Source: Oscillospiraceae bacterium (GTDB lineage Bacteria > Bacillota > Clostridia > Oscillospirales > Acutalibacteraceae). Taken from it: DNA of 64,000 bases. The stretch lies in the NCBI GenBank assembly GCA_015066005.1, contig SVPF01000005.1:1-64000 (forward strand). Direction: 5' to 3'. Under the pieces are notes generated by a model that was given only the letters and a program-made list of their open reading frames with translations, searched no databases and was not told the DNA's origin. A program made the translations under genes and the position numbers. This document shows positions 1-64,000 of this stretch, piece by piece (position 1 is the stretch's first letter; each line of letters begins with the position of its first letter).

Positions 1-140
1 TACGAAAACGCCATAAATCTATTAAAAATGCCGAAAAAACCGATGAAAATGAGCCCTCTGATAACGGTATTGTCAATGTTTGCACTACGGGACACACTTT
101 TAAAAAGATGATCGAATCTTATGAAAACAGCATGAAATAA
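1..140 (+). CDS. C-terminal fragment of an unidentified protein (cut by window start)
   Basis: An open frame enters from the left edge and stops with TAA at 138-140, giving about 45 residues. The tail is polar and charged: basic at its beginning, acidic/Asn-rich in the middle, ending in SYENSMK. A terminator follows 16 nt later, which supports a real gene end. The two other plus frames hit stops early or late without protein-like composition. No family is recognisable from so short a tail. It is convergent with uxaA and is the only plus-strand gene in the first 48 kb. Confidence 0.5.
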   Translation, partial: RKRHKSIKNAEKTDENEPSDNGIVNVCTTGHTFKKMIESYENSMK

Positions 141-155
141 TTTATGCTAAAAAAT

Positions 156-183
156 AAAAAACCGCTCATAAGAGCGGTTTTTT
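156..183. terminator. Bidirectional Rho-independent terminator
   Basis: The hairpin CCGCTC-ATAA-GAGCGG (162-177) is flanked by six A on the left and six T on the right, so it works on both strands. It ends the plus-strand gene stopping at 140 and the minus-strand uxa operon whose last gene stops at 190. Confidence 0.9.
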
Positions 184-189
184 GTTATA

Positions 190-1671
190 TTAAAGTGTTA
201 CACCGTCTTTAAATATTGCAAGCTCGTGCTTATCTAAAAGCTCAGCCTTTGCCTTAATTTCGCCTGAAGCAAGCTTTAAAACAAAGCTTAAAAATTCTTC
301 GCTTAGTTCGGGCATTGTTTTACCTTCCAAAAGCTGACCTGCATTAAAGTCAATCCAATTGCTTTTTTTATTTGCCAAAGCCGAATTACTTGAAATTTTT
401 GCAGTAGGAATGGGACAGCCAAACGGCGTTCCCCTACCCGTTGTAAACAAAACAAGCTGTGCGCCTGATACCGCCAAGGCATTTGCGGCAACTAAATCGT
501 TACCGGGGGCCTGAAGCAAGGAAAGACCTTTTCTTTTAACTGCTTCACCGTAGCATAAAACGTCTTCAACAGGGGCTGTGCCGCCCTTTTGTGTACAGCC
601 GAGGGATTTATCCTCTAAGGTTGTGATACCGCCCGCCTTATTGCCCGGGGATGGGTTTTCATCCACACCCTCGCCATAGCGCATAAAATACTTTTTAAAG
701 TTGTTTATAAGATCAACCGTTTTATTAAATTCGTTTTCGGTGCGACAGCGATTCATAAGAATGGTTTCAGCACCGAACATTTCGGGTACTTCGGTAAGAA
801 TTGTGCTACCGCCCATACCGATAATTTTATCCGATAAAGCACCCAAAAGCGGATTTGCTGTTATACCCGAAAAACCGTCAGAGCCACCGCATTTAAGACC
901 GATTACCAATTCACTTGCTGGGCATTCTTCCCTTTTATATGTATCAGCAAGCTTTGCAAGCTCGCCAACCATTTTAACACCATCGGCAATTTCGTCGTCG
1001 CTTTCCTGCGCGACCAAAAATCTTACACGGTCTTTATCGAAATCGCCAAGATGCTTTAAAAGCTCACCAATATTACCGTTTTCACAGCCAAGGCCAACAA
1101 CCAAAACAGCGGCAGCGTTGGGGTGTTTAATAAGCCCCGCAAGATAAGACAGTGTCATTTGCATATCGCCGCCAAGCTGTGAACAGCCGTAAGGGTGGTT
1201 ATAAGAATAAATACCGTCAATATTTTCGGTTTTAAATTGCTGTGATTTTGCCTCTATTTCACGAACGATAGAATTAACACAGCCAACGGTTGGAATAATC
1301 CAAATCTCGTTTCTGATACCTACCCTGCCGTCCTTACGCTTATAACCCATAAATGTGCGAGGTATCAGTTTTTCAACCTCTTTATAGTTCGGATTATATT
1401 CATAATTAAGCAAAGAGGAAAGGTTTGATTTTGTGTTATGGGTGTGTATATGCTCACCCTTCTTAATGTCACACTTTGCGTGACCGATAGGATAAGCATA
1501 TTTAATTATATTCTCACCGCTTTTAATATCTTTAAGCGCAAACTTATGCCCTGCGGGGATATCAGAAAGTAGTTCAACTTCAGTATTATCAACAACAACC
1601 CTATCCCCTGCCGCAAGCTTTTCTACCGCAACGGCAACACTGTCGTTTTGATGTATCTTAATGCTTTTCAT
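190..1671 (-). CDS. uxaA: Altronate dehydratase
   Basis: Full-length (493 aa) UxaA/GarD-family dehydratase. It converts D-altronate to 2-keto-3-deoxy-D-gluconate plus water in the cytoplasm, the third step of galacturonate breakdown; family members are iron- or manganese-dependent. The N-terminal SAF domain (about residues 10-85) contains the His cluster GEHIHTHN (72-79). The catalytic domain carries IPTVGCVNSIV near 126-136, GLGCENGN near 193-200 and GLKCGGSDGFSG near 258-269, with conserved cysteines. The ATG overlaps the uxaB stop by one base (TAATG), so the two are translationally coupled. It is the last gene of the operon and is followed at once by a strong terminator. Confidence 0.95.
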   Translation of the reverse strand: MKSIKIHQNDSVAVAVEKLAAGDRVVVDNTEVELLSDIPAGHKFALKDIKSGENIIKYAYPIGHAKCDIKKGEHIHTHNTKSNLSSLLNYEYNPNYKEVEKLIPRTFMGYKRKDGRVGIRNEIWIIPTVGCVNSIVREIEAKSQQFKTENIDGIYSYNHPYGCSQLGGDMQMTLSYLAGLIKHPNAAAVLVVGLGCENGNIGELLKHLGDFDKDRVRFLVAQESDDEIADGVKMVGELAKLADTYKREECPASELVIGLKCGGSDGFSGITANPLLGALSDKIIGMGGSTILTEVPEMFGAETILMNRCRTENEFNKTVDLINNFKKYFMRYGEGVDENPSPGNKAGGITTLEDKSLGCTQKGGTAPVEDVLCYGEAVKRKGLSLLQAPGNDLVAANALAVSGAQLVLFTTGRGTPFGCPIPTAKISSNSALANKKSNWIDFNAGQLLEGKTMPELSEEFLSFVLKLASGEIKAKAELLDKHELAIFKDGVTL

Positions 1672-3122
1672 TAGTTTAAAACCTCTTTAACAGCATCGGC
1701 AGCATTTGTCATAAGCTTGCTGTACCATAAAGAAACAGCGTCAACAAAGCCAGCATAAAGGCTCATATCCTCGCCCCAGAAATCAAGGTTTTGACAAGCC
1801 TTTTTAACAAGATCAGCCTTACCGCAGTTTTCAGCAAAAAATTCTAAAACTGCTTTATCGTCGTGAATAACATACTCGTCACCGTTGCCACGCTTTGCAT
1901 ATAAGCCGTCTTCACGCAAATCGTTTGAGGAATAGAAAGCCAAGAGCGCCGCAAACGAGAATGTGATAAGCTTCGGCAACTTGCCGTTGTTCTTACAATA
2001 ATCCTTAAATGAGGGCAAAACCCTTGCTCTCCACTTTGAAACAGAGTTAAGTGAAATTGAAAGTAAAGCGTGGTCAATAAATGGGTTTTCAAATCGTTCA
2101 AAGACTGAATTTGCAAAGTCCTTTACCTCATCTAAAGGTAAATTAACCTGAGGTACAATTTCATCCATAACAACCTGTCTTATAAACCTGCCCATTGTTT
2201 CGTCACTCATACAGTCACGCACAATATCAAGACCGTATAAATAACCGGCCAGAACAGACGAGGTATGGGCGCCGTTAAGCACCCTTACCTTTCTTTCCTT
2301 ATAGGGCTTGTGATTATCGGTAAACACAACAGGAAGACCGATTTTATCCAAAGGAAGCTCGTCGCTTATATCCTTTTCGCTTTCAATAACCCAAAGTGCA
2401 AAGGGCTCACCAATATCAACAAGCTTGTCCTCATAGCCAAGCTCTTCACAAACCTTGTCAGCATAGCCACGGGGGTAACCTGTAACAATGCGGTCAACAA
2501 GGGTTGAGCAGAAAACTGTGCTGTCATTAAGCCAATTTTTAAAATCAGCAGGTAAATTCCAAATATCGCTAAGTGCAAAAACACATTCACGAAGCTTTTT
2601 GCCGTTTTCTTCAATAAGCTCAACAGGTAAAATTATAAGTCCCTTATCCTTAGTGCCATTAAATGCAACATATCTTTCATATAAAAACTTTGTAAGCTTG
2701 CCGGGGTATGTTGAAGGTAAGCCTTCAAAGCTGTCGTTTTCATCCAAAACAATACCCGCTTCGGTAGTGTTGGACACAATAAAACGAAGTGTACTAAGCT
2801 TTGCCAAGGCCATATATTCATCATAATCCTCAGCACAGTCAAGTGTCTTGGAAACCGATGTAATAATACGGCTGCTGTTTATAACCTCGCCGTTTTCCTT
2901 ACCGCGAAGCAATACGGTATAAAGATTATTTTGCTCTTTAAACATATCAAGACTGCCAAACGAAATGGGCTTTACTATAGCAATACTGCCATCGAAAACA
3001 CCCTTTTCGTTTGCAATATCAATCATATAATCGACAAAGGCTCTTAAAAAATTACCCTCACCAAACTGCATAACCTTAATGGGATATTCAGCTTTAGCGG
3101 TTACCTTATCTAAAATATTCAT
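1671..3122 (-). CDS. uxaB: Tagaturonate reductase (altronate oxidoreductase)
   Basis: A 483-residue member of the mannitol dehydrogenase (long-chain polyol dehydrogenase) family, predicted to reduce D-tagaturonate to D-altronate with NADH. The N-terminal Rossmann segment has QFGEGNFLRAF at 19-29. The C-terminal catalytic block carries the family pattern RKVRVLNGAHTSS around residues 277-289, with the Lys, Asn and His used in catalysis. Length is normal. UxuB fructuronate reductases belong to the same family; the call as UxaB rests on adjacency to uxaC and especially uxaA, whose substrate is altronate. It starts 9 nt after the uxaC stop. Confidence 0.92.
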   Translation of the reverse strand: MNILDKVTAKAEYPIKVMQFGEGNFLRAFVDYMIDIANEKGVFDGSIAIVKPISFGSLDMFKEQNNLYTVLLRGKENGEVINSSRIITSVSKTLDCAEDYDEYMALAKLSTLRFIVSNTTEAGIVLDENDSFEGLPSTYPGKLTKFLYERYVAFNGTKDKGLIILPVELIEENGKKLRECVFALSDIWNLPADFKNWLNDSTVFCSTLVDRIVTGYPRGYADKVCEELGYEDKLVDIGEPFALWVIESEKDISDELPLDKIGLPVVFTDNHKPYKERKVRVLNGAHTSSVLAGYLYGLDIVRDCMSDETMGRFIRQVVMDEIVPQVNLPLDEVKDFANSVFERFENPFIDHALLSISLNSVSKWRARVLPSFKDYCKNNGKLPKLITFSFAALLAFYSSNDLREDGLYAKRGNGDEYVIHDDKAVLEFFAENCGKADLVKKACQNLDFWGEDMSLYAGFVDAVSLWYSKLMTNAADAVKEVLN

Positions 3123-3131
3123 GGCTACTCC

Positions 3132-4529
3132 TTATAGGTCAAAATATCTTTTTGCGTTATTAAAGCAAATGTCCTGAACTAGCTGACCCAACTGCTCCTC
3201 ATCAAAGGGATATTCGCCGTTTTCCACCCATTCTCCGATAAGATTACAAAGAATCCTTCTGAAATATTCGTGACGGGTGTATGATAAAAAGCTTCTTGAG
3301 TCGGTAAGCATACCAACAAAATTACCGAGCAAGGAAAGGTTTGCCAGCGACTTGAGCTGTGCTTCCATACCTGATTTTGTATCGTTAAACCACCAAGCCG
3401 AACCGTGCTGAATTTTGCCCTGTGCTTCAGTACCCTGGAAGCAGCCAAGAATTGTGCCCAGCATTTCATTATCCTGTGGGTTAAGTGAATATAGTATGGT
3501 TTTGGGCAAAGCATTTTCGGAAGCTAAGGCATTTAAAAAGCCTGTAATAGCTTCGCCACAGCTTTTGGTTGAAATACAGTCAAAGCCTGTATCGGCGCCT
3601 AAACGGTCAAACATTTTGCCGTTTGTGTTACGCTGTGCGCCATAGTGAAGCTGCATAACAATACCGTGCTTTGCATATTCCTTGCCAAGATGAAGCATAA
3701 TTGCGGTTTTATACTTGTCAGCATCCTCTTGAGAAACGGTGCCGCCATTCATAACGGTTTGGAAAATATTTTCTACTTCAGCATCATCTGCAGGTGAATA
3801 AACCACATAATCAAGGCCGTGGTCAGTAGCACGACAGCCAACCTCACAGAAGAAATCCAAACGGTTTGACAATGCCTTTTTTACATCCTCAACAGTTTTA
3901 ATTTCAATACCCGAAGCAACTGAGAGCTTACCGATATATTCGGCAAAGCCCGCCTTTTCAATATTTACAGCCTTGTCAGGACGGTATGACGGCGCAACTG
4001 TAACGTCAAAGCTTTTATCCTCTAAAAGCTTTTTGTGCCACTCAAGTGAATCAATAGGGTCATCAGTAGTGCCTATCATACTTACATTTGACTTTTTAAT
4101 AAGGCTTCTGACTGTCATATCATCCTTTTGAAGCTTTTCGTTGCAAAGTGCAAACACCTCATCAGCAGTTTCAGCATTTAAAACACCGTTATAATCGAAG
4201 TATTTTTTTAGTTCCAAATGTGTCCAATGATACATTGGGTTACCAATAGCTTTAGGAAGCATTTCGGCAAAATGTCTGAACTTTACCTGTGCATCGGCAT
4301 TACCTGTGATTTCGTCCTCGTTAACACCGTTGCTACGGATAAGGCGCCATTTATAATGGTCACCGCCAAGCCAAACCTGAGTAATATTTTCAAATTTTCT
4401 GTCCTCATAAATTTCCTGCGGGTTAATATGGCAGTGATAGTCAACTATTGGCATATTTTCAGCATACTTATGGTAAAGCAGCTTTGCCGTTTCGGTTTTA
4501 AGCAAAAAATCTTCAGTCATAAATTTCAT
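3132..4529 (-). CDS. uxaC: Uronate isomerase (glucuronate/galacturonate isomerase)
   Basis: A 465-residue uronate isomerase of the amidohydrolase-like superfamily. It interconverts D-galacturonate with D-tagaturonate and D-glucuronate with D-fructuronate, feeding UxaB. The metal-binding HxH is in DYHCHINP (His32 and His34). The C-terminal LTDSRSFLSYTRHEYFRRIL block is typical of the family. It is the first of the three uxa genes, with short spacing. Because it accepts both uronates, it could serve galacturonate from pectin and glucuronate released by the GH2 enzyme at 37941-39641. Confidence 0.95.
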   Translation of the reverse strand: MKFMTEDFLLKTETAKLLYHKYAENMPIVDYHCHINPQEIYEDRKFENITQVWLGGDHYKWRLIRSNGVNEDEITGNADAQVKFRHFAEMLPKAIGNPMYHWTHLELKKYFDYNGVLNAETADEVFALCNEKLQKDDMTVRSLIKKSNVSMIGTTDDPIDSLEWHKKLLEDKSFDVTVAPSYRPDKAVNIEKAGFAEYIGKLSVASGIEIKTVEDVKKALSNRLDFFCEVGCRATDHGLDYVVYSPADDAEVENIFQTVMNGGTVSQEDADKYKTAIMLHLGKEYAKHGIVMQLHYGAQRNTNGKMFDRLGADTGFDCISTKSCGEAITGFLNALASENALPKTILYSLNPQDNEMLGTILGCFQGTEAQGKIQHGSAWWFNDTKSGMEAQLKSLANLSLLGNFVGMLTDSRSFLSYTRHEYFRRILCNLIGEWVENGEYPFDEEQLGQLVQDICFNNAKRYFDL

Positions 4530-4568
4530 ATTATTTTCTCCTTAATTCACATTATGGTTTATTCTTAA

Positions 4569-5198
4569 TTACATGCCGACGGGTTTGTCGGTATGAAGCA
4601 CCTCGGAATAAGTGGGAACATTTTCAATTTCAAGTGCCTTTGCAATGCAAGAAACTACCTGATTTGTAAAGGCTTCTGTTCCTATTGGAGTATAGTAATG
4701 TACGGCATCTGAATGTGCCGTTTCGGGAAGAGCTGTTGACACACCGTAAAGGTCGTTCACCTCAAAGCCGTACTTTTTAACCACTTCTACTGCGGCGGCG
4801 TTATATTGCTCAATTTCATTATTATAACGAATAAAATTAGGATTCATACGTTCTGTCTGAACACTTGTAGAAGTAGCAAAAATAACCTTGGCTTCGGGAT
4901 AAACGGTTTTTATACGTTTACAAATACGGTCAATATAATGAACATAAAATTCAATTGGTGTGTGAGGCTCGTCCCCGCAAATTCTTACGCAGTCCCAAAG
5001 GCCTGCATTCCAGTGAATTACATCAAACTTGCCGTTATCAGAAAGGCTTTTAAATTCGTGCAAATACCTTAACACGTAAGAAGCAAAACGGCAGTTATCG
5101 GTTGGGAAAACCACATTCGCAAAATCGGTTAAGGTTTTCTTTGTGGATTTATCATACCCTATACGGATAGAATCACCTATTAACAATACATTTTTCAT
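4569..5198 (-). CDS. SGNH/GDSL-type esterase, small single-domain
   Basis: A 209-residue SGNH hydrolase with no signal peptide. Block I is LLIGDSIRIGYD with the nucleophile Ser10. The catalytic Asp-His pair lies in SDAVHYYTPIG near the C-terminus (about 173-176), and HWNAGLWD provides the block III Asn. I start at the ATG at 5198, not the GTG codons at 5208 or 5205, because the ribosome binding site AAGGTGG overlaps those GTGs. In this context it is probably an intracellular carbohydrate esterase that removes acetyl groups from imported oligosaccharides. The substrate is inference; arylesterases share the fold. Confidence 0.82.
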   Translation of the reverse strand: MKNVLLIGDSIRIGYDKSTKKTLTDFANVVFPTDNCRFASYVLRYLHEFKSLSDNGKFDVIHWNAGLWDCVRICGDEPHTPIEFYVHYIDRICKRIKTVYPEAKVIFATSTSVQTERMNPNFIRYNNEIEQYNAAAVEVVKKYGFEVNDLYGVSTALPETAHSDAVHYYTPIGTEAFTNQVVSCIAKALEIENVPTYSEVLHTDKPVGM

Positions 5199-5225
5199 TA
5201 TACACACCACCTTATAAAAGTCAAT

Positions 5226-6254
5226 TTATTTGAAATGTAATTTTTTAAGCTCGTTAATTAAATTTTCGGAATAATGCTTAAACCCCTTAGAATTCGGATG
5301 CAAATTACGGTCAGCAAAGCATTCCTCATCCTCGGGCACTAAATAACGACCGCAAATAACCCACACATTTTCAATACCCGAAACAGCATTTTTAAGCGCA
5401 CCATAAAGGGCATTAAAGTCGCCTGCAAGCCTTTCAGCATTAAGGTCCTTACGCCAAATAGGTGTTATTAAAAATATCGGCGCATATGGGTAATTATGTC
5501 GCAAGTTTTCACAAAACTGACGGCAATTAGATGCAATGTCATCCAGCGTGCGAAAATTCGCACTCCAGTCATTTGTGCCGTAAGCAACACTTATATAATC
5601 GGGTGTCAGGTCATCCTTAAAGGCGGCCTCCTCCGGTCTAAATAAATCACCGCCAATAGCCTTGCACACTTCGTCCGCGCCCAAATATTCACACATTCTG
5701 CTTGCGTAACGGTCACGTGGGTGTGCCGCTTCAGAGCCGTGTGTTATTGAGTCACCGTAGGTAAGCATTAACTTTTCACGCTTTATAGGCTCAAAGCCGG
5801 CGCCGTTTGTCAGCGAAACTTCGAGTATTGAAAGCTGTCTGTAATACGGGAAGTGAATTTCAATATTCTTTTCGCCCTTTGGTAAAATATATTTCTTTGA
5901 AAGCTCACCGTATTCAATTGTTGGCTTAGGTTCTTCACCCGGAGCGAGCTTTCGCTTAGAATTCGTAATTGCTTCAAGCAGTTCACCGTTACAAACAACG
6001 TCACAAACAAAATAAGTTCTTATAAGCTTTTCGTGAACAAAAAGCTTTATATTAAGGCTTTCGCTGTTTGTTTTAAAACGCATAACTATCCCCGCGGTAT
6101 CGCGTGAAATCTTATACTTTAAGTCATCAGAAAAGCCCTTAAAAAATCTTTCTTGACTTTCGGTAAAGCGATAAAGTTCAATTCCCTTTTCTGTAATTTC
6201 GGTGCGAACTGCGCCTGAAATTGCTGAAATAATTTCATCATAGCTTAAATTCAT
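5226..6254 (-). CDS. Two-domain SGNH/GDSL carbohydrate esterase
   Basis: A 342-residue protein with an N-terminal beta-sandwich of about 150 residues and a C-terminal SGNH domain. The catalytic domain shows LTYGDSITHGS (block I), SVAYGTNDW (Gly/Asn blocks) and DRNLHPNSKGF (Asp and His). This layout matches SGNH hydrolases with a jelly-roll N-terminal domain, many of which deacetylate plant polysaccharide fragments. There is no signal peptide, so it is probably cytoplasmic. It sits next to a second esterase and downstream of two glycosidases, suggesting the imported substrate is acetylated. The specificity (acetyl versus other acyl groups) is not determined. Confidence 0.82.
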   Translation of the reverse strand: MNLSYDEIISAISGAVRTEITEKGIELYRFTESQERFFKGFSDDLKYKISRDTAGIVMRFKTNSESLNIKLFVHEKLIRTYFVCDVVCNGELLEAITNSKRKLAPGEEPKPTIEYGELSKKYILPKGEKNIEIHFPYYRQLSILEVSLTNGAGFEPIKREKLMLTYGDSITHGSEAAHPRDRYASRMCEYLGADEVCKAIGGDLFRPEEAAFKDDLTPDYISVAYGTNDWSANFRTLDDIASNCRQFCENLRHNYPYAPIFLITPIWRKDLNAERLAGDFNALYGALKNAVSGIENVWVICGRYLVPEDEECFADRNLHPNSKGFKHYSENLINELKKLHFK

Positions 6255-6318
6255 AATTTCACCTAAAACACTTATTGGTTATATTCCCACCATTAAGTCG
6301 GATCTTTTAATATAAAAT

Positions 6319-8757
6319 TCAACTGCGGTAAATAAGCGCTTCCAACACAATGCGTTTTGTGTTCGCATTGCATTTTGAAGCCTTTATAAGCTCAATAATT
6401 TCCTCTACACTTTCAGCTTCCTGCACATTTTTAAATAAATCCCTTTTATGAAAGGTGTTGTCCTCAGTGCGAAGAAGGAAATACTGTACCGATTCCTTTG
6501 CCTTGTCCAAAGCTGATTTTTCGGTATAGGCCAAGGATATTTCATAGCAGATATCCTTTATAAAATTATCAATTTCAACAGTTACGCAGTGATTATCATC
6601 AGTAGTAAAGCTTACAGGCTTTCCATTCGCAGTAACAGTTACATCACCGCTTTGAATATTTTTAAACACAAGTGCTAAACTGCGATTTACGGGCATTACA
6701 CCCTCATCACCGTAGGCGATAACGCCTAGCCTTTGAATTCCGTTTTGATTAGTCATAACAAAATCGGTATAAAGCTTTTTACCGCAGGATGCATCCTCAT
6801 ACATTGTGTAGCTGTTATTGCCCTTATAAAGCCAAATTTCTAAATTCTTGGGGTTTTGTGGGTTATTGCCTTCAATATACTTAGCCATTGGTATAACAGC
6901 GCCCGATTTTGCCAAAACGGGAATAGAGTCAAGCTGGCGATACATTGTAACGGTTTTTGAGCCATTATAGGTATTACCATTAAAAATATCAGTCCATTCG
7001 CCATCAGGCAAGAATGCCTTAACCTTTGCAACACGGTTAACACCCTTCGAAACGATGGGTGCAACCAAAAGCTCGCTGCCGAACATATAGTTGTTGTCGT
7101 ACTTATAAGCGGCTTGTTTTTCGGGGCAAGAATAATAAATAGGCTCACAAAGTGGTGTGCCATATTCATAGTTATTAAAGTTTGCGGTATAAATGTAAGG
7201 CACCAAACGGTGACGCAAACGCATAAGTTCCTTTAAAAGAAGGTTACTGCCGTTCACGTACATATCGGGTTCCTTAGACATTGTGGGATGCGCTGTGCTG
7301 TGCAAACGCATAATAGGGTTAAATACGCCGTATTGAACATATCTAACCATCATCTCGTCGTCCTTATCACCATCAAAGTGACCGCCAATATCGTGACTCC
7401 ACCAAGTATAGCCAATATTTGCGGCACGGTTAGTAAATTCGGGCAAATAAGCAAGGCTTTTCCAGGTGGTAAAGGTATCACCCGAAAAACCAAGCGGATA
7501 ACGGTGCGCACCAACACCACAATATCTTGACATTAAAAGCGGCGAATCGTTTTCAAAACCGTTATCAAGATAATGGTAATGGTTAAGCGACCAAAGCGGG
7601 TCAAGTCCTTCAAGCTTTGTGGTGTTACCCTGCTGCCAGTCTATCCACCAAAAGTCAACACCGTCCTTTTCAAAGGGCTTGTGTAAGATTTTAAAATAGT
7701 TATTTATAAAATCATCGTTTGTAATATCAAACGGCATCATTTTTTTGGTAGAGGAATCAAAATTCATAGCCTTGCAAAAATCTTCATATTGGTCTTCCCA
7801 ATATCTTACACCGCCTGCAGGGTGAAGATTTAAGGTTACTTTAATATTCCTTTCCTTAATCTTTTTAAGAAAAGACTTATAATCAGGGAAAAGGTTTTTA
7901 TTCCAGCTGTAGCCTGTCCAACCAATACCGCCGTGGGTAGTAAGTGCTGAAAGACTTACATAATCGGGGTCGTTAGCAATATCGTCCGGAATATTTTTTT
8001 CTTCCTTAACAAACCAAGAATAGTGCCAGTCCATATCAATAGTCGCAACTGAAATCGGCACATTATCATGCTGAAAATCATCTAAAAGATGTAAATATTC
8101 CTTGTCGGTATATTTATGGTAGCGCGACCACCAGTTGCCCAAAGCAAAACGAGGAATAAGCGGTGCTTTGCCGCAAATATCGTAAAGGGCTTTAACAGCG
8201 GCACGATAATCTTTACCATATGCAAAGATGTAATCGTCCTTTTCTTCTGTTCTTCTTGCAGCAAGCTTGCCATCGTTATTTAAAATAAGGCTATCCTTAT
8301 CGTCAATAACTGCAACGCCGTTTTTAGAGCACACGCCGTAGCATAATTTAATTTGTCCCTTTTCGGCGGGCTTCCAGCGACCCTCATTACCGTCATAACC
8401 ATCAAGTGTACGTGCAGTAGCAAAAAGGTTGCCGTCATTATTGAGGGCAACCCTTTTATCCTTTATCACAACATAGCTGTCAAGATAATTAAGGGTGTTT
8501 ATAACAAGCTTTACAGAATTTGTAGTAATACAAATTTCTGCATTTTTAAATGAATATGTAAAGCTTTGCTTAGAAAAATCACGAAACCACACGCTTTGTG
8601 TTGCGCCGTCTTCAAAAATACGACTTACGTCCCTTTCAACCCTGAAAAGACGGTCAGATAAAACGGTTATGCGGTATTCCCCACAAACAATAATGTTTTC
8701 TTCCAAAGCTTTTGGACTTGTTTTAGCTATTAAATGTTTGTCTAACAATTCAATCAC
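6319..8757 (-). CDS. Glycoside hydrolase family 31 (alpha-glucosidase/alpha-xylosidase type)
   Basis: An 812-residue GH31 enzyme of typical domain order: N-terminal beta-sandwich (about 1-200), TIM barrel (about 200-530), then beta-sandwich domains. The catalytic nucleophile is Asp373 in WWIDWQQG, and the acid/base Asp427 is in LGFSGDTF. Other barrel signatures are IDMDWHYSW (240-248) and GYTWWSHDIGGH. The last 80 residues or so form a charged alpha-helical tail beyond the usual C-terminal domain. No signal peptide is visible, so it acts in the cytoplasm. The GH31 subtype (alpha-glucosidase, alpha-xylosidase, alpha-galactosidase, sulfoquinovosidase) cannot be fixed by eye. It starts 3 nt after the arabinofuranosidase stop. 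Confidence 0.9.
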   Translation of the reverse strand: MIELLDKHLIAKTSPKALEENIIVCGEYRITVLSDRLFRVERDVSRIFEDGATQSVWFRDFSKQSFTYSFKNAEICITTNSVKLVINTLNYLDSYVVIKDKRVALNNDGNLFATARTLDGYDGNEGRWKPAEKGQIKLCYGVCSKNGVAVIDDKDSLILNNDGKLAARRTEEKDDYIFAYGKDYRAAVKALYDICGKAPLIPRFALGNWWSRYHKYTDKEYLHLLDDFQHDNVPISVATIDMDWHYSWFVKEEKNIPDDIANDPDYVSLSALTTHGGIGWTGYSWNKNLFPDYKSFLKKIKERNIKVTLNLHPAGGVRYWEDQYEDFCKAMNFDSSTKKMMPFDITNDDFINNYFKILHKPFEKDGVDFWWIDWQQGNTTKLEGLDPLWSLNHYHYLDNGFENDSPLLMSRYCGVGAHRYPLGFSGDTFTTWKSLAYLPEFTNRAANIGYTWWSHDIGGHFDGDKDDEMMVRYVQYGVFNPIMRLHSTAHPTMSKEPDMYVNGSNLLLKELMRLRHRLVPYIYTANFNNYEYGTPLCEPIYYSCPEKQAAYKYDNNYMFGSELLVAPIVSKGVNRVAKVKAFLPDGEWTDIFNGNTYNGSKTVTMYRQLDSIPVLAKSGAVIPMAKYIEGNNPQNPKNLEIWLYKGNNSYTMYEDASCGKKLYTDFVMTNQNGIQRLGVIAYGDEGVMPVNRSLALVFKNIQSGDVTVTANGKPVSFTTDDNHCVTVEIDNFIKDICYEISLAYTEKSALDKAKESVQYFLLRTEDNTFHKRDLFKNVQEAESVEEIIELIKASKCNANTKRIVLEALIYRS

Positions 8758-8760
8758 CCG

Positions 8761-10206
8761 TTAATTATCGAAACAAATAACACAAACCGAAGCCTTCGGT
8801 ATAGTAACCGAGCCTTCGAATTCAATTTCCTTAATTTGCATACCGTCGTGGCTATAATCATCCAACTCAATAAGCGGGTCATCATCAATTAAAAGCATTT
8901 TACCCCTTGTAATTTTCTTACCGTCAACAGTAAGGTCACAGGTTATACTCTTATCAAACGATGTATTAACGGTATGAATATAATACTTACCGTCATCTGT
9001 GCGTGAGGCCGCAATATCTAAAGCCGAATCAGCCTCGCAGTCGATATGCCAGTCACCCATATTATTGGAAAACAGCATACTGATAATTGCAACAGGCATA
9101 AGGTAAGCAAATCTTTGCGGATATGGGTAAGCATTAGGCATTGGAACCATAATTGAGTTAACAAGCCAATTATTACCGCAAAAGTCAGAATTGTTGGCAA
9201 TTTTAATAATGTCACCGTTGTTTTCGTAAAGGTTACAAATACGGGCGTTACCAGCGGCCGAAGCAAAGGTTGTAAGCGCTTCACCGCGGAAGTTACTTTT
9301 AAGTCCAAAGTGGCTTTCACAATATGCCACATCAATGTCGTACCCTTTAACTTCTTCACGGATACGGGCAATTTTCTTTTCGTTATACTTATAGGCATTC
9401 ATAAAGAAGTCCCAAGTAGTAGCAGCATCGTTTCTATAATTCGAGCCAAGCACAGGACAGTTGCTGCGGTCAAGCTCACAGCAGAAAAGGTAGTGATAAT
9501 CAACATAATCAAGGTATTCGCCTGCAGCTTCCATAACGTGCTTTAAAACGCCCTTACGGTCGCCCCAGCCCATAAGCTTAATGCTGGGATCGGCAGCCTT
9601 CATCTTCTTAGCAAAATCAAGCGTATGCTTTGCGCACTCTTCGGGGGTAAAGCCATCATCAATATATGTGGTTTCGTTACCGATTTGCCAAAGCTTTACG
9701 TTAAAGGGGTCGTGACCAAGGCTGTTTCGCAATTTATTGTCAGGGTCGTTACAAAAAGCAACCCATTCGGCAGCCTCTTCAGCAGTACCGTTTCTTCCCT
9801 TTTTGCCAAAGTTTGGGTTTTTCCAATGCTCACGGCCTTCAGATTCAAAGTTAACGTTGATAAATGGCTCGGCTCCTACACGACGGCAAAAGTCAACAAA
9901 TTCAGCCGTACCTACAACGTTACTTTCAAGACCGCCCCATTCAAGATTATACATAGGCTCGCGCTTATCACGGGGGCCTATACCCTCTTTCCATTTATAG
10001 TAAGCCGAAAAAATACCACCATAACGAATAAGCGAGGGAGCCAGCTTTTTAGTGGCTTCAATTACATCCTCGCGCCAGTCGTCAAGCTCGAAGTTCCATG
10101 CCGCTTCAACCGAGCCATCGGTTTTGCCGAGCGGTTCCATAAACTGCATATAAAGGTCCTTTGAAACTGTATATTTTTTTGTGGAATTAAGTTTAATTTC
10201 GCTCAT
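8761..10206 (-). CDS. GH51-like alpha-L-arabinofuranosidase
   Basis: A 481-residue clan GH-A glycosidase resembling GH51 alpha-L-arabinofuranosidases. The acid/base Glu178 is in the WQIGNETTY motif and the likely nucleophile Glu297 is in VAYCESHFG. The pattern LIRYGGIFSAYYKWKEGIGP near the N-terminus matches the GH51 LRxPGG-type substrate loop. A C-terminal beta-sandwich (about 390-481) completes the fold. No signal peptide is present, so it likely removes arabinofuranosyl residues from imported oligosaccharides. It is the first gene of the catabolic block; a 13-bp imperfect palindrome lies 25 nt upstream of its ATG and could be its operator. Other clan GH-A activities cannot be excluded. Confidence 0.8.
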   Translation of the reverse strand: MSEIKLNSTKKYTVSKDLYMQFMEPLGKTDGSVEAAWNFELDDWREDVIEATKKLAPSLIRYGGIFSAYYKWKEGIGPRDKREPMYNLEWGGLESNVVGTAEFVDFCRRVGAEPFINVNFESEGREHWKNPNFGKKGRNGTAEEAAEWVAFCNDPDNKLRNSLGHDPFNVKLWQIGNETTYIDDGFTPEECAKHTLDFAKKMKAADPSIKLMGWGDRKGVLKHVMEAAGEYLDYVDYHYLFCCELDRSNCPVLGSNYRNDAATTWDFFMNAYKYNEKKIARIREEVKGYDIDVAYCESHFGLKSNFRGEALTTFASAAGNARICNLYENNGDIIKIANNSDFCGNNWLVNSIMVPMPNAYPYPQRFAYLMPVAIISMLFSNNMGDWHIDCEADSALDIAASRTDDGKYYIHTVNTSFDKSITCDLTVDGKKITRGKMLLIDDDPLIELDDYSHDGMQIKEIEFEGSVTIPKASVCVICFDN

Positions 10207-10230
10207 ATTAAATCCCCTTTTTAAATGCTC

Positions 10231-10260
10231 AATAACGGATAATCTTAATTATCGGTTATT
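10231..10260. promoter_or_regulatory. Operator-like palindrome upstream of the arabinofuranosidase gene
   Basis: AATAACGGATAAT (10231-10243), a 4-nt spacer, then ATTATCGGTTATT (10248-10260). The arms match at 12 of 13 positions as an inverted repeat. It begins 25 nt upstream of the ATG at 10206, in an otherwise AT-rich gap, and has no T-run. This fits a dimeric repressor site better than a terminator. The cognate regulator is unknown. Confidence 0.5.
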
Positions 10261-10280
10261 CAACACTTAATTGCACTTAT

Positions 10281-10304
10281 AGGGGCGGGAAATTTCCCGC
10301 CCCT
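10281..10304. repeat. GC-rich REP-like palindrome
   Basis: A perfect 24-bp palindrome, AGGGGCGGGAAA followed by its exact complement, lies between the small peptide gene and the arabinofuranosidase gene. Neither strand has a following T-run, so it is a poor intrinsic terminator. A closely related stem lies at 14000-14017. Its composition contrasts with the AT-rich gap. It could stabilise the 3' end of the upstream transcript or be an interspersed palindromic repeat. Confidence 0.6.
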
Positions 10305-10312
10305 ATATTATG

Positions 10313-10426
10313 TTAGATTACATCCCCACTACCTGTGGGAACGATGGTAACGCCGCCAATATCTTCAGCGGCAATATTTTCGGTTTCGAAGGAAACCTTG
10401 TTGATTTCAGGAGCTTCAAATTTCAT
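10313..10426 (-). CDS. 37-residue peptide, unknown function
   Basis: A small gene with a textbook ribosome binding site (TAAGGAGGAACTTATAATG), located 13 nt after the stop of the 1149-residue secreted protein, so probably the last gene of that operon. The product begins MKFEAPEINKV and ends GSGDVI; it is acidic and Gly-rich at the C-terminus. There is no signal peptide, membrane segment or cysteine. From memory, short peptides opening with a K-[FY]-x-x-P-E/K-like pattern and a GG/GSG tail recur in gut Clostridia, but I cannot name a family. A ribosomally made modified peptide or quorum-type precursor is possible but unsupported by any maturation gene here. Confidence 0.65.
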   Translation of the reverse strand: MKFEAPEINKVSFETENIAAEDIGGVTIVPTGSGDVI

Positions 10427-10439
10427 TATAAGTTCCTCC

Positions 10440-13400
10440 TTACTTTGCCATATAAGCTTCGAATGCATTTGAAGCAGCAGTATCAGCCGCATCAATAATT
10501 TTGCCGCAGTCAAATTCTACAACATCGGTTGCAAAGTTGTTTGCTGCATCTGCATAAGCAAAGCCAAGCTTTACGGTAACTATGCTGTTAAGCTGTTCGA
10601 ATGACATACCGGTAATTTTAACCATTGTTACCTTTTTAAGTGTATCAATGGTAATATCCTTAGTAACGGTATCACCAATTGTAACGGTAAGGGTTACGGT
10701 GCGGCCTGCTTTACCAAGGGTGTTTAGCTTTTCAATTAAAGTCTGGCTTGCAACAAAGCGAAGGTCAAGGGTACCTGCCTTAAGGTCTGCCTTCATTGTG
10801 TTGGAAACCAAGGTGTCAGTATTATCAACCTGACCTGCAACAACGGCAGCTTCACCGGTAGCAGCATCAAGTGCACTGAGAAGGGCGTTAAGCTCGGTAT
10901 CGGTAGAAATACTTGCAGCCTTAACGGTATTTGTGGTTGCAGTCTTAAGCTTTGAGGTATCTTCAACTGCAGCATATTCAGCTGAGAGGAAGTAGGTAAG
11001 CTCAGCATTAAGTCTGTCAGCGTTAAAGCCTTCAAGGGTTACGCTTAAGGCTTCTGTGCCGGGTACTAAAACGCTGTTCTTATAACCTAAAATTTCATAG
11101 TTAAAGTAAATCTTAGCACCGTTTGCAATATCAACAATTAAATCCTCGTTGTATTCCCAAGCGATAGTTAACTTACCGTCAGCAAAGGTTTCGGTAATGC
11201 TGTCAAGCGCTTTATCGGTTGCAGGAATTGTGGTTGTAAAGGGAGTGTTACATTCTCCGCAGGTCTTGGTTGAAGTGCCTGCTGTAAAGTAGGTTGCCTT
11301 AGGGTCAATTACTTCAGCGCCGAGCTTATGGTCAAGCGCGGGAAGAATTGTATTGTTCCAAGCTGCAATTGTGTCGGTTAATTTTGCTGTCTGCGATTCA
11401 TTAAGGTCTTTCATTGTAGCGGTAAGGTCAGCATAGGTGCCCTTATCGTTACAGGTTAACTTACTTGCATCAATACCTGCAACCTCGTCAGCAATTGCCT
11501 TTGCTGTAAGGTCGTAGATATAGAAATTATCAATATATGTGTACTTGCCTGCACTATCCTTAGAATGATAATATTCCATATAACCCGTAGTAAGAGGTTC
11601 AGTGTCGGTATAAGTAATTACGGGTGCAGCCATATCATAACCTGCATTACCAAACCATACCTTAATTGTATTACCGATTACTTCAAGCTTTATGGTCATT
11701 TCAACACCGTTCATAAGACCGGCTGAAATTGGGTACTGGGCCAAAACCTCTTCAGAATCAGCGCCGTTCTTCTTTTCAAGGGTTAAATATGTATACTTGA
11801 GTGTATCATATTTAGCTGTTGTATTACTAAGACCGGCTTCAGATATACTTAAGCGATACCAATAATTACTGCCGTTTTTACGGAAGCTCATTCGCTCGGT
11901 TGCCCAGTTGTGATTATCATCAGTAATATCCCACTTGGCAATAAAATCACCAAGATTTTTGTTACCGCCGTCAATATTATTTATGGTAATATTGCCATTT
12001 TCGCCTGCAAAAAGGGCTAATTTACCGTCTGATTGAGTGGCCGAAACACCTTGATTTTTAGAATCATCTATTTTAAAAGTAAGAGCTTCAGTATCTTCAT
12101 CAAATGTATAGGCAGTTTCATAATCCTTATATTCAGAATAATCTTCAGTAGAAACAAGGTGTGAAACGCCCTTATAAATCTTCATATTCTTAACATCAAT
12201 TGATGATGAACCATTTGCGGCAAGAATACCGAAGTCGCCCGAAGGTGCGTATGCCATTTGAGCGTCAGTAAATGCGGTAACAATAGAATTGTAGGTATCA
12301 GCCTTGGCATCAGACTGCCAAACCTCAGTAAGAAGTGTGTTACCTGTCATAACAAAGCGAACGGTATAATAAGTACCAACCTTAAGAGTGTCAGTAACGG
12401 TACTGTCAACCTTTGATTTAAAATCAACATATGAAACAGGCTTTCTCTTACCGGTTTCAGTTGCATTTGAAGCATAATATTCTTCCAAGCTGGTAGTATA
12501 ATACTGTGCGGGGGTGTGTGTAGTATAAGCTACATCAATTCGCAAAATACTTGTGAAGGCGTCCTGTCTAACATTAAAGTTTTTATCCTTTGCGTTAGTT
12601 GCATCCCTTGCAATTGTAGGGTCACTTTCACCGTAAAGGGTAGAACCTAATACATATTTAATACCACCGCGGCTACCCGTTGTAGGCCATACGGTTGTAT
12701 TTGTTGTTCGGTTTTCGTCCAAATGGAAATAGAATGAAGGTTGGGCTAAATCATTCTTGGTTTTAAATTCAAATTCCCACACGAAGTCGGTTAAATTAGT
12801 GTCGGTATAGCCGTTTTCTTTAAGTATAGGTGTGGTAATTGAGGTTCCGGGAATGGTTGCAACACCATTGCTGTAGGTGATATTTTTACCACTTACATTT
12901 GAACCAAGCCAAGCGGTATCATCGGTAATTTTGCTGGAATCAAACATAAGGCCGCTTTCAGGTGTAGTAACCTCGGTATATGTTGTGGTGATGGACATAT
13001 CCATAAATCTGCCGTTCGCACCACCGGTTGCAACAGCAAAGTCACCTTCGGGTGCAATGTTAATATACCCTGAAATATCAAAGGTTTGGGTCAAGGTTTC
13101 ACCCGCAATAACAATAGTTATTGTAAGCTTACCGCCGGCAAGTGCAAGGGTAACATCCATCCATTCTTTATTTGTTAAAGCTTCTGATAATAAGTTGGTA
13201 CCATCTTTCATTAACGAAAGATAGCTGCCTTCCTTAGGCGCTGTAATTGTTGTGGTAGTATCGGTAGAAGCCACCCAACCGTTTGCAACAGAATCAGCAT
13301 TAGAATATGTTGTAGTACCTGTTAATGGTGCAAGCTTACCATCGGTACCTTTGGGTACTAACACGGTAAATGCAGAGCACATAGCACGCGCTATAGGTAC

Positions 13401-13889
13401 ACCAACAAGATCTGCACTACTGGTATTACGGCCGCCAAAATATACCGCAAAGGTATTTGCTGCAGATGTTGTAGAATTGGCCGGTTGAACTGTAGAGTTA
13501 TCATTCACATTAAAATAAAATGCTTCGCTATACCAGTTGACATTTTCAGCATAGGTCTTAAAATTCCAAACAAAGTTGTCAACAGATGTATCAGCAGCAC
13601 CTGCTTGGCTTAAAATATTTTTAGAATAAAGCTTTTGACCACTCTTAATGTGAGGTCCCACATCATATTCTACCCAAGCATATGTTTGGCTACCATTGGT
13701 ATTAGCTTTAACCAACCAAGGATTGGTGGATGACCATTTTTCATCGGTAGCATCAAACAGCTTAACTGTGTCTGTTTTTACAAGATTTTCGGGCAGTGCT
13801 GCATTTGCAGCCGAGCTTGTAAAGGGAATTGACAGTAAGCAGGTTACTATCAGTGTTGCGGAGAGAAGAATGCTTAAAAATTTCTTCAT
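10440..13889 (-). CDS. Large secreted protein with three LamG-like units and a Cys-motif tail
   Basis: A 1149-residue exported protein. I use the ATG at 13889, which follows AAAGGTGGTTCTT and gives a clean signal peptide (MKKFLSILLS..., cleavage near SSAANA). Three beta-sandwich units resembling concanavalin/LamG or 3-keto-disaccharide-hydrolase (DUF1080) folds follow at about 30-310, 315-590 and 600-810; each has a phrase like DFVWEFEFKTK or DFIAKWDITD. The tail (about 815-1149) includes a single TCGECNTPF segment ending IPATD, like the KATC...TCxxCG...IPAT repeats of clostridial surface proteins, then beta-rich sequence. No LPXTG or transmembrane anchor is visible. It probably binds or cleaves extracellular carbohydrate; the role is inferred from fold and neighbours. 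Confidence 0.75.
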   Translation of the reverse strand: MKKFLSILLSATLIVTCLLSIPFTSSAANAALPENLVKTDTVKLFDATDEKWSSTNPWLVKANTNGSQTYAWVEYDVGPHIKSGQKLYSKNILSQAGAADTSVDNFVWNFKTYAENVNWYSEAFYFNVNDNSTVQPANSTTSAANTFAVYFGGRNTSSADLVGVPIARAMCSAFTVLVPKGTDGKLAPLTGTTTYSNADSVANGWVASTDTTTTITAPKEGSYLSLMKDGTNLLSEALTNKEWMDVTLALAGGKLTITIVIAGETLTQTFDISGYINIAPEGDFAVATGGANGRFMDMSITTTYTEVTTPESGLMFDSSKITDDTAWLGSNVSGKNITYSNGVATIPGTSITTPILKENGYTDTNLTDFVWEFEFKTKNDLAQPSFYFHLDENRTTNTTVWPTTGSRGGIKYVLGSTLYGESDPTIARDATNAKDKNFNVRQDAFTSILRIDVAYTTHTPAQYYTTSLEEYYASNATETGKRKPVSYVDFKSKVDSTVTDTLKVGTYYTVRFVMTGNTLLTEVWQSDAKADTYNSIVTAFTDAQMAYAPSGDFGILAANGSSSIDVKNMKIYKGVSHLVSTEDYSEYKDYETAYTFDEDTEALTFKIDDSKNQGVSATQSDGKLALFAGENGNITINNIDGGNKNLGDFIAKWDITDDNHNWATERMSFRKNGSNYWYRLSISEAGLSNTTAKYDTLKYTYLTLEKKNGADSEEVLAQYPISAGLMNGVEMTIKLEVIGNTIKVWFGNAGYDMAAPVITYTDTEPLTTGYMEYYHSKDSAGKYTYIDNFYIYDLTAKAIADEVAGIDASKLTCNDKGTYADLTATMKDLNESQTAKLTDTIAAWNNTILPALDHKLGAEVIDPKATYFTAGTSTKTCGECNTPFTTTIPATDKALDSITETFADGKLTIAWEYNEDLIVDIANGAKIYFNYEILGYKNSVLVPGTEALSVTLEGFNADRLNAELTYFLSAEYAAVEDTSKLKTATTNTVKAASISTDTELNALLSALDAATGEAAVVAGQVDNTDTLVSNTMKADLKAGTLDLRFVASQTLIEKLNTLGKAGRTVTLTVTIGDTVTKDITIDTLKKVTMVKITGMSFEQLNSIVTVKLGFAYADAANNFATDVVEFDCGKIIDAADTAASNAFEAYMAK

Positions 13890-13998
13890 AAGAACCACCT
13901 TTTTTTAAAAATAATAAATAATAAAGAATAGAGGATAAATTAGGTGTGCCTGATGGCACGGATATTAAATTTACCTCATTCTAAATTGATATCCCGTA

Positions 13999-14017
13999 GG
14001 GGCGGGTTTCCCCGCCC
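13999..14017. repeat. GC-rich REP-like hairpin
   Basis: GGGCGGG (14000-14006), loop TTTC, CCCGCCC (14011-14017). It sits 7 nt downstream of the stop of the 1855-residue gene. It resembles the palindrome at 10281-10304 in core sequence (GGGGCGGG...CCCGCCC). On the plus strand it is followed by ATTTTTTTATTTT and would look like a terminator, but no plus transcript is known. On the minus strand there is no T-run. A second small dyad, TGCC-TGAT-GGCA, lies nearby at about 13949-13960. Confidence 0.55.
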
Positions 14018-14023
14018 ATTTTT

Positions 14024-17000
14024 TTATTTTGCTTTTTTGGATAAAACCGAAATATCGCGAATAACAATATTCCTGATTTGCGCAACATTGTCGCCGTTAA
14101 CAATCATAAAGTCACCTGCAGTAATTTCATTTACTGCAGCCATTGGCATTGTGAAGGTTTGCTTGCGGAAGGTATTCGCCTTATTATCAGTTTGCCATGT
14201 GTAAACATAAAGCTTGTTACCAACAAAGCGCAGCTTAACTGTCATCCACTTGCCAACATCAATTGGTGTTGATTTTGTATCAGCAAAGCTGAGTGCGGCG
14301 CGTGATGATGTTGTAGAGGTATAGGTTGGAAGCATTGGTCCAACCGGTTTGCCCTCTTCATCCTTTTCCTGTGTGTAAACCAGCGGCAAAATGTTACCGT
14401 TCGAGTTTACGTCGGTATTAGGTGCAAAGGCGGTAATACCGTTATTGTAAATACCCGAAACAACGTACGGCTTGCCTGTTTTGGTATTTATGTTTGTGCC
14501 TGTAATGGTAAATCCAAAGGCGTTGGTCATTTCGAGGTAATTTGCACCCGCATTTTTAACCTTAGTGTCATTATTAACGCCAAACAGGAAGGCTGTGCGA
14601 CCCCAGTTTGAAGAGGAGGCTTTATATTCAAATTCCCATTCAAATTCGGAAAGCTTTTTGCCTGTAAGCTTGTTTGACTTTTGCAAATTTTCAAGCTTAA
14701 AGCCTGAAGCGTTGGTATAAACGGTATTATTAAACTTTTTAACCTCGCCTATCTCTGAATTATTGGTAAGCTTAATATCATCAAGGTCATAGTTTACACC
14801 ATAGCCGTAAAGGTAAACTGCACCCTTTTCATAGGTGTTTTCGGGGTCGGTGTAGGAAAGCACAAACTTACCGTCCACATAAAGCGAATAGGTGTTTTCT
14901 CTAACACTCACTTTTAGGTCGTGCCATTGGCCATCGAACGGCATACCATCGGCCTGAGCTTCGTTTGGCAGGAACGCCGACTGGTTTGTTCCTTTAACCG
15001 AACCGGTGGATGCCACCATATTATTGTTTGTAAAGTCAGCATCAGTGTCAATGAAAACTGCTGCCGAGCCCCTTGTTCCGACATCAAGCCAAATGGCTTC
15101 GTTACGAAGTCGGTTAGGATTAGCGTGAATACCAACTGCAAGATATGCCCAGTTAACCGAGAAGGCCGACTTAAACCTGATTTTAGCCGAAAGGTCAAAG
15201 TTGTAAAGCTCATCAGAACCAAACTTAACCGAGCTTACGGCATCGGCACCGGTAATAATATGCGCCTTGCTTGCATTTGAAGGCTTACCGACAATTCTAA
15301 GGTATTTATTACCGTCATAATCTGTTTTAAGCATTGTGTGTTCGGTATTAACAAGGGTTACATTAAGACCGTTGAGGTTATAGTCATCACCCTCGAAGTC
15401 CTTTTCAAAGATGGTACCCGTGGGACCTGAAACGGTGGCCTTATCATAAGATTTAACCGCCATTTTTGAAATGTTAAAGTTACCCTGCTTTGTACCGAAT
15501 GTAATAAAGCCCGAAGTCAAGGGGTCTTCATCGGTAAAGCTTAATGTGGGTATTGATGATTTTGCATCAGTTAAACGGTAAATATAAACATTTATTTTAC
15601 CGTTATTGGAATTAAGAACCACCTGATAACGAACACCGTCAATAAAGCTAAAGCCTGCGGTTTTTTCTTGTACGCCGTTCTTATAAAGAACAATGCTACC
15701 CTGAGCATTAACCCTTAATTCGTAACAGCTTTCATAATAATCACGCACATTGAAGTAAACCGATGCGGCATTATTTTCAATACCGTTAAAGCTTAATTCA
15801 TAGCATAATTCAAAATTGCTGAGGTATGTATCCTTCTTAAAGTTAAGGCCGTTGGTTTCTAAGGGGTAAACCACATTATTAAGGCCGTTAGTTGACTTTA
15901 AAGTATAAACGCCGTTATTAAGGTTTACTAAGCCAACGTTTCTTGCGGCGGCATTTAAAGTAGCCTTGCTGAATACCTTACTGTTATAAAGCTCGGGCAC
16001 ATAGTTTTCACAAATTGTGCCGTTTTCCTTATCAATTAAAGTAATTTCGCTTAAGCTAAAGCCTTCACCACGACCTACAAAGCCGATATCACCCGACTTA
16101 TAAGTAGCAGCAGGGTCGGTGTAGGAAACGGTAGGCTTGGTGGGTTTATCGGCGCTTGCCTTATAAAGCCATGCGTTAATTGTTGCGCCCTTAACTTCAA
16201 TTTCAACTGTATAATCAGTACCAGCGGCCAGTGTATAATCCAAAACTGTAGCTGATTGATTAGCATCAGAGGTTGTTGAGGTTACTGCAGTGGTGCTGTC
16301 CTTCTGAATTGAAACAACACTGCCCTCGGGGTATTTACCGTCAACCATAAAGCTTGCGCTTTTACCGTCACCACGGCCTTGGACAACAAATGAATAGCCT
16401 GTCATTCGGTCAGGGTTTTCGCTGTCCTGTACGCGAAGCATTACTGCGTCAACCGTCCATTTAACATCCGCAACACTATAGGTGTATTTAAGGGTATAAT
16501 CGGTAAGCTGTTTGCCTGTAACACCCCTTGTTACTACCCAGCCATCCTTATCCTCAGCGTTTTTACCCGAAACAATTATGGCTTTGTTTTGAAGGGTAAT
16601 TCGGCCCGCGGTTGAGGATTCAGCCTTTTCAAAAGTAAGACCGCTGTTAGCAATAACGGTATGTGTAGAATCAGCCGCGCTGTTTTCATTGGCAGTGCCT
16701 TCAACAAGGTTTATGCCCAAAACGGAAAACTCACCCTTTTGGGTTGAAAGCCATACATCACCGCCAACCAGCCACATATCATCAACAAAGCTTATAAGTG
16801 AGGCTGACGGTTCTGCACTACCTGCTTTATAAAGCTTAACGGTAATGCTGCCTTTGTCCTTAACAACATTGACAATATAATCCTTACCGCCTAAAAGGTT
16901 AACCTCGGCGGCCGCAAGCTGTTGACCGTTCTTGTAAAGAATTGCCCTATCCCCTGCTTTAGACTTTATAAACGAAAGCTTATAGCCACCAAAGTTAACC

Positions 17001-19591
17001 GAAGCTTCGTTTTCATCCAAATCAGCAAGTGAAAGTATAGCATCAAGTGTAAACACATCAAGTGCTTTAGTATTTAGTTTATTAAGTGCTACGGGGTAAT
17101 CATCAGGCATTACTTCGTTGTTGGTTTTAACGGTAAGTCTACCCCTTTCGGTAGTAACCGAACCAAACTTTCTGCCGTTACCGTCAAGCACCTTTACATC
17201 AAGATCTGCCGAATTATAAAGCTCAGGTGACCAATTTTCGCAAATAGTACCCAGCTTTTTATCAATAATTGTAATATCAGAAATCGAAAAGCCTTCACTA
17301 TAGCAGAAGAAGCCAATATCACCGCTTGTATACTTGGCGTCGGGGTCGGTGTATTTAAGTGTAGGAAGTGTGGGCTTTGAATCAGTAACTTCATACATCC
17401 ACACAGTAACCGTGCTTCCGCTCACTTCAATTTCAACTGTATATTCCCTACCCTCAACAATTGCAAAATCGGGATTGAAGGTACACACGTTTGAATTAAT
17501 CGATGTGTTATTAACATTTGCTGCCGAATCCTTACGAATAGATATCGAAGTCTTATTCGGTGTTACACCGCTAATTTGATGCTGCGAGCCCTGAACATTG
17601 AACATATACCCTGCTGTACGGGTAACATTTTCACTGTCGGGTGCCCGTAAAATTACCGAGTCTAAAATCCAGCGTGTGCCTGAAGGAATATAGCTGTATT
17701 TAAGGGTAAAATCAGTAAGCTTTTTACCTGTAATGCCTTTAACCAAAAGCCTTGTATCACTGCCATCAGACTTTTTAGCTGAAAGAACTACCCTGCCATC
17801 CTGCATAGTAACACGGCCGCCCTCAGAAGCGGGAGCCTTTTGGAAGGTAAGACCCTCGTTATAAACGCTGTAAGCGTAGTTATAAATTTGCATACCCTTA
17901 AAGAGTGCAGCATTATAAGCGCCATCCCTGAAGTCGTTACCGGATGAAACAGCAAAGTCGCCCGAAGGTGCTAAAGCCAAGGCTTCATCCGACAAGGTAA
18001 AGGTTTTGCAAAGATTCATTTCAGAATCATATTTAAAGGCCTGAACATTTAAAGTAAGCTTATTACCTTCAAGGATAATATTTATCGAAGACCACAAATG
18101 GATATTTGTTTCAAGGTCGGTGCCCGCAAATGAAAGATAAGCACTTTCATCAGATGTTACTACACCGTTTTCTTCGGTGTAGGCTATTGGCCTTAAAACA
18201 ACCTTATCCCCTACCTTAGTGGGCTGTAAAACGGTAAATGCCTTTTCTGCAAGACCATCATCGGTCTTATCCCAGCTGAAAGCAACTGCCAAAACGTTGG
18301 ACATATTATCAAGTCCTGCTTTTTTGCCGCTTCCGCCTTGACCGTTGTAATTTTTGAGCGCAGAGTAATCAGAAGCTTCATTCACATGGAACATAAAGAA
18401 GGACGCCATATTTGTCTTAGCTTGACCTGTTGTACCATATTCAAACTTCCAAACAAAATCATCAATATCAGAAGTAGAGCTATTGTTAGTAGAAAGAATT
18501 GGCTGCGATACTCCCGGTCCTTCTATAATTATATTACGTCCGTCATAACCATCGTTAAACTTTAACTGAGAATCGGTTGAAGACTTATCAGCATCAAGGT
18601 AAAGCCACTGATATCTCTTAGGCTGTGCCACAAAAAGACCGTTTAACGCGGGCTCATAAACACCTTGGTCGCTTACAAACCTTATTTCCTTAATGGTCAT
18701 ATTTTTATAATTTGAAACAGTGCCATCAGCATTGCTTGGGCGGCGGGGTGATGAAACCACAAAGTCGCCCTTGGGAGCTGCGGCTAAAGCCTCATCCGAA
18801 AGTGTAAAGCTTTTAGAAACCGTTTGAGCTACACCACTGTTGGTGCGGCTTGCATCAATATAAACTGTAATGGTTAGCTTATTTCCCTCTAAGGCTATCG
18901 TAATATCACGCCAGCTGTTTACATCCTTTGAGTCTGACGGGAATTCAAGGTAGGCACTTTCATTGGGTGTTATTTTACCCGATGCTTCGGTATAGCTGAC
19001 AGGGCGAAGACCCAAGGAATTACCGTTTTTATCAAAGGTGGGCTGTAACACTGTGTAAGCATTTGCTTTTAAGCCGTCATCGGTGCTACGGCGTGAGCGT
19101 GCAATTACAAACACATTTTTGGCATCAGCAAAGCCTGCGTTGCCTGCATCGCCATTATATTTTGCAATAGCTTCATAATCAGATTTATCATTTACATGGA
19201 ACATAAACATATCAACCTGATTTGAGCTAACCTGGCCAATACCTGCAAAGGTAAATTTCCATTCAAAGCCTTCAAGCTCGGTCTTAACTGCATTATTGCG
19301 GTCAAGAATTTCCATTGAGGTAATTGGGCCGTTTGTCAAGGTAACACGACCGTCGGAACTTGTACCAAGTGAGGCATTGCTTGCAGAAAGCGCGGTATCA
19401 ATAAAGAACCACTCGTTACCCTTATTGCCTGTTGTGTGTGACTGGTAAAGATATGTATCCGCTACTTCATAATAGCCCTTAAGCTCAGCAGCCTGAGCTT
19501 TAGCACCATTTGAAGCAAACATTTGCGAGGTAATTGTAAGTGCCGAAATTAAAACAGCAACCGAAAGTATAACACTTATTACCTTTTTCAT
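14024..19591 (-). CDS. Giant secreted multi-LamG-like repeat protein
   Basis: An 1855-residue exported protein with a signal peptide (MKKVISVILSVAVLISALTI, mature part from about AAELKGY). It is built of repeated beta-sandwich units. Two related units lie at about 40-310 and 320-590, sharing MFMFHVN/FFMFHVN and TDDGL...TVLQPT. Two further pairs at about 600-980 and 1000-1400 share GVTGK-LTDFTLKY/LTDYTLKY, LPTLKYTDPDA/KPTVSYTDPAA and FGFF/IGFVG-type strands with GTICEN. Different units follow at about 1410-1610 and 1620-1850. No anchor motif or catalytic signature is evident. Its ATG overlaps the stop of the 327-residue gene (ATGA), indicating coupling. It is probably a cell-surface or secreted glycan-binding scaffold; that role is inference. 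Confidence 0.78.
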   Translation of the reverse strand: MKKVISVILSVAVLISALTITSQMFASNGAKAQAAELKGYYEVADTYLYQSHTTGNKGNEWFFIDTALSASNASLGTSSDGRVTLTNGPITSMEILDRNNAVKTELEGFEWKFTFAGIGQVSSNQVDMFMFHVNDKSDYEAIAKYNGDAGNAGFADAKNVFVIARSRRSTDDGLKANAYTVLQPTFDKNGNSLGLRPVSYTEASGKITPNESAYLEFPSDSKDVNSWRDITIALEGNKLTITVYIDASRTNSGVAQTVSKSFTLSDEALAAAPKGDFVVSSPRRPSNADGTVSNYKNMTIKEIRFVSDQGVYEPALNGLFVAQPKRYQWLYLDADKSSTDSQLKFNDGYDGRNIIIEGPGVSQPILSTNNSSTSDIDDFVWKFEYGTTGQAKTNMASFFMFHVNEASDYSALKNYNGQGGSGKKAGLDNMSNVLAVAFSWDKTDDGLAEKAFTVLQPTKVGDKVVLRPIAYTEENGVVTSDESAYLSFAGTDLETNIHLWSSINIILEGNKLTLNVQAFKYDSEMNLCKTFTLSDEALALAPSGDFAVSSGNDFRDGAYNAALFKGMQIYNYAYSVYNEGLTFQKAPASEGGRVTMQDGRVVLSAKKSDGSDTRLLVKGITGKKLTDFTLKYSYIPSGTRWILDSVILRAPDSENVTRTAGYMFNVQGSQHQISGVTPNKTSISIRKDSAANVNNTSINSNVCTFNPDFAIVEGREYTVEIEVSGSTVTVWMYEVTDSKPTLPTLKYTDPDAKYTSGDIGFFCYSEGFSISDITIIDKKLGTICENWSPELYNSADLDVKVLDGNGRKFGSVTTERGRLTVKTNNEVMPDDYPVALNKLNTKALDVFTLDAILSLADLDENEASVNFGGYKLSFIKSKAGDRAILYKNGQQLAAAEVNLLGGKDYIVNVVKDKGSITVKLYKAGSAEPSASLISFVDDMWLVGGDVWLSTQKGEFSVLGINLVEGTANENSAADSTHTVIANSGLTFEKAESSTAGRITLQNKAIIVSGKNAEDKDGWVVTRGVTGKQLTDYTLKYTYSVADVKWTVDAVMLRVQDSENPDRMTGYSFVVQGRGDGKSASFMVDGKYPEGSVVSIQKDSTTAVTSTTSDANQSATVLDYTLAAGTDYTVEIEVKGATINAWLYKASADKPTKPTVSYTDPAATYKSGDIGFVGRGEGFSLSEITLIDKENGTICENYVPELYNSKVFSKATLNAAARNVGLVNLNNGVYTLKSTNGLNNVVYPLETNGLNFKKDTYLSNFELCYELSFNGIENNAASVYFNVRDYYESCYELRVNAQGSIVLYKNGVQEKTAGFSFIDGVRYQVVLNSNNGKINVYIYRLTDAKSSIPTLSFTDEDPLTSGFITFGTKQGNFNISKMAVKSYDKATVSGPTGTIFEKDFEGDDYNLNGLNVTLVNTEHTMLKTDYDGNKYLRIVGKPSNASKAHIITGADAVSSVKFGSDELYNFDLSAKIRFKSAFSVNWAYLAVGIHANPNRLRNEAIWLDVGTRGSAAVFIDTDADFTNNNMVASTGSVKGTNQSAFLPNEAQADGMPFDGQWHDLKVSVRENTYSLYVDGKFVLSYTDPENTYEKGAVYLYGYGVNYDLDDIKLTNNSEIGEVKKFNNTVYTNASGFKLENLQKSNKLTGKKLSEFEWEFEYKASSSNWGRTAFLFGVNNDTKVKNAGANYLEMTNAFGFTITGTNINTKTGKPYVVSGIYNNGITAFAPNTDVNSNGNILPLVYTQEKDEEGKPVGPMLPTYTSTTSSRAALSFADTKSTPIDVGKWMTVKLRFVGNKLYVYTWQTDNKANTFRKQTFTMPMAAVNEITAGDFMIVNGDNVAQIRNIVIRDISVLSKKAK

Positions 19592-20571
19592 TGATTCGGC
19601 ACCTCCTCGGTATTATTTATTTCCTGTGTGTTTGGTTTTTTCTTTTTCTTAACAAAAAGAACTAATATAACCACCGTAAATACGGCCAATAGTATAACAA
19701 GCGCCAACAAACAAAGTGCAATAATTCTGCCTGTTGTTAAAGCGTTTGGTGAAATACCTTTTATAAGGGTACTAACCTTTTCAACTGTGCCGCCAAAAAG
19801 ATTTAAACGCTCTTCACCGCTGTCGATAAATTCCTCTTCCTCTTGAGTGCCCAATTCACCAACCCATTTGGGTGTTTCGTTTGCGGTAGGTTCAGGAAGC
19901 TTTTTGCCGGTATGCTGCACCATAACAATATCATCAACGTCAAATGTATACCTGACACTGCAAACACCAAAGCCACCGTATACGGGGTAGCTGTCATCTT
20001 CCATATCAATAATTTTTTGACCGTTTACATAAACAACAATGCGCTTTTCACGCAATGCAACCCTTATGTTATACCAAAGACCTGGCTTTAACACCGTGTT
20101 GGCATCTTCAACAAGAATATTAGTGGTGGTATCGTAATGGTTATTAACATGCGCAATTGCCGTTTTCGTCGCACTAAAACGAAGCTGATAAGCAAAAAGC
20201 GGACTTGCCGGAATGGAAATTGAACGGAAATAAAGACCGCAAAATGCATCGGTTGCAGTTTGTGTATCACGCGCTCTTAATCTAAAATCAATATCAACAT
20301 TTTTGGCTTCGTTAGGACCAAAATTTATGCGGCTTGCACGGGTACCACTTGTTAAGGGATAGCAACGAATAAACTTTTCACCATATTCTTCAATTATCTC
20401 TTGTGTACCTGCGCTTGAATACCACATTGTTTCATCAAACTCATCAGAATCAGAAAAGTCGTTTTTATAAATAACCTTTCCGTTATCAGCCGCAGATGCA
20501 GTGAGTGAAAGCGCAAAAATAAGGGATAAAACAAGTATTGCTGTTGTAACTAATTTAACTGCTTTTCGCAA
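19588..20571 (-). CDS. Membrane-anchored LamG-like protein (type I topology)
   Basis: A 327-residue protein with a signal peptide (ending near LTASAAD), one beta-sandwich unit of about 190 residues with YKNDFSDSDEF and NIRVALREKRIVVYVNGQKI (DUF1080/LamG-like), a linker, and one C-terminal transmembrane helix (ALCLLALVILLAVFTVVIL) followed by KKKKK and a short acidic tail. I start at the TTG at 20571: it lies 7 nt after AAAGGAGG, while the upstream in-frame ATG contains that Shine-Dalgarno within its reading frame. It may hold its giant neighbour or carbohydrate at the membrane. The ATGA overlap with the next gene supports joint production. Confidence 0.75.
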   Translation of the reverse strand: MRKAVKLVTTAILVLSLIFALSLTASAADNGKVIYKNDFSDSDEFDETMWYSSAGTQEIIEEYGEKFIRCYPLTSGTRASRINFGPNEAKNVDIDFRLRARDTQTATDAFCGLYFRSISIPASPLFAYQLRFSATKTAIAHVNNHYDTTTNILVEDANTVLKPGLWYNIRVALREKRIVVYVNGQKIIDMEDDSYPVYGGFGVCSVRYTFDVDDIVMVQHTGKKLPEPTANETPKWVGELGTQEEEEFIDSGEERLNLFGGTVEKVSTLIKGISPNALTTGRIIALCLLALVILLAVFTVVILVLFVKKKKKPNTQEINNTEEVPNQ

Positions 20572-20601
20572 TGTAATTCCTCCTTTCTTCAATTTTAGAA
20601 A

Positions 20602-21642
20602 TTACTGCGAAACGTTATTTTCGCATTTGATTTTATTTTCGGCATCAATTGTAATGCTGCCCGAATTAGACCAAAGCGAAATTACATTTCCCATAGACTC
20701 GCCCTTATCGGCGTTGTCCTCTATCTTAATAAGGGTGGTCGCCTTAGAATCCTTAACGGTGACTGTTCTCATAGAAAGAACAGATGAAACACTCTTAAAA
20801 AGATTTCCTGATTTGGCTTCAGCGCCATCAAAAACCAAGCTGTTCACTGTTGCAGATTCGCAATTTAAAAGTTCAATTAGGTAATTACATTTTGTGCCGC
20901 TGAAAACAAAGGAATCTAAAGTAAAGGAACCGCCAAGGGTAACTGCTGTGTCAACCTCACCCTTTGCTTCACCGATATTCACGGTTCTTAAATGGGTTGA
21001 TAAGGAATCCTTCATTTCCAAAGCCTTGTATGTAAATTTATCAATAATGAGTGATTCGACCATAAAGGATAAATTATTAGCAGCCCTTTGTGTGCTGTAA
21101 TAGCCTGTACCAACATTAGTTGTTTTAACAGACCTTATCATAGCGCCGTTAACAATACCAACATCCTTAATAGCAACCTGCTCGCCTGCTTTTTCCTTGC
21201 CTGTAAGATATTTATCAGCAAAGGAAAGTGTAATATCATCAATAATTGCGGCACCCTTCATTTCAACAATAGTGCCTTCACCGTTAAAGCGAATAACCGA
21301 ACGGTCCATACCTGAGCCCTTAAGATTTTGTCCTCTTAAGGTGACGGTTTTCTTAATATCAAAAGTACCAAGCGGAACATAAATGCCTGCACCCGTTTCG
21401 GCAGCCTTTATAAACGCCTTTGTATCATCCTTGCCATCATTCGCTACGGCACCGTAGAGGGTTACATCGGCATAGCCGTTGTGCTTATCCGAATCACTAC
21501 CGAAAACAAGGGTTGGGTGAATAGAGTCCCAATCGGCGCCCTTCCAAAGAATAGGCCAAAGGATTGCTGTTGCAATTGCAAGCACCAAAAGCACCGAGGA
21601 AGAAATGATAAGAAGCGCTTTAAAATTAACAGGCTTTTTCAT
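20602..21642 (-). CDS. Membrane-anchored right-handed beta-helix protein (pectate lyase 3-like)
   Basis: A 346-residue protein with an uncleaved-looking N-terminal membrane helix (about residues 10-32) and a beta-helix region. The entry motif LYGAVANDGKDDTKAFIKAA followed by GIYVPLGTFDIKKTVTL is typical of pectate-lyase-superfamily/GH28-like helices. Later coils are irregular and Asp/Asn-rich. I see no clear lyase or polygalacturonase catalytic set, so a binding role is equally likely. Its ATG shares one base with the stop of the preceding beta-helix gene (TAATG), so the two are coupled. It lies outside the membrane, next to LamG-like proteins. Confidence 0.75.
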   Translation of the reverse strand: MKKPVNFKALLIISSSVLLVLAIATAILWPILWKGADWDSIHPTLVFGSDSDKHNGYADVTLYGAVANDGKDDTKAFIKAAETGAGIYVPLGTFDIKKTVTLRGQNLKGSGMDRSVIRFNGEGTIVEMKGAAIIDDITLSFADKYLTGKEKAGEQVAIKDVGIVNGAMIRSVKTTNVGTGYYSTQRAANNLSFMVESLIIDKFTYKALEMKDSLSTHLRTVNIGEAKGEVDTAVTLGGSFTLDSFVFSGTKCNYLIELLNCESATVNSLVFDGAEAKSGNLFKSVSSVLSMRTVTVKDSKATTLIKIEDNADKGESMGNVISLWSNSGSITIDAENKIKCENNVSQ

Positions 21643-22898
21643 TATCTCATAGCCTCCTTTGCTTTGTGCTTAAGAATAAGTGTAAGGTCTTCGTTTTTAT
21701 TCATATAATTCAAATAATACGGTGTGTCACCTTTAACATAGGCATAATATGTGTAATAATCAAGTGTTACCTGATAATCACCCTTGGCACCCTTTGCACG
21801 ACGGAAAAGGCGGAAGTCAGCAGCAGTGTCACCACCAACCACCATACCTTTTTGAACACCGCGTTTTTCAATTTCTTCAATCCAATCAAGATGCGAGCTA
21901 TTATCAGGTGCGTTAAGACCACGGTTGTGTAAAATACCTATATAAAACTTGCTGGTACCTTCGCTGTCACCAAAACGAATCATACTGTTTTTATAGGTAT
22001 CAATGTAAGTAAAATAATTGGTAAATGCACCAAGATAGCCTGTTGTGTTTTCAGCAAAAATCCAACCCAAGTTATCTGAGGCCAGGTTAACACCTTCAAA
22101 GTGCATTACTGCAATGTTGATGTTGTGTGCATTCTTAAGCGCCATGCTTGCAGTTTCATAAGTACAGTGCTCAACATTTATTTGGTGAAGTGTTTCACCA
22201 TATGAGCTACCCGCTAAGGTAATTCCACTGTCCATAATAGTTGCCTTTTTAGAGACATGTGCATTTATGTAAATATTAGAATAGCTGTTTGCAATACGGT
22301 TTTCACCCTGCATATTAACGCCACAGTAATACGGATAAATAAACAAATTTTCCATTATAGTGCCGCTGCAGCCGGCGTTGGCAGGGTTGTAAAGACCTGT
22401 GCCCACCCTGTGAAAATATACATTGCGCACAACCGAACCTGGCATTAAAGGCTTTTCGGCCGTACCAAGCTGTATTCCAACCTTTTCGCCTTGATTTGTA
22501 TTTTGGACTTCTTCTACAGATGAATAACCTATAGTCATATCATAAACCGAAGAAATACCATCGACCGATATAATCGGTTGGGTTATATCAGTCATAGTAC
22601 CGCGAATTTCGGTTACGTTAACACCTGCGCCGCGAATAATGCGGTCGGAAATTTCAATTGTTTTTGAAACACGGTAACTTCCTCTAGGAACATAGATGTT
22701 TTTTCCGGTTGCAAGTGCAGCCTCGAAAGCGGCACTGTCGTCTAAAGAGTCCATTCCGTCAGCGCCGTAATCGGTTACAAGAACAAAGCCGGCATCAATG
22801 TTTTCTGTTTCCTCTTCGGCCGAAACATAAGGCATACCGCAAAGGAGCAATAAAACAACCGATAAAACGAGGGATATATATTTAATATATTTTTTCAT
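21642..22898 (-). CDS. Secreted right-handed beta-helix protein
   Basis: A 418-residue protein with a signal peptide (MKKYIKYISLVLSVVLLLLC..., cleavage near VSAEEE). The entry motif VTDYGADGMDSLDDSAAFEA then GKNIYVPRGSYRVSKTIEI marks a pectate-lyase-superfamily beta-helix. Coils continue with phrases such as NVYFHRVGTGLYNP, NLFIYPYYCGV and NIAVMHFEGVN. It is a paralogue of its two neighbours: the IRGAG.N.T..RG and RNVYFHRVGTG strings recur in them. The C-terminal 70 residues are charged and may be a separate tail. The catalytic activity is unassigned; glycan-cleaving or virus-tailspike-like binding roles are possible. Confidence 0.75.
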   Translation of the reverse strand: MKKYIKYISLVLSVVLLLLCGMPYVSAEEETENIDAGFVLVTDYGADGMDSLDDSAAFEAALATGKNIYVPRGSYRVSKTIEISDRIIRGAGVNVTEIRGTMTDITQPIISVDGISSVYDMTIGYSSVEEVQNTNQGEKVGIQLGTAEKPLMPGSVVRNVYFHRVGTGLYNPANAGCSGTIMENLFIYPYYCGVNMQGENRIANSYSNIYINAHVSKKATIMDSGITLAGSSYGETLHQINVEHCTYETASMALKNAHNINIAVMHFEGVNLASDNLGWIFAENTTGYLGAFTNYFTYIDTYKNSMIRFGDSEGTSKFYIGILHNRGLNAPDNSSHLDWIEEIEKRGVQKGMVVGGDTAADFRLFRRAKGAKGDYQVTLDYYTYYAYVKGDTPYYLNYMNKNEDLTLILKHKAKEAMR

Positions 22899-22918
22899 AA
22901 GTGTTTATCTCCCCTTTC

Positions 22919-24181
22919 CTATTTGGCTACGCCTTCAAGCGTAAGATCAATTTCACGGTCGCGGTCATAATTAAAGGCTTCGTACTGTGCCTTTAAGGCT
23001 TCGGGAGCTACAACACGAAGGTTGTCAATATCAACCGTATAATCACTGAGATATTCGTTTCTGCGTGATATCATATATTGAGTTGAATCGGGAGCAATAT
23101 CTAAATCAGGATTTAAAATGCTCATATTATACACTCGCAAGAAGCCGTTTGTCGGGAAATAGTAAACTCTGCGGTAGGTACCGTCACCAAGGCGGATAAA
23201 TGCCTGCTTATTGTTTTTTGGTGCGCTGTTTTTAAAGGTTAGGTTGTTTATAACCACAGAAGATTCATCACAATAAAGGAAGCCTGTATTATCCTCAACA
23301 AGCTCGGTATTAACAAATGTAAGATTGGTAATTTGCGCACCGCAGCTTTGAATTAAGCGAACGCCGTTTTTAAGCTTACTGTCAGCAACGGTCATTTCAG
23401 AAATTGACGATTCACTTTCATCATTGTAGAAATAAATAGCTGTGTTAGCTTCATATTTGCCTGAAGAAAGGTAGATATTACGCCAAACGTTACCCGTACG
23501 GCCGAAGGTTTCCATAGAAATTCCTCTAAACGAGAAATCTAAAACCGTAACACCTTCGAAGCCGGTCGAGAAGCAGGTTGCATCACCATTCCAGTTTTCT
23601 TTATTTCCGCTCACATACTCAGGAGGTCTTAAACCCAAAATAGACTCGGTAATTGGTGAATAAATACCTGTACCAACATTTTGAATTCTAACGTTGGTAA
23701 CAGCACCACCTTTGCACAAACGTCTTTCACCCTTTGCGGTGGTGACAATACCACAGCGTTCACCTGAAATTTCAGTACCGTTTATACAATGGTCAGCAAA
23801 CTTAATTGTAATATCTCTAAGCTGTGCGCTGCCACCCATCCAAACTATTGGGTCACGAACCTTTTCAAGATCGGCAATAATAACCGTTTTATCAGTGCCT
23901 GCACCAACCACCATTGAATCATACAATTTAATTGATTCTGTAATGTTATAGGTTCCAGGCGGAATATATATCGAATCTTTAATGCTACTGTTTATAGTAA
24001 GCATAAACGCCGATGTATCATCCTTACCGTCGTTGGGAATTGCGCCAAAATCACAAATATTGATAAGCGCCTGATCGTAGCCCGTTGCTGCAGGTATATC
24101 CGCCGCTGCAATGCTACTGCAAATCAAAACACTAACCGTAAGAATTATTGAGATTAGTACCAATATTTTCGATTTCCTCAT
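22919..24181 (-). CDS. Secreted right-handed beta-helix protein, first gene of the surface block
   Basis: A 420-residue exported protein (signal MRKSKILVLISIILTVSVLI, cleavage near SIAAAD). The entry motif ICDFGAIPNDGKDDTSAFML and then SIYIPPGTYNITESIKL is the classic pectate-lyase-superfamily (Pfam Pectate_lyase_3) start. Coils such as DITIKFADHC, NVRIQNVGTGIYSP and NLTFKNSAP follow. It shares the GTDKTVI.AD and NVRIQNVGTG patterns with the two downstream proteins, so the three are tandem paralogues. A 204-bp non-coding gap lies upstream, making this the likely first gene of the surface operon. No unambiguous active site is visible. Confidence 0.76.
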   Translation of the reverse strand: MRKSKILVLISIILTVSVLICSSIAAADIPAATGYDQALINICDFGAIPNDGKDDTSAFMLTINSSIKDSIYIPPGTYNITESIKLYDSMVVGAGTDKTVIIADLEKVRDPIVWMGGSAQLRDITIKFADHCINGTEISGERCGIVTTAKGERRLCKGGAVTNVRIQNVGTGIYSPITESILGLRPPEYVSGNKENWNGDATCFSTGFEGVTVLDFSFRGISMETFGRTGNVWRNIYLSSGKYEANTAIYFYNDESESSISEMTVADSKLKNGVRLIQSCGAQITNLTFVNTELVEDNTGFLYCDESSVVINNLTFKNSAPKNNKQAFIRLGDGTYRRVYYFPTNGFLRVYNMSILNPDLDIAPDSTQYMISRRNEYLSDYTVDIDNLRVVAPEALKAQYEAFNYDRDREIDLTLEGVAK

Positions 24182-24332
24182 AATACCACTCCTTCACCTT
24201 AACATTTTATAACATTTGTCGGACTTTGTAAATGACATATCCTACTTTATATACAAAAATATTACTTAAAATATAATTATTTATATACATAAATAACAAA
24301 TCAAACTACACAATTCATATCACAGCAAAAGA

Positions 24333-24366
24333 CACAAAACCGCCAAAGCAATTTTGTGCCTTTTTT
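24333..24366. terminator. Probable terminator after the transport operon
   Basis: CACAAAA (24333-24339), a 12-nt loop, TTTTGTG (24352-24358). On the plus strand it is followed by CCTTTTTT; on the minus strand by TCTTTTGC. It lies 20-53 nt past the stop of the last permease gene. The T-run is better on the plus strand, so its strength for the minus operon is uncertain. The remainder of 24182-24385 is AT-rich and holds no gene. Confidence 0.45.
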
Positions 24367-24385
24367 AGCTTTTAAAATTTGATTT

Positions 24386-25378
24386 TTAACCAACAATACC
24401 ACTGTGTTCAATGCTTTTAATAAACTTCTTTTGTAGGAACAAGAACACAATAGTCAAAGGAATAATTGCAAGCAAGCAGCCTGCCTGCATTTGAGTAATA
24501 ATTGAATACGGGTCGGCATTTTGGTCACCTTCAACAAGCATTGAAAGCATACTTTTAAGGGAAGCAAGACCAACCGAAATTGTGGGTGTATCAGAAAAAT
24601 ACATTGAGGTGAAGAAAAAGTCGTTATAATACCAAACAAATGAAAGAAGTGAAACAACCAAAAACGAGCCTGAAGCGTTTGGAACAATTATTCTTGCAAA
24701 GGTTGAAAATACACCACAGCCGTCAATGTAAGCGGCATCCTCAAGAGCGGCGGGCATTCCGCGGAAAAACTGGCGGAAAACATATATTAAAAGACCCGAA
24801 CGCAAGCCCTGACCCAAAATGGCCGGAACAAACAGGGTTAGCGGTGTATTAAGCAGATTGACTGCAAGTGTTTCACCTGTAAACAACCCTATAAGCGAGC
24901 CTATGCCGAAAAAGTCAAATTCAGCATATTGCAAATACATAGGAATTGAAACAATTTGCGGTGGGATAATTAAGGTAAATAAAAGTAGTGCAAATAAAAT
25001 GCCCTTAAGCTTGAATTGGAAGCGTGCAAAGCCATAACCCGCCAAAGCGCAGGAAATAACACTGAAAAGGGTTGAAACCGTTGAAAAGAACAGTGTATTT
25101 ACCAATAAGCGCCAATAATCAAGCGCCTCAATTACCATTGGAAAGTTTTCAAATGTAAAATGTTTAGGTATCCAAATAACAGTGGGGTCATACAAATCAG
25201 AGCTTTGTCTGATAGCAACGCTGACCATATATAATACCGGATAAAGTATTATAAAGCACATTGAAAAAAGGAACACAAAACGGAAAAGATTATACGCCAG
25301 CGTGCCCGCTTTTGACATGCTCTTTTTTTGAAAATCCTCATCATTAAGACGGGCTTTAAGCATTTGAATTTTATTCAA
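24386..25378 (-). CDS. Carbohydrate ABC transporter permease (MalG type)
   Basis: A 330-residue inner-membrane permease with six predicted helices, a BPD_transp_1 domain, and the EAA loop EDAAYIDGCGVFSTFARIIV near residue 220, which docks to an ATPase. The start is TTG at 25378, placed about 10 nt after AAAGGAG; the first ATG is 15 nt further in. It is paired with the MalF-type permease just upstream (17-nt gap). The end KSIEHSGIVG is typical of MalG-family C-termini. No ATPase is encoded in the window, so a shared MsmK/UgpC-like ATPase elsewhere is expected. Confidence 0.92.
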   Translation of the reverse strand: MNKIQMLKARLNDEDFQKKSMSKAGTLAYNLFRFVFLFSMCFIILYPVLYMVSVAIRQSSDLYDPTVIWIPKHFTFENFPMVIEALDYWRLLVNTLFFSTVSTLFSVISCALAGYGFARFQFKLKGILFALLLFTLIIPPQIVSIPMYLQYAEFDFFGIGSLIGLFTGETLAVNLLNTPLTLFVPAILGQGLRSGLLIYVFRQFFRGMPAALEDAAYIDGCGVFSTFARIIVPNASGSFLVVSLLSFVWYYNDFFFTSMYFSDTPTISVGLASLKSMLSMLVEGDQNADPYSIITQMQAGCLLAIIPLTIVFLFLQKKFIKSIEHSGIVG

Positions 25379-25395
25379 AACCGTATGCTCCTTTC

Positions 25396-26283
25396 TTATT
25401 TTTCAACATAGGTTACCATTCTTCCGATTAACAAAAGAACCACACCTATAATAGCAAATATTATTACGAAATAAACATTTCCTAAAGCCGCACTATATTC
25501 AAAGTTAAGCTTTTTACCAAGGTCAAGTATGTATACCAGCAACGAATTTCCGTAATCGGTAAAGGTATCAACCAAGGTATAGATAACATTAACAAGCAAA
25601 ATCGGGGTTATCATAGGAAGAGTGATTTTGAAGAAAATCTCCCAAGAGGTTGCACCCTCAACCTTTGCCACCTCGTAAAGCTGGTCGGGCACGGTTTGAA
25701 GGGCAGCCAAAAACAAAATAATTTGAAGACCAGAATGCCAAGAAAGTTCAAATATATTGTTTACAATACCCATCATCGTACCAATTAAATCGGAATTAAG
25801 ACCGCTTTCCTCAAGCATATCAAAAATTGAACCCGATTCAAAAAGACCTGCCGCACGGGTGCCGTTAATAACCTCATTACTCATTTGGTCGCCTTGAATA
25901 ATAGAAATAACTATACCCGAACCAATAACAACAGGAAGAAAAAAAACCGTTCTTGCAAGGGCTCTACCGCGGAATTCCTGATTAAGAAGCACCGCAATAA
26001 AAAGAGAGAAACCAATAATAACGGGAACGGTTGTTACCATATCCTGTAGCTGTGCTGTAAGAAGCGGCAGAAATCTCGGGTCGGTATTAAAAGCAGTTTT
26101 ATAATGCTCTAAACCCACCAGAGTAATTTCTCCCGTCACTAAATCAAGATCACTAAATGAATATATAGTGGAGGTGATAAATGTTCGGAAAAACAGCGCA
26201 AACAGTCCGAGCAGCCAAGGTGCGAGAAATATATATCCGTATAATGATTTTTTTCGTTCATAAGACAATTTGCCTTTTTTCAC
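25396..26283 (-). CDS. Sugar ABC transporter permease (MalF type)
   Basis: A 295-residue permease with six transmembrane segments beginning SLYGYIFLAPWLLGLFALFF, the usual start of MalF-like proteins. The EAA loop YEVAKVEGATSWEIFFKITL lies near residues 208-227. The start is GTG at 26283, preceded by GAGGAGTGTTATC. It forms a heterodimeric channel with the 24386-25378 protein. This is the second permease pair in the operon and differs markedly from the first, so the locus probably imports two ligands or two size classes. It lies directly after the DUF5696 gene. Confidence 0.92.
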   Translation of the reverse strand: MKKGKLSYERKKSLYGYIFLAPWLLGLFALFFRTFITSTIYSFSDLDLVTGEITLVGLEHYKTAFNTDPRFLPLLTAQLQDMVTTVPVIIGFSLFIAVLLNQEFRGRALARTVFFLPVVIGSGIVISIIQGDQMSNEVINGTRAAGLFESGSIFDMLEESGLNSDLIGTMMGIVNNIFELSWHSGLQIILFLAALQTVPDQLYEVAKVEGATSWEIFFKITLPMITPILLVNVIYTLVDTFTDYGNSLLVYILDLGKKLNFEYSAALGNVYFVIIFAIIGVVLLLIGRMVTYVEK

Positions 26284-26322
26284 GATAACACTCCTCTTTG
26301 ATGTGTATATTTAACAAGGCCA

Positions 26323-28479
26323 TCACCCTGCCACGCTATAGCTCTTGGAGCCAAGGTCAACTGTTACAACCGTACCGTTTGCAAATTCGGCAACAATTGT
26401 ATTTTCATTTTCAGTATACCCAACAAGAGCACTGCCCTTGGTTTTGGCATTGACCTGATGCCAAGCAGAATACTGTCTTTCGGTCATTTCCTTAAAGCTT
26501 GCAAAATCAGCGCTGTAAAGATAATTAAGCTCAGTGCCGATAATCGGCTCGGTGTCCGAAAGGATAAAATTGTAACGAAGCGCAGAACCTGTTGCCAAAG
26601 CCTTTAAAAACATTGTTTCAGGTGAGCGATAAAGGTTGATAGATTCGGTGGAGTAGCTTATGCGGTCACCAAGCGCCATTTGTAAAAATGGATACGAGCC
26701 TGAGCATAAGTCATCATTACTGCTCTCAATCGGAATATCCGTAATGGCCGAGCAATATTTAATTGCATAGTCATTAGGTGATGACAATAATAGGCCTGTT
26801 TTCTTTGATGCCGAAGCTATTGCGGCTTCAATAGCAGCATGAGTATCTGCCAAGGTGCCACCGTTTGAATGGTCGTGGTAAGACATTGAACCAAGTGTTT
26901 CAGAGGAAAGACCGTCAATGTCAAGCTTATTGGAAGAAGCGGTCAGCTTGCCAACAACAGAATCAATTTTTGTATATTTCAAAAGAAGCTTTTTAGCAAC
27001 CTTTTTATTAACCATATGGGTGCTTTCGCGGTAATCATATAAACCGATAGGTGCGCCGTAGATGGTTTTAGAAGCTGTGAAAAAGCTGTTAACGGCAAAT
27101 GTATTTTTACTAAATGTAATGGGGTCAACATCAACGTACAAATTAACATCATTTGCAGAAACAGCCTTAAGCTGTGATTTGCTTATAACCTTAGAAATTA
27201 GCTTAATTTTAGTATCTAATGTACCTTTTTGCTGTTCCTTGGTGACATTTTTAAGGTTAATTGTAACACCCTTGAGCTTTTCGTTCTTAGCAAAGGAAAG
27301 GATGTCCTCCCCGCTGGAAATAACGCTTACCGCGGTGTAAGGGAAACCAAAGAAGCTTTTGGGCTCGTTAACAAAGCCAAAAATATCAATAATTGCCGAA
27401 TGGCTTTCGCCCTTTTGTGACTTTTCGGGAACAAGATATTCGCCGTAAAGCTTAGCTAAAGCTGGCATTGAAGCGGCTTCAAACATAAAGCTATAGCTTA
27501 CAGTAATATCACCCTCATACACATCCTCAGAAAAAACGCGGGTGCTTTGCGAAGCCATAGTTTGCTTATCGCCAATGATAGCAATATCACCTGCGCGATA
27601 GTCATAACTGAAATATGCATTTGCAAAGTTATTTGATTTACCTGCGGGGTTTGCGTTTACATAACCAACCGCGGCGCCCTTTTCGGGAATGGCCAAAATA
27701 CCGTTATCGCCATTTATAACTGCGAGATATGGGCAATTAATGTCATAGCCTGTTTTATCTTCAACCGAAAGCGTGGCTGAAAGGTCTCGGCCATATATAT
27801 GCTTAAAATAAACATTCGCATTTTTACGGGTGGTACCAAAATCAAGAACCTCGCCGCTACCGTCAGGTAAGATAATCATACCGTCGGTATTGGCTTCCCC
27901 CTTAATCATAAACGGAAGCACAGCAACCCTTAAAAGCATTGTTGCTTCAGGGGCTTCTTCCTTTATGGAGTTTGCCGGAATACTGCAATAAAGCTTGCCG
28001 TTTTCTAAAATAACCGAAAGACAAATTTCAATTTTTTGACTTTTAAGCACATATTTTATTAAAAAGCCGTTTTCTTTAGAATAAACGGTATAGTTCCCCT
28101 GCTTAACACAAACCGCATTGGAATTTTTGCGGCTTTCGGTCTTTTTAACGGGGTCCCAAAGTGTGAAAACCAAAGCTGCCTGCATTTCAATTTGCTGTGC
28201 TAAGGCAGTTTCGTCTTCTTTTGGGAAGCTTTCAGGGAAGGCATAGGTCTTTTCCCCTGTTTTTACATCCTCAACATAAAAGTTAGTCGTTTTGGGGTTC
28301 AAAAACAGCTTAAGACCCGAATCCTCACCCATAAGCTTGTATTCATCAGTTTTTTGTATTACCGAAAGCCCTGAAGTAACATCCACAGGCTTCTCAGTAG
28401 CACCGTAAACATTGATTGAAAGAACAATTGCCAAGCAAAGCACTAAAGCAAACACGCTTTTAATATTAAATTTTTTCAT
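26323..28479 (-). CDS. Exported DUF5696-family protein
   Basis: A 718-residue protein with a signal peptide (MKKFNIKSVFALVLCLAIVL, cleavage near NVYGAT) and no lipobox. The body is beta-rich with phrases such as LMGEDSGLKLFLNPKTTNF and GEVLDFG. The end contains a TIM-barrel-like region (for example SMSYHDHSNGGTLAD, LLSSPNDYAIKY). It matches the pattern of DUF5696 proteins that accompany sugar ABC permeases and Yip1-domain proteins in Paenibacillus and clostridia. The function is unknown; a TIM barrel outside the membrane suggests a glycosidase-like ligand handler. I start at the ATG at 28479 because the AGGGAG ribosome binding site lies inside the longer TTG-initiated frame. Confidence 0.72.
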   Translation of the reverse strand: MKKFNIKSVFALVLCLAIVLSINVYGATEKPVDVTSGLSVIQKTDEYKLMGEDSGLKLFLNPKTTNFYVEDVKTGEKTYAFPESFPKEDETALAQQIEMQAALVFTLWDPVKKTESRKNSNAVCVKQGNYTVYSKENGFLIKYVLKSQKIEICLSVILENGKLYCSIPANSIKEEAPEATMLLRVAVLPFMIKGEANTDGMIILPDGSGEVLDFGTTRKNANVYFKHIYGRDLSATLSVEDKTGYDINCPYLAVINGDNGILAIPEKGAAVGYVNANPAGKSNNFANAYFSYDYRAGDIAIIGDKQTMASQSTRVFSEDVYEGDITVSYSFMFEAASMPALAKLYGEYLVPEKSQKGESHSAIIDIFGFVNEPKSFFGFPYTAVSVISSGEDILSFAKNEKLKGVTINLKNVTKEQQKGTLDTKIKLISKVISKSQLKAVSANDVNLYVDVDPITFSKNTFAVNSFFTASKTIYGAPIGLYDYRESTHMVNKKVAKKLLLKYTKIDSVVGKLTASSNKLDIDGLSSETLGSMSYHDHSNGGTLADTHAAIEAAIASASKKTGLLLSSPNDYAIKYCSAITDIPIESSNDDLCSGSYPFLQMALGDRISYSTESINLYRSPETMFLKALATGSALRYNFILSDTEPIIGTELNYLYSADFASFKEMTERQYSAWHQVNAKTKGSALVGYTENENTIVAEFANGTVVTVDLGSKSYSVAG

Positions 28480-28503
28480 AAAAACCTGTTCTCCCTTCAA
28501 TTG

Positions 28504-30591
28504 TTATCGGTACATAATTTCGTTATAGATTGTTGCAAAGAAGGAAACTATTTGTTCCAAAAGACCAACAAGCAATACGCAAAGGAATATAAGCATTATA
28601 ACGCCAAGCACGGTAATAATAATGCTGAGCACAGACTTAGTAAAGCTATATTCGTGTATTGTTTTAAAGGCCGAAATAAGCAATATGCCGCTCCATAAGA
28701 AGCCGACTGCTGTGATAATGCTCATAAACATACCTTCATCAATAGTAATAAAGTAGCTAAGCATTACAGAAAGATAAGAGCATGCAACATAAGGTATAAG
28801 TGCATAGGCGGTACTGCAAGCAATTTCCTTAAACTTTCCCTTACCATCAAGCAAGGAGGTAATACACCAGTTAACCGTACAAAAAGCAACGAAAACAAAC
28901 AATAATGCGAAAAGAACAACAAGCATATTACCCTCTTCAATATTGTTGTAGTTAAAGGTAAACGCAGTTAATTGCCTTGTACAAATTAAAGAAATGAACA
29001 TAAACAGTAACACAACAAGAACAACCTTTGTGCTGAAGCGTTTATGATACTTCATTTCAAACAATGTGTCAGACGGGTGGAATAAAACCTGCATTGTGGT
29101 TGTATCCATAATCTTAAATTTAGGCTTAAACTTAAGTCTGATAATAGCAATTGCAAGCACTATAACAATAAGTGCAGTTGCAATGTAAGGAATAGATACA
29201 CGCAATAAATCGGCGCGGTATTCCTTAAATGCATCGGAATAACCGTCACGGCTGAAGGCAAGCTTGTAATATTTCATTGCCTTCTGGTATTCCCCTGCTT
29301 CAAAGGCAGCTTTGCCAAGACCGTCATACGCAAGCTCAAAGTTGCGGTTGCGGGTAATAATTTCTTCCCAAGCGGTAGCCGCTTCGGTATAGAAGCCGTC
29401 GTTGTAAAGCATAACGGCATTTTTAACCAGCACGCCATATTCGGTGGGAGAAAAAACAGTTAGGGTGTTTTTAACGGAATCAACAACAAGAATTTCATCA
29501 CCGATAACTTCAAGTGAGGTTGCTTTTGCAAAGCCATAGCCCACATTAGCGTTACCGCCAAATATATGCATAAGACGGCTTTCGGGGTCAAATTGGAAAA
29601 TTCTGCCGTTTTCCTGGTCAAGAATGTTAATAAAGCCGTCAGAATCTACCGCAATATCAACGAAGGTGTTGGTTGTCCAGATACCGTCCATTTTTTGACG
29701 CTCAAGGTCACCGAATTTACCCGTATGGCCTGAAATATTCCTTTCATAAACAGTTAAAACATTTTCACCCAAGGTGTTAAGGCGACAAACCTGATTTGCA
29801 GTAACCCCCTTTGTAACGGTATAAATAAAGTTATCGTCATCAATACAGAAGTTAGCATATTCAGTAGGAACATAACGCTTCATTTGGTCAATTTGTTCCT
29901 TACTCATAATTTGCTTCCAAAAATAGTCAAGCAAAACCTCCAAGGTGGCACTAACCTTGTTGCTACCGTAGTAGTTTAAAAACTCGCCTTCGGGAGAATA
30001 TGTAAGTGCACCGTAAACGAAGTTTTTAACAAGCACATAAACTGTGCCGGAATTGTTTACAAGCACCTTAATAGGTGTGTAAGTCATTTCGTCATTAAAA
30101 ATATCAGAAACGGGGCGTAAAAACTGTGAAAGCACTTCCCCGCTAAGACTACAGCGAAGCACACGCTGCTTTTCACTTTGTACAATGTATAAATTATCGT
30201 TTGCCACATAAACACCGTTGGGCTTTTCCAAGGCTTCGGGCTTGCCGTCAATAACAATAGTGTCAATTTGTCTTTCATAGCCATAGTTCTTATTAAGCAC
30301 AACTATGCGGTTGTTACCTGTATCGGCAATATATATTTTTTCATCCTTAGCATAAAAAATATCCTCAGGTGCGTTGAATGAACCGCAAGGTAATTCCTCA
30401 CCGCGAATTTGAAGCAAGGGCTCGTACCCTTCGGGAGCAGGGGTGGATACACCGTAAGCATCGTAATTATAGCCGTCGTACGAAAGGTCACTTGCGGCAA
30501 AAACAGTGGTTGACAACAAGCAAAGTATTATTAAAGAGCTGCAAACAACCTTAAAAAAGCGGGAAACTGAAGATAATTTAGTTTTCAGCAT
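28504..30591 (-). CDS. NHL-repeat/TPR/Yip1 membrane protein
   Basis: A 695-residue modular protein. It begins with a signal peptide (ending near TTVFAAS) and an extracellular six-bladed NHL-type propeller (about 40-385) with APEDIFYAKDEKIYIADTGNNRIVVL repeats. A TPR-like helical segment follows (about 390-440), a membrane helix near 455-475, then a cytoplasmic stretch and a C-terminal five-helix Yip1 domain (about 510-690). I chose the ATG at 30591, 11 nt after AAGGAG; an in-frame GTG at 30603 overlaps that site. Such NHL-Yip1 proteins recur next to DUF5696 and sugar permeases. They may sense ligand or organise the transporter; that is inference. Confidence 0.78.
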   Translation of the reverse strand: MLKTKLSSVSRFFKVVCSSLIILCLLSTTVFAASDLSYDGYNYDAYGVSTPAPEGYEPLLQIRGEELPCGSFNAPEDIFYAKDEKIYIADTGNNRIVVLNKNYGYERQIDTIVIDGKPEALEKPNGVYVANDNLYIVQSEKQRVLRCSLSGEVLSQFLRPVSDIFNDEMTYTPIKVLVNNSGTVYVLVKNFVYGALTYSPEGEFLNYYGSNKVSATLEVLLDYFWKQIMSKEQIDQMKRYVPTEYANFCIDDDNFIYTVTKGVTANQVCRLNTLGENVLTVYERNISGHTGKFGDLERQKMDGIWTTNTFVDIAVDSDGFINILDQENGRIFQFDPESRLMHIFGGNANVGYGFAKATSLEVIGDEILVVDSVKNTLTVFSPTEYGVLVKNAVMLYNDGFYTEAATAWEEIITRNRNFELAYDGLGKAAFEAGEYQKAMKYYKLAFSRDGYSDAFKEYRADLLRVSIPYIATALIVIVLAIAIIRLKFKPKFKIMDTTTMQVLFHPSDTLFEMKYHKRFSTKVVLVVLLFMFISLICTRQLTAFTFNYNNIEEGNMLVVLFALLFVFVAFCTVNWCITSLLDGKGKFKEIACSTAYALIPYVACSYLSVMLSYFITIDEGMFMSIITAVGFLWSGILLISAFKTIHEYSFTKSVLSIIITVLGVIMLIFLCVLLVGLLEQIVSFFATIYNEIMYR

Positions 30592-30599
30592 TTGCGTTA

Positions 30600-31496
30600 T
30601 CACTCCTTAATAGCGGCAAAGGCCATTGTTTCAACAACACGGTTTTGCGCAAAAATAAACAATAAAATCGGGGGTGTCATAAGTATAAGCGCCGCCGCCG
30701 ATGAAGCACCAACACGGGCAATACCGCCGCCGCTTACCTGACTTAAGGCTGTAGGAAGCGTTCTAAGGCTTTCGGTAAATACCATTGTGGATACTGATGT
30801 GTCGTTCCAAATCCCCTGGAATGAAAATATTACCAAGGTAAGCCAAGCAGGCTTAACATTAGGCATTACAATGTGCCAGTAAATCTTAAGCTCGTTATAA
30901 CCGTCAATACGGGCAGCTTCAATAATAGACATTGGAAGCTGTTCCATAAACTGCTTCATAAGAAATACACCGAGAGAGGTTGCCATATCGGGAAGAATAA
31001 GCGCAAACCATGTGTCAATCATTCCCAATTTAGCCATAACAAGATAACGGGGCAAGAAGGTTACCTGACCAACGAACATAAGCGCAACAACAACTATTTG
31101 GAAAATAGCTTCGCGGCCGGGGAATTTATGAAGCGCAAGCGGATAAGCGCAGGCACTGCATATAAGAATGTTGCCGACAGTTGAAACAGTTGTAATTATA
31201 ACACTGTTGAATAAATACCTTGGGAAAGGTACCCAAAGGTCGGAAATGTATTTGCCCAAATCCTGAAAGTTATCTAACGTAGGATTCTGTACCATAAACC
31301 TGGGCGGGAAAATAAAAATTTCTTCCATAGGCTTAAAGGCTGATACAATTGCGTACAAAAGAGGTAATGCCAGCACTGATGCCATAAGCAAAACAACAAC
31401 GGTAATAGCAATATTGCCGCCAACACTTCGTGAGAAGTGCTTACTGCTGCGTGAGGTTAAGGATGAGAGCTTAAAAAGCTTTTTTATTTTAGTCAT
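30600..31496 (-). CDS. Carbohydrate ABC transporter permease (MalG type), second pair
   Basis: A 298-residue BPD_transp_1 permease with a basic N-terminus, six helices, and the EAA loop IEAARIDGYNELKIYWHIVM near residues 196-215. It is separated from the partner permease stop by one nucleotide, a sign of coupling. It is only distantly similar to the MalG-type permease at 24386-25378. The cytoplasmic loop is complete, so it should dock an ATPase supplied from elsewhere. It forms a channel with the 31498-32406 protein. Confidence 0.93.
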   Translation of the reverse strand: MTKIKKLFKLSSLTSRSSKHFSRSVGGNIAITVVVLLMASVLALPLLYAIVSAFKPMEEIFIFPPRFMVQNPTLDNFQDLGKYISDLWVPFPRYLFNSVIITTVSTVGNILICSACAYPLALHKFPGREAIFQIVVVALMFVGQVTFLPRYLVMAKLGMIDTWFALILPDMATSLGVFLMKQFMEQLPMSIIEAARIDGYNELKIYWHIVMPNVKPAWLTLVIFSFQGIWNDTSVSTMVFTESLRTLPTALSQVSGGGIARVGASSAAALILMTPPILLFIFAQNRVVETMAFAAIKE

Positions 31497-31497
31497 T

Positions 31498-32406
31498 TTA
31501 TCTGCCCACCCTATTCAGTACTTTAGTAATAAGTGACTTGGTAACTACCATAAACAAGAAAAGTGTTGTAGCCAAAGCGCAGGCATAACCCATTTCATAG
31601 CGGACGTTACCATAGTCCTTTATGTGTGTAACGATAGTTTCCGCACTGTAGGAAACACTTGGGAAGCCCGCAAGCGCTTCGGGAACAGCCGAAACCGAGA
31701 ATGAAGAAACAATTTGCATAATAGCCGCAAACAAAAGCTGAGATTTCATACAAGGAAGTGTGATATACCACATTTCTTGGAAGCGGTTGCTTATACCGTC
31801 AATATAACCTGCTTCGTAAAGACCGCCGTCAACACCCTGAAGACCTGCGATAAAGGTAAGGAAGCCTGTACCGAAGGACAACCAAAGCTGTACGAAAATA
31901 CAAAGCGGAAGAACATAGTCGGCATCGTTAAACCAACCGATAGGCTCGTTAATAAAACCGAACTTCATTAAAAAGCCGTTCAAAAGACCGTATGCATCGG
32001 CACTGAACACGAACTTCCAAATTGTGTAAACCTGACCTGAAAGCACGGGTGCATAGAAAAGAACTGTCAAAAAGCTTCTGATAGGCTTTGGATAATCGTT
32101 AATTATCCAAGCAAAGAAGAAGCAAAGAATAAAGCTGATAGGACCCGTTACAACTGCAAATATAAATGTGTTTTTAATTGCAATTAAGAATACGTCATCA
32201 TCAAGAATCATTCTTACATAATTGTCCCAGCCGACAAATTCAGGCATTGTAAAAATGTTAAACTGTGTAAAGCTTAAAACAATTGCTATAAGAACAGGTA
32301 TGATTGTGAATATAGAGAAGAGTATTAAAAACGGAGTCATAAGCGCATAGCTTTGCCAATTCTTACGCATTAACTGTAAAACACCTTGATTATTTCGTTT
32401 TTTCAA
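31498..32406 (-). CDS. Sugar ABC transporter permease (MalF type), second pair
   Basis: A 302-residue permease with six membrane segments beginning SYALMTPFLILFSIFTIIPV. The EAA loop YEAGYIDGISNRFQEMWYIT lies near residues 200-219. The start is TTG at 32406, preceded by AAGGAGGAGAGTAAATC. It is followed within 1 nt by its MalG partner and preceded by a large solute-binding protein, making a standard binding protein-permease-permease order. The missing component is the ATPase, usually a shared MsmK-type protein in Firmicutes. Confidence 0.93.
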   Translation of the reverse strand: MKKRNNQGVLQLMRKNWQSYALMTPFLILFSIFTIIPVLIAIVLSFTQFNIFTMPEFVGWDNYVRMILDDDVFLIAIKNTFIFAVVTGPISFILCFFFAWIINDYPKPIRSFLTVLFYAPVLSGQVYTIWKFVFSADAYGLLNGFLMKFGFINEPIGWFNDADYVLPLCIFVQLWLSFGTGFLTFIAGLQGVDGGLYEAGYIDGISNRFQEMWYITLPCMKSQLLFAAIMQIVSSFSVSAVPEALAGFPSVSYSAETIVTHIKDYGNVRYEMGYACALATTLFLFMVVTKSLITKVLNRVGR

Positions 32407-32424
32407 GATTTACTCTCCTCCTTT

Positions 32425-35271
32425 CTATTCAAGACCGAATTCTTTACGCTTACGAATAATTTCGTCGTTGGTCTTATCATTCCAGTAATTTAAAATTTCG
32501 CGAGGATTTTCGTTATTGTAAACAACTTCCTTAAAGGCGTTGTCAATATTTCTTGAAGAATAATAACCACCGGGGATTTCTTCAAGCTCATAAACATTTT
32601 CAAACTGACTAAGCAGCATTTCAAGCTCAACGCCCGACCACGGAATTTGCTTTACAGCCTCTGCTTTACAGGGAGCGTAACGAGATGCAGGACCAAGCAC
32701 CGATTCAATTTGTCGGCCATAGGTACCCTGTGTATCAGCATCGGTCCACCACTTCATAAATTCCCAAGCGCTGTCTTGATTTTTGGCGCCGCGAAGCATT
32801 ACGCAAGCAGTGCCTGCACCAACCTGTGAACGATTTAAGGTGCCATCCTCGTTAACGGTTGCGGGAATGGGGGCCATTGCCCAAAGGCCACGAATTTCAG
32901 GTGCCGCAACGTAAAGCTGGTTATAGAAGGTGTATTTAGAAATGGTAAGGGGCATTTCACCGCTGCGGAAACGGTTAAAGTCATTCTTTTCAACGTCGAA
33001 GCCGTAAAGGGTGTAGAATTCGGTCCACATCTTAAATGTCTTATAGCCCACTTCACCCGAAAGATTTGTTGAACGCAAATCGTCGGCATAAAGTCTTACG
33101 CCGTTTTGTAAAAGAAGTGTCGGGAAAATTGAATGTGAGCCTACACCGCTGCTTACAGCTTCGGAAGCGCTCATACTTGAATAAGGAATACCCATATTCA
33201 TATTATTTCTCTGAAGCACTTCTGCAATGTAATAGAACTCATCCCAAGTTTTAGGGGGTGTAATACCAAGCTCGTTAAATATGTCAGTTCTGTAGAACAT
33301 CATATAAAAGGTCTTGGTTTCAGGCAATGCATAGCAGTCACCGTTAAAGTGGTAAGGAATAAGGTCGGTTTCAGTATAGGTTGCCGCCACGTCCTTATAA
33401 TCCTTAAACTTGCTGATGGGAAGCACGGCTTCACGAAGCGCAAGGTTAACAGGCTGACCACGGCTGATATTAATAGCAACGTCAGGGCCCTTGCCTGCCA
33501 TTACAGCCTGAACAAGCGCTGAAGAAATTGCAAAGTTAACAGCAATTCCCTTATTCTTTGAAAAATCGCTGTCAATCATACTTTTAACAACTTCAGCCTG
33601 GTCACGACCTGAGCTCATCCAAACGGTTATAACCTCGTCAGTGTCGTAAACGTTACCAACTGAGGAATAATCGGTTACGAATGACATTAGGAAGGATTTA
33701 ACCAAGAACCAAGCAGATTCAAAGAAGTTATATTCATCCTTTGGAAGCTCTGTGCCGTAGCCGTTTATGTAAAGCTTATCAATTTCAAGGGGTTGCTCAC
33801 GGTTGTCCATAACCCAAGTAGCAAGTGATGATATATTGGTTTCAAAGGTTGAAAGGCGTGAAGGGATACTGTGGGGGCTTTCAACAAAGTCATCAAGCTG
33901 ATAATAAATTTGGGTAATGGTTGCGGTTTCACCGCCTGCAACACCTGTTTTTTCAATAAACTGTTTTTCGCATCTTTTAAGCACTGTAGATACAAGACGC
34001 ATATTATCCATAAGGTCAGGTATCATTTCATCCAAGTAATAGTCACGGTAAATATCGGGTGCGGTACCGGTAATCATAATGATTTTACGGTACATTTCAC
34101 TTAGCTTATAAACCGCATCGTCAACCTCAGAAATAAGCTTAGCCATATCACCTGTAGTTACCGACATTTCAATAGTGTGTGTTCCCTTTTCAAAATAAAA
34201 ATAATAGGCGTCACTGCCGCCAAGGGAAACCCTTTTCCATTTGCGGCTATAGCTAAAGGCCTGATCGGCCATTTCATTAAAGGGATATTCGCCATCAATT
34301 TTGATTCTTCTGTGAGAATCCATACCGTTGTTAATATCCTGAAGATAGCGCATACCAATTGAATAGTAGCCGCTTTCTTCTATTTCAAATTCCCAGGTTA
34401 AAGCCTGTGAGGGATAAACCCAATTTTCGCCGCCGATAGTATTAAGTCGAACAAGGCTTGGGTTTGAAGGTGTAGTATTGGGGTTATTCATAACGCTTAA
34501 GGGGTAAAGCATTGAAGAAGTAGTATATTTAGCGTGTTCAGCCTCAATTACAATAGGCTTTGCCGAAACCTTGCCTGCATCGGTAGGCGCAGTATACGAA
34601 GGCAATGCGGCATCGTTAAAAATACGAACCTCGGCAATTGCCATTTTTTCTCTTTGAAGTGTAAAGGAAAGCTCGTGTTCACCCTTAGAAAGATAAAAAC
34701 CGTAAGGCTTTTCAAGAATACCCTCAGCATCCTCAATTACATATTCCTTCCACATTTGAACTTCGGTTTGGTCGGGGCGAAGCTCGTTACCACGGTTGTC
34801 CTGTGGGAAATCACCCTCGGCAATTTGGAATACGCGAGGAAGAATAAGCTTTTTCATACCGTCAAAGCAGGTTTTACCGTCAATTTCAAAAGTGTATTCA
34901 ATATCTGAACCGTTGGCGATAATTGCAGCGTAGGTAAGCGAAATATTGTAAAAACCGCTTTGCTTTACGTTAGCCTTAACGGTAAGCTTGTCACCTGTAT
35001 TTTCAAGCACTACTGCATTCTTTTCCAAAATACACTCAATGCCGAGCTTTGAAGGCTCGGCAAAAAGTGTAGCATCAATTTCAATGTTTTCTTCGGGGCA
35101 ATTTGTTATGTCCTCCCCGAGTTGTTCTAAATAAGCATAATATGTACCCTGCTTTGCGGGTAGCTTTTCAGACTTTTCTTCATTGTCAGACGCACTTACA
35201 AAGACAACAGGTAACATAACCGTTGCTACAATTGTAATAGCAAGTGCAAAAGAAGTCAGTTTTTTTAGCAC
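32425..35271 (-). CDS. Giant extracellular solute-binding protein with N-terminal carbohydrate-binding-like domains
   Basis: A 948-residue exported protein. The start is GTG at 35271, 8 nt after GGGAG; the longer ATG frame places that site inside the gene. It has a signal peptide (cleavage near FVSASDN) but no lipobox cysteine. Two beta-sandwich, CBM35/CBM6-like units lie at about 40-225 and 245-385 (each with an IEAEHAKYT- or KQSGFYNISLTY-like phrase), then a helical linker (about 390-520). The C-terminal SBP_bac_1 domain (about 545-948) has VITVWMSSGRD, GKGPDVAINISRGQPVN and PKTWDEFYYIAEVLQ. Ordinary sugar-binding proteins are about 400-450 residues, so this is a large fusion. It probably captures polysaccharide or long oligosaccharides for the 30600-32406 permeases. 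Confidence 0.82.
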   Translation of the reverse strand: MLKKLTSFALAITIVATVMLPVVFVSASDNEEKSEKLPAKQGTYYAYLEQLGEDITNCPEENIEIDATLFAEPSKLGIECILEKNAVVLENTGDKLTVKANVKQSGFYNISLTYAAIIANGSDIEYTFEIDGKTCFDGMKKLILPRVFQIAEGDFPQDNRGNELRPDQTEVQMWKEYVIEDAEGILEKPYGFYLSKGEHELSFTLQREKMAIAEVRIFNDAALPSYTAPTDAGKVSAKPIVIEAEHAKYTTSSMLYPLSVMNNPNTTPSNPSLVRLNTIGGENWVYPSQALTWEFEIEESGYYSIGMRYLQDINNGMDSHRRIKIDGEYPFNEMADQAFSYSRKWKRVSLGGSDAYYFYFEKGTHTIEMSVTTGDMAKLISEVDDAVYKLSEMYRKIIMITGTAPDIYRDYYLDEMIPDLMDNMRLVSTVLKRCEKQFIEKTGVAGGETATITQIYYQLDDFVESPHSIPSRLSTFETNISSLATWVMDNREQPLEIDKLYINGYGTELPKDEYNFFESAWFLVKSFLMSFVTDYSSVGNVYDTDEVITVWMSSGRDQAEVVKSMIDSDFSKNKGIAVNFAISSALVQAVMAGKGPDVAINISRGQPVNLALREAVLPISKFKDYKDVAATYTETDLIPYHFNGDCYALPETKTFYMMFYRTDIFNELGITPPKTWDEFYYIAEVLQRNNMNMGIPYSSMSASEAVSSGVGSHSIFPTLLLQNGVRLYADDLRSTNLSGEVGYKTFKMWTEFYTLYGFDVEKNDFNRFRSGEMPLTISKYTFYNQLYVAAPEIRGLWAMAPIPATVNEDGTLNRSQVGAGTACVMLRGAKNQDSAWEFMKWWTDADTQGTYGRQIESVLGPASRYAPCKAEAVKQIPWSGVELEMLLSQFENVYELEEIPGGYYSSRNIDNAFKEVVYNNENPREILNYWNDKTNDEIIRKRKEFGLE

Positions 35272-35363
35272 AAAAATATCTCCCTTCATCTTACCGTGGG
35301 TCAGCTTTTTAATTACCTAACCCACTGTGCGTCTTACATAAGACATTTTAGGGTCTAAAGTAA

Positions 35364-36698
35364 TTATTTAGTTTCGTTAATTGCCGCATTCAAAAGCGGG
35401 AAATTGGATTCTACTTGGGAAGCCCAGGATCTATTCCATCTCATAACACTGTTAAGGAAGTCAGCACGCTGAGTGGAACTCCAGTTAACGCCAAGACCTT
35501 CATCACGAACCTGAACTAAAGTAAATTTAGAATAGTCATCCATTTCCTTAAACATTGCATAATCTTCATCAGAATAGCCCTTGGTTGCTTTTGATAAAGC
35601 GCGTACCTGTTCTTCAATAACAGGGTCAACGTTACTGATAAGAAGAACATATACTGCAAAAAATGCACGCGCACCGTCAATGTTGGGGGCATCCTTAGCA
35701 ATCCAAGTTGTACCGAACCATGCAGGAGTATAATACTTATCGGCGCCGTCCCACTTAGGAAGCGGTGAGAAGCTTACAAGACCATTCTTTTGTTCATCGT
35801 GAAGTCTGTTATCAACCATATCTCTTGCAGAAAGACAAATAGAAACCTTATGGCCCTTAAATGAATCCTGAGTTGAAGAGGTGGGCTCGATGTACTTATC
35901 TTCGAAGGTAGCCTTTGAAGTTCTATTAAAGAAATCAGCAAGCTTACTGCTGCGTAGGTTATTCTTGTAAATACCGTTTTCATATTTTACAAGTGTTTCA
36001 CCTGTAACAGTATGCATTAGTTGTGAATATGTTGCACCATAGCGTTCAACGCTGCCGTCAGAACCCTTTACAGTAAGCTTTTTAGCATATTCTTCAAACT
36101 TTGACCAGGTCCATTCGCCCTTATAATAAAGCTCACGAGGAGTTTCAAGTCCGGCTTCAGCAAGGTCTTCAAGCCAGTAATAACAAAAACCATCGTTTCT
36201 GTAGTTACGAACGAATGTGTAAAGCTTACCGTCTTTATAACGGAAAAGCTCGTTTACATCCTTAAGATGCTTAAATACAGTTTCATCGAAGGAAAGAAGA
36301 TCGTCAACAGGCTGAACTATACCGTTTTTAATAAAGGTGGGGTCATCCTTTGCGCGATACTGAATAAGGTCAGGCGATTGACCCGAAAGCACCAATCGTG
36401 CAGCCTGGGTGGGAAGCTCGTTATTCGTTGTGCGAATAATTTCAATTTCCACATCGTATTCCAGCTTTAATTTTTGAGCAAAGCTGTATTCCCAGTTTAC
36501 AGGGTCCTTATATCTTGCAGGATCTGTAGTACAAAGATACTTTATTTTATCGCTTGTGGGCTTATAATCGGGAAGCTTAACGGTAGATTGATTGAATTTA
36601 CCGTTATTATCCAAATCACCATCCTTATCGCCGGTGCAAGCGGCAAAAGAAAGAAGTAAAACAACGCACATGAGAATTGATATCAATTTTTTTAGCAT
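35364..36698 (-). CDS. Sugar-binding lipoprotein (extracellular solute-binding family 1)
   Basis: A 444-residue binding lipoprotein. The ATG at 36698 follows GGAGGAACTAAAA, and the signal peptide ends in the lipobox LSFAAC with Cys22 or so as the lipidated residue. The mature part has SBP_bac_1 features: IKYLCTTDPARY, a GQSPDLIQYRAKDD segment, PVDDLLSFDE and WTWSKFEEYAKKL. It is shorter and simpler than the downstream 948-residue binding protein, so the operon carries two unlike receptors. It is likely anchored on the outer face of the membrane and hands ligand to one of the two permease pairs. Confidence 0.9.
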   Translation of the reverse strand: MLKKLISILMCVVLLLSFAACTGDKDGDLDNNGKFNQSTVKLPDYKPTSDKIKYLCTTDPARYKDPVNWEYSFAQKLKLEYDVEIEIIRTTNNELPTQAARLVLSGQSPDLIQYRAKDDPTFIKNGIVQPVDDLLSFDETVFKHLKDVNELFRYKDGKLYTFVRNYRNDGFCYYWLEDLAEAGLETPRELYYKGEWTWSKFEEYAKKLTVKGSDGSVERYGATYSQLMHTVTGETLVKYENGIYKNNLRSSKLADFFNRTSKATFEDKYIEPTSSTQDSFKGHKVSICLSARDMVDNRLHDEQKNGLVSFSPLPKWDGADKYYTPAWFGTTWIAKDAPNIDGARAFFAVYVLLISNVDPVIEEQVRALSKATKGYSDEDYAMFKEMDDYSKFTLVQVRDEGLGVNWSSTQRADFLNSVMRWNRSWASQVESNFPLLNAAINETK

Positions 36699-36723
36699 TT
36701 TTAGTTCCTCCATATTTAAAATT

Positions 36724-37944
36724 TTAATATTCATAACCTTCAAGCTCACTCATATCAATAAGACATACAGTGCGCTTGCCGGTATGGTTACTGTCGAATG
36801 AAACATATCTGCCACTACGGTCAAAACGGGCGTGCAGGTCACAGCGGTACTCACCTGTTTTACCATCAGTTGTGTATGAGTAATACCTACCTATAATTGT
36901 GTCGGTATTCTTTTCGGGGTCAATAAAATGTAAATTTCTATAATGCGAGTTGTCGCCGTAGCCGTCACCCAAAATATATTTCCTGTTTGGTGACCAAAGA
37001 CAGTGAATGTCTTTATTCGGGTCATCTAAAACGGTGCTCATTTCACGCTTTGGCAAAACATAGCAATTTTTTGTAAGGTCTTCATAAATTCTAAGGTCTG
37101 CATCCTTGGGATCTGTAGTAGCACCGCCCCAAATAAGAAGCTGATTTGCATTTTTCCAATGGTAATGCGAATTTACAGCGAAATTGGTAATCATATAAAG
37201 GTTACCCTCAAGGTCACCGGAAATTAGCTGTGTTCTCCACCACATGCCAGGCTCGGGGAAATTACGGAAAAGCATTACGTAACGGTCACCCGTGGTGTTA
37301 AAGTTAATGTGGTTAATAACAAGCTTGCCGTTAGAGTTGGGTTCAAAATAGAACTGCTTTCTGATTTGGGCATAGCTTGCAAGCATTTTGGTTTCACCTG
37401 TTTCCATATTCATAAGGAAAAGGCCGTCATCCTCAGGTGCTTTTACATCAAACCAAGGGTCCTTAACCTGACAGTAGCCATAACCCGCGCGGAAATTCCA
37501 AATACGCATAAAGTTTATCGAAAGACCCCACTTACCGTCGGGCGAAACGTCAGCAATAGGCATGGGAAGAATTTTCTTTTCCCCTGTTTTTATGTTAAGA
37601 ACACAGCAGCCGTATTTGCCGTCCTCATAAACATTGAAAAGAATGTGGTCATCATCACGGTACCAACGAAGCAAAGCACCCTGCTGGAAATTCCAGGCAT
37701 AAGTTTCAGCAAGCTTTATAAACTTGTTGCCGTCCTGCAAATCAATCATACCGATTTCACAAACATCGTCAGGACCGGGGATTCTGTCTTCGAATGCAAC
37801 CTTGTGTACTAAATGGTACCTGCCGGTTGAATCAAAGGGCTGAAGATCATAATAGGCAAAGAAATAATGACCGTCATCATCAGGTGTAATAACCCTTGCG
37901 TGAACGCCATGCTCTTCAATGGCTTTTAAGATTTCTTCACTCAT
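36724..37944 (-). CDS. Cytoplasmic beta-propeller protein, oligogalacturonate lyase-like
   Basis: A 406-residue protein without a signal peptide, predicted as a seven-bladed propeller. Blades show the turn pattern SPDGKWGLSINF, DIHCLWSPNRKYILGDGYGD and DLHARFDRSGRYVSFDSNHT. The last two resemble the His-containing blades of oligogalacturonate lyase (PL22) and propeller ulvan lyases (PL24/PL25). It also has a conserved HVARV/HGVHARV entrance and NHINFNTTGDRY. In a locus with a beta-glucuronidase and uxaABC, a lyase cleaving uronate-containing oligosaccharides is a reasonable hypothesis, but not proven. It overlaps the GH2 stop by 4 nt (ATGA). Confidence 0.65.
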   Translation of the reverse strand: MSEEILKAIEEHGVHARVITPDDDGHYFFAYYDLQPFDSTGRYHLVHKVAFEDRIPGPDDVCEIGMIDLQDGNKFIKLAETYAWNFQQGALLRWYRDDDHILFNVYEDGKYGCCVLNIKTGEKKILPMPIADVSPDGKWGLSINFMRIWNFRAGYGYCQVKDPWFDVKAPEDDGLFLMNMETGETKMLASYAQIRKQFYFEPNSNGKLVINHINFNTTGDRYVMLFRNFPEPGMWWRTQLISGDLEGNLYMITNFAVNSHYHWKNANQLLIWGGATTDPKDADLRIYEDLTKNCYVLPKREMSTVLDDPNKDIHCLWSPNRKYILGDGYGDNSHYRNLHFIDPEKNTDTIIGRYYSYTTDGKTGEYRCDLHARFDRSGRYVSFDSNHTGKRTVCLIDMSELEGYEY

Positions 37945-39641
37945 TTTTTATTCTCCTTCTCATCAACATAATTTGCCATCTTGTTAAACAAATCGCTTAC
38001 TGTGTAATATGACATCTTAGGACGGCGGTAAATATCAACAACGCCCTTATTGTTTTGAGTTTTAGGACGGGAGTTCCAATCAACAAAGGTGTTGTCTACA
38101 CGGCCGTCAGCAAACATCCAAATAATCATACCCGAAACATTGTCCATACCGTAAAAGGTTTCTATAAGGCTCTTTAAAATATCGGCCTGACGGTCTTCAG
38201 AATATTTGACAGCACTGAAAGCACGGTAGCCATAAATTGCTGCAGCGCCAAACTCACTTATAAGTATCGGGCGGTCAATGTCCTTTTGCTGTCTTGCATA
38301 TTCTTCAAGACGATTTACAAAATCAACAGGTTCATGGTCGTAATACCACTGAGGATAAACGTTAAACGAAAGAATATCGGGAAGGTCATGACAAATATCC
38401 TTAAAGAATTTATTTGCAGCCGCAGTAACCGGACGGGATTTGTCAAGACTTTTTATTCTGTCATAGTGGAAAACATGAGCGTCGCGGCCAATGTCGGTAT
38501 AGGATTCACATTCGTTAAGAAGGCCCCACATAATTATTGAAGGGTGATTATAATGGTTAATAATCATCTCATCAATGCAAGCACCTGCCTGAACCTTAAA
38601 GTTGGGATGTGACATCTTTTTAGCGTAAATTTGGCGTGCGTGTGATTCCTCCCATACAAAGAAGCCACGTTCATCGCAAAGATCCAGGAACCTTTCATCA
38701 TTAGGGTAATGGCTTGTACGAACAAGGTTTGCGCCGGTAGAAGCGATAATATCAAGGTCCATTGCCATTGCATTTTCAGGGACAGCGTTACCCAGTACAC
38801 CAAATTCTTCGTGACGGTTAAAGCCCTTTATATAAATGGCGCGACCGTTTACAAGAATGTCACGGCCTACAACCTTTACTTCACGGAAGCCAAAGCGTTC
38901 ATTAAGGTCATCAATAACCTTGCCGTCGCAAATAAGCTCAGCCCTGGCCATATAAAGCGCAGGGTTTTCCTGACACCATGCTTCTACTTTTTCGAAAGAA
39001 AGAGTTGCATTTAATTTGCAAACACCGTCAGTGAAAGTAATTTTATCAAATTCTACTGTTTGTCCTTCAATTGTTACCTTAGCATTAAGGGTATTGTCCT
39101 TAGCTGAAACATTGTTTACAGCAATTTCAATATCGGCATCCCAGCCCGCATCGGTTTGCTTGGTGGTGACGTGAATATATCGAATAAATGCATCACTGAT
39201 TTTTTCAAGCACTACAGGTCTTGTAATACCGCCCCAGCTTCTATAGTCGTTAGGAATATGTAAGGTTGAGCCTTCAGAAAAGCGGTTATCGGCAACAACC
39301 TCTAAAATATGTTCGCCCTGTGAAACATTTGGAAGCACAATATCAAAGGGTGTATATGCACCGTAATGATAACCGATGTGAACACCGTCAAAATAAACAT
39401 TTGCTGTGTGGCTTACACCATTAAATATTAAACGATAGTTACCCGCTTTAGTTTGAACAGCTCTTGAATATTTGCAATGACCACGAAAATTTTCAAGACC
39501 GCGCATGCTTTCCCAACAAGATGGGATCACAGCCATATACTCTTTAACAACCTCATCCTTTTCGGAAAGCTGAAGCATTTTCCAGCTACCGCCAAGCTCG
39601 GTTAGCTCGCGAACAATATTTGTTGTAAACATTCTTATCAT
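37941..39641 (-). CDS. GH2 beta-glucuronidase
   Basis: A 566-residue GH2 enzyme without a signal peptide, with jelly-roll (about 15-155), immunoglobulin-like (155-255) and TIM-barrel (255-566) domains. The acid/base is Glu377 in WGLLNECES and the nucleophile is Glu463 in ILISEFGAAA. The motif NNKGV contains Asn530-x-Lys532, the NxK pair used by beta-glucuronidases to hold the uronate carboxylate, which separates this from beta-galactosidases. The ATG at 39641 follows AAGGGAGCGATTACT; 51 nt of upstream in-frame sequence is discarded. It is the first gene of the transport operon. Compared with E. coli GusA (603 aa) it is slightly short, so its loops may differ. Confidence 0.88.
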   Translation of the reverse strand: MIRMFTTNIVRELTELGGSWKMLQLSEKDEVVKEYMAVIPSCWESMRGLENFRGHCKYSRAVQTKAGNYRLIFNGVSHTANVYFDGVHIGYHYGAYTPFDIVLPNVSQGEHILEVVADNRFSEGSTLHIPNDYRSWGGITRPVVLEKISDAFIRYIHVTTKQTDAGWDADIEIAVNNVSAKDNTLNAKVTIEGQTVEFDKITFTDGVCKLNATLSFEKVEAWCQENPALYMARAELICDGKVIDDLNERFGFREVKVVGRDILVNGRAIYIKGFNRHEEFGVLGNAVPENAMAMDLDIIASTGANLVRTSHYPNDERFLDLCDERGFFVWEESHARQIYAKKMSHPNFKVQAGACIDEMIINHYNHPSIIMWGLLNECESYTDIGRDAHVFHYDRIKSLDKSRPVTAAANKFFKDICHDLPDILSFNVYPQWYYDHEPVDFVNRLEEYARQQKDIDRPILISEFGAAAIYGYRAFSAVKYSEDRQADILKSLIETFYGMDNVSGMIIWMFADGRVDNTFVDWNSRPKTQNNKGVVDIYRRPKMSYYTVSDLFNKMANYVDEKENKK

Positions 39642-39768
39642 AGTAATCGCTCCCTTGAGTAAGTGTTCCATCAAAAACAATAAACCTGTCACTTATAACC
39701 CACACAAAAAATATTGTTGTAAGATATAACTGTCAGCAAGTCAAACACTCACCCTCATTATTGTTAAT

Positions 39769-39798
39769 ATTATACAAAATCGAATAGCAATTAGTCAA
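39769..39798 (-). promoter_or_regulatory. Sigma-A promoter of the transport operon
   Basis: On the minus strand TTGACT (complement of 39793-39798), an 18-nt spacer, then TATAAT (complement of 39769-39774). It lies about 128 nt upstream of the GH2 start, giving a leader of roughly 120 nt. No obvious riboswitch or catabolite-repression box is visible in the leader. The interval 39642-39865 is otherwise AT-rich and has no gene. Confidence 0.85.
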
Positions 39799-39865
39799 TA
39801 AAATATACTATTAAATAATTGACAAATACTATTATCTTTTTTAGAAAACATAATTTTTTGCTTTA

Positions 39866-40708
39866 TCAGGTTTTTTTAATAAAAGTAAAAAGAGTTTCAG
39901 TTTCGTTTGGTGCAAGCACCTTACATCCGCCCTCAATATTAAGACCGTTTACAGCGCCACACTGTGGCTCCACACATAAAAGTCCTCTCTTTCCTGCACC
40001 GTTAAAAAGAATCCAATGGTTAAAATTATCAGATGCAGTATATGAAAAATCGCCAACATAAGCTGTATGACCGCAAGCACGATAATAGCCTGAAACCATC
40101 AAATCCTTTGAAGGGCTGCCCGTAACATAACGGCTTTCCTGCTCATTTAGTGGGAAATAACTGCCAATGGGCAAGTGCTTTTCATTCTTTTTATGACAAG
40201 CATCAATCGGAACAGAAAAGCTTTCGGGCTCAACAAAGGTTGTATGAAGCGCAAAGGTGAACGGCATATTACAGCTTCCGTTATTTTTTATATCATACCT
40301 TTGAGCAAAGGCACCGTTTTCGAAATAATATGTAACCGTTAAAACAAAGAAAAACGGATATGCCAGACCTTTATTTTCAAAGCTTAGGGTGATTTTATCC
40401 CTGCCGTGTTCAATAACGGTAAAGGCCTGCCTGTGAACAATGCCGTGAAGGTTTGCACCGGTAGAGGCTTCGGTAATTTCTAACTGATAAGCCTTACCCT
40501 CAAAGGAAAACTTACCGTCAGCCGTGCGGTTAGCGGGAAGTAATATCGGTGCACCTTGAATATACGGATTTGCTGTAAGCTGTTCCATATTTTCAAGCGG
40601 GACAAAAACATCCTTTCCGTCATATTTAAGGCTTACTACGTTTGCGCCCAGCTCGGCTGAGATCTTTGCCTGCCACAACCCACTTTTAATTTCATAGGTT
40701 TTAATCAT
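39866..40708 (-). CDS. Aldose 1-epimerase family protein (galactose mutarotase-like)
   Basis: A 280-residue GalM-like protein. The fold signatures are ELGANVVSLKYDGKDVF near the start, PILLPANRTADGKF, and NLHGIVHRQAF with the catalytic-type His. The second conserved block is PFTFALHTTFV, and LCVEPQCGAVNGL near the end supplies the usual Glu (Glu in VEP). The start at 40708 (MIKTYEIK) overlaps the upstream gene by 8 nt; the longer ATG/GTG frame lies inside that gene. It would interconvert anomers of sugars freed by the neighbouring glycosidases. It may act on a hexose, pentose or other aldose. Confidence 0.85.
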   Translation of the reverse strand: MIKTYEIKSGLWQAKISAELGANVVSLKYDGKDVFVPLENMEQLTANPYIQGAPILLPANRTADGKFSFEGKAYQLEITEASTGANLHGIVHRQAFTVIEHGRDKITLSFENKGLAYPFFFVLTVTYYFENGAFAQRYDIKNNGSCNMPFTFALHTTFVEPESFSVPIDACHKKNEKHLPIGSYFPLNEQESRYVTGSPSKDLMVSGYYRACGHTAYVGDFSYTASDNFNHWILFNGAGKRGLLCVEPQCGAVNGLNIEGGCKVLAPNETETLFTFIKKT

Positions 40709-41810
40709 ACTTTTTTTCCTTACTCTTTTCAAAATCCTGGTCAGCTAAGCGGCAAAACCTTTTAATAAGCTCAATTTCTTTCGGGTCATAGGGATGATAG
40801 CTCGGTCTATAAAGGTCGTGATACCACTTTGTGAAATCGAATTTGAAATTGGGATCTTTTTCATACTTGTCCCATGCGGAATTATACGGCTCGTAGGTTT
40901 GGTATTTACCCGCAACAAAGCCCCAATTGTAGCAGCCTATCTTTTCAAGGTAAAAAAGCGGGAACATTTCCTGAACATTGTTACCGTTACAACGACCAAG
41001 CCATTCGGTGTTAATAATCGGTCGACCAAAGGTTTTAAGATTACGGATAATTATAATGTTGTCGGTATATGGACCATAGTTATGGTAGGAAATAATATCC
41101 GAATTATCAAGCAAATAACGCTGCTCTTTAGAAATCTTTTCTAAGTTCCAAGCGCCTCTCCAAACAGCAGCAGTCAAGGGCTGAATGGGGTCAATTTCGC
41201 GAATGATTTCAAAGAATTTTTTAATATGAGGTAAAGATGTAGTACCACGGTTACTGTTGCCCGGTTCGTTCCAGACATCCCAAATAATGATACGCTCGTC
41301 ATCTTTATATCTTGTAACTGTCTCGCGCACCCATTCGTAATGCTCCTTGGCAATTTCAGGGTCGTCAATTATATGGTAGCCCATTTCACTAAAGGTTCCG
41401 TGCTGAGAATTTTTACGTCCGCCGTGATAACCCCAATCATAATGCTGAACACCAAGCTCTAAAGGTCTCCACCCCTCGCGCTTCGGGGGCATACAGTCGT
41501 TACCGAAAACCACCATACAGGAAATCCCGTGCTTTGCACAAACATCTAAATAGCGGTCAAAGCGTTCGAAAAAGGTATCGTGCTCTTCCTTCCAAACAAT
41601 AAATTCAAGAACTATTCTAATTGTGTTAAAGCCTGTTTCGGCCGCAAGTGCAAGCTCACGGTCGGTGGTTTCAAGGCGTTCCTCAAAGCCAAGCGACTGC
41701 CATTGGTCTATACGGTTTGCGCAGTCGGCGCTCATATAGTTGCAACCGCGAAGCCAAGGACGGCTATTGTACCACTGCCATACCCTTTCCTTACTCCATC
41801 TTTCTCCCAT
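40701..41810 (-). CDS. Clan GH-A glycoside hydrolase (GH5-like)
   Basis: A 369-residue TIM-barrel glycosidase without a signal peptide. The acid/base Glu182 is in IIIWDVWNEPGN and the nucleophile Glu269 in PIINTEWLGR. The N-terminus has PWLRGCNYMSADC, and the first strand is GFNTIRIVLEFIVW. Neither a cellulase signal peptide nor a binding domain is present, so it probably cuts or trims oligosaccharides inside the cell. Proteins of this type are often annotated as 1,4-beta-xylanase or cellulase, but the true specificity is open. It belongs to the operon starting with the DUF5107 protein. Confidence 0.75.
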   Translation of the reverse strand: MGERWSKERVWQWYNSRPWLRGCNYMSADCANRIDQWQSLGFEERLETTDRELALAAETGFNTIRIVLEFIVWKEEHDTFFERFDRYLDVCAKHGISCMVVFGNDCMPPKREGWRPLELGVQHYDWGYHGGRKNSQHGTFSEMGYHIIDDPEIAKEHYEWVRETVTRYKDDERIIIWDVWNEPGNSNRGTTSLPHIKKFFEIIREIDPIQPLTAAVWRGAWNLEKISKEQRYLLDNSDIISYHNYGPYTDNIIIIRNLKTFGRPIINTEWLGRCNGNNVQEMFPLFYLEKIGCYNWGFVAGKYQTYEPYNSAWDKYEKDPNFKFDFTKWYHDLYRPSYHPYDPKEIELIKRFCRLADQDFEKSKEKKYD

Positions 41811-41822
41811 TTTATTTCCTCC

Positions 41823-42063
41823 TTATAATTGACTTATAAGCTCAAGCTTAAAGTTTGCGAGTTTAATATCCTGCCTTAAAGCGGGAAAGGTTTGCTTAGT
41901 TAAAGGCTCATATTCGGTATTGGGTTCACCTGCAAAGGTTACCTTTATAAAATTTTCGCCCCGCTTAAGATTAATTACTTCTTCGGTATCATACCGCCTG
42001 TTGCAAGACTACGGGCCATTTCATAATTTTTACGAATATTATACGTGGCATTCACCTCAAAGG
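41823..42063 (-). pseudogene. Frameshifted C-terminal remnant of an unidentified protein
   Basis: Between two glycan genes the minus strand reads FEVNATYNIRKNYEMARSL then, after a single-base shift near 41999-42003, YDTEEVINLKRGENFIKVTF and on to LKLELISQL with TAA at 41823-41825. Both halves have natural coding composition and the end abuts the next ribosome binding site (AAGGAGGAAATAAA). No credible start or N-terminal domain exists. The upstream gene stops at 42064, so this was probably the tail of an additional gene reduced by deletion and frameshift. A sequencing error could make the frameshift, but would not restore an N-terminus. Confidence 0.55.
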
Positions 42064-43218
42064 TTAAACAAGCCTTTTAATATCCTCGGTTTCGTCTAAT
42101 ACTGACATTAAGGCATACAGCCTTGGAATATGGAACGGGCCCTTAAAAATATTACCCTTAAGGGTTGTTGAAATAGTATTATCGTAATGCAAATAACCGT
42201 ACCATTCACCGTACTGCTTATCTACAAAATGTTCCTCACAATAATTTAAAACCGTGTCATACATAACTTTATATTTTTCTTCTCCGAAAAGCATATACGC
42301 CATACGAAGAGCGATAAGGGTTTCGCATTGGGGCCACCAAAGCTTCATATCCCATTCAAGCTGAACGGGTGGCTTTTTTTCAACATCGCAAAACGCAATA
42401 ATGCCGCCCCTTTGATCCCAGCCCAAAGGCCAGGTAATATCAATAATATTTCTTGCGGCACAAATTGCTATTTGGTTGTTGGTTAAAACGCCCTCAAGCA
42501 TAATAAACCACGCCGCCTCCATCGAATGTCCGGGGTTTACAATTCGACCGTTTGGACTGTCAACTGCCTTACCGTAGGTTGTAACACTTTCCAGCAAAGC
42601 CTTTTCTGTTAAAAAGCCGCCGTATAACACTTCATTTAGGCATTCACCAGCAATTTCAGAATACCATTCTTTTTTATCGCTTTCCATACTTCTCATAACC
42701 TGAGCGGTTGAAAGCATTATCATAACGGGTGAAAGTGCTTTTGCCTTATAATTTTCGGGGTTGATTTTCGGCGCATTTTCGCGCTTACCGGTAAAACATT
42801 CATAAGCCACAGTAAAATATTTTTCAGCCATTTCGAGCGCATTTATATCGTTAGTTGCTTTATAATATTCCGCACAACCAATTGCTGCAAAGGTTTCAGA
42901 AAAATAGTACCTGCGCTTTTGAAGACCGCGGCCATCCTTAGTTACGGTAAAATACATTCTGCCGTCAGTATCGGTGCACTTTGGTAAAAAATCGTAAATA
43001 CATTTTGCCGCTTCTAAAAATTCGGGGCGTTTTTCTACCGAATTGTAAGCCTTGCAAAAAGACCATAGCGCCCTGCCCTGAAACCAGACGCTTTTATCAG
43101 TACCGTAAATATTGCCTTCTCTGTCAAGGCAGGTGAAAATTCCGCCGTTTTCACGGTCAATAGCATTATTAAGCCAAAAAGGCAAAATGTTGTTTAATAA
43201 ATCGTTTTTAAAATTCAC
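42064..43218 (-). CDS. AGE-family sugar epimerase/isomerase
   Basis: A 384-residue member of the N-acylglucosamine 2-epimerase family, an (alpha/alpha)6 barrel that includes cellobiose 2-epimerase and mannose isomerases. Signatures are AIDRENGGIFTCLDREGNIYG, KSVWFQGRALWSF, RRYYFSETFAAIG and NPGHSMEAAWFIM (His of the active site), plus WDQRGGIIAF. I start at the GTG at 43218, 6 nt after GAGGTG; the alternative GTG at 43227 lies inside the ribosome binding site. It would convert an aldose or disaccharide end to a form usable by catabolism. Exact substrate is unknown. Confidence 0.85.
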   Translation of the reverse strand: MNFKNDLLNNILPFWLNNAIDRENGGIFTCLDREGNIYGTDKSVWFQGRALWSFCKAYNSVEKRPEFLEAAKCIYDFLPKCTDTDGRMYFTVTKDGRGLQKRRYYFSETFAAIGCAEYYKATNDINALEMAEKYFTVAYECFTGKRENAPKINPENYKAKALSPVMIMLSTAQVMRSMESDKKEWYSEIAGECLNEVLYGGFLTEKALLESVTTYGKAVDSPNGRIVNPGHSMEAAWFIMLEGVLTNNQIAICAARNIIDITWPLGWDQRGGIIAFCDVEKKPPVQLEWDMKLWWPQCETLIALRMAYMLFGEEKYKVMYDTVLNYCEEHFVDKQYGEWYGYLHYDNTISTTLKGNIFKGPFHIPRLYALMSVLDETEDIKRLV

Positions 43219-43233
43219 TATTAACACCTCATA

Positions 43234-44634
43234 TCAAGCAAAATCCACATAGCTTCTAAGCGCAACCTCAGTCATCATTTTGTTAACTTCACAGTTAGTA
43301 TCCCACATCATTTCACTCATAAGTGCTGCGGGGAACATAATATTTTCTTCAAACATACCGTCTTCAACAAGAGGGGTCATATAAAGGTCGCCGTTTTTGG
43401 CTTCGCACATTGCTTTTGTCATTTCATAAGCCTTATCAGCATAGCTTAGCCAATATGCCTGAATATACTTCCACACCTTGTTTTTTCTGGTTACACGATT
43501 AGCCTTTACCGCCTTTGAACTAACACCGATATTTGCGGGACCGTCCATATATTCAAATGTGCTCCAATCAAGCTTAACAATGCCCTTTGTAACAACACCA
43601 AACTTATCGTTATTACCTCTTAAAACGGCAATTTTCTTAACGTATTCCTTTGTATCTTCAAAGTCTTCAACGTTTTTAGGAATATAAGAAAACGGGAACG
43701 AACCGCAGTTTTCCCAAACAATTCTGATTCGTGGGTCAACATTTTTAATAAATTCAAGTCGGTTTTTAACGCTTGTAGCGTGAAGACCAAATTGAAGCTC
43801 TAAATCAGGGTGCTTTTCATACAGCTTATTAGCTGTTTGATTTACAAAATCGGTAACAGCTTCGGCAATAATTTTACCGCCTATAGTGTCCCTTGAAAGT
43901 TCGGTAACTGACTGAAAGTAAATACCGTCGCCGCCAAGCTTGCTGTATTCCCTTTCATATTTTTCAACAATGCTGTCAATTTGGCTGTATATTTCATCAA
44001 AGGATTCAGTATTGCAGCCATCTGTCCAGCCCCAAGCATAGCCCCAAATAACCTTTATGCCACAGCCGTGTGCATATTCAATTATATCACGGGCATTTAG
44101 CGGCGCATAGTCATTCCAAATAACAATTGTATTAAGCTTCAGCTTCACCATATTGTCCAAAAATGACTTATAGTCGTAAATTACGTGCCCCCAAGTCCAA
44201 ATACCTCTATTCTTCACTGAAGGATAGGATGTATACTCAAAATCCAGAAGCTTGTTTTTAAACGGATCGACCGCAAAGGTAACGGTATCGTGCGGGTATT
44301 CAAGCATAAGGATATATTTGTTATAAAAATCCATACAGCCATAAAGCACACCTGCATCGTCAAAGCCTTCGATGAATACCCTTCCGTTTTTAACCTGAAT
44401 GGAATATTCCTCACTATGTGTAAGATTTACTTTAGAATTTTCCAAAATAACGGGATTGTTTTCCTTTGTGCCGATATATATGCAAATGCGTTCATCACAA
44501 GGAATTTCCTCATCCCACTTAAAGCAGGTTGGATAACAAAATGTATAATCAAGCAAAAGCTCGCTTAAAACTTCAATTGACTTTTTTTGCAACCCGTTTT
44601 CAGCGCTTCCATAGATTATTGAAAACCTTTTCAT
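43234..44634 (-). CDS. Putative glycoside hydrolase with GH20b/GH67N-like N-terminal domain
   Basis: A 466-residue protein without a signal peptide. The first 130 residues form an alpha/beta domain with IYIGTKENN, EEYSIQVKNGRVFIEG and LYGCMDFYNKY, the pattern of the accessory domain in GH20 hexosaminidases and GH67/GH84 enzymes. The rest is a TIM-barrel-like domain with VKNRGIWTWGHVIYD, TIVIWNDYAPLNARD, GGDGIYFQSVTELSRD and RIVWENCGSFPF. Acidic residues near WENCG or QSVTEL may be catalytic. No single CAZy family fits by eye. It may act on uronic-acid or N-acetylhexosamine links, and a new family is possible. Confidence 0.65.
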   Translation of the reverse strand: MKRFSIIYGSAENGLQKKSIEVLSELLLDYTFCYPTCFKWDEEIPCDERICIYIGTKENNPVILENSKVNLTHSEEYSIQVKNGRVFIEGFDDAGVLYGCMDFYNKYILMLEYPHDTVTFAVDPFKNKLLDFEYTSYPSVKNRGIWTWGHVIYDYKSFLDNMVKLKLNTIVIWNDYAPLNARDIIEYAHGCGIKVIWGYAWGWTDGCNTESFDEIYSQIDSIVEKYEREYSKLGGDGIYFQSVTELSRDTIGGKIIAEAVTDFVNQTANKLYEKHPDLELQFGLHATSVKNRLEFIKNVDPRIRIVWENCGSFPFSYIPKNVEDFEDTKEYVKKIAVLRGNNDKFGVVTKGIVKLDWSTFEYMDGPANIGVSSKAVKANRVTRKNKVWKYIQAYWLSYADKAYEMTKAMCEAKNGDLYMTPLVEDGMFEENIMFPAALMSEMMWDTNCEVNKMMTEVALRSYVDFA

Positions 44635-44650
44635 AAAATCATCCCCTAAA

Positions 44651-45436
44651 TTATTTCTTATCGGTCGAATGTTTAGAACGGTATTTGAGAGGTGATATTC
44701 CCACCTTTCCGGTAAACTGGCGTATAAAGTGCGTTGTGTTAGAATAGCCTAAGTTTTCGGCAATTTCATTTATAGGCATTTTTGATTCTATAAGCATCAT
44801 TTTTGCACGTTCAATTCGCAGGTTTATAATATAACTAAGCGGTGACATACCAAAAACGCGTTTGTAAACCGTATGCAAATATGATGGTGAAAAATTTACA
44901 AGCTTTGCCATATCATCAACAGTCCATTTTTTGCTATAATCCATTGACAGTCTTTGGTGCAAAAGATCAAATTTTTCCTTGGTTTTTGGATCAACACTTA
45001 CATCCTGCTTGTGCAAAACTGCCTCACGGGATAAAAATACAAAAAACTCGTTCAAATAGGCTTCGCAAATTTCCTCATAAAACGCATTTTTAGTTACAAG
45101 CTCGGTTTCTAGCTTACGAACAAATTTCGATATAAACTCGTAATTATTTGGGTAATAAACCATATCCGTTTCAAGACTGTATTTTACCAGTAATTCACTA
45201 ATATCCTCCGATATGCGAAACCATTCTAACTCAGCTTCGCAGCCATCGAAGTTTCCAATATTTTTGATGTTACATATTACACAACCGTGTGGCTCTATTC
45301 TAAAAGATTCTCCGTTTAAAGTCAATTCAAACGCAGTACAAAAATGCAAAACTGTATATTCATTTTTACCGCTTGGCCGTTCGGCTTCAAAAGCGAAGAG
45401 CTCTGACTTTAAATGTCCGGCTTTAATAATCCTCAA
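44651..45436 (-). CDS. AraC-family transcriptional regulator
   Basis: A 261-residue regulator: N-terminal cupin-type sensor (about 1-140) and C-terminal two-HTH AraC domain (about 160-258) with YSKKWTVDDMAKLVNFSPSY and INEIAENLGYSNTTHFIRQF, ending KVGISPLKYRSKHS. The start is TTG at 45436, 7 nt after GGAGG. It is encoded in the same direction as the DUF5107 protein upstream and the glycan enzymes downstream, so it probably activates this operon in response to a sugar. The operator is not identified. Confidence 0.92.
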   Translation of the reverse strand: MRIIKAGHLKSELFAFEAERPSGKNEYTVLHFCTAFELTLNGESFRIEPHGCVICNIKNIGNFDGCEAELEWFRISEDISELLVKYSLETDMVYYPNNYEFISKFVRKLETELVTKNAFYEEICEAYLNEFFVFLSREAVLHKQDVSVDPKTKEKFDLLHQRLSMDYSKKWTVDDMAKLVNFSPSYLHTVYKRVFGMSPLSYIINLRIERAKMMLIESKMPINEIAENLGYSNTTHFIRQFTGKVGISPLKYRSKHSTDKK

Positions 45437-45474
45437 AATACTTCCTCCATCATTTATGATGTTAAAATAAAGCT

Positions 45475-48400
45475 TTATTTTATGCTGTCAAATGCAAAAA
45501 TTCTGAAATCGTATGGATTAAGCTTTCTTGCTTCGTCTATAGCCAACTTAGCTTCATCAGCCTTGCCGTAACCAAGTAAAGCAAATGCTTTAAGAATATA
45601 ACCATCTGTAAGATTGTTCTTTTCAATGTCATATTCAAAAGGCATTGGTGAAGGTGAACCAACACCGTAATATGTGCGAAGATCTTTATTTACAATAAAG
45701 TTTTCAGCAACCGAAAGCATTTCATCAAGTACAACCTTTGCTTCGGCTTCATTGCCAAGTTTTTTAAGCGCAAGTGCACGGAAAAGTGAAATTTCAGAAA
45801 CGGCAGCCTTGTAAATTGCAGCTTCTTCAAACGCCTTTTTAGCCTTTTCGGTTTCACCCTGCTTTTCGTAAAGGGAACCTAAGTAATAGAAGATGTGTGC
45901 TTCTTGGTTAAAGAAGGTCTTTGCTTCACCATATGACTTAGGCATATTTACACCATCGAAATAAATCTTTTCAGACTTATCAAATTCGCCGTTTTCCATA
46001 AGTTCTTTACCATAAAGAACATGCATCCAAGCGTGCTGCTTGGTAAGCTTACCTTCGCCACCCTCGTAAATATGGAAGCGTTTTACGCGTGCCATTTCAA
46101 TTGCTTCCTCGAACTTGCCAAGTTGTGAAACAAGTGTAAGCTTGTCAAGATAGCAGTCATCGCGTTCAGCCAAAAGCTCCGGATATTTAGCGTAAACTTC
46201 AAGTCTTTGTTCCGGTGTGTAATTCATATTCTTAAGTAACTGTTCGTATTCAAGAAGAAGTCTTGGGTCGTCCTTATACTTAAGTGCATTTTCAAGACAC
46301 TCTTTAGCCTTTTCGGCATTGTTTGCCTTATCGAAATAATAAAGCGAAAGGTTGCGCCAAATCTTACCGTGGGTATTATCGCGCTTTAAGCCTTCTTCCC
46401 AAACATTTGCAGCTTCTTCATAACGGAAACGGTCATAATAAAGTGAGCCTAAATAATAGCAAGCATTTGCAGCAGTTTCGTCAATTTCAATTGCATATTT
46501 CAAAACGGCAATATCGTCAAGACGTGAGGGGAAGCAATAACCTGTATCCATTGCCTCTGCTACCTTAACAAATGTAACATCGTTCTTGCAAAACGCCTTA
46601 TAATATTCAACAAGGGGATATTCACCCTTGTACATATCAAGTACGTAAATTGCATCCTCTAAAAGACCTGCCTTGATATAATCGCAAGCAACGTCGATGA
46701 TATTTTCAGCCTTTTCAGCAAACTGCTGGATGTCTGCCTTATTATCAGCAAAGTAAGAATATTCAACCATTGCAAACAAGTCAAGTAAGTCGTCCTTAAT
46801 GTTTACTTCGGCCAACTTCTTAGCAGCGTTCATATCAATACGGCGAAGGATAGCGGTCTTAAGATTTTGTGCCTTAGTATGACCAACGTTCAAACCGATA
46901 GATTCGTCAAGCTTTTGTAAAGCGGCAATATAATCACCGTTCTTGCAGTCAAGACAAGCAAGCTCGAACATAGCAGCACTTCTGTGGGTATAGTTCCAAG
47001 CAGCCTTGTAAAGAATATCGTAAGCATCCTTATTTTGACCAAGATATGCAAGAGCCAAGCCCTTAAGATAGAAAGCTTCGGTGTCGGTAGGATGTTCGTT
47101 ACGCATTGTAAGACGCTTAATAGCTACATCACAATATTCTACGCACTTTTCGAATTCACCATTCTTAAGGCAAAGACGAGCCATAGATGTGTTACAACGG
47201 ATATCGCCTGCATCACGCTTAATACCTTCAAGATAATAAGCTTCGGGCTTATAGTTGTGTTGCTTATATTGTTCAAGGTGGTAACCGTTAATGTAAAGCT
47301 CTTCAACTGTTGCAATTTCGCAAGGACGTTTAACGGGCAAACGTGGGTCGATAGGCTTCTTCTGACCTCTTACGTAAGGTGTGTAAGAAACAAGCACCTT
47401 GCCATCTTCACTTGTAAGTGAAACAGTAATATCGTTGAAGTCAACGTCACCCATATCGACAGTCTTCATATAAGAAACGTCAGGTGTCATGTCGCAGGTT
47501 TCGGTAAATAATACCTTATCCTTAGCGGCAACACGAACGTTAGCGTTTTTGAAGGCGCCTGTTACGTTAAAGCCGAAGAAAAGACCGTCTTCGCGATTTT
47601 CCATATTAAGTGCAGCGTCAATTGTTGCATTCTTAACTTCCCCAATATCACGGATAGGATACCAATATTGTTCGAATTCTCTTGATTCGTAGGGAGCAAT
47701 CCAAGTAAAGTCAGGCTGATTATCAGTATAAACGCCTGTCATTAATTCAATGTATGGACCGTTTTCATCGGTAAGGTTGTTACACCACATATCACCGAAA
47801 TCGCCAATACCCCAATGCCACATTTTCTTACCGGGTGAAATGTGGTGATTAGCAACGGTAGCAATACCCTTTTTAATGCCAACGTCATAGCCTGCGATAA
47901 AGTCCATATCAGACTGACCTTGTGAAATAAGGTAGCTTGAAGGAACCTTAACAGCGCTGTAATGTGAAAGGTCGGTGCCTTCGCCAAAGTCGTAAGGACG
48001 TGCGGTTTTATAAACACCCTTTGCAATTGGCCACTCGAGAACAGCTCTTCTATCGTGGTCGTTTACCCATTCGCAGTCAGGTGGGAAAATAGTTCTGTAA
48101 TCATCGTTTACAGGAACAGCAAGGTTAGCCCACCACATAAAAATTTGTGGGAATGCAGTACGGTTGTAAACACGGATTTTTGCCTTGATATAGCTTCTGC
48201 CTTTATCAAGTGTAATACCTGCCATACCCTTCATTCTGTTAAAGGGTTCAACTTCGCCTGTCCAAACGGTTTTGCCGCCGTCTTCGTTTTCTTCAATAAC
48301 AGCTTCCAAAGGCATATATGTAGTAGGTCTGTGGTGTTGAGGCCAGTTAAATTCAATACCGCCAGAAATCCAAGCGCCTGCAAGACCTACAAGTGCGGGT

Positions 48401-48699
48401 TTAATAACCTCGTTGTTATAAATAAAGTCGTGTTCGCCAACCTTATCATAACCATTTAAAATCTTACCGCCGATAGCAGGTAAAACCTGAGTTTTAATAT
48501 ATTCGTTTTCAAGGGTGAATACATCATACTCTACATCCTTTTTCTCGTCGGTAATACCGTCGGAATAAGGAATAGGATAAAGTCTACCCGAAGCGCCCTG
48601 ATATGGCTTGTTTTCGAAAAACATCGGTAAATCGTTAGCTTTTTTAGGTATGTAGGTAGGGATAATTTGCTTATGTTTTTTTGCGCTTACTTCACTCAT
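45475..48699 (-). CDS. DUF5107/tetratricopeptide protein
   Basis: A 1074-residue cytoplasmic protein. The ATG at 48699 follows AGAGGTCTAATT. The N-terminal 450 residues form the DUF5107 domain (galactose-mutarotase-like super-sandwich) with PAIGGKILNGYD, GIEFNWPQHHRPTTY, IFMWWANLAVPV and HHISPGKKMWHWGIGDFG. The remainder (about 480-1074) is a chain of TPR helices with repeats such as AMFELACLDCKNGDYIAAL and ACYYLGSLYYDRFRYEEAA. Homologues recur in glycan loci of gut bacteria. The biochemical role is not settled; an active-site-bearing glycoside-processing domain is plausible. A truncated relative seems to lie at 49918-50175. Confidence 0.85.
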   Translation of the reverse strand: MSEVSAKKHKQIIPTYIPKKANDLPMFFENKPYQGASGRLYPIPYSDGITDEKKDVEYDVFTLENEYIKTQVLPAIGGKILNGYDKVGEHDFIYNNEVIKPALVGLAGAWISGGIEFNWPQHHRPTTYMPLEAVIEENEDGGKTVWTGEVEPFNRMKGMAGITLDKGRSYIKAKIRVYNRTAFPQIFMWWANLAVPVNDDYRTIFPPDCEWVNDHDRRAVLEWPIAKGVYKTARPYDFGEGTDLSHYSAVKVPSSYLISQGQSDMDFIAGYDVGIKKGIATVANHHISPGKKMWHWGIGDFGDMWCNNLTDENGPYIELMTGVYTDNQPDFTWIAPYESREFEQYWYPIRDIGEVKNATIDAALNMENREDGLFFGFNVTGAFKNANVRVAAKDKVLFTETCDMTPDVSYMKTVDMGDVDFNDITVSLTSEDGKVLVSYTPYVRGQKKPIDPRLPVKRPCEIATVEELYINGYHLEQYKQHNYKPEAYYLEGIKRDAGDIRCNTSMARLCLKNGEFEKCVEYCDVAIKRLTMRNEHPTDTEAFYLKGLALAYLGQNKDAYDILYKAAWNYTHRSAAMFELACLDCKNGDYIAALQKLDESIGLNVGHTKAQNLKTAILRRIDMNAAKKLAEVNIKDDLLDLFAMVEYSYFADNKADIQQFAEKAENIIDVACDYIKAGLLEDAIYVLDMYKGEYPLVEYYKAFCKNDVTFVKVAEAMDTGYCFPSRLDDIAVLKYAIEIDETAANACYYLGSLYYDRFRYEEAANVWEEGLKRDNTHGKIWRNLSLYYFDKANNAEKAKECLENALKYKDDPRLLLEYEQLLKNMNYTPEQRLEVYAKYPELLAERDDCYLDKLTLVSQLGKFEEAIEMARVKRFHIYEGGEGKLTKQHAWMHVLYGKELMENGEFDKSEKIYFDGVNMPKSYGEAKTFFNQEAHIFYYLGSLYEKQGETEKAKKAFEEAAIYKAAVSEISLFRALALKKLGNEAEAKVVLDEMLSVAENFIVNKDLRTYYGVGSPSPMPFEYDIEKNNLTDGYILKAFALLGYGKADEAKLAIDEARKLNPYDFRIFAFDSIK

Positions 48700-48799
48700 A
48701 ATTAGACCTCTTAATGCTGTTATTCTACACTTTAATTTTAACATAAAAATCCTTTATATATCAGCCAAAGTTTTATGTGCTAAAAAACACAATTTTTTG

Positions 48800-48829
48800 T
48801 TGAAAATAATAAAACTACTATGTTATAAT
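48800..48829 (+). promoter_or_regulatory. Sigma-A promoter of the sensor-HTH regulator
   Basis: TTGAAA (48800-48805), 18-nt spacer, TATAAT (48824-48829). It lies 31 nt upstream of the ATG at 48860, which follows AAAGGGTGATTG. The gap 48700-48859 is shared with the divergent DUF5107 gene, so regulator binding here could control both. Confidence 0.75.
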
Positions 48830-48859
48830 ATATATAATATAAGGCGAAAGGGTGATTGA

Positions 48860-49921
48860 ATGGTTGCCATACTTACAGAAGCTAACTACATCAGTACCGG
48901 CTGCAAGCTAAGACTTGAAAGCTTGATTAACGCATTAAGAAAAAAGAGAATTCCTTTTTGTGAAATTTTTGATACCTGTCCCCGTGATGTTGATGGGATT
49001 TTTGTTTTGAGCGCAGACGTTGAATGGACCATACATACTATTAAGCAGCTTAACCAAAACGGTTTTACTCCCATTTTGATAAGCGACCAAATTGAAAACC
49101 TACCGGGCTGTATTTATAATGGGGTAAACTCCGACCTGTCGGCTTCTATGAAAAATCTTTTAGAGATGCTGAAATCCCATAACAAGAAATGCCCTGCACT
49201 TTACGCCTTTAATCCAAATTCTATATCAGATAACAGTAAGGAAACCACATTACAAAGCGCAGCCAGTAACCTGTTTGATAAAATTGATGTTTTTGCAAAT
49301 AACGGTAATCTTGAAGAGTGCTATAACAATTTTATTAACAGCGAAAAGTGTTATGATTCGGTAATTTGCGCAAACGATTTTGCGGCAATAACATTGGTTA
49401 AATTTTTAGAGGAACAACACCCGCAAAAGCTTAAAGAGCTAACAATTATAAGCTGTTCGAACTCAGCAATTTCGGAATATTATAAAGATAAAATTTTAGC
49501 CACAAACACTAATCACGAGCAATACGGTAGGGCTGCGGTTTACATATACGAAGCCCTTAAAAAACACGAATATGTATCTTCTATGACTATTCGCATTGTG
49601 TGGGATTTTGAAATAAAAAAGAAGGAAACAACCACAACCAACCAAAAGCTTGATTTTGTGCACAGTGCCGATACTTTTTATGACGATATTGCAGTGCGCG
49701 ACCTGCTTGTTGTAGATAAATTTTTAAATACCTCAGACACAACAGACCGCACGATTATTAAAATGCTTATTAGAAACGAGCCACTTGAAGCCATTGCTTC
49801 GGAATGTTTTTTAAGCATAAACGCCGTTAAATACCGCATTAAGCGACTTATTTCAGCAAGCGGAGCAAGTGATAAAAATCACCTGCTCGAAACAATTACA
49901 AAATATGCTGCTGGTTTTTAA
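48860..49921 (+). CDS. Regulator with LacI-like sensor and C-terminal helix-turn-helix
   Basis: A 353-residue protein with an inverted layout compared with LacI. The body (about 1-260) is a periplasmic-binding-protein-like sensor with VAILTEANYI at the start, GIFVLSADVEWTI, YDSVICANDFAAITLVKFLE and a NTNHEQYGRAAVYIYEAL segment, all typical of LacI-family effector domains. There is no N-terminal DNA-binding domain. A LuxR/FixJ-like helix-turn-helix sits at about 290-350: TDRTIIKMLIRNEPLEAIA then FLSINAVKYRIKRLISAS. It is divergent from the DUF5107 operon, which it probably controls. The domain call is confident; the DNA targets and ligand are not. Confidence 0.8.
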   Translation: MVAILTEANYISTGCKLRLESLINALRKKRIPFCEIFDTCPRDVDGIFVLSADVEWTIHTIKQLNQNGFTPILISDQIENLPGCIYNGVNSDLSASMKNLLEMLKSHNKKCPALYAFNPNSISDNSKETTLQSAASNLFDKIDVFANNGNLEECYNNFINSEKCYDSVICANDFAAITLVKFLEEQHPQKLKELTIISCSNSAISEYYKDKILATNTNHEQYGRAAVYIYEALKKHEYVSSMTIRIVWDFEIKKKETTTTNQKLDFVHSADTFYDDIAVRDLLVVDKFLNTSDTTDRTIIKMLIRNEPLEAIASECFLSINAVKYRIKRLISASGASDKNHLLETITKYAAGF

Positions 49922-50175
49922 ATAAAACGACTCCAGAAAACAGCCAACATATTGTCATTATTAAGCTTTACACTCTCGGCAAGGGTTTCCTTTGCCGAGT
50001 TTTTTTGCATATATGCTTCGCATAAGCCCATAAGATACAAGTATTGCGCCTTGCGAAGCTTTGCAGGATCATCCACAAAAGGAATAAAGAATGGTGTTGT
50101 AGCAAAATAGCCGTTATCCTTTATGTCTATAATCTTTTCCCATTCGCGGTAATACTTTGTAATAATTTGCTGGTC
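49918..50175 (-). pseudogene. 5'-truncated remnant resembling the DUF5107/TPR protein C-terminus
   Basis: Minus-strand open frame of 85 codons ending TAA at 49918-49920, with natural coding composition and no start: it opens after a TAA at 50176-50178. It reads YYREWEKIIDIKDNGYF, PFFIPFVDDPAKLRKAQY and a helical end. The layout aligns by eye with the end of the 45475-48699 protein (YYGVGSPSPMPFEYD..., then a TPR helix pair). It therefore looks like the last 80 residues of a second DUF5107 protein. Its upstream part is missing because the sequence switches at once to an AraC gene on the other strand. It overlaps the end of the plus-strand regulator by 4 nt. Confidence 0.6.
49975..50006 (+). 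terminator. Possible terminator after the sensor-HTH regulator
   Basis: CTCGGCAA (49975-49982), loop GGGTTTCC, TTGCCGAG with the perfect complement ending at 49999, then seven T. It lies 54 nt after the stop at 49921. It also falls inside the minus-strand DUF5107 remnant, where it encodes SAKETLAE, so it may be fortuitous in origin even if it now works. Confidence 0.55.
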
Positions 50176-50897
50176 TTAATACTTCCCCTGAAAGAAAAGT
50201 AACAAAATACGAAATTGAATTTTATCTTGAAAATGCTAAGTCCACCTACTGTGACGGGCGTGAATACATTATAAAACAAGACTTTATTCAAATAGCGAAG
50301 CCCGGTCAAATCCGTTACAGCACACTGCCCTTTAAAACACTTTATATTAAGTTTTCAGCCACAGATGACTTGGCAAAAATACTTGACTGTGCGCCCGAAT
50401 ATTTTCACAGCAGCCACGCTGACAGAATTAAGGAAAAACTTCGTGAAATTATTGCGCTTAATGAAAGTGATGAGAATCAATTGCTGTTATACAGCCGAAT
50501 TTTATCACTCATTAACCTTATTTTAATTGATGCAAGCATACCAAATACCGCTTCGGAAAATTATCCGACAATTGCCAAGGCAAAACGTTTTATTGAAGAA
50601 AATTATGCAAAACCAATACAGTTATTAGATATTGCTTCATTCGTTAATTTAAGTCCAAGCTATTTTCACACAAGCTTTACCGCGGCTGTGGGCATATCAC
50701 CACACGATTATTTAATTCGTTTTAGGCTTGATGCCGCAAAGCGTATGATGTGGGACACCACAATTGGTATGGATATTATTGCAGAAAATTGTGGCTTTAC
50801 AAATCAGCAATATTTCAGTAAAATATTTAAAAAGCAAACCGGCTTAACACCGAGTCAATACCGCAAGGACTTCCAAAAGAATTACACGGAGGAATAA
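50172..50897 (+). pseudogene. AraC-family regulator lacking its start (5'-truncated)
   Basis: The open frame runs from 50166 to TAA at 50895-50897 and reads GLNTSPERKVTKYEIEFYLE, DFIQIAKPGQIRYSTLPFKT, then the sensor and a C-terminal AraC double HTH (FIEENYAKPIQLLDIASF, GMDIIAENCGFTNQQYFSKI, TGLTPSQYRKDF). The N-terminal strand of the cupin sensor begins right at the junction with no start codon or ribosome binding site; an in-frame TAA stands at 50163-50165. A TTG at 50370 would remove the whole sensor and has no Shine-Dalgarno. The gene is therefore probably silent, or expressed only as a shortened DNA-binding piece. It precedes an oxidoreductase by 2 nt. Confidence 0.7.
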
Positions 50898-50899
50898 CT

Positions 50900-51829
50900 A
50901 TGATAAGCTTTGCCGTTGTGGGTGGTGGCTGGCGCAGCGAATTTTATATTCGTGTTGCTAATGCCCTTCCCCACCTTTTCAGTATTACGGGAATATATTT
51001 AAGAAACGAAAAAACCCAAGCTGAATTTAGCAATAAATATAGCATTAAGATTTTCGACAATCTCGAAAAAATGCTTGAAACCAAGCCCGATTTTGTGGTT
51101 TCTTGCGTTAATAAGGGCCATATTTTAAACGAAATTGAGCTGTTATGCCAAAATGGCGTGGCTGTTTTATCCGAAACACCTGCAGGTATAAGTAATCAAC
51201 AAATAAACAAGTTTAAAGAAAATTACAACAAAGAATATAAAGTGCAGGTCGCCGAGCAATTCCACCTTATGCCCACAAATAAGGCGATTAAAGCAGTTAT
51301 AAACAGCGGTGTTTTAGGTGAAGTTAATTATGTTTCACTTTCCTGCTGTCACGATTATCACGCAATAAGCCTTATGCGTTTTTTCCTTGATATAAATGAA
51401 AACGAAATACCCACCGTTCAAGGCTTCACCCTTTCCGACAGCCTTACAAGATATAACGGCAGATATGGTGATATTGAACCCGAAAGAATAAACAGTGAAC
51501 AAAAAATTGCCCTTATAAAATGGGGCAAAAGGGTTGGAATTTATAATTTTAATAAAGAGCAGTACTTTTCACAAATACGGCAAAAAAGCATTACTGTTAG
51601 GGGTACAAACGGTGAAATACAAAACGGTATTTGCACCTACCTTGAAAACGGCAAAATTAAAAGCTTTAAGCTTAAGGCTTTGGAAGGCTTTGAAAACAGC
51701 GGTCTTAACGAGGACGAGCAGGCTATTGCCGAATGTCTTATTAAAATGGATAATTACCTTAAAACAGGTGAAGCTTTTTACCCATTAAGTAAAGCCATTT
51801 CAGACAGCGAAATTTCACTTTTAATATAA
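50900..51829 (+). CDS. Gfo/Idh/MocA-type NAD(P)-dependent oxidoreductase
   Basis: A 309-residue protein. The Rossmann fingerprint is VVGGGWRSEFYIRV near the start, with PDFVVSCVNKGHILNEIELL and VLSETPAGI following; AEQFHLMPTNKAIKAVINSGVLGEV contains the usual mid-protein helix. It starts after CACGGAGGAATAACT, two bases after the AraC remnant stop, so it once formed an operon with it. It probably oxidises or epimerises a sugar or sugar-acid. Some family members carry a conserved Lys-Pro (EKP) motif here replaced by SETPAG, so activity on an unusual substrate, or loss of activity, is possible. Confidence 0.8.
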   Translation: MISFAVVGGGWRSEFYIRVANALPHLFSITGIYLRNEKTQAEFSNKYSIKIFDNLEKMLETKPDFVVSCVNKGHILNEIELLCQNGVAVLSETPAGISNQQINKFKENYNKEYKVQVAEQFHLMPTNKAIKAVINSGVLGEVNYVSLSCCHDYHAISLMRFFLDINENEIPTVQGFTLSDSLTRYNGRYGDIEPERINSEQKIALIKWGKRVGIYNFNKEQYFSQIRQKSITVRGTNGEIQNGICTYLENGKIKSFKLKALEGFENSGLNEDEQAIAECLIKMDNYLKTGEAFYPLSKAISDSEISLLI

Positions 51830-51836
51830 AAACAGA

Positions 51837-51862
51837 AGGCATACTCCAAACGGAGTATGCCT
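51837..51862. terminator. Bidirectional terminator
   Basis: AGGCATACTCC-AAAC-GGAGTATGCCT, a perfect 11-bp stem with T-rich sequence on the right side (ATCTTTTTT) and an A-rich tract on the left. It separates the convergent oxidoreductase (plus) and ribokinase (minus) genes. Confidence 0.92.
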
Positions 51863-51869
51863 ATCTTTT

Positions 51870-52739
51870 TTAAAGCTCATTTGCGAATGGAATTGACTTT
51901 GAAGCGCCTTCGCGGGAAACCGTTATAGAGGAAGCCCTTGAAGCAATATCTAAAGCAAACTTAATATCCTTTTCATTTGAAACTGCCCAAAGAAAATAAC
52001 CTGTAAAGGTGTCACCCGCGGCGGTTGTGTCAATCGCCTTTACCTTATAAGCCGACTGGCTAATTTGTTTGTCTTTATCCTTATATACACTTCCCCTACT
52101 TCCAAGGGTTAAAACCAATGCACTTTCAGGATATTGATTTATAAAATTTTGCATGGCTTCTTCCGGAGTGTCACCACCGAAAAGCTCGGCTGCTTCAATT
52201 TCGTTACAAAACCAAAGGTCAACAAATTCAAGCGGTAATTTTTTAATATCACTATGGTAAGGGGACGGGTTAAAGGCAATCTTCATTCCAATTCGCCTTG
52301 CAATTTCAAAAGCATCCCTAAGACCGCTTATTTCGTTTTGCAAAAGCAAAATGTCACCCTTTTGAGCATCCTTCAAAAACTGTTCAATATATTCGCAATC
52401 AATTTGAAAATTAGCGCCTGAAAACAGCAAAATGCAGTTTTGACCTGTTTTGTCAACCTGAATTATAGCGTGGCCGCTTGAGGTAGTAACGGTTTTGATT
52501 CTTTCGGTATTAACGCCCGATTCGTTCATAATTTCAACTAAAAACTCCCCGCCGCTGCCAACACAGCCGCCGTGTACAACCTTTGCACCTGCACGGGAAG
52601 CGGCAACCGATTGATTAAGCCCCTTGCCGCCAGGGAAAACTGACATATTTTCACTTGAAAGGGTTTCGCCCGCCCTTACAAAATGGTCAACCGTATAAAC
52701 ATAGTCAATATTTAACGAGCCTAAGCTGTAAATTTTCAT
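51870..52739 (-). CDS. rbsK: Ribokinase (PfkB family)
   Basis: A 289-residue PfkB sugar kinase. The first signature is SVFPGGKGLNQSVAASRAG with the diglycine lid site; the second is DTTAAGDTFTGYF near residue 240, with the catalytic Asp of AGDTF. It phosphorylates ribose (or a similar pentose) at O5 with ATP. It overlaps the nucleoside hydrolase stop by 4 nt, so the pair likely acts together: the hydrolase frees ribose from nucleosides and this kinase traps it. Deoxyribokinase is a possible alternative. Confidence 0.88.
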   Translation of the reverse strand: MKIYSLGSLNIDYVYTVDHFVRAGETLSSENMSVFPGGKGLNQSVAASRAGAKVVHGGCVGSGGEFLVEIMNESGVNTERIKTVTTSSGHAIIQVDKTGQNCILLFSGANFQIDCEYIEQFLKDAQKGDILLLQNEISGLRDAFEIARRIGMKIAFNPSPYHSDIKKLPLEFVDLWFCNEIEAAELFGGDTPEEAMQNFINQYPESALVLTLGSRGSVYKDKDKQISQSAYKVKAIDTTAAGDTFTGYFLWAVSNEKDIKFALDIASRASSITVSREGASKSIPFANEL

Positions 52740-53662
52740 TTCATACCACCCAATGTATTAAACAAGTCCTCAAATAAGGCGTCACGGTCTATCCAATAAA
52801 CGCTTTTTATTAGGTGCCTTGTTTTATCAAAGGCATACTGCTTGTCATATTCAGGAATAGGACTTGAAATAAGGGCATCCTGCATGAACCTATTATTATC
52901 ATTCAAAAGCCATGCAACTGCCGCAACATCCCATATAGGCTTTGACCAAGGCTTACCCTTATAATAAACTTCGGAATACTGTACGGTGTTTTCGTAAAGA
53001 TAATCACATAACGCATTTTTACCCTTAAGCCAATACGATAGCTCGGGCTGGGTTGTTAAAAAACGGTCCACAACGCCCTTACAGGGCAACTGTACAAGCG
53101 GAACACCGCAACCAAAAACCACGCGGGCAGCCGCAATATCCTGCTTCATATTAAACTCAACAGCACCCTTTGGAATGTTGGTAGCGTGACCGCCAAGCCA
53201 AACCACAACGCAATTTTCCTTCATATTGGGGTTTTGTAAAATTGCCGAAGCAACATTGGTGATGGCCCCAATTGCTATAATGTAAAGTGGGTTTTCGGGT
53301 GAATATTTTTCCGAAAGCTGTGCCATAAAATCAGCCGCTTCGGACTGCACAGGTGTGTTTACATCAGGCAAATAGCTTTCCGACCCCTTATATACAAGAG
53401 GTTTAATTTCCTCAAAGCCTGCAAGGGTTAACACCTTTAAAATTTCATTAAAGCTTCTTTCCATACCGTCCTTTGCAGATTCGGATCTGGGATTGAAAAA
53501 CGGCGCTGCGCAAATGCCCTTAACATTAAACTTTTCGCTGTGACCAAGCATATATGCAATTGCAAATTGGTCATCAACCTCGTTATAAGCGTCAGTATCA
53601 AGCACAACATCTATTTTTCCGTTTGGCACATTAAGGTTTTTATAATATAAAGTATTATCCAA
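52736..53662 (-). CDS. Inosine-uridine preferring nucleoside hydrolase family protein
   Basis: A 308-residue nucleoside hydrolase that splits the N-glycosidic bond of a ribonucleoside into base and ribose. The calcium-binding Asp cluster is LDTDAYNEVDDQFAIAYML (Asp22, Asp24, Glu28, Asp30/31), the hallmark of the family. Further motifs are GAITNVASAILQNP and PVGGH/WLGGHATNIPKGAVEFN. I start at the TTG at 53662, 8 nt after AAAGGGG; the longer GTG-initiated frame contains that site. There is no signal peptide. It is cotranscribed with ribokinase. Confidence 0.85.
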   Translation of the reverse strand: MDNTLYYKNLNVPNGKIDVVLDTDAYNEVDDQFAIAYMLGHSEKFNVKGICAAPFFNPRSESAKDGMERSFNEILKVLTLAGFEEIKPLVYKGSESYLPDVNTPVQSEAADFMAQLSEKYSPENPLYIIAIGAITNVASAILQNPNMKENCVVVWLGGHATNIPKGAVEFNMKQDIAAARVVFGCGVPLVQLPCKGVVDRFLTTQPELSYWLKGKNALCDYLYENTVQYSEVYYKGKPWSKPIWDVAAVAWLLNDNNRFMQDALISSPIPEYDKQYAFDKTRHLIKSVYWIDRDALFEDLFNTLGGMK

Positions 53663-53720
53663 ATAAAACACCCCTTTGCCATATTTTAACACAAAAAAAC
53701 AAAAAAGTATATAACCAATA

Positions 53721-55607
53721 CTACTTTTTGTCCATTAAAAGCTTGAAAAACAATCCGCCCTGAACCGAACGGTGACGGAATTTTTTCATTTCAGAGGTGT
53801 CGGTATAATACCAGTCTGTCATTGCAAAACGGGTGCGCATTGTATTGTATGCACTCCACAAGGGCTTTGCAAAGAATTCAAAATCCTCCTTAGAATCGGC
53901 CATACAGGCAACCCACATTGTCCAGTCAGACTTGGTATATTTTTCACGGCTGTCAAGCGGCACACCGTAATAATTCATTTCCTTTTTATAACGCATAAGT
54001 TCGCCCTTATAAAAGCTTTCGGGGAAAATATCGGTTTTCCAAAGCATATCCCAAACAGCGTTATACTTAAGGCTAAAGGTTTCGGGGCGGTCATAGGTTA
54101 AGGCATAGCTTCCGTCACTGTTCTTTGCGCGATCAAGGAAGGACTGTGCATATTTCTTTGCAATTTGCATTTCAGCGTTTGCCTGTTCAGCATTGCCAAG
54201 GGCTGAAAGAATTTTAGAATAACCCGCAATGCCTATTATAGCCTTAATTGAAAGGTTACAGTTATGTGCCAATGTACCCGCAAAGTCGTCAGTACAAAGC
54301 TGATTTTCAGGGTCTTCACCGTATTTTACGAGATATTCCTTCCACATTTCAAGCAGGTCAATATTTTCCTCGGCAAAGCTGTAGTCACCCAATTTATCGC
54401 AAATTGCGGCAACTAAAATAATCATATTACCGCACTCTTCAACAGGCATTTGATGTTCTAAATCATAACCGTTTTTGGGATTACAACGGTATACCTGACC
54501 GTTAACAAGCGGATATTGTCCCACGTCGTGCGGCGCAAAATCAAAGGGCCAAGCATCGCTTTTGGCAAACTTAATTATTGGGTTAAGCATTGCCTTTAAA
54601 AGCTCGGGATTATAATAAAGAAACATTGGTGCACTTGGGTATGTAACATCAACAGTTGCGGCGCAGCCGTTAGAATCACATTCCTTTGAAATGTAGATAA
54701 GCTTACCTTCATTATCAACCGCAAGCTTGTGCGCTGCCATAACCTGTCGGTAGCAAAGCTGCAGCATTTCGGCGTATTCTAAACCTCCAAGGCGATTTGC
54801 TTTTTCATACATATCCTCCGAAAAGGCTTTACAGCGTGCAGTAAGCGATTCGTATTCCCCTGCCGCTTCCAAAAGCGCTTCATTAATGGTTTTGCCGTCC
54901 TTTTTCCAATAGGCCTTCACCCTTTCACCAAAGTATTCAAGTGAATAAATATCGTCATAAGCAAACAAGAAAAGGGCTTCATTATTAAGCTTTGTTTCAG
55001 CATAAACGGTGTATAAATCATCAATAAGGTCGTTGCCAACCGATGCTTCACCCTTGACAGCCATATAAAACCAGCCCCAGTCTATTCGTACATGGTCACC
55101 GCTGCGCCAAAGCACGTTACGGTTACCTCTACCCATACGAACAGCGGTTAATTCGCCAATTTTTTCTTCTTTTGAAATTACACGGGCATCTCCCGCATTG
55201 TTAAGGGTAAGCTCCTCACTGCAATAAAGCTTAACGCTTACATCGTGGTCGAAGCCGTCAAGGCTTTCGTAAAAAAGTTTGAGATATGAAATCGGGCGAG
55301 ATGATAAATATAAATCGGTCACAAGCATGGGCGAAGTCCACACAGCAGTAAGCCTGATTTTTTCATTTTCGTATACAATTGTAGTGCTTAAAGCATCGGC
55401 CTCAACCGAAACCTGAGGGATGATTTTTTTCATATCTCCCCTACCTAAAAAGCGGAAAATCTCCGAATCGATTTTAACATATCCGCGAATGGTATTTCGG
55501 CCACCGGTCCAATGCTCTGCTTCGTGAGTATTTACCTTATCATACGACCAAACCGAAAAATATGGGTCTACGGTTATAAGCGGAATAGCCGGCATACGCA
55601 TTTTCAT
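53721..55607 (-). CDS. DUF4965/glutaminase A-family protein
   Basis: A 628-residue protein, cytoplasmic (no signal peptide), with the ATG preceded by TAGGAGAATGAATT. N-terminal DUF5127-like beta-domain: PLITVDPYFSVWSYDKVN and EHWTGGRNTIRGYV. A central alpha/alpha-barrel DUF4965/DUF1793 domain carries WPFDFAPHDVGQYPLVNGQ and EECGNMIILVAAICDKLG. These domains are described as glutaminase A in fungi, but most bacterial members lack tested activity and may be glycoside hydrolases of (alpha/alpha)6 type. It is divergent from an AraC regulator that probably controls it. It is not in a transport operon here. Confidence 0.78.
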   Translation of the reverse strand: MKMRMPAIPLITVDPYFSVWSYDKVNTHEAEHWTGGRNTIRGYVKIDSEIFRFLGRGDMKKIIPQVSVEADALSTTIVYENEKIRLTAVWTSPMLVTDLYLSSRPISYLKLFYESLDGFDHDVSVKLYCSEELTLNNAGDARVISKEEKIGELTAVRMGRGNRNVLWRSGDHVRIDWGWFYMAVKGEASVGNDLIDDLYTVYAETKLNNEALFLFAYDDIYSLEYFGERVKAYWKKDGKTINEALLEAAGEYESLTARCKAFSEDMYEKANRLGGLEYAEMLQLCYRQVMAAHKLAVDNEGKLIYISKECDSNGCAATVDVTYPSAPMFLYYNPELLKAMLNPIIKFAKSDAWPFDFAPHDVGQYPLVNGQVYRCNPKNGYDLEHQMPVEECGNMIILVAAICDKLGDYSFAEENIDLLEMWKEYLVKYGEDPENQLCTDDFAGTLAHNCNLSIKAIIGIAGYSKILSALGNAEQANAEMQIAKKYAQSFLDRAKNSDGSYALTYDRPETFSLKYNAVWDMLWKTDIFPESFYKGELMRYKKEMNYYGVPLDSREKYTKSDWTMWVACMADSKEDFEFFAKPLWSAYNTMRTRFAMTDWYYTDTSEMKKFRHRSVQGGLFFKLLMDKK

Positions 55608-55625
55608 AATTCATTCTCCTAACAG

Positions 55626-55654
55626 TTGATTTATTAGTATAATTGTATTATAAT
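55626..55654 (+). promoter_or_regulatory. Promoter of the AraC regulator at 55712
   Basis: TTGATT (55626-55631), 17-nt spacer, TATAAT (55649-55654). The gene starts 58 nt after the -10 box, following GAGGAATACAATTT. The promoter overlaps a tandem TATAATTGT repeat that may bind the regulator, so it may be autoregulated. The region also serves the divergent DUF4965 gene. Confidence 0.7.
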
Positions 55655-55713
55655 TGTTAAAACACCCATTATTATAGGGAAATACAATTATAAAGTTGAG
55701 GAATACAATTTAT
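55638..55713. repeat. Repeated TATAATTGTAT elements between divergent genes (candidate operators)
   Basis: TATAATTGTAT at 55638-55648 is followed directly by TATAATTGTTA at 55649-55659 (11-bp spacing). Exact inverse ATACAATTATA lies at 55682-55692 and a close copy ATACAATTTAT at 55703-55713, touching the ATG. Four half-sites within 76 bp, one pair in tandem at one helical turn, resemble AraC-type operators. Confidence 0.5.
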
Positions 55714-56512
55714 GTTGGAAATAATTAAAACATTTCCTCGTGTAGATGACCCGTTAAGAATTTCTATGGCGGGGATATCCTACTGTGATGGCGCTTACCG
55801 TATTAAAAGAAATGTGGCTTCTATCACCGTTATTGAATACATTATAAAGGGCACCGGTTATATTAAGCATAACGGAACGCTTTATACCGTTGGGGCTGAT
55901 ACTGTATATATTTTACCTAAGGGCACCGTCCATGAATATTATTCCTCAGCAAGCGACCCTTGGGAAAAAATTTTTATAAATATCGAAGGTGATTTTGCCC
56001 TTACAATTTTAGAGCAATACGGTATTGATAAAAAAATAATATTCAGTGGTAACGGTATTGAAAACATTTTCACAAGGGTTGCTGAAATTGCAAAAAGCGA
56101 TAGTCACGGTCACCGTGAGGACTGCACCCTTCAGGCACTGTTTTTAGAGGCGGTTGCAAAGCTTAGCCGCAGTGATGGTCGTGCGCTTCACAGCCGTGAG
56201 GCCGTTATTCTTAAGGATTATCTTGATAAAAATCTTGATAGGATTATCGGTAATACTGAGCTTTCTTCGGTAATTTACCGTTCACCTGACTATTGCGTAA
56301 AGCTTTTCCGCCGTGAATACGGTGTTCCACCTTATGATTATCATTTAAACGAAAAAATGAGAACTGCAAAGCGTTTGCTTCGTGACACAAAAATCCCGAT
56401 ATGCGAGGTTGCCGAAAGACTTGGTTACCACGACCCCTGTTATTTTGCGGGGCTTTTTAAAAAGAAGTGTGGCGCTTCTCCGCGGGAATACCGTAAACAA
56501 AAAAATATATAA
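55712..56512 (+). CDS. AraC-family transcriptional regulator
   Basis: A 266-residue protein: N-terminal cupin sensor (about 1-140; RRNVASITVIEYIIKGTGYI and a KGTVHEYYSS metal-like site) and C-terminal AraC double HTH (about 165-265; NTELSSVIYRSPDYCVKLFR, PICEVAERLGYHDPCYFAGL, CGASPREYRKQK). It is divergent from the DUF4965 gene and probably regulates that gene in response to a sugar ligand. The promoter and four candidate operator half-sites lie in the shared gap. A terminator follows the stop by 18 nt. Confidence 0.93.
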   Translation: MLEIIKTFPRVDDPLRISMAGISYCDGAYRIKRNVASITVIEYIIKGTGYIKHNGTLYTVGADTVYILPKGTVHEYYSSASDPWEKIFINIEGDFALTILEQYGIDKKIIFSGNGIENIFTRVAEIAKSDSHGHREDCTLQALFLEAVAKLSRSDGRALHSREAVILKDYLDKNLDRIIGNTELSSVIYRSPDYCVKLFRREYGVPPYDYHLNEKMRTAKRLLRDTKIPICEVAERLGYHDPCYFAGLFKKKCGASPREYRKQKNI

Positions 56513-56530
56513 AAGCACAGAAACAGAAAA

Positions 56531-56572
56531 AGAGAACAACACGCTTCATTTCCGTAATGTTCTCTCTTTTTT
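56531..56572 (+). terminator. Rho-independent terminator after the AraC regulator
   Basis: AGAGAACA (56531-56538), 19-nt loop, TGTTCTCT (56558-56565), then CTTTTTT. It is located 18 nt after the stop at 56512. Confidence 0.8.
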
Positions 56573-56987
56573 ATTATATATGATGTAATAGACAAGCTGT
56601 TTGAAAAGCCGCTTATGATATAAAAAGTCGGCCTCCTGCCGACGAAAGCAGGAGGCCATAGGTAATAATAACGAGCTTATAAACGGTTGACGAAGTCGGT
56701 TATAAGCCCTTGCCGCAGGTACAAAAACGCTTAATAAAAAAACCTTACGGCAATCAAAAGGCAAAAACTGCGAAGCGGTTTTGAAGTAATAGTGAATAGG
56801 TAATAGGTTCGGTGCGCCTTCGGCACGAACAATTTTGTCGGCTTTGCAGACACCTCACTTACTCACCCTTACTTCTTACCTCTTACTTTAAAATGCGAAG
56901 CATTTTTGCCCTTTGATTGCCGCCTAACTCCCCGAGGGGAGTTAGGACGGACTTAAAAATGATTATTCCAAACGGATGCGAATGTCG
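56573..56987. repeat. Repeat-rich non-coding stretch
   Basis: No convincing gene lies here. It contains a GGCCTCCTGC hairpin (56630-56657), then an A+T-rich tract with GTAATAGTGAATAGGTAATAGG (about 56785-56806, split by eye) matched imperfectly by CCTTACTTCTTACCTCTTAC near 56869-56888, a GTGCGCCTTCGGCAC dyad near 56812, and a perfect 11-bp palindrome CCTAACTCCCC-GA-GGGGAGTTAGG (56923-56946) just downstream of the surface gene stop. The blocks look like interspersed palindromic or MITE-like remnants. The last hairpin may also end the surface-gene transcript. Confidence 0.5.
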
Positions 56988-58415
56988 TTACCAGGTAGTC
57001 TGGACAGTCACATTGGTGTTACCACCAGTAACGCCGTCAACTTTGATCGGGTCAGTCTTGGCGTTGTTAGTAACTGTGTTACCGGTAACGGTTACGGTTC
57101 CATTGCCAATGGATGTGGCACGAACAAAGCGATCGCCTGCGCCATCCGAAGTGTTGCCGGTGATGGTAATGCCAGTATAATCGTAACCGGAACCAGCCAA
57201 CAAGATATCGTGCTTAACACTATTCTTGAAAACATTATTGGTAATGGTAATACCCTCCATCGGGCGAGCTTCGATCACCTGATGAGCGCCTACAACTTCA
57301 CAGCCGGTGATGGTCAGATTCTTAACGCCGGAAGTCATTACAAACTGGCTGGTGGTCTTATCATTCATGGTATTGTAACCGGAGTGAGGCTGATAAACGA
57401 ATCTGTCATTGCCCTCAGTATCAGTCATTTTACAATTAACAAGACTCAAGCCGTCAATAGCAATAGCGAAGCCGTCGGGAATCATCACAGCAGTGCTTGC
57501 GCCGGAGAAGGTTACATTTTTGATGGTAAGGTTCTTAACATCAATGTAGTTCCAGATAGTGTTTGCATCTTCTCTACCATTATCGAAGGTGATCTGATCG
57601 ACAGTTGCACCTGTAGCACCGAGGATGGTAATGTTCTCGTATCTGCTGTAATGCTCATTGCCGGTTTCGTCGCCGCCAATAGCCGAAATATCAACGACCA
57701 GACTGGAAGCATTTCTGCGGAACACGAGAGTACCGTAGTTCACGCCCGACACCAGTTTGATCTCCGTGTTGGGGCCGGCGTTGTCCAGCGCGGCCTGCGC
57801 TTCAGCGGCAGAACCCGCGATGACGGTATTCTTATCGTACTGATTATTGTAGCTGTCATACTCGAAGGTGTACTGGGTAGCGTAAACGGTGATGCCGATA
57901 CCTTCGAGGGTCAGACCCTGATACTCGTTGCCTGCTTCTTCCTTCATATGACCCTTGATCACGATAGATTCGGATACAGCATCGGTAGTGTCTAAGTGAC
58001 CGCTATAGTTGGTGATAGCAGCACCATTAGCAGTAAACTCAATAGCTTCGAGAAGCTTTGCGTTGCCGGTAACGCCGTTGATAACGATGGTATACTGCAG
58101 AGCGAGGTTGCCGTTGTTGCGAACGCGGATAGCAGGCAGCTCATAAGTACAGCCGGGTTCCCAAAGAATGTCAGTGGTACGGTTATCTGCTGTCTTAAAC
58201 TTTAGGGATTGGCCCTCGGCATTTTCCCAAGTATTACCACCGTCGGTAGAATACTCAAGTGCAACCTCAAGCTTACCTGACTGAATGGTGTTTACTGCGG
58301 TTGAAGCGCTGTCAGTAAACCAAGCGAATGTGGTACCAATTAGCATGGATAAGCAGAGTACTAAGGAAAACGCACTCAACACCAATGCCTTCTTGGTGGT
58401 TTTTTTATTCGTCAT
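56988..58415 (-). CDS. TasA/camelysin-type secreted protein with right-handed beta-helix
   Basis: A 475-residue exported protein, started at the ATG at 58415 after AAGGAGGTAATAATA. It has a SipW-type signal (LSMLIGTTFAWFTDSAST) and the following NTIQSGKLEVAL and WEPGCTYELPAIRVRNNG patterns of the TasA/camelysin (M73) family to about residue 170. From about residue 185 it turns into a right-handed beta-helix with repeated turns such as YENITILGATG, NLTIKNVTFSG, NLTITGCEVVG and GITITGNTSDG. It lacks an anchor or sortase motif. Its base composition is richer in G+C at third positions than its neighbours. It lies just downstream of an invertible promoter and is probably phase-variable; no SipW peptidase is in the window. 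Confidence 0.82.
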   Translation of the reverse strand: MTNKKTTKKALVLSAFSLVLCLSMLIGTTFAWFTDSASTAVNTIQSGKLEVALEYSTDGGNTWENAEGQSLKFKTADNRTTDILWEPGCTYELPAIRVRNNGNLALQYTIVINGVTGNAKLLEAIEFTANGAAITNYSGHLDTTDAVSESIVIKGHMKEEAGNEYQGLTLEGIGITVYATQYTFEYDSYNNQYDKNTVIAGSAAEAQAALDNAGPNTEIKLVSGVNYGTLVFRRNASSLVVDISAIGGDETGNEHYSRYENITILGATGATVDQITFDNGREDANTIWNYIDVKNLTIKNVTFSGASTAVMIPDGFAIAIDGLSLVNCKMTDTEGNDRFVYQPHSGYNTMNDKTTSQFVMTSGVKNLTITGCEVVGAHQVIEARPMEGITITNNVFKNSVKHDILLAGSGYDYTGITITGNTSDGAGDRFVRATSIGNGTVTVTGNTVTNNAKTDPIKVDGVTGGNTNVTVQTTW

Positions 58416-58483
58416 TATTATTACCTCCTTATTATAGATTTTCTTGACGAATATGTATAAGCGCATAAAGCGTTTGTACAGAA

Positions 58484-58502
58484 ACATAATCCGTATTATG
58501 TC
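58484..58502. repeat. Left inverted repeat (recombination site)
   Basis: ACATAATCCGTATTATGTC. Its reverse complement matches the right repeat over the 18-bp core, with different flanks. Each copy is itself a near-palindrome with arms ACATAAT and ATTATGT around a 4-bp centre (CCGT), typical of a tyrosine recombinase core site. The asymmetric centre orients the two sites head to head. Confidence 0.85.
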
Positions 58503-58517
58503 ATATACGAGAGCATT

Positions 58518-58549
58518 AAAAAAGCCTTCGCTGTATCATCGCGAACGCT
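58518..58549 (-). terminator. Terminator facing the surface gene, inside the invertible segment
   Basis: Read on the minus strand: AGCGTTCGC, loop GATGATACA, GCGAAGGCT, then TTTTTT. The stem is 8 paired bases plus one G-G mismatch. It would stop leftward transcripts (for example from the recombinase) before the surface gene in the present orientation. Confidence 0.7.
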
Positions 58550-58576
58550 AACAATCTGAAACGGGTATAAAAAGCC

Positions 58577-58608
58577 AAGCCTTTTCATTTTTAAGTGTGA
58601 GAAGGCTT
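58577..58608 (-). terminator. Second terminator-like hairpin inside the invertible segment
   Basis: AAGCCTTTTC (58577-58586), a 12-nt loop, GAGAAGGCTT (58599-58608): ten paired positions including one wobble. On the minus strand the stem is followed by GGCTTTTTATA. It would block leftward read-through from the recombinase gene. Confidence 0.65.
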
Positions 58609-58669
58609 ATTTGTGTTATATTGAAAATCAATAATCATCTTACATATCATAGTTTGGGGTACGAGTCCC

Positions 58670-58698
58670 TTGACTTTTTGCAAATGTAGTGCTATAAT
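58670..58698 (+). promoter_or_regulatory. Near-consensus sigma-A promoter inside the invertible segment
   Basis: TTGACT (58670-58675), 17-nt spacer, TATAAT (58693-58698). In the current orientation it drives rightward transcription from about 58705 through the right repeat into the terminator at 58767-58791. In the inverted state it would face the TasA-like gene. It is the best promoter in the interval 58416-58789; I found no comparable leftward promoter. Confidence 0.88.
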
Positions 58699-58744
58699 GC
58701 GTATGTAATATAGTTTTTTGTCCGTATTTTTACATTCAATAGCA

Positions 58745-58763
58745 ACATAATACGGATTATGTC
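58745..58763. repeat. Right inverted repeat (recombination site)
   Basis: ACATAATACGGATTATGTC. Its 18-bp core is the exact reverse complement of the left repeat. In direct orientation the two copies differ at two central bases, so inversion rather than excision is the favoured outcome. Confidence 0.85.
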
Positions 58764-58766
58764 TTT

Positions 58767-58791
58767 GCCGCCGCTTTTGGTGGCTTTTTTT
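58767..58791 (+). terminator. Terminator just outside the right repeat
   Basis: GCCGCC (58767-58772), loop GCTTTT, GGTGGC (58779-58784) with one G-T wobble, then seven T. It lies 4 nt past the right repeat and just before the end of the recombinase gene. It would cap the OFF-state transcript and protect the recombinase from antisense transcription. Confidence 0.8.
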
Positions 58792-59632
58792 ATAGTATTA
58801 ACCGCATATTTTCCATACGGCGACGGTGTTCATCACCGGTAGTGACAATATATATACGCGTAGTATTGATACTGCTGTGACCAAGAACATCAGCAAGCGT
58901 GGCTATGTCCTTTTCGATGGCGTAAAAGGTACGGGCGAACAGGTGGCGCAGATTATGTGGAAACACTTTGTCAGGATTTACTCCTGCTTCGGTACAAAGG
59001 TTTTTCATTTCCCGCCAAATGTTTGTGCGGCTGATTGGTTTACCGTTACGGGTTATGAATATTGCCCCTGATGTGATTTTTTGCTCTGCTATATAGCGGA
59101 GCAATTTTTGTTTTAATTCCTTTACGATAAATACCGTTCTTGTTTTACCTTTCAGCGTTACCACCGCTTCGCCGCATTTGACCGCTTCCACCGTAATGAA
59201 CTCCAGCTCGCTGACACGGATGCCCGTACCACAAATGGTCTGTATCATAAGATTTAATCGCTCGTTGCCCTTTTTCTTAGCGGTATTGACAAGGCATAAG
59301 TACTCCGCTTTGGTTAGTTCCTTTTCTTTCGGGCAGTAGATTTGCCGTTGAAGCTTTATGGATTTTACCTTTAAGTCTAACCATCCGAGGAAGGCGAAAA
59401 AACTGTTGAGTGATGCTAACATGGAATTGATACTCCGCACGGCATACTTTCTCTCTACAAGTTTGTTTTTATAAGCAATAACGGTTTCTTTTGTGACCTT
59501 ACAATCATTAAGCTGCTCCATAAATACCGTTACGTCACGGATATATTTTTCTACGGTGTTTTCACTCTTTTCCTCTGATTTCAGCCAAGCGTGAAAGTCT
59601 TTAATGCTGCTTTGTGTTATAATCCTTTCCAT
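58790..59632 (-). CDS. Tyrosine recombinase, candidate invertase of the adjacent promoter segment
   Basis: A 280-residue XerC/D-size tyrosine recombinase. The N-terminal core-binding domain (about 10-95) has SENTVEKYIRDVTVFMEQL. Catalytic residues are Arg139 (GTGIRVSEL), His226 and Arg229 (HNLRHLF), His252 (VLGHSSI) and nucleophile Tyr261 (TTRIYI), with a Lys in the KGKTRTVF hairpin. The set is complete, so it should be active. The ATG follows TGGAGGTTATGCA. It is next to inverted repeats that look like its sites, unlike a phage integrase whose att sites would be direct repeats. Chromosome-dimer resolution by XerC/D is a less likely role. Confidence 0.88.
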   Translation of the reverse strand: MERIITQSSIKDFHAWLKSEEKSENTVEKYIRDVTVFMEQLNDCKVTKETVIAYKNKLVERKYAVRSINSMLASLNSFFAFLGWLDLKVKSIKLQRQIYCPKEKELTKAEYLCLVNTAKKKGNERLNLMIQTICGTGIRVSELEFITVEAVKCGEAVVTLKGKTRTVFIVKELKQKLLRYIAEQKITSGAIFITRNGKPISRTNIWREMKNLCTEAGVNPDKVFPHNLRHLFARTFYAIEKDIATLADVLGHSSINTTRIYIVTTGDEHRRRMENMRLIL

Positions 59633-59999
59633 TGCATAACCTCCAGATAATTCTATCTTTTAATTTTACCCGAAAAGTATGATTTCCCAAAAGCCGTAAG
59701 CTATACAAACCGTTCCAATCTTACGGGAGTAGATATATCAATTTGGAAAGAGAAGTATTGCGAGTCATATTTCAAGCTTTCAAAATATTCTCTGTTATGC
59801 AGGACTTGGGAAGAATTTATTATTGTCAAAGGAGCAAGATAAATGCCTGAAAATAGCAGTAACCGAAAGGCGTTACGCCTTCCGGTTACATTTCGCACTA
59901 ATTACTTCGTTAAAAAAACTGACATAATCTGCACGGCTTTTCGCTGTCCTTGGGAGCTCCACCAATTTTGCTCATCCGTGCTTTTGTTTGAATATAAAA
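59633..59999. other. Gap between recombinase and mutS2
   Basis: About 367 bp with no firm gene. A plus-strand open frame at about 59650-59842 (tail ...TWEEFIIVKGAR) has protein-like composition but no start, and could be a small gene remnant. The minus strand upstream of the recombinase has a weak TTGGGA-16-TAAAAT promoter candidate. A large hairpin lies at 59859-59889. Confidence 0.35.
59859..59889. repeat. Large near-perfect hairpin downstream of mutS2
   Basis: GTAACCG, one mismatch, AAGGCG, loop TTA, CGCCTT, mismatch, CGGTTAC: 13 pairs across 31 bp. It lies about 110 nt after the mutS2 stop. The T-run is weak, so it could be a palindromic repeat rather than the mutS2 terminator. Confidence 0.5.
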
Positions 60000-62387
60000 T
60001 TACTGTTCAAGCTCAGCAATGGTTACACCGTTTTCACCCTCACCAAAGGTACCAAGGCGGAAGGATTTTATATTCTTATGGTGGCGGAGATGCGCCTGAA
60101 CATTTTTTCTAAGCACACCTGTGCCCTTGCCGTGAATAATACGAATAGTATCAATCCCCGACAAAACTGCATTGTCGATAAAGCTGTCAAGCTCTAAAAT
60201 TGCTTCATCACTTGCCTGACCGCGCAAATCAATTTCGGTAACGGCTTGACGCTCGACACGGGATTTAATACCAGTTACGTTGCGTGTTTTTGGGCGTTCG
60301 GTCGTGGGTGAAAAGCTTGATTTAAAGCGAAGATTATCAAAGCCGACCCACATTTTAATGGCGCCCGCCATAACATAAGCCTGCTTTTTATCAGTTTTAA
60401 CATCAATAACAGTTGCATCACGGCCAATATCTGCAATAACCACAATATCACCCTTATTGACGCTTGTAACCGCTTCACCCGCCACCTTTTTAACGGTTAT
60501 AGGGTCGGCTTCATCCTCAAGTTCTTTAAGGGTGGATTTATAAGCCCCGCGGGCTTTTTCAGCCATTTTTGCCGCATTTTCGGCATTGATGGCTTTTTTC
60601 ATTTCTTCAAGCTCGTTCAGTAAAAGTGACGACTTATACCTTGCATTTTCAATAATTTGATTTGCTTTTTCACGGGTTTCGTTCATCGCCTTTTCAAGCT
60701 TTATTTCAAGCTCGTGCTCCCGCATATCGCTTTTGCGCTTGGCTTCATCCAACTGAATGCGAAGCTTTTGGGCCTTTTTTTGCTCTTCCTCGGCTTCACG
60801 GCGGGCATTTTCAAGGGAAGCCACAACCCTTTCAAAGCGTAGGTCCTCATCCTTAACCTGTTCCTTTGCGGCTTCAATAATGCTTTCATCAAGCCCCAAT
60901 TTGCCCGATATTGCAAAGGCGTTTGACCGCCCCGGCATACCTATTATAAGGCGGTATGTTGGCTTCAAGGTTTGCACATCAAATTCGCAGGAGGCATTTT
61001 CCACCTTTTCGGTATCAATTGCGTAAGACTTAAGCTCGGGATAGTGGGTAGTCGCTACCACCCTACTGCCATAAAGAGAAAGCCGCATTAAAATTGCTTT
61101 TGCAAGGGCTGCGCCTTCAATTGGGTCGGTACCTGCGCAAAGCTCGTCAAATAAAACAAGCGAATCATCATCGGCATTATCTAAAATTGAAATTATATTA
61201 ACCATATGGGATGAAAAGGTTGAAAGCGATTGCTCGATGCTTTGCTCGTCACCGATATCGGCAAAAATCTTGCTGAAAACCGCAACCTCACTGCCGTCGT
61301 CAACAGGTATCATAAGTCCACACATTGTCATTAGGCTTAAAAGACCGATTGTTTTAATGGTTACGGTTTTACCGCCGGTATTGGGACCTGTAATAACAAG
61401 GGTGTTATATTCCCTGCCAAGTCCTACAGTTATGGGCACAACCGTTTTATTGCTAATAAGCGGATGGCGTGCATTTTTAAGGTAAGTATAGCCCTTTTGG
61501 TTTATTTTAGGCAGGGCCGCACGCATTTTATAGGCAAGCTTTGCCTTTGCAAACACTAAATCAAGCCGAATCAGTGCATTAAAGGAAGCCGTAATACCAC
61601 CTACAAAGCCACCTGCCTCGGCCGATAATTCGGCTAAAATGCGGTCAATTTCTTCACTTTCTTTAATTTTTAAAACACGAATTTCGTTGTTAGTTTCTAC
61701 AACCGACATTGGCTCAATAAAAATGGTAGAGCCCGTGGCAGATGTGTCATGCACAATACCGCTTACCTGACCCTTACATTCAGCCTTTACGGGCACAACA
61801 AAACGGCCGTCACGCTGGGTTATAATAGCATCCTGCAAGTATTTAACGGTGGGACCTTTAACAATTTTATCAAGCAAGTCACGCACCTTTGAAGATTTTG
61901 CGCTTATTTTACGGCGAATATCATATAAGGTAGGTGACGCGTTATCGTTAAGCTCTTCTTCGTTTTTAATTGCAAAGCTTATTTTTTCTTCCAAATATTT
62001 GTTAGGCACTAATGTGTCAAAAAGCTCCTGCAAAGGTGTTTCGGTTATACCGCTGCAGTTTTCCCGCCAAGCCTTTACCGTGCGGATGACACGCAGTGTA
62101 TCGGCAGTGTCAAGCAAATCGCGCATTGAAAGCACTGCGCCTGCTTCGGCGCGGTTTAACACAGATATAACATTTCTCGCCCCTGCAAAATTGGGCGCCT
62201 GATACTGTGCCATAAAGCAATATGCCGAATCGGTTTGGGAAAGCAAAAAGCCAACCCTTTTAAAATCGGTTTCGGGTAAAATTTTTAAAGAGAGTTCCTT
62301 GGTTTCCGCAATAGATGCTTCGTTTGAAAGGCTTTGTAAAATTTTATCAAGCTCAAGTGTTTTGGAATATCTTTCGATATTATACAT
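60000..62387 (-). CDS. mutS2: Endonuclease MutS2
   Basis: A 795-residue MutS2. The ATPase Walker A ITGPNTGGKTVT lies near residue 334 and Walker B SLVLFDELCAGTDP near 410. A long coiled-coil clamp (about 510-640; EAEEEQKKAQKLRIQLDEAK) follows, and a C-terminal Smr endonuclease domain (about 715-795) has EIDLRGQASDEAI and IIHGKGTGVLRK. MutS2 suppresses recombination and, in Bacillus, rescues stalled ribosomes through splitting of collided disomes. It begins 4 nt after the recO stop. It is a core gene with normal length. Confidence 0.97.
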   Translation of the reverse strand: MYNIERYSKTLELDKILQSLSNEASIAETKELSLKILPETDFKRVGFLLSQTDSAYCFMAQYQAPNFAGARNVISVLNRAEAGAVLSMRDLLDTADTLRVIRTVKAWRENCSGITETPLQELFDTLVPNKYLEEKISFAIKNEEELNDNASPTLYDIRRKISAKSSKVRDLLDKIVKGPTVKYLQDAIITQRDGRFVVPVKAECKGQVSGIVHDTSATGSTIFIEPMSVVETNNEIRVLKIKESEEIDRILAELSAEAGGFVGGITASFNALIRLDLVFAKAKLAYKMRAALPKINQKGYTYLKNARHPLISNKTVVPITVGLGREYNTLVITGPNTGGKTVTIKTIGLLSLMTMCGLMIPVDDGSEVAVFSKIFADIGDEQSIEQSLSTFSSHMVNIISILDNADDDSLVLFDELCAGTDPIEGAALAKAILMRLSLYGSRVVATTHYPELKSYAIDTEKVENASCEFDVQTLKPTYRLIIGMPGRSNAFAISGKLGLDESIIEAAKEQVKDEDLRFERVVASLENARREAEEEQKKAQKLRIQLDEAKRKSDMREHELEIKLEKAMNETREKANQIIENARYKSSLLLNELEEMKKAINAENAAKMAEKARGAYKSTLKELEDEADPITVKKVAGEAVTSVNKGDIVVIADIGRDATVIDVKTDKKQAYVMAGAIKMWVGFDNLRFKSSFSPTTERPKTRNVTGIKSRVERQAVTEIDLRGQASDEAILELDSFIDNAVLSGIDTIRIIHGKGTGVLRKNVQAHLRHHKNIKSFRLGTFGEGENGVTIAELEQ

Positions 62388-62390
62388 TTT

Positions 62391-63155
62391 TTACTCCTTA
62401 ATACTGTTGTAGAAGTCTAGTGTTTTAAATCTATAATCGGTTTGAGCAACCAAATAAGCAGAGGTGAGCTCACTTAAAAGCTTTGCGCGGTCGTTTGGTA
62501 TATCAAAGCTGTAAAGCTTTTCAAAGTCGGAATAAACAATATGCCGCATAGCCGACAGCATTGTGCGGTCAATAGGAATAGCGTTTTGTTCCCTTTCACA
62601 TTCACCGCAGGTAATAACACCGTCTTCGGTATTAAAGTACATTATATCATCTTCAAATTTACCGCAGTTATCGCAAGCAATTAGGTTTGGTGCATAACCC
62701 GAAATTGTAGCGGTACGAAGCTCGGTTATGGCTTTAATAAGCGGCGGAAAGCGTTTTGCCACGGTCAAAAAATGAAGCGAATTTAAAATTAGGCGCAAAA
62801 ATTCGGTATTATTTGTACCGTTAACCGCAAAATTAAAGCTAAGCTCACAAAAATACTGCGCAAGGGTTAAAACCTCAATATCATCCCCCGCACCGAAAAA
62901 CATTTTTATTGGGGTGGCTTCATAAATGCGAAGACTTCCGTTTTTGTCCTTAATGGTAAAGCTACCGTATGTAAGAAGGCTTGTTGCGGCGCCCTTTTTG
63001 GATTTAATACCCTTAGCGCCGCTTGCAAAAGCCTTTATAATGCCGTGCTCCTTACTGAAAAGTGTCACTAGGCGGTCGCTTTCGCCCACGTTCATTTCCT
63101 TTATTACCAGCGCTTCGGTTGTAAATCGGGTTATATTCTCCGCCAATGACTTCAC
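62391..63155 (-). CDS. recO: DNA repair protein RecO
   Basis: A 254-residue RecO. The N-terminal OB fold has TEALVIKEMNVGESDRLVTL and EHGIIKAFASGAKG. A zinc ribbon of four cysteines lies near 150-177 (ACDNCGKFEDD and ITCGECERE). RecO loads RecA together with RecR on SSB-coated DNA. The start may be GTG at 63155 or TTG at 63146; the AAGGGA site favours the TTG. It partly overlaps the yqzL-like gene. Gene order matches era-yqzL-recO of Firmicutes. Confidence 0.94.
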   Translation of the reverse strand: MKSLAENITRFTTEALVIKEMNVGESDRLVTLFSKEHGIIKAFASGAKGIKSKKGAATSLLTYGSFTIKDKNGSLRIYEATPIKMFFGAGDDIEVLTLAQYFCELSFNFAVNGTNNTEFLRLILNSLHFLTVAKRFPPLIKAITELRTATISGYAPNLIACDNCGKFEDDIMYFNTEDGVITCGECEREQNAIPIDRTMLSAMRHIVYSDFEKLYSFDIPNDRAKLLSELTSAYLVAQTDYRFKTLDFYNSIKE

Positions 63156-63240
63156 TTCCCTTACACGAATTTACATAATTTAAATAGTCACTTACCTTGC
63201 CGCTTTTGGCAAATTTAAGCCAGCTTTTATTTTCTTGCAT
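63052..63240 (-). CDS. yqzL: YqzL-like small protein
   Basis: A 62-residue frame from the ATG at 63240. The N-terminal part, SWLKFAKSGKVSDYLNYV, resembles YqzL (a W-x-x-F/FxxTG-xxxxYLxY pattern), a short protein of unknown function encoded between era and recO in Bacillus. The extra C-terminal 30 residues are basic and overlap recO by about 104 nt, so the true end could be earlier if a base is missing. Known YqzL proteins are about 45 residues. Confidence 0.55.
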   Translation of the reverse strand: MQENKSWLKFAKSGKVSDYLNYVNSCKGSEVIGGEYNPIYNRSAGNKGNERGRKRPPSDTFQ

Positions 63241-63292
63241 TTTATCACCCAAAATTAGTTTTAGGTAATATTTAAAAATTATAAAAGGTAAA

Positions 63293-64000
63293 TTAATCTA
63301 ATCCAAAGGTATGAATAAGACCTTGGCGGTTACGCCAGTCTTCCTTAACCTTTACCCACAGCTTAACCGATGCGCGAATGCCGAAAAATTCCTCAATATC
63401 ACGGCGGGACTGCATACCGATTTTTTTAAGCATTGCGCCACCCTTGCCGATAATAATACCCTTGTGCGAATCCTTTTCGCAAATAATGGTGGCTTCAATT
63501 TCGACAATTGGCTCACCCTCAGCAGTGTCACGTTCAACAAAGCGCTCCAAATCAACCGCAATACCGTGCGGTACCTCTTTATCAAGTGAACGTAAAAGCT
63601 TTTCACGAATCATTTCAGCAACTATTACCTTTTCGGGTTGGTCGGTAACATCGTCCGACGGGAAGAAATGGGGCGAAGGCTTTGAAAACTTTTTAATTTC
63701 AGTCATCAAAATATCAACACCGTCACCTGTACGGGCCGAAAGCGGTACAACTGCTTCAAAGTCAAACGCTTTTGTGTATGCCATAATAAGTGAAAACAGC
63801 TCGTCCTTCTTTTCTAAAAGGTCAATTTTATTTATAACTAAAACCGCCTTCATTTTGCGGCGCTTAAGGTCTTCAATAAGCCTTGCCTCAGCAGGTGGTA
63901 AATTGTCACCGTCAAACTTAAATTTGGGGTTAGCCTCAACCACTAAAACAGCCGCATCAACATCGGTCATACCGTCACTTACGGCTTTATTCATATTCTT
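63293..64000 (-). CDS. era: GTPase Era, C-terminal part (gene cut by window end)
   Basis: The last 235 or so residues of Era; the P-loop lies outside the window. The fragment has VINKIDLL (G4), VPLSARTGDGVD (G5) and a C-terminal KH domain with KGIIIGKGGAMLKKIG, then EDWRNRQGLIHTFGLD. Era binds the 3' end of 16S rRNA and is needed for 30S assembly. The open frame continues past 64000. Nothing unusual is visible. Confidence 0.95.
   Translation of the reverse strand, partial: KNMNKAVSDGMTDVDAAVLVVEANPKFKFDGDNLPPAEARLIEDLKRRKMKAVLVINKIDLLEKKDELFSLIMAYTKAFDFEAVVPLSARTGDGVDILMTEIKKFSKPSPHFFPSDDVTDQPEKVIVAEMIREKLLRSLDKEVPHGIAVDLERFVERDTAEGEPIVEIEATIICEKDSHKGIIIGKGGAMLKKIGMQSRRDIEEFFGIRASVKLWVKVKEDWRNRQGLIHTFGLD

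What the first reader, a model, noticed from the sequence alone, without database searches (positions are those of the whole stretch)
58484..58763. Phase-variable invertible promoter controlling a TasA-like surface protein
Seen directly: exact 18-bp inverted repeats (58484-58502, 58745-58763), a near-consensus TTGACT-17-TATAAT promoter between them, a complete tyrosine recombinase 27 nt to the right, and an exported beta-helix protein with its ATG 69 nt to the left. Established knowledge: gut bacteria control surface structures with promoters flipped by tyrosine recombinases acting on short inverted repeats. Inference: the segment flips to turn the 56988-58415 gene on and off; the sequenced orientation is OFF.
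Basis: partly seen in the sequence, partly recalled or inferred. Interest (0 to 1): 0.92.

Follow-up and report, generated by a model that had tools for sequence, protein, structure and literature searches.

The report
Flip-switch promoter for bacterial surface protein
In what is likely a gut Clostridia genome, a 243-base piece of DNA with a predicted promoter sits between two perfect mirror-image 18-base sites, beside a recombinase that is predicted to flip it and so likely turn a TasA-type surface-protein gene on and off; the same cassette, found in both orientations, stands ahead of many unrelated genes in related bacteria.

Summary
The only exact 18-bp inverted pair 60-900 bp apart in the window (58484-58501 / 58745-58762) brackets 243 bp with a near-consensus promoter pointing away from the surface gene (OFF). 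An intact tyrosine recombinase lies 27 nt to the right. Inversion was not seen in this strain (no reads, one assembly), but comparative evidence is strong. 60 of 63 related recombinase loci with enough downstream sequence carry such a pair. The site is a dif-like palindrome, ACATAA-N6-TTATGT; its N6 varies between loci but is inverted-identical within each (51 of 51 loci with two exact-arm sites; 19 of 19 pairs in a scan not using the recombinase). Promoters are called OFF in 40, ON in 13, unclear in 9 of 62 loci, at mirrored positions. Homologous segments are inverted exactly when promoter calls differ (38 of 38 pairs, 14 inverted; not independent). One locus pair keeps recombinase and target but has the segment reversed. 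Close cassettes head unrelated genes; SipW-like peptidases recur downstream (13 of 49 versus 0 of 55 upstream). This is an invertible promoter of a known kind, in a Xer/dif-like, locus-private, transplantable form that probably overlaps a published Clostridia inverton group.

The parts
58484..58501 (.). Target-side recombination site (arms ACATAA / TTATGT, core N6 = TCCGTA)
58745..58762 (.). Recombinase-side recombination site, exact reverse complement of the first
58502..58744 (.). Invertible segment, 243 bp; sequenced orientation OFF (predicted)
   Evidence: inverted relative to L041 and L037 and relative to the target in congener G038
58670..58698 (+). Promoter TTGACT-17-TATAAT with TG -10; points to the recombinase 3' end. 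Flipped, its -10 would end 133 nt before the surface-gene ATG
58576..58609 (-). Hairpin with T-rich tail on the strand opposite the promoter; in OFF it lies between recombinase and surface gene and would stop read-through (predicted)
   Evidence: such hairpins in 18 of 53 segments with a promoter call, 2 of 159 shuffles (same strand, upstream of the promoter: 9 of 53); fold: -10 kcal/mol, z -2.4 on this strand; -16.2, z -4.4 on the + strand, which has the weaker T-run
58767..58792 (+). Terminator-like hairpin plus T-run just beyond the recombinase-side site; would end the OFF transcript before it runs antisense into the recombinase gene
   Evidence: -11.2 kcal/mol, z -3.3; like structures at this place in 36 of 56 loci, 20 of 280 controls
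58790..59632 (-). Xer-like tyrosine recombinase, 280 aa, predicted invertase
56988..58415 (-). Target gene: predicted exported protein with SipW-dependent (TasA-type) signal and predicted beta-helix, 475 aa
58424..58430 (-). Ribosome-binding site AAGGAGG of the target gene (by sequence)
   Evidence: read from the sequence
58431..58459 (-). Promoter-like TATACA-17-TATAAT outside the segment; its start point would fall in the ribosome-binding site, so judged unlikely to serve the gene
   Evidence: position read

Best explanation
A predicted promoter lies on a 243-bp segment between two exact 18-bp inverted dif-like sites, and the adjacent Xer-like recombinase likely inverts that segment, so that a TasA-type surface-protein gene would be transcribed in one orientation and silent in the sequenced one. 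Shown: the sites, the promoter-like sequence, the intact recombinase gene, the export-signal match, the conservation of the whole cassette, and opposite segment orientations among relatives. Inferred: the recombinase binds the palindromic arms ACATAA / TTATGT and exchanges strands across the 6-bp core, as Xer enzymes do at dif. In OFF the promoter would make a short transcript stopped by the terminator before the recombinase gene, while the internal hairpin would block read-through from the recombinase into the surface gene. Flipping would bring the -10 to 133 nt before the ATG and move the hairpin behind the promoter. The population would then be a mixture of cells with and without the surface protein.
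For: Exact repeats beyond chance. Same anatomy at 60 of 63 named loci with at least 500 nt downstream; no exact-arm site in 61 upstream control windows. Of the 63, 51 have two or more exact-arm sites (5 have one, 7 none), and in 51 of 51 the first and last cores are inverted-identical, never direct, while cores differ between loci (43 distinct in 62; between-locus match 29 of 1891). A scan of 300 genomes not using the recombinase found 19 site pairs in 18 genomes (the window among them), all 19 inverted-identical, control pattern 0; 17 of the 18 loci held have the recombinase alongside, the other is cut by its contig end; 5 of the 18 are loci already in the named set. Promoter OFF 40, ON 13, unclear 9 of 62; median distance of the -10 to its repeat 47 and 46 nt. 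Segment homology (E < 1e-8, 60 nt or more) inverted exactly when calls differ: 38 of 38 pairs, 14 inverted; 3 more pairs had an unclear call. G079/G264: recombinase end 83% identical, same target start, segment 77% identical inverted versus 53% direct. Congener G038: homologous segment reversed relative to its target. Terminator beyond the site in 36 of 56 loci versus 20 of 280 controls.
Against: No reads and only one assembly of this species, so no flip was seen here; two exact-pattern scans of viral contigs for this species found nothing. The five nearest relatives by MutS2 lack the cassette at this place, so there is no orthologous flipped copy of this very locus. OFF calls outnumber ON; 9 of 62 are unclear, and 5.5% of shuffled segments reach the median promoter score. 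Promoter and terminators are consensus matches, not mapped. A 10-of-12 promoter-like sequence lies outside the segment at 58459-58431. Three of 63 loci (L046, L052, L061) have no pair and L090's pair is poor. Below the threshold used, six segment pairs show weak hits in both orientations. Pairs of related loci are not independent.
Confidence: 0.9

Rival explanations
1. The cassette is real, but in this strain it is locked: the segment no longer flips, or so rarely that the gene is in effect off.
For: Only the OFF orientation is seen in this assembly; most called relatives are also OFF (40 of 53 calls). Some relatives have a broken recombinase (L018 and L121 carry a stop).
Against: Here the recombinase is full length with all invariant residues, both 18-bp sites are exact, and the core is asymmetric as needed for inversion.
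Confidence: 0.07
2. The surface gene is transcribed from the promoter-like site outside the segment (58459-58431), and the inversion, if any, serves something else.
For: TATACA-17-TATAAT, 10 of 12, on the right strand.
Against: Its start point would lie in the AAGGAGG ribosome-binding site about 9 nt before the ATG (read). Across relatives the first gene past the segment is co-directional in 57 of 59 loci (a count that favours + strand frames), and the -10 keeps a similar distance to the repeat it points at.
Confidence: 0.05
3. The recombinase is chiefly an integrase that moves the cassette, dif-module fashion, and the two sites are ends of a mobile unit, with inversion a by-product.
For: Patchy presence (7 of 70 congeners plus one fragment); close recombinases head unrelated genes (4 of 48 pairs with at least 75% identity share a homologous target); copies on IMG/VR contigs and plasmids.
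Against: The recombinase lies outside the site pair, so the pair does not bracket it. The outermost sites are inverted, not direct, in all 51 loci tested, which gives inversion rather than excision. A promoter is kept at a similar place.
Confidence: 0.04

Closest known systems
Clostridia inverton group 139 with tyrosine recombinase (invertase) group 35 in the hCom2 community, PMC11892184 (passages and section 8 seen)
   Same: 33 invertons, 32 from Clostridia, nearly all beside a tyrosine-type recombinase; promoter-sized spans by the coordinates printed (257 bp in Clostridium sp. D5 with 26-bp repeats, 255 bp in Intestinimonas with 14-bp repeats); orientation shifts measured from reads.
   Different: The repeat sequence is not in the passages that I saw and supplements could not be opened, so identity with the dif-like site here is likely but untested. 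The passages seen do not mention a dif-like site, locus-private cores, paired terminators or SipW/TasA targets ('SipW' occurs 0 times in the main text).
RecV-controlled switches of Clostridioides difficile (flagellar switch, cmrRST, pdcB; starts of abstracts)
   Same: Clostridia, site-specific inversion at inverted repeats, switching of surface or motility traits.
   Different: Recalled: there one recombinase, RecV, serves several distant switches; here each switch has its own neighbour recombinase and its own core. RecV itself was not compared by sequence.
XerCD/dif and single-enzyme Xer systems (XerA, XerH)
   Same: Sequence family (nearest solved chains XerC-like 4a8e 1.5e-35, XerA 5hxy, XerD 1a0p); arms flanking a 6-bp core as in E. 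coli dif GGTGCGCATAA-TGTATA-TTATGTTAAAT (letters in PMC3025954; the division into arms is recalled).
   Different: Paired inverted sites around a promoter instead of one chromosomal site; near-palindromic arms; far below NCBIfam equivalog cut-offs (155.1 versus 220 for XerA); a second Xer-like gene at 30% identity is elsewhere in the genome.
PsrA-type DNA invertases (annotated Streptococcus dysgalactiae plasmid hit at 34% identity)
   Same: Tyrosine DNA invertase matching 93% of the query.
   Different: 34% identity only; PsrA is recalled to shuffle restriction specificity genes, not promoters.
TasA/SipW matrix-fibre operons (B. subtilis, recalled)
   Same: SipW-dependent signal on the target; SipW-like peptidase downstream of 13 of 49 cassettes; congener G055 has cassette, TasA-like and SipW-like proteins (by eye) and a homologue of this target (49% over residues 1-309) in one run.
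   Different: In the window no SipW gene is adjacent; the genome's SipW-like genes over the cut-off are on contigs C51 and C2. The target adds a predicted beta-helix.

Membership tests
Invertible promoter (inverton) switched by a tyrosine recombinase | Inverted repeats flanking a promoter-sized segment | tested here: met
   Exact 18-bp pair, 243 bp apart, 0 of 100 controls
Invertible promoter (inverton) switched by a tyrosine recombinase | Promoter in the segment that can face a gene after inversion | tested here: met
   By consensus only: 11 of 12 match; similar place in relatives. Not mapped.
Invertible promoter (inverton) switched by a tyrosine recombinase | Both orientations exist | tested here: inconclusive
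   Seen across relatives; for this species only OFF is held
Invertible promoter (inverton) switched by a tyrosine recombinase | The recombinase performs the inversion | not testable with these tools
   Needs an assay; co-occurrence in 17 of 18 loci found without it
Xer recombinase / dif site | Tyrosine recombinase related to Xer enzymes with intact conserved residues | tested here: met
Xer recombinase / dif site | Curated XerA/XerC/XerD equivalog cut-off | tested here: not met
   155.1 versus 220 (XerA), 131.9 versus 329.6 (XerD), 123.5 versus 335.15 (XerC). It works like Xer in this reading but is not filed as one.
Xer recombinase / dif site | Site of two arms around a 6-bp core | tested here: met
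   Arms nearly invariant, core variable, over 62 x 2 sites; resembles E. coli dif
TasA / camelysin family | SipW-dependent signal | tested here: met
   TIGR04088 29.2 bits, cut-off 19
TasA / camelysin family | TasA-type fibre domain | tested here: inconclusive
   PF12389 just over cut-off, residues 8-54 only; Foldseek lists the Pyrobaculum bundling pilin 7ueg at E 2.4e-3, rank 14, recalled to be TasA-like; most top hits are beta-helix enzymes
Inverton group 139 / invertase group 35 (PMC11892184) | Same repeat motif and recombinase cluster | not testable with these tools
   Motif not in the passages seen; supplements not available

The most novel reading that the evidence does not exclude
This is one copy of a transplantable, self-contained phase-variation cassette spread through gut Clostridia and their mobile elements: recombinase, terminator, dif-like site, promoter-plus-terminator segment, second site. 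The 6-bp core works as a locus-private barcode that keeps co-resident switches from recombining with each other, so any gene can be put under its own stochastic switch, with SipW/TasA surface-fibre operons as the favourite cargo.
Probability: 0.4. Interest if true: 0.75.

Novelty: new variant of a known kind. Interest (0 to 1): 0.57.

Why it matters
It ties a conserved, searchable sequence signature (recombinase plus ACATAA-N6-TTATGT pair) to phase variation in gut Clostridia, where published counts of invertons are low (median 3 per genome in Firmicutes_A, PMC11892184). It predicts stochastic expression of SipW/TasA-type surface structures and of many other genes. It also gives an orthogonality rule (core sequence) that can be tested directly in a laboratory strain and could serve as a set of independent DNA switches.

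Tried and rejected
Same-species flip: no metagenome scans were allowed, and two exact-pattern scans of viral contigs found nothing. Orthologous site in near relatives: five were taken of the 62 with MutS2 (G044, G045, G017, G037, G066). BLAST of window 50001-64000 matches them from about the end of mutS2 rightward only, apart from one 305-nt match to window 52506-52810 in G044; genes beside mutS2 were listed for G044, G045 and G017 only. None of the five has a recombinase hit above about 30% identity.

Core barcoding in one genome: in the multi-cassette genomes looked at, the cores seen differ in G158, G160 (one site each), G168, G063, SIG427, CANPXK, CAJFOI and G201 (TGCCGA and TGCTGA); in G069 two of three recombinase loci share a core, with nearly identical recombinases. 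With a background match of 1.5% this has no power. Absence of palindromic cores (0 of 62, about 2.5 expected) is suggestive only.

A first, too strict text search for SipW/TasA (8 of 49 downstream, 0 of 55 upstream) was replaced by phmmer (SipW-like 13 of 49, + strand only, versus 0 of 55, both strands). Three of its six query proteins come from loci that are counted (L064, L066, L105). The TasA-like expression gave 11 downstream and 6 upstream hits; by eye 2 of the 11 and all 6 are spurious, so only the SipW count is used. The 62 of 62 core identity was selected with up to 3 mismatches allowed, so 51 of 51 is quoted instead. L090's pair is weak but stays in the 62 and the 60 of 63. Dropped before counts: 6 of 62 loci in the terminator test (site under 12 or over 100 nt from the recombinase), 9 unclear loci in the hairpin test, L070, L088 and L098 from the 59 first genes scanned; 55 loci with a target in the recombinase/target comparison. 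A Pusillibacter plasmid recombinase (L229) has no site within one mismatch in its arms. Fold searches were run on the whole model; mainly the beta-helix half is covered. Rfam: no match in 48000-64000. Literature absence: SipW + invertible gives 0 papers; dif site + invertible promoter gives 2 papers, listing only.

Full report
What is there. The window (G000, contig C46; 1.97 Mb in 53 contigs, 88% complete) holds, from left to right: a surface-protein gene on the - strand (56988-58415), an 18-bp site (58484-58501), 243 bp, the same site inverted (58745-58762), a terminator-like hairpin (58767-58784 plus T-run) and a 280-aa tyrosine recombinase on the - strand (58790-59632), then mutS2 (60000-62387). 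Recombinase and surface gene run in the same direction. The best promoter match in the segment (TTGACT-17-TATAAT, TG -10) points toward the recombinase 3' end, away from the surface gene. The inverted pair is the only exact 18-bp one 60-900 bp apart in the window, with 0 of 100 controls, and the site with exact arms occurs nowhere else in the assembly. Its nearest named recombinase records are Clostridia / Ruminococcaceae MAGs, many from animal guts by their titles.

A family of like cassettes. Searching 150 genomes of the same family gave 35 with a recombinase hit at 1e-20; in 5 of these the hits are only 30-33% identical (probably housekeeping Xer), leaving 30. In the genus, 7 of 70 genomes, the window's included, have one at 50% identity or more, plus a 78-residue fragment in G062. 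A named-genome scan kept the best 80 loci of at least 577. Of these 80, 63 have at least 500 nt after the recombinase, and 60 of the 63 show a site pair there; L046, L052 and L061 do not. The site is ACATAA-N6-TTATGT, with weaker outer positions giving RCA-ACATAA-TNNGNA-TTATGT-TGTA: a near-palindrome with a 6-bp core, like the inner part of E. coli dif (letters in PMC3025954, passages seen). The arms are nearly invariant and the core is variable. Median segment length is 244 bp (171-431, 62 loci with the window) and median distance from the recombinase 30 nt.

The recombination signature. If strands are exchanged in the core, both sites of a locus must share it, inverted. Taking exact arms with the core unrestricted, 51 of the 63 loci have two or more sites (5 have one, 7 none), and in 51 of 51 the first and last cores are inverted-identical; none is direct. 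Between loci cores match in 29 of 1891 pairs. A scan not using the recombinase (300 family genomes, two exact-arm sites 222-252 bp apart) found 19 pairs in 18 genomes, the window's among them, all 19 inverted-identical, with 0 for the reversed control pattern. Of the 18 loci held, 17 have the recombinase beside the pair and the other ends 67 nt beyond its site. Five of the 18 repeat loci of the named set and one is the window, so 12 are new. The sites therefore go with this recombinase family.

Both orientations occur. By promoter score (a difference of at least 1.5 needed) 40 of 62 loci are OFF, 13 ON, 9 unclear; the -10 ends a median 47 nt (OFF) or 46 nt (ON) from the repeat it points at, with a few outliers up to 214 and 142. 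The mean best score is 11.81 against 9.65 in shuffles, 5.5% of which reach the observed median. Segment homology, found by BLAST without regard to promoters (E < 1e-8, 60 nt or more), is inverted exactly when the calls differ: 38 of 38 pairs, 14 of them inverted. Three further pairs had an unclear call, the pairs involve 26 loci and are not independent, and among weaker hits six pairs match in both orientations. The window's own segment aligns directly with L038 (65%, z 13.1) and inverted with L041 (63%, z 11.0), although the recombinase genes align directly in both cases. L238 and L249 (G079, G264) are the cleanest pair: the last 430 nt up to the site 83% identical, the same target start (judged on the residues printed), segment 77% identical when inverted and 53% when not; L249 is the same locus as L037. 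In congener G038 the homologous segment faces its target, an SPFH-like gene by eye, the other way round from the window; that contig holds only one, imperfect site and lacks the recombinase side.

Insulation. A terminator-like hairpin lies between the recombinase-side site and the recombinase 3' end in 36 of 56 loci, reading against the recombinase, versus 20 of 280 controls. A second hairpin with a T-rich tail lies in the segment on the strand opposite the promoter in 18 of 53 loci versus 2 of 159 shuffles; on the promoter's own strand upstream of it 9 of 53 have one. In the window it folds at -10 kcal/mol on the strand opposite the promoter and -16.2 on the other. I infer that, in part of the family, inversion exchanges a promoter for a terminator in front of the target.

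Targets. The first gene past the segment is co-directional in 57 of 59 loci (the method favours + strand frames). I scanned 57 first genes, the window's included. NCBIfam: SipW-type signal peptidase in 6, SipW-dependent signal in 3. Pfam: BspA-type leucine-rich repeats 5, SPFH/Band 7 5, dockerin 4, TetR 4, Peptidase_M73 4. SipW-like genes occur within 4.5 kb downstream in 13 of 49 loci and upstream in 0 of 55; three of the six query proteins come from counted loci. Among 55 loci with a target in the set, recombinases at least 75% identical make 48 pairs, and only 4 of these have homologous targets, so the cassette is shuffled between genes. Of 17 IMG/VR loci, six (L212, L215, L218, L220, L221, L222) show a pair within one mismatch per site and L217 a poorer one; several others are cut at the contig end. 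A Monoglobus plasmid has a pair, a Pusillibacter plasmid none. In congener G055 the cassette heads a run with TasA-like and SipW-like proteins (by eye) and a homologue of the window's target (49% over residues 1-309).

Compared with what is known. The principle (promoter flipped by a neighbouring tyrosine recombinase) is well known. PMC11892184 (passages and section 8 seen) reports a Clostridia inverton group of 33 tightly linked to one tyrosine recombinase group, with read-measured orientation shifts; the spans printed (255 and 257 bp) fit this family, but the motif could not be compared. What I did not find in those passages, or in two directed searches, is the dif-like site with a locus-private core, the promoter/terminator exchange, the transplantation between unrelated genes, and the link to SipW/TasA. 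Hence: a new variant of a known kind. Inversion, recombinase activity and transcription remain untested.

Noticed in passing
L059, L069, L081, L108, L112, L116, L161, L165, L174, L233: Loci with three or four sites of the same core (L108 has two on each side), so segments of different length could invert and direct copies could delete.
   Followed up: partly
L163 5625-6398 and 3940-5448: A recombinase of the family with one exact site only, ahead of a gene that reads by eye like IMP dehydrogenase; a nearly identical recombinase with a full pair and the same core lies on another contig of that genome.
   Followed up: partly
L212 4831-8831: On an IMG/VR contig the switch stands ahead of genes that read by eye like DNA methylases of a restriction system.
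   Followed up: no
L157 4055-10585: Congener G055: cassette, then membrane protein, TasA-like, SipW-like (by eye), beta-helix homologue of the window's target, and a further TasA-like protein.
   Followed up: partly
window 56740-56960: Intergenic repeat-like element with inverted arms (20 nt, 95%); a 44-nt part recurs at 93% identity on C51 and weaker parts on C29 and C9.
   Followed up: partly
window 52500-59990: The stretch beside mutS2 is variable: BLAST finds none of it beside mutS2 in five relatives except a 305-nt piece of the 52506-52810 region in G044.
   Followed up: partly
G069: One congener gives 24 matches to the window's target, mostly its N-terminal part, and holds three recombinases of the family: a possibly expanded switchable surface repertoire.
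   Followed up: no
L079 5319 onward: The cassette stands ahead of genes that read by eye like an SbcCD-type nuclease pair, not a surface gene.
   Followed up: no
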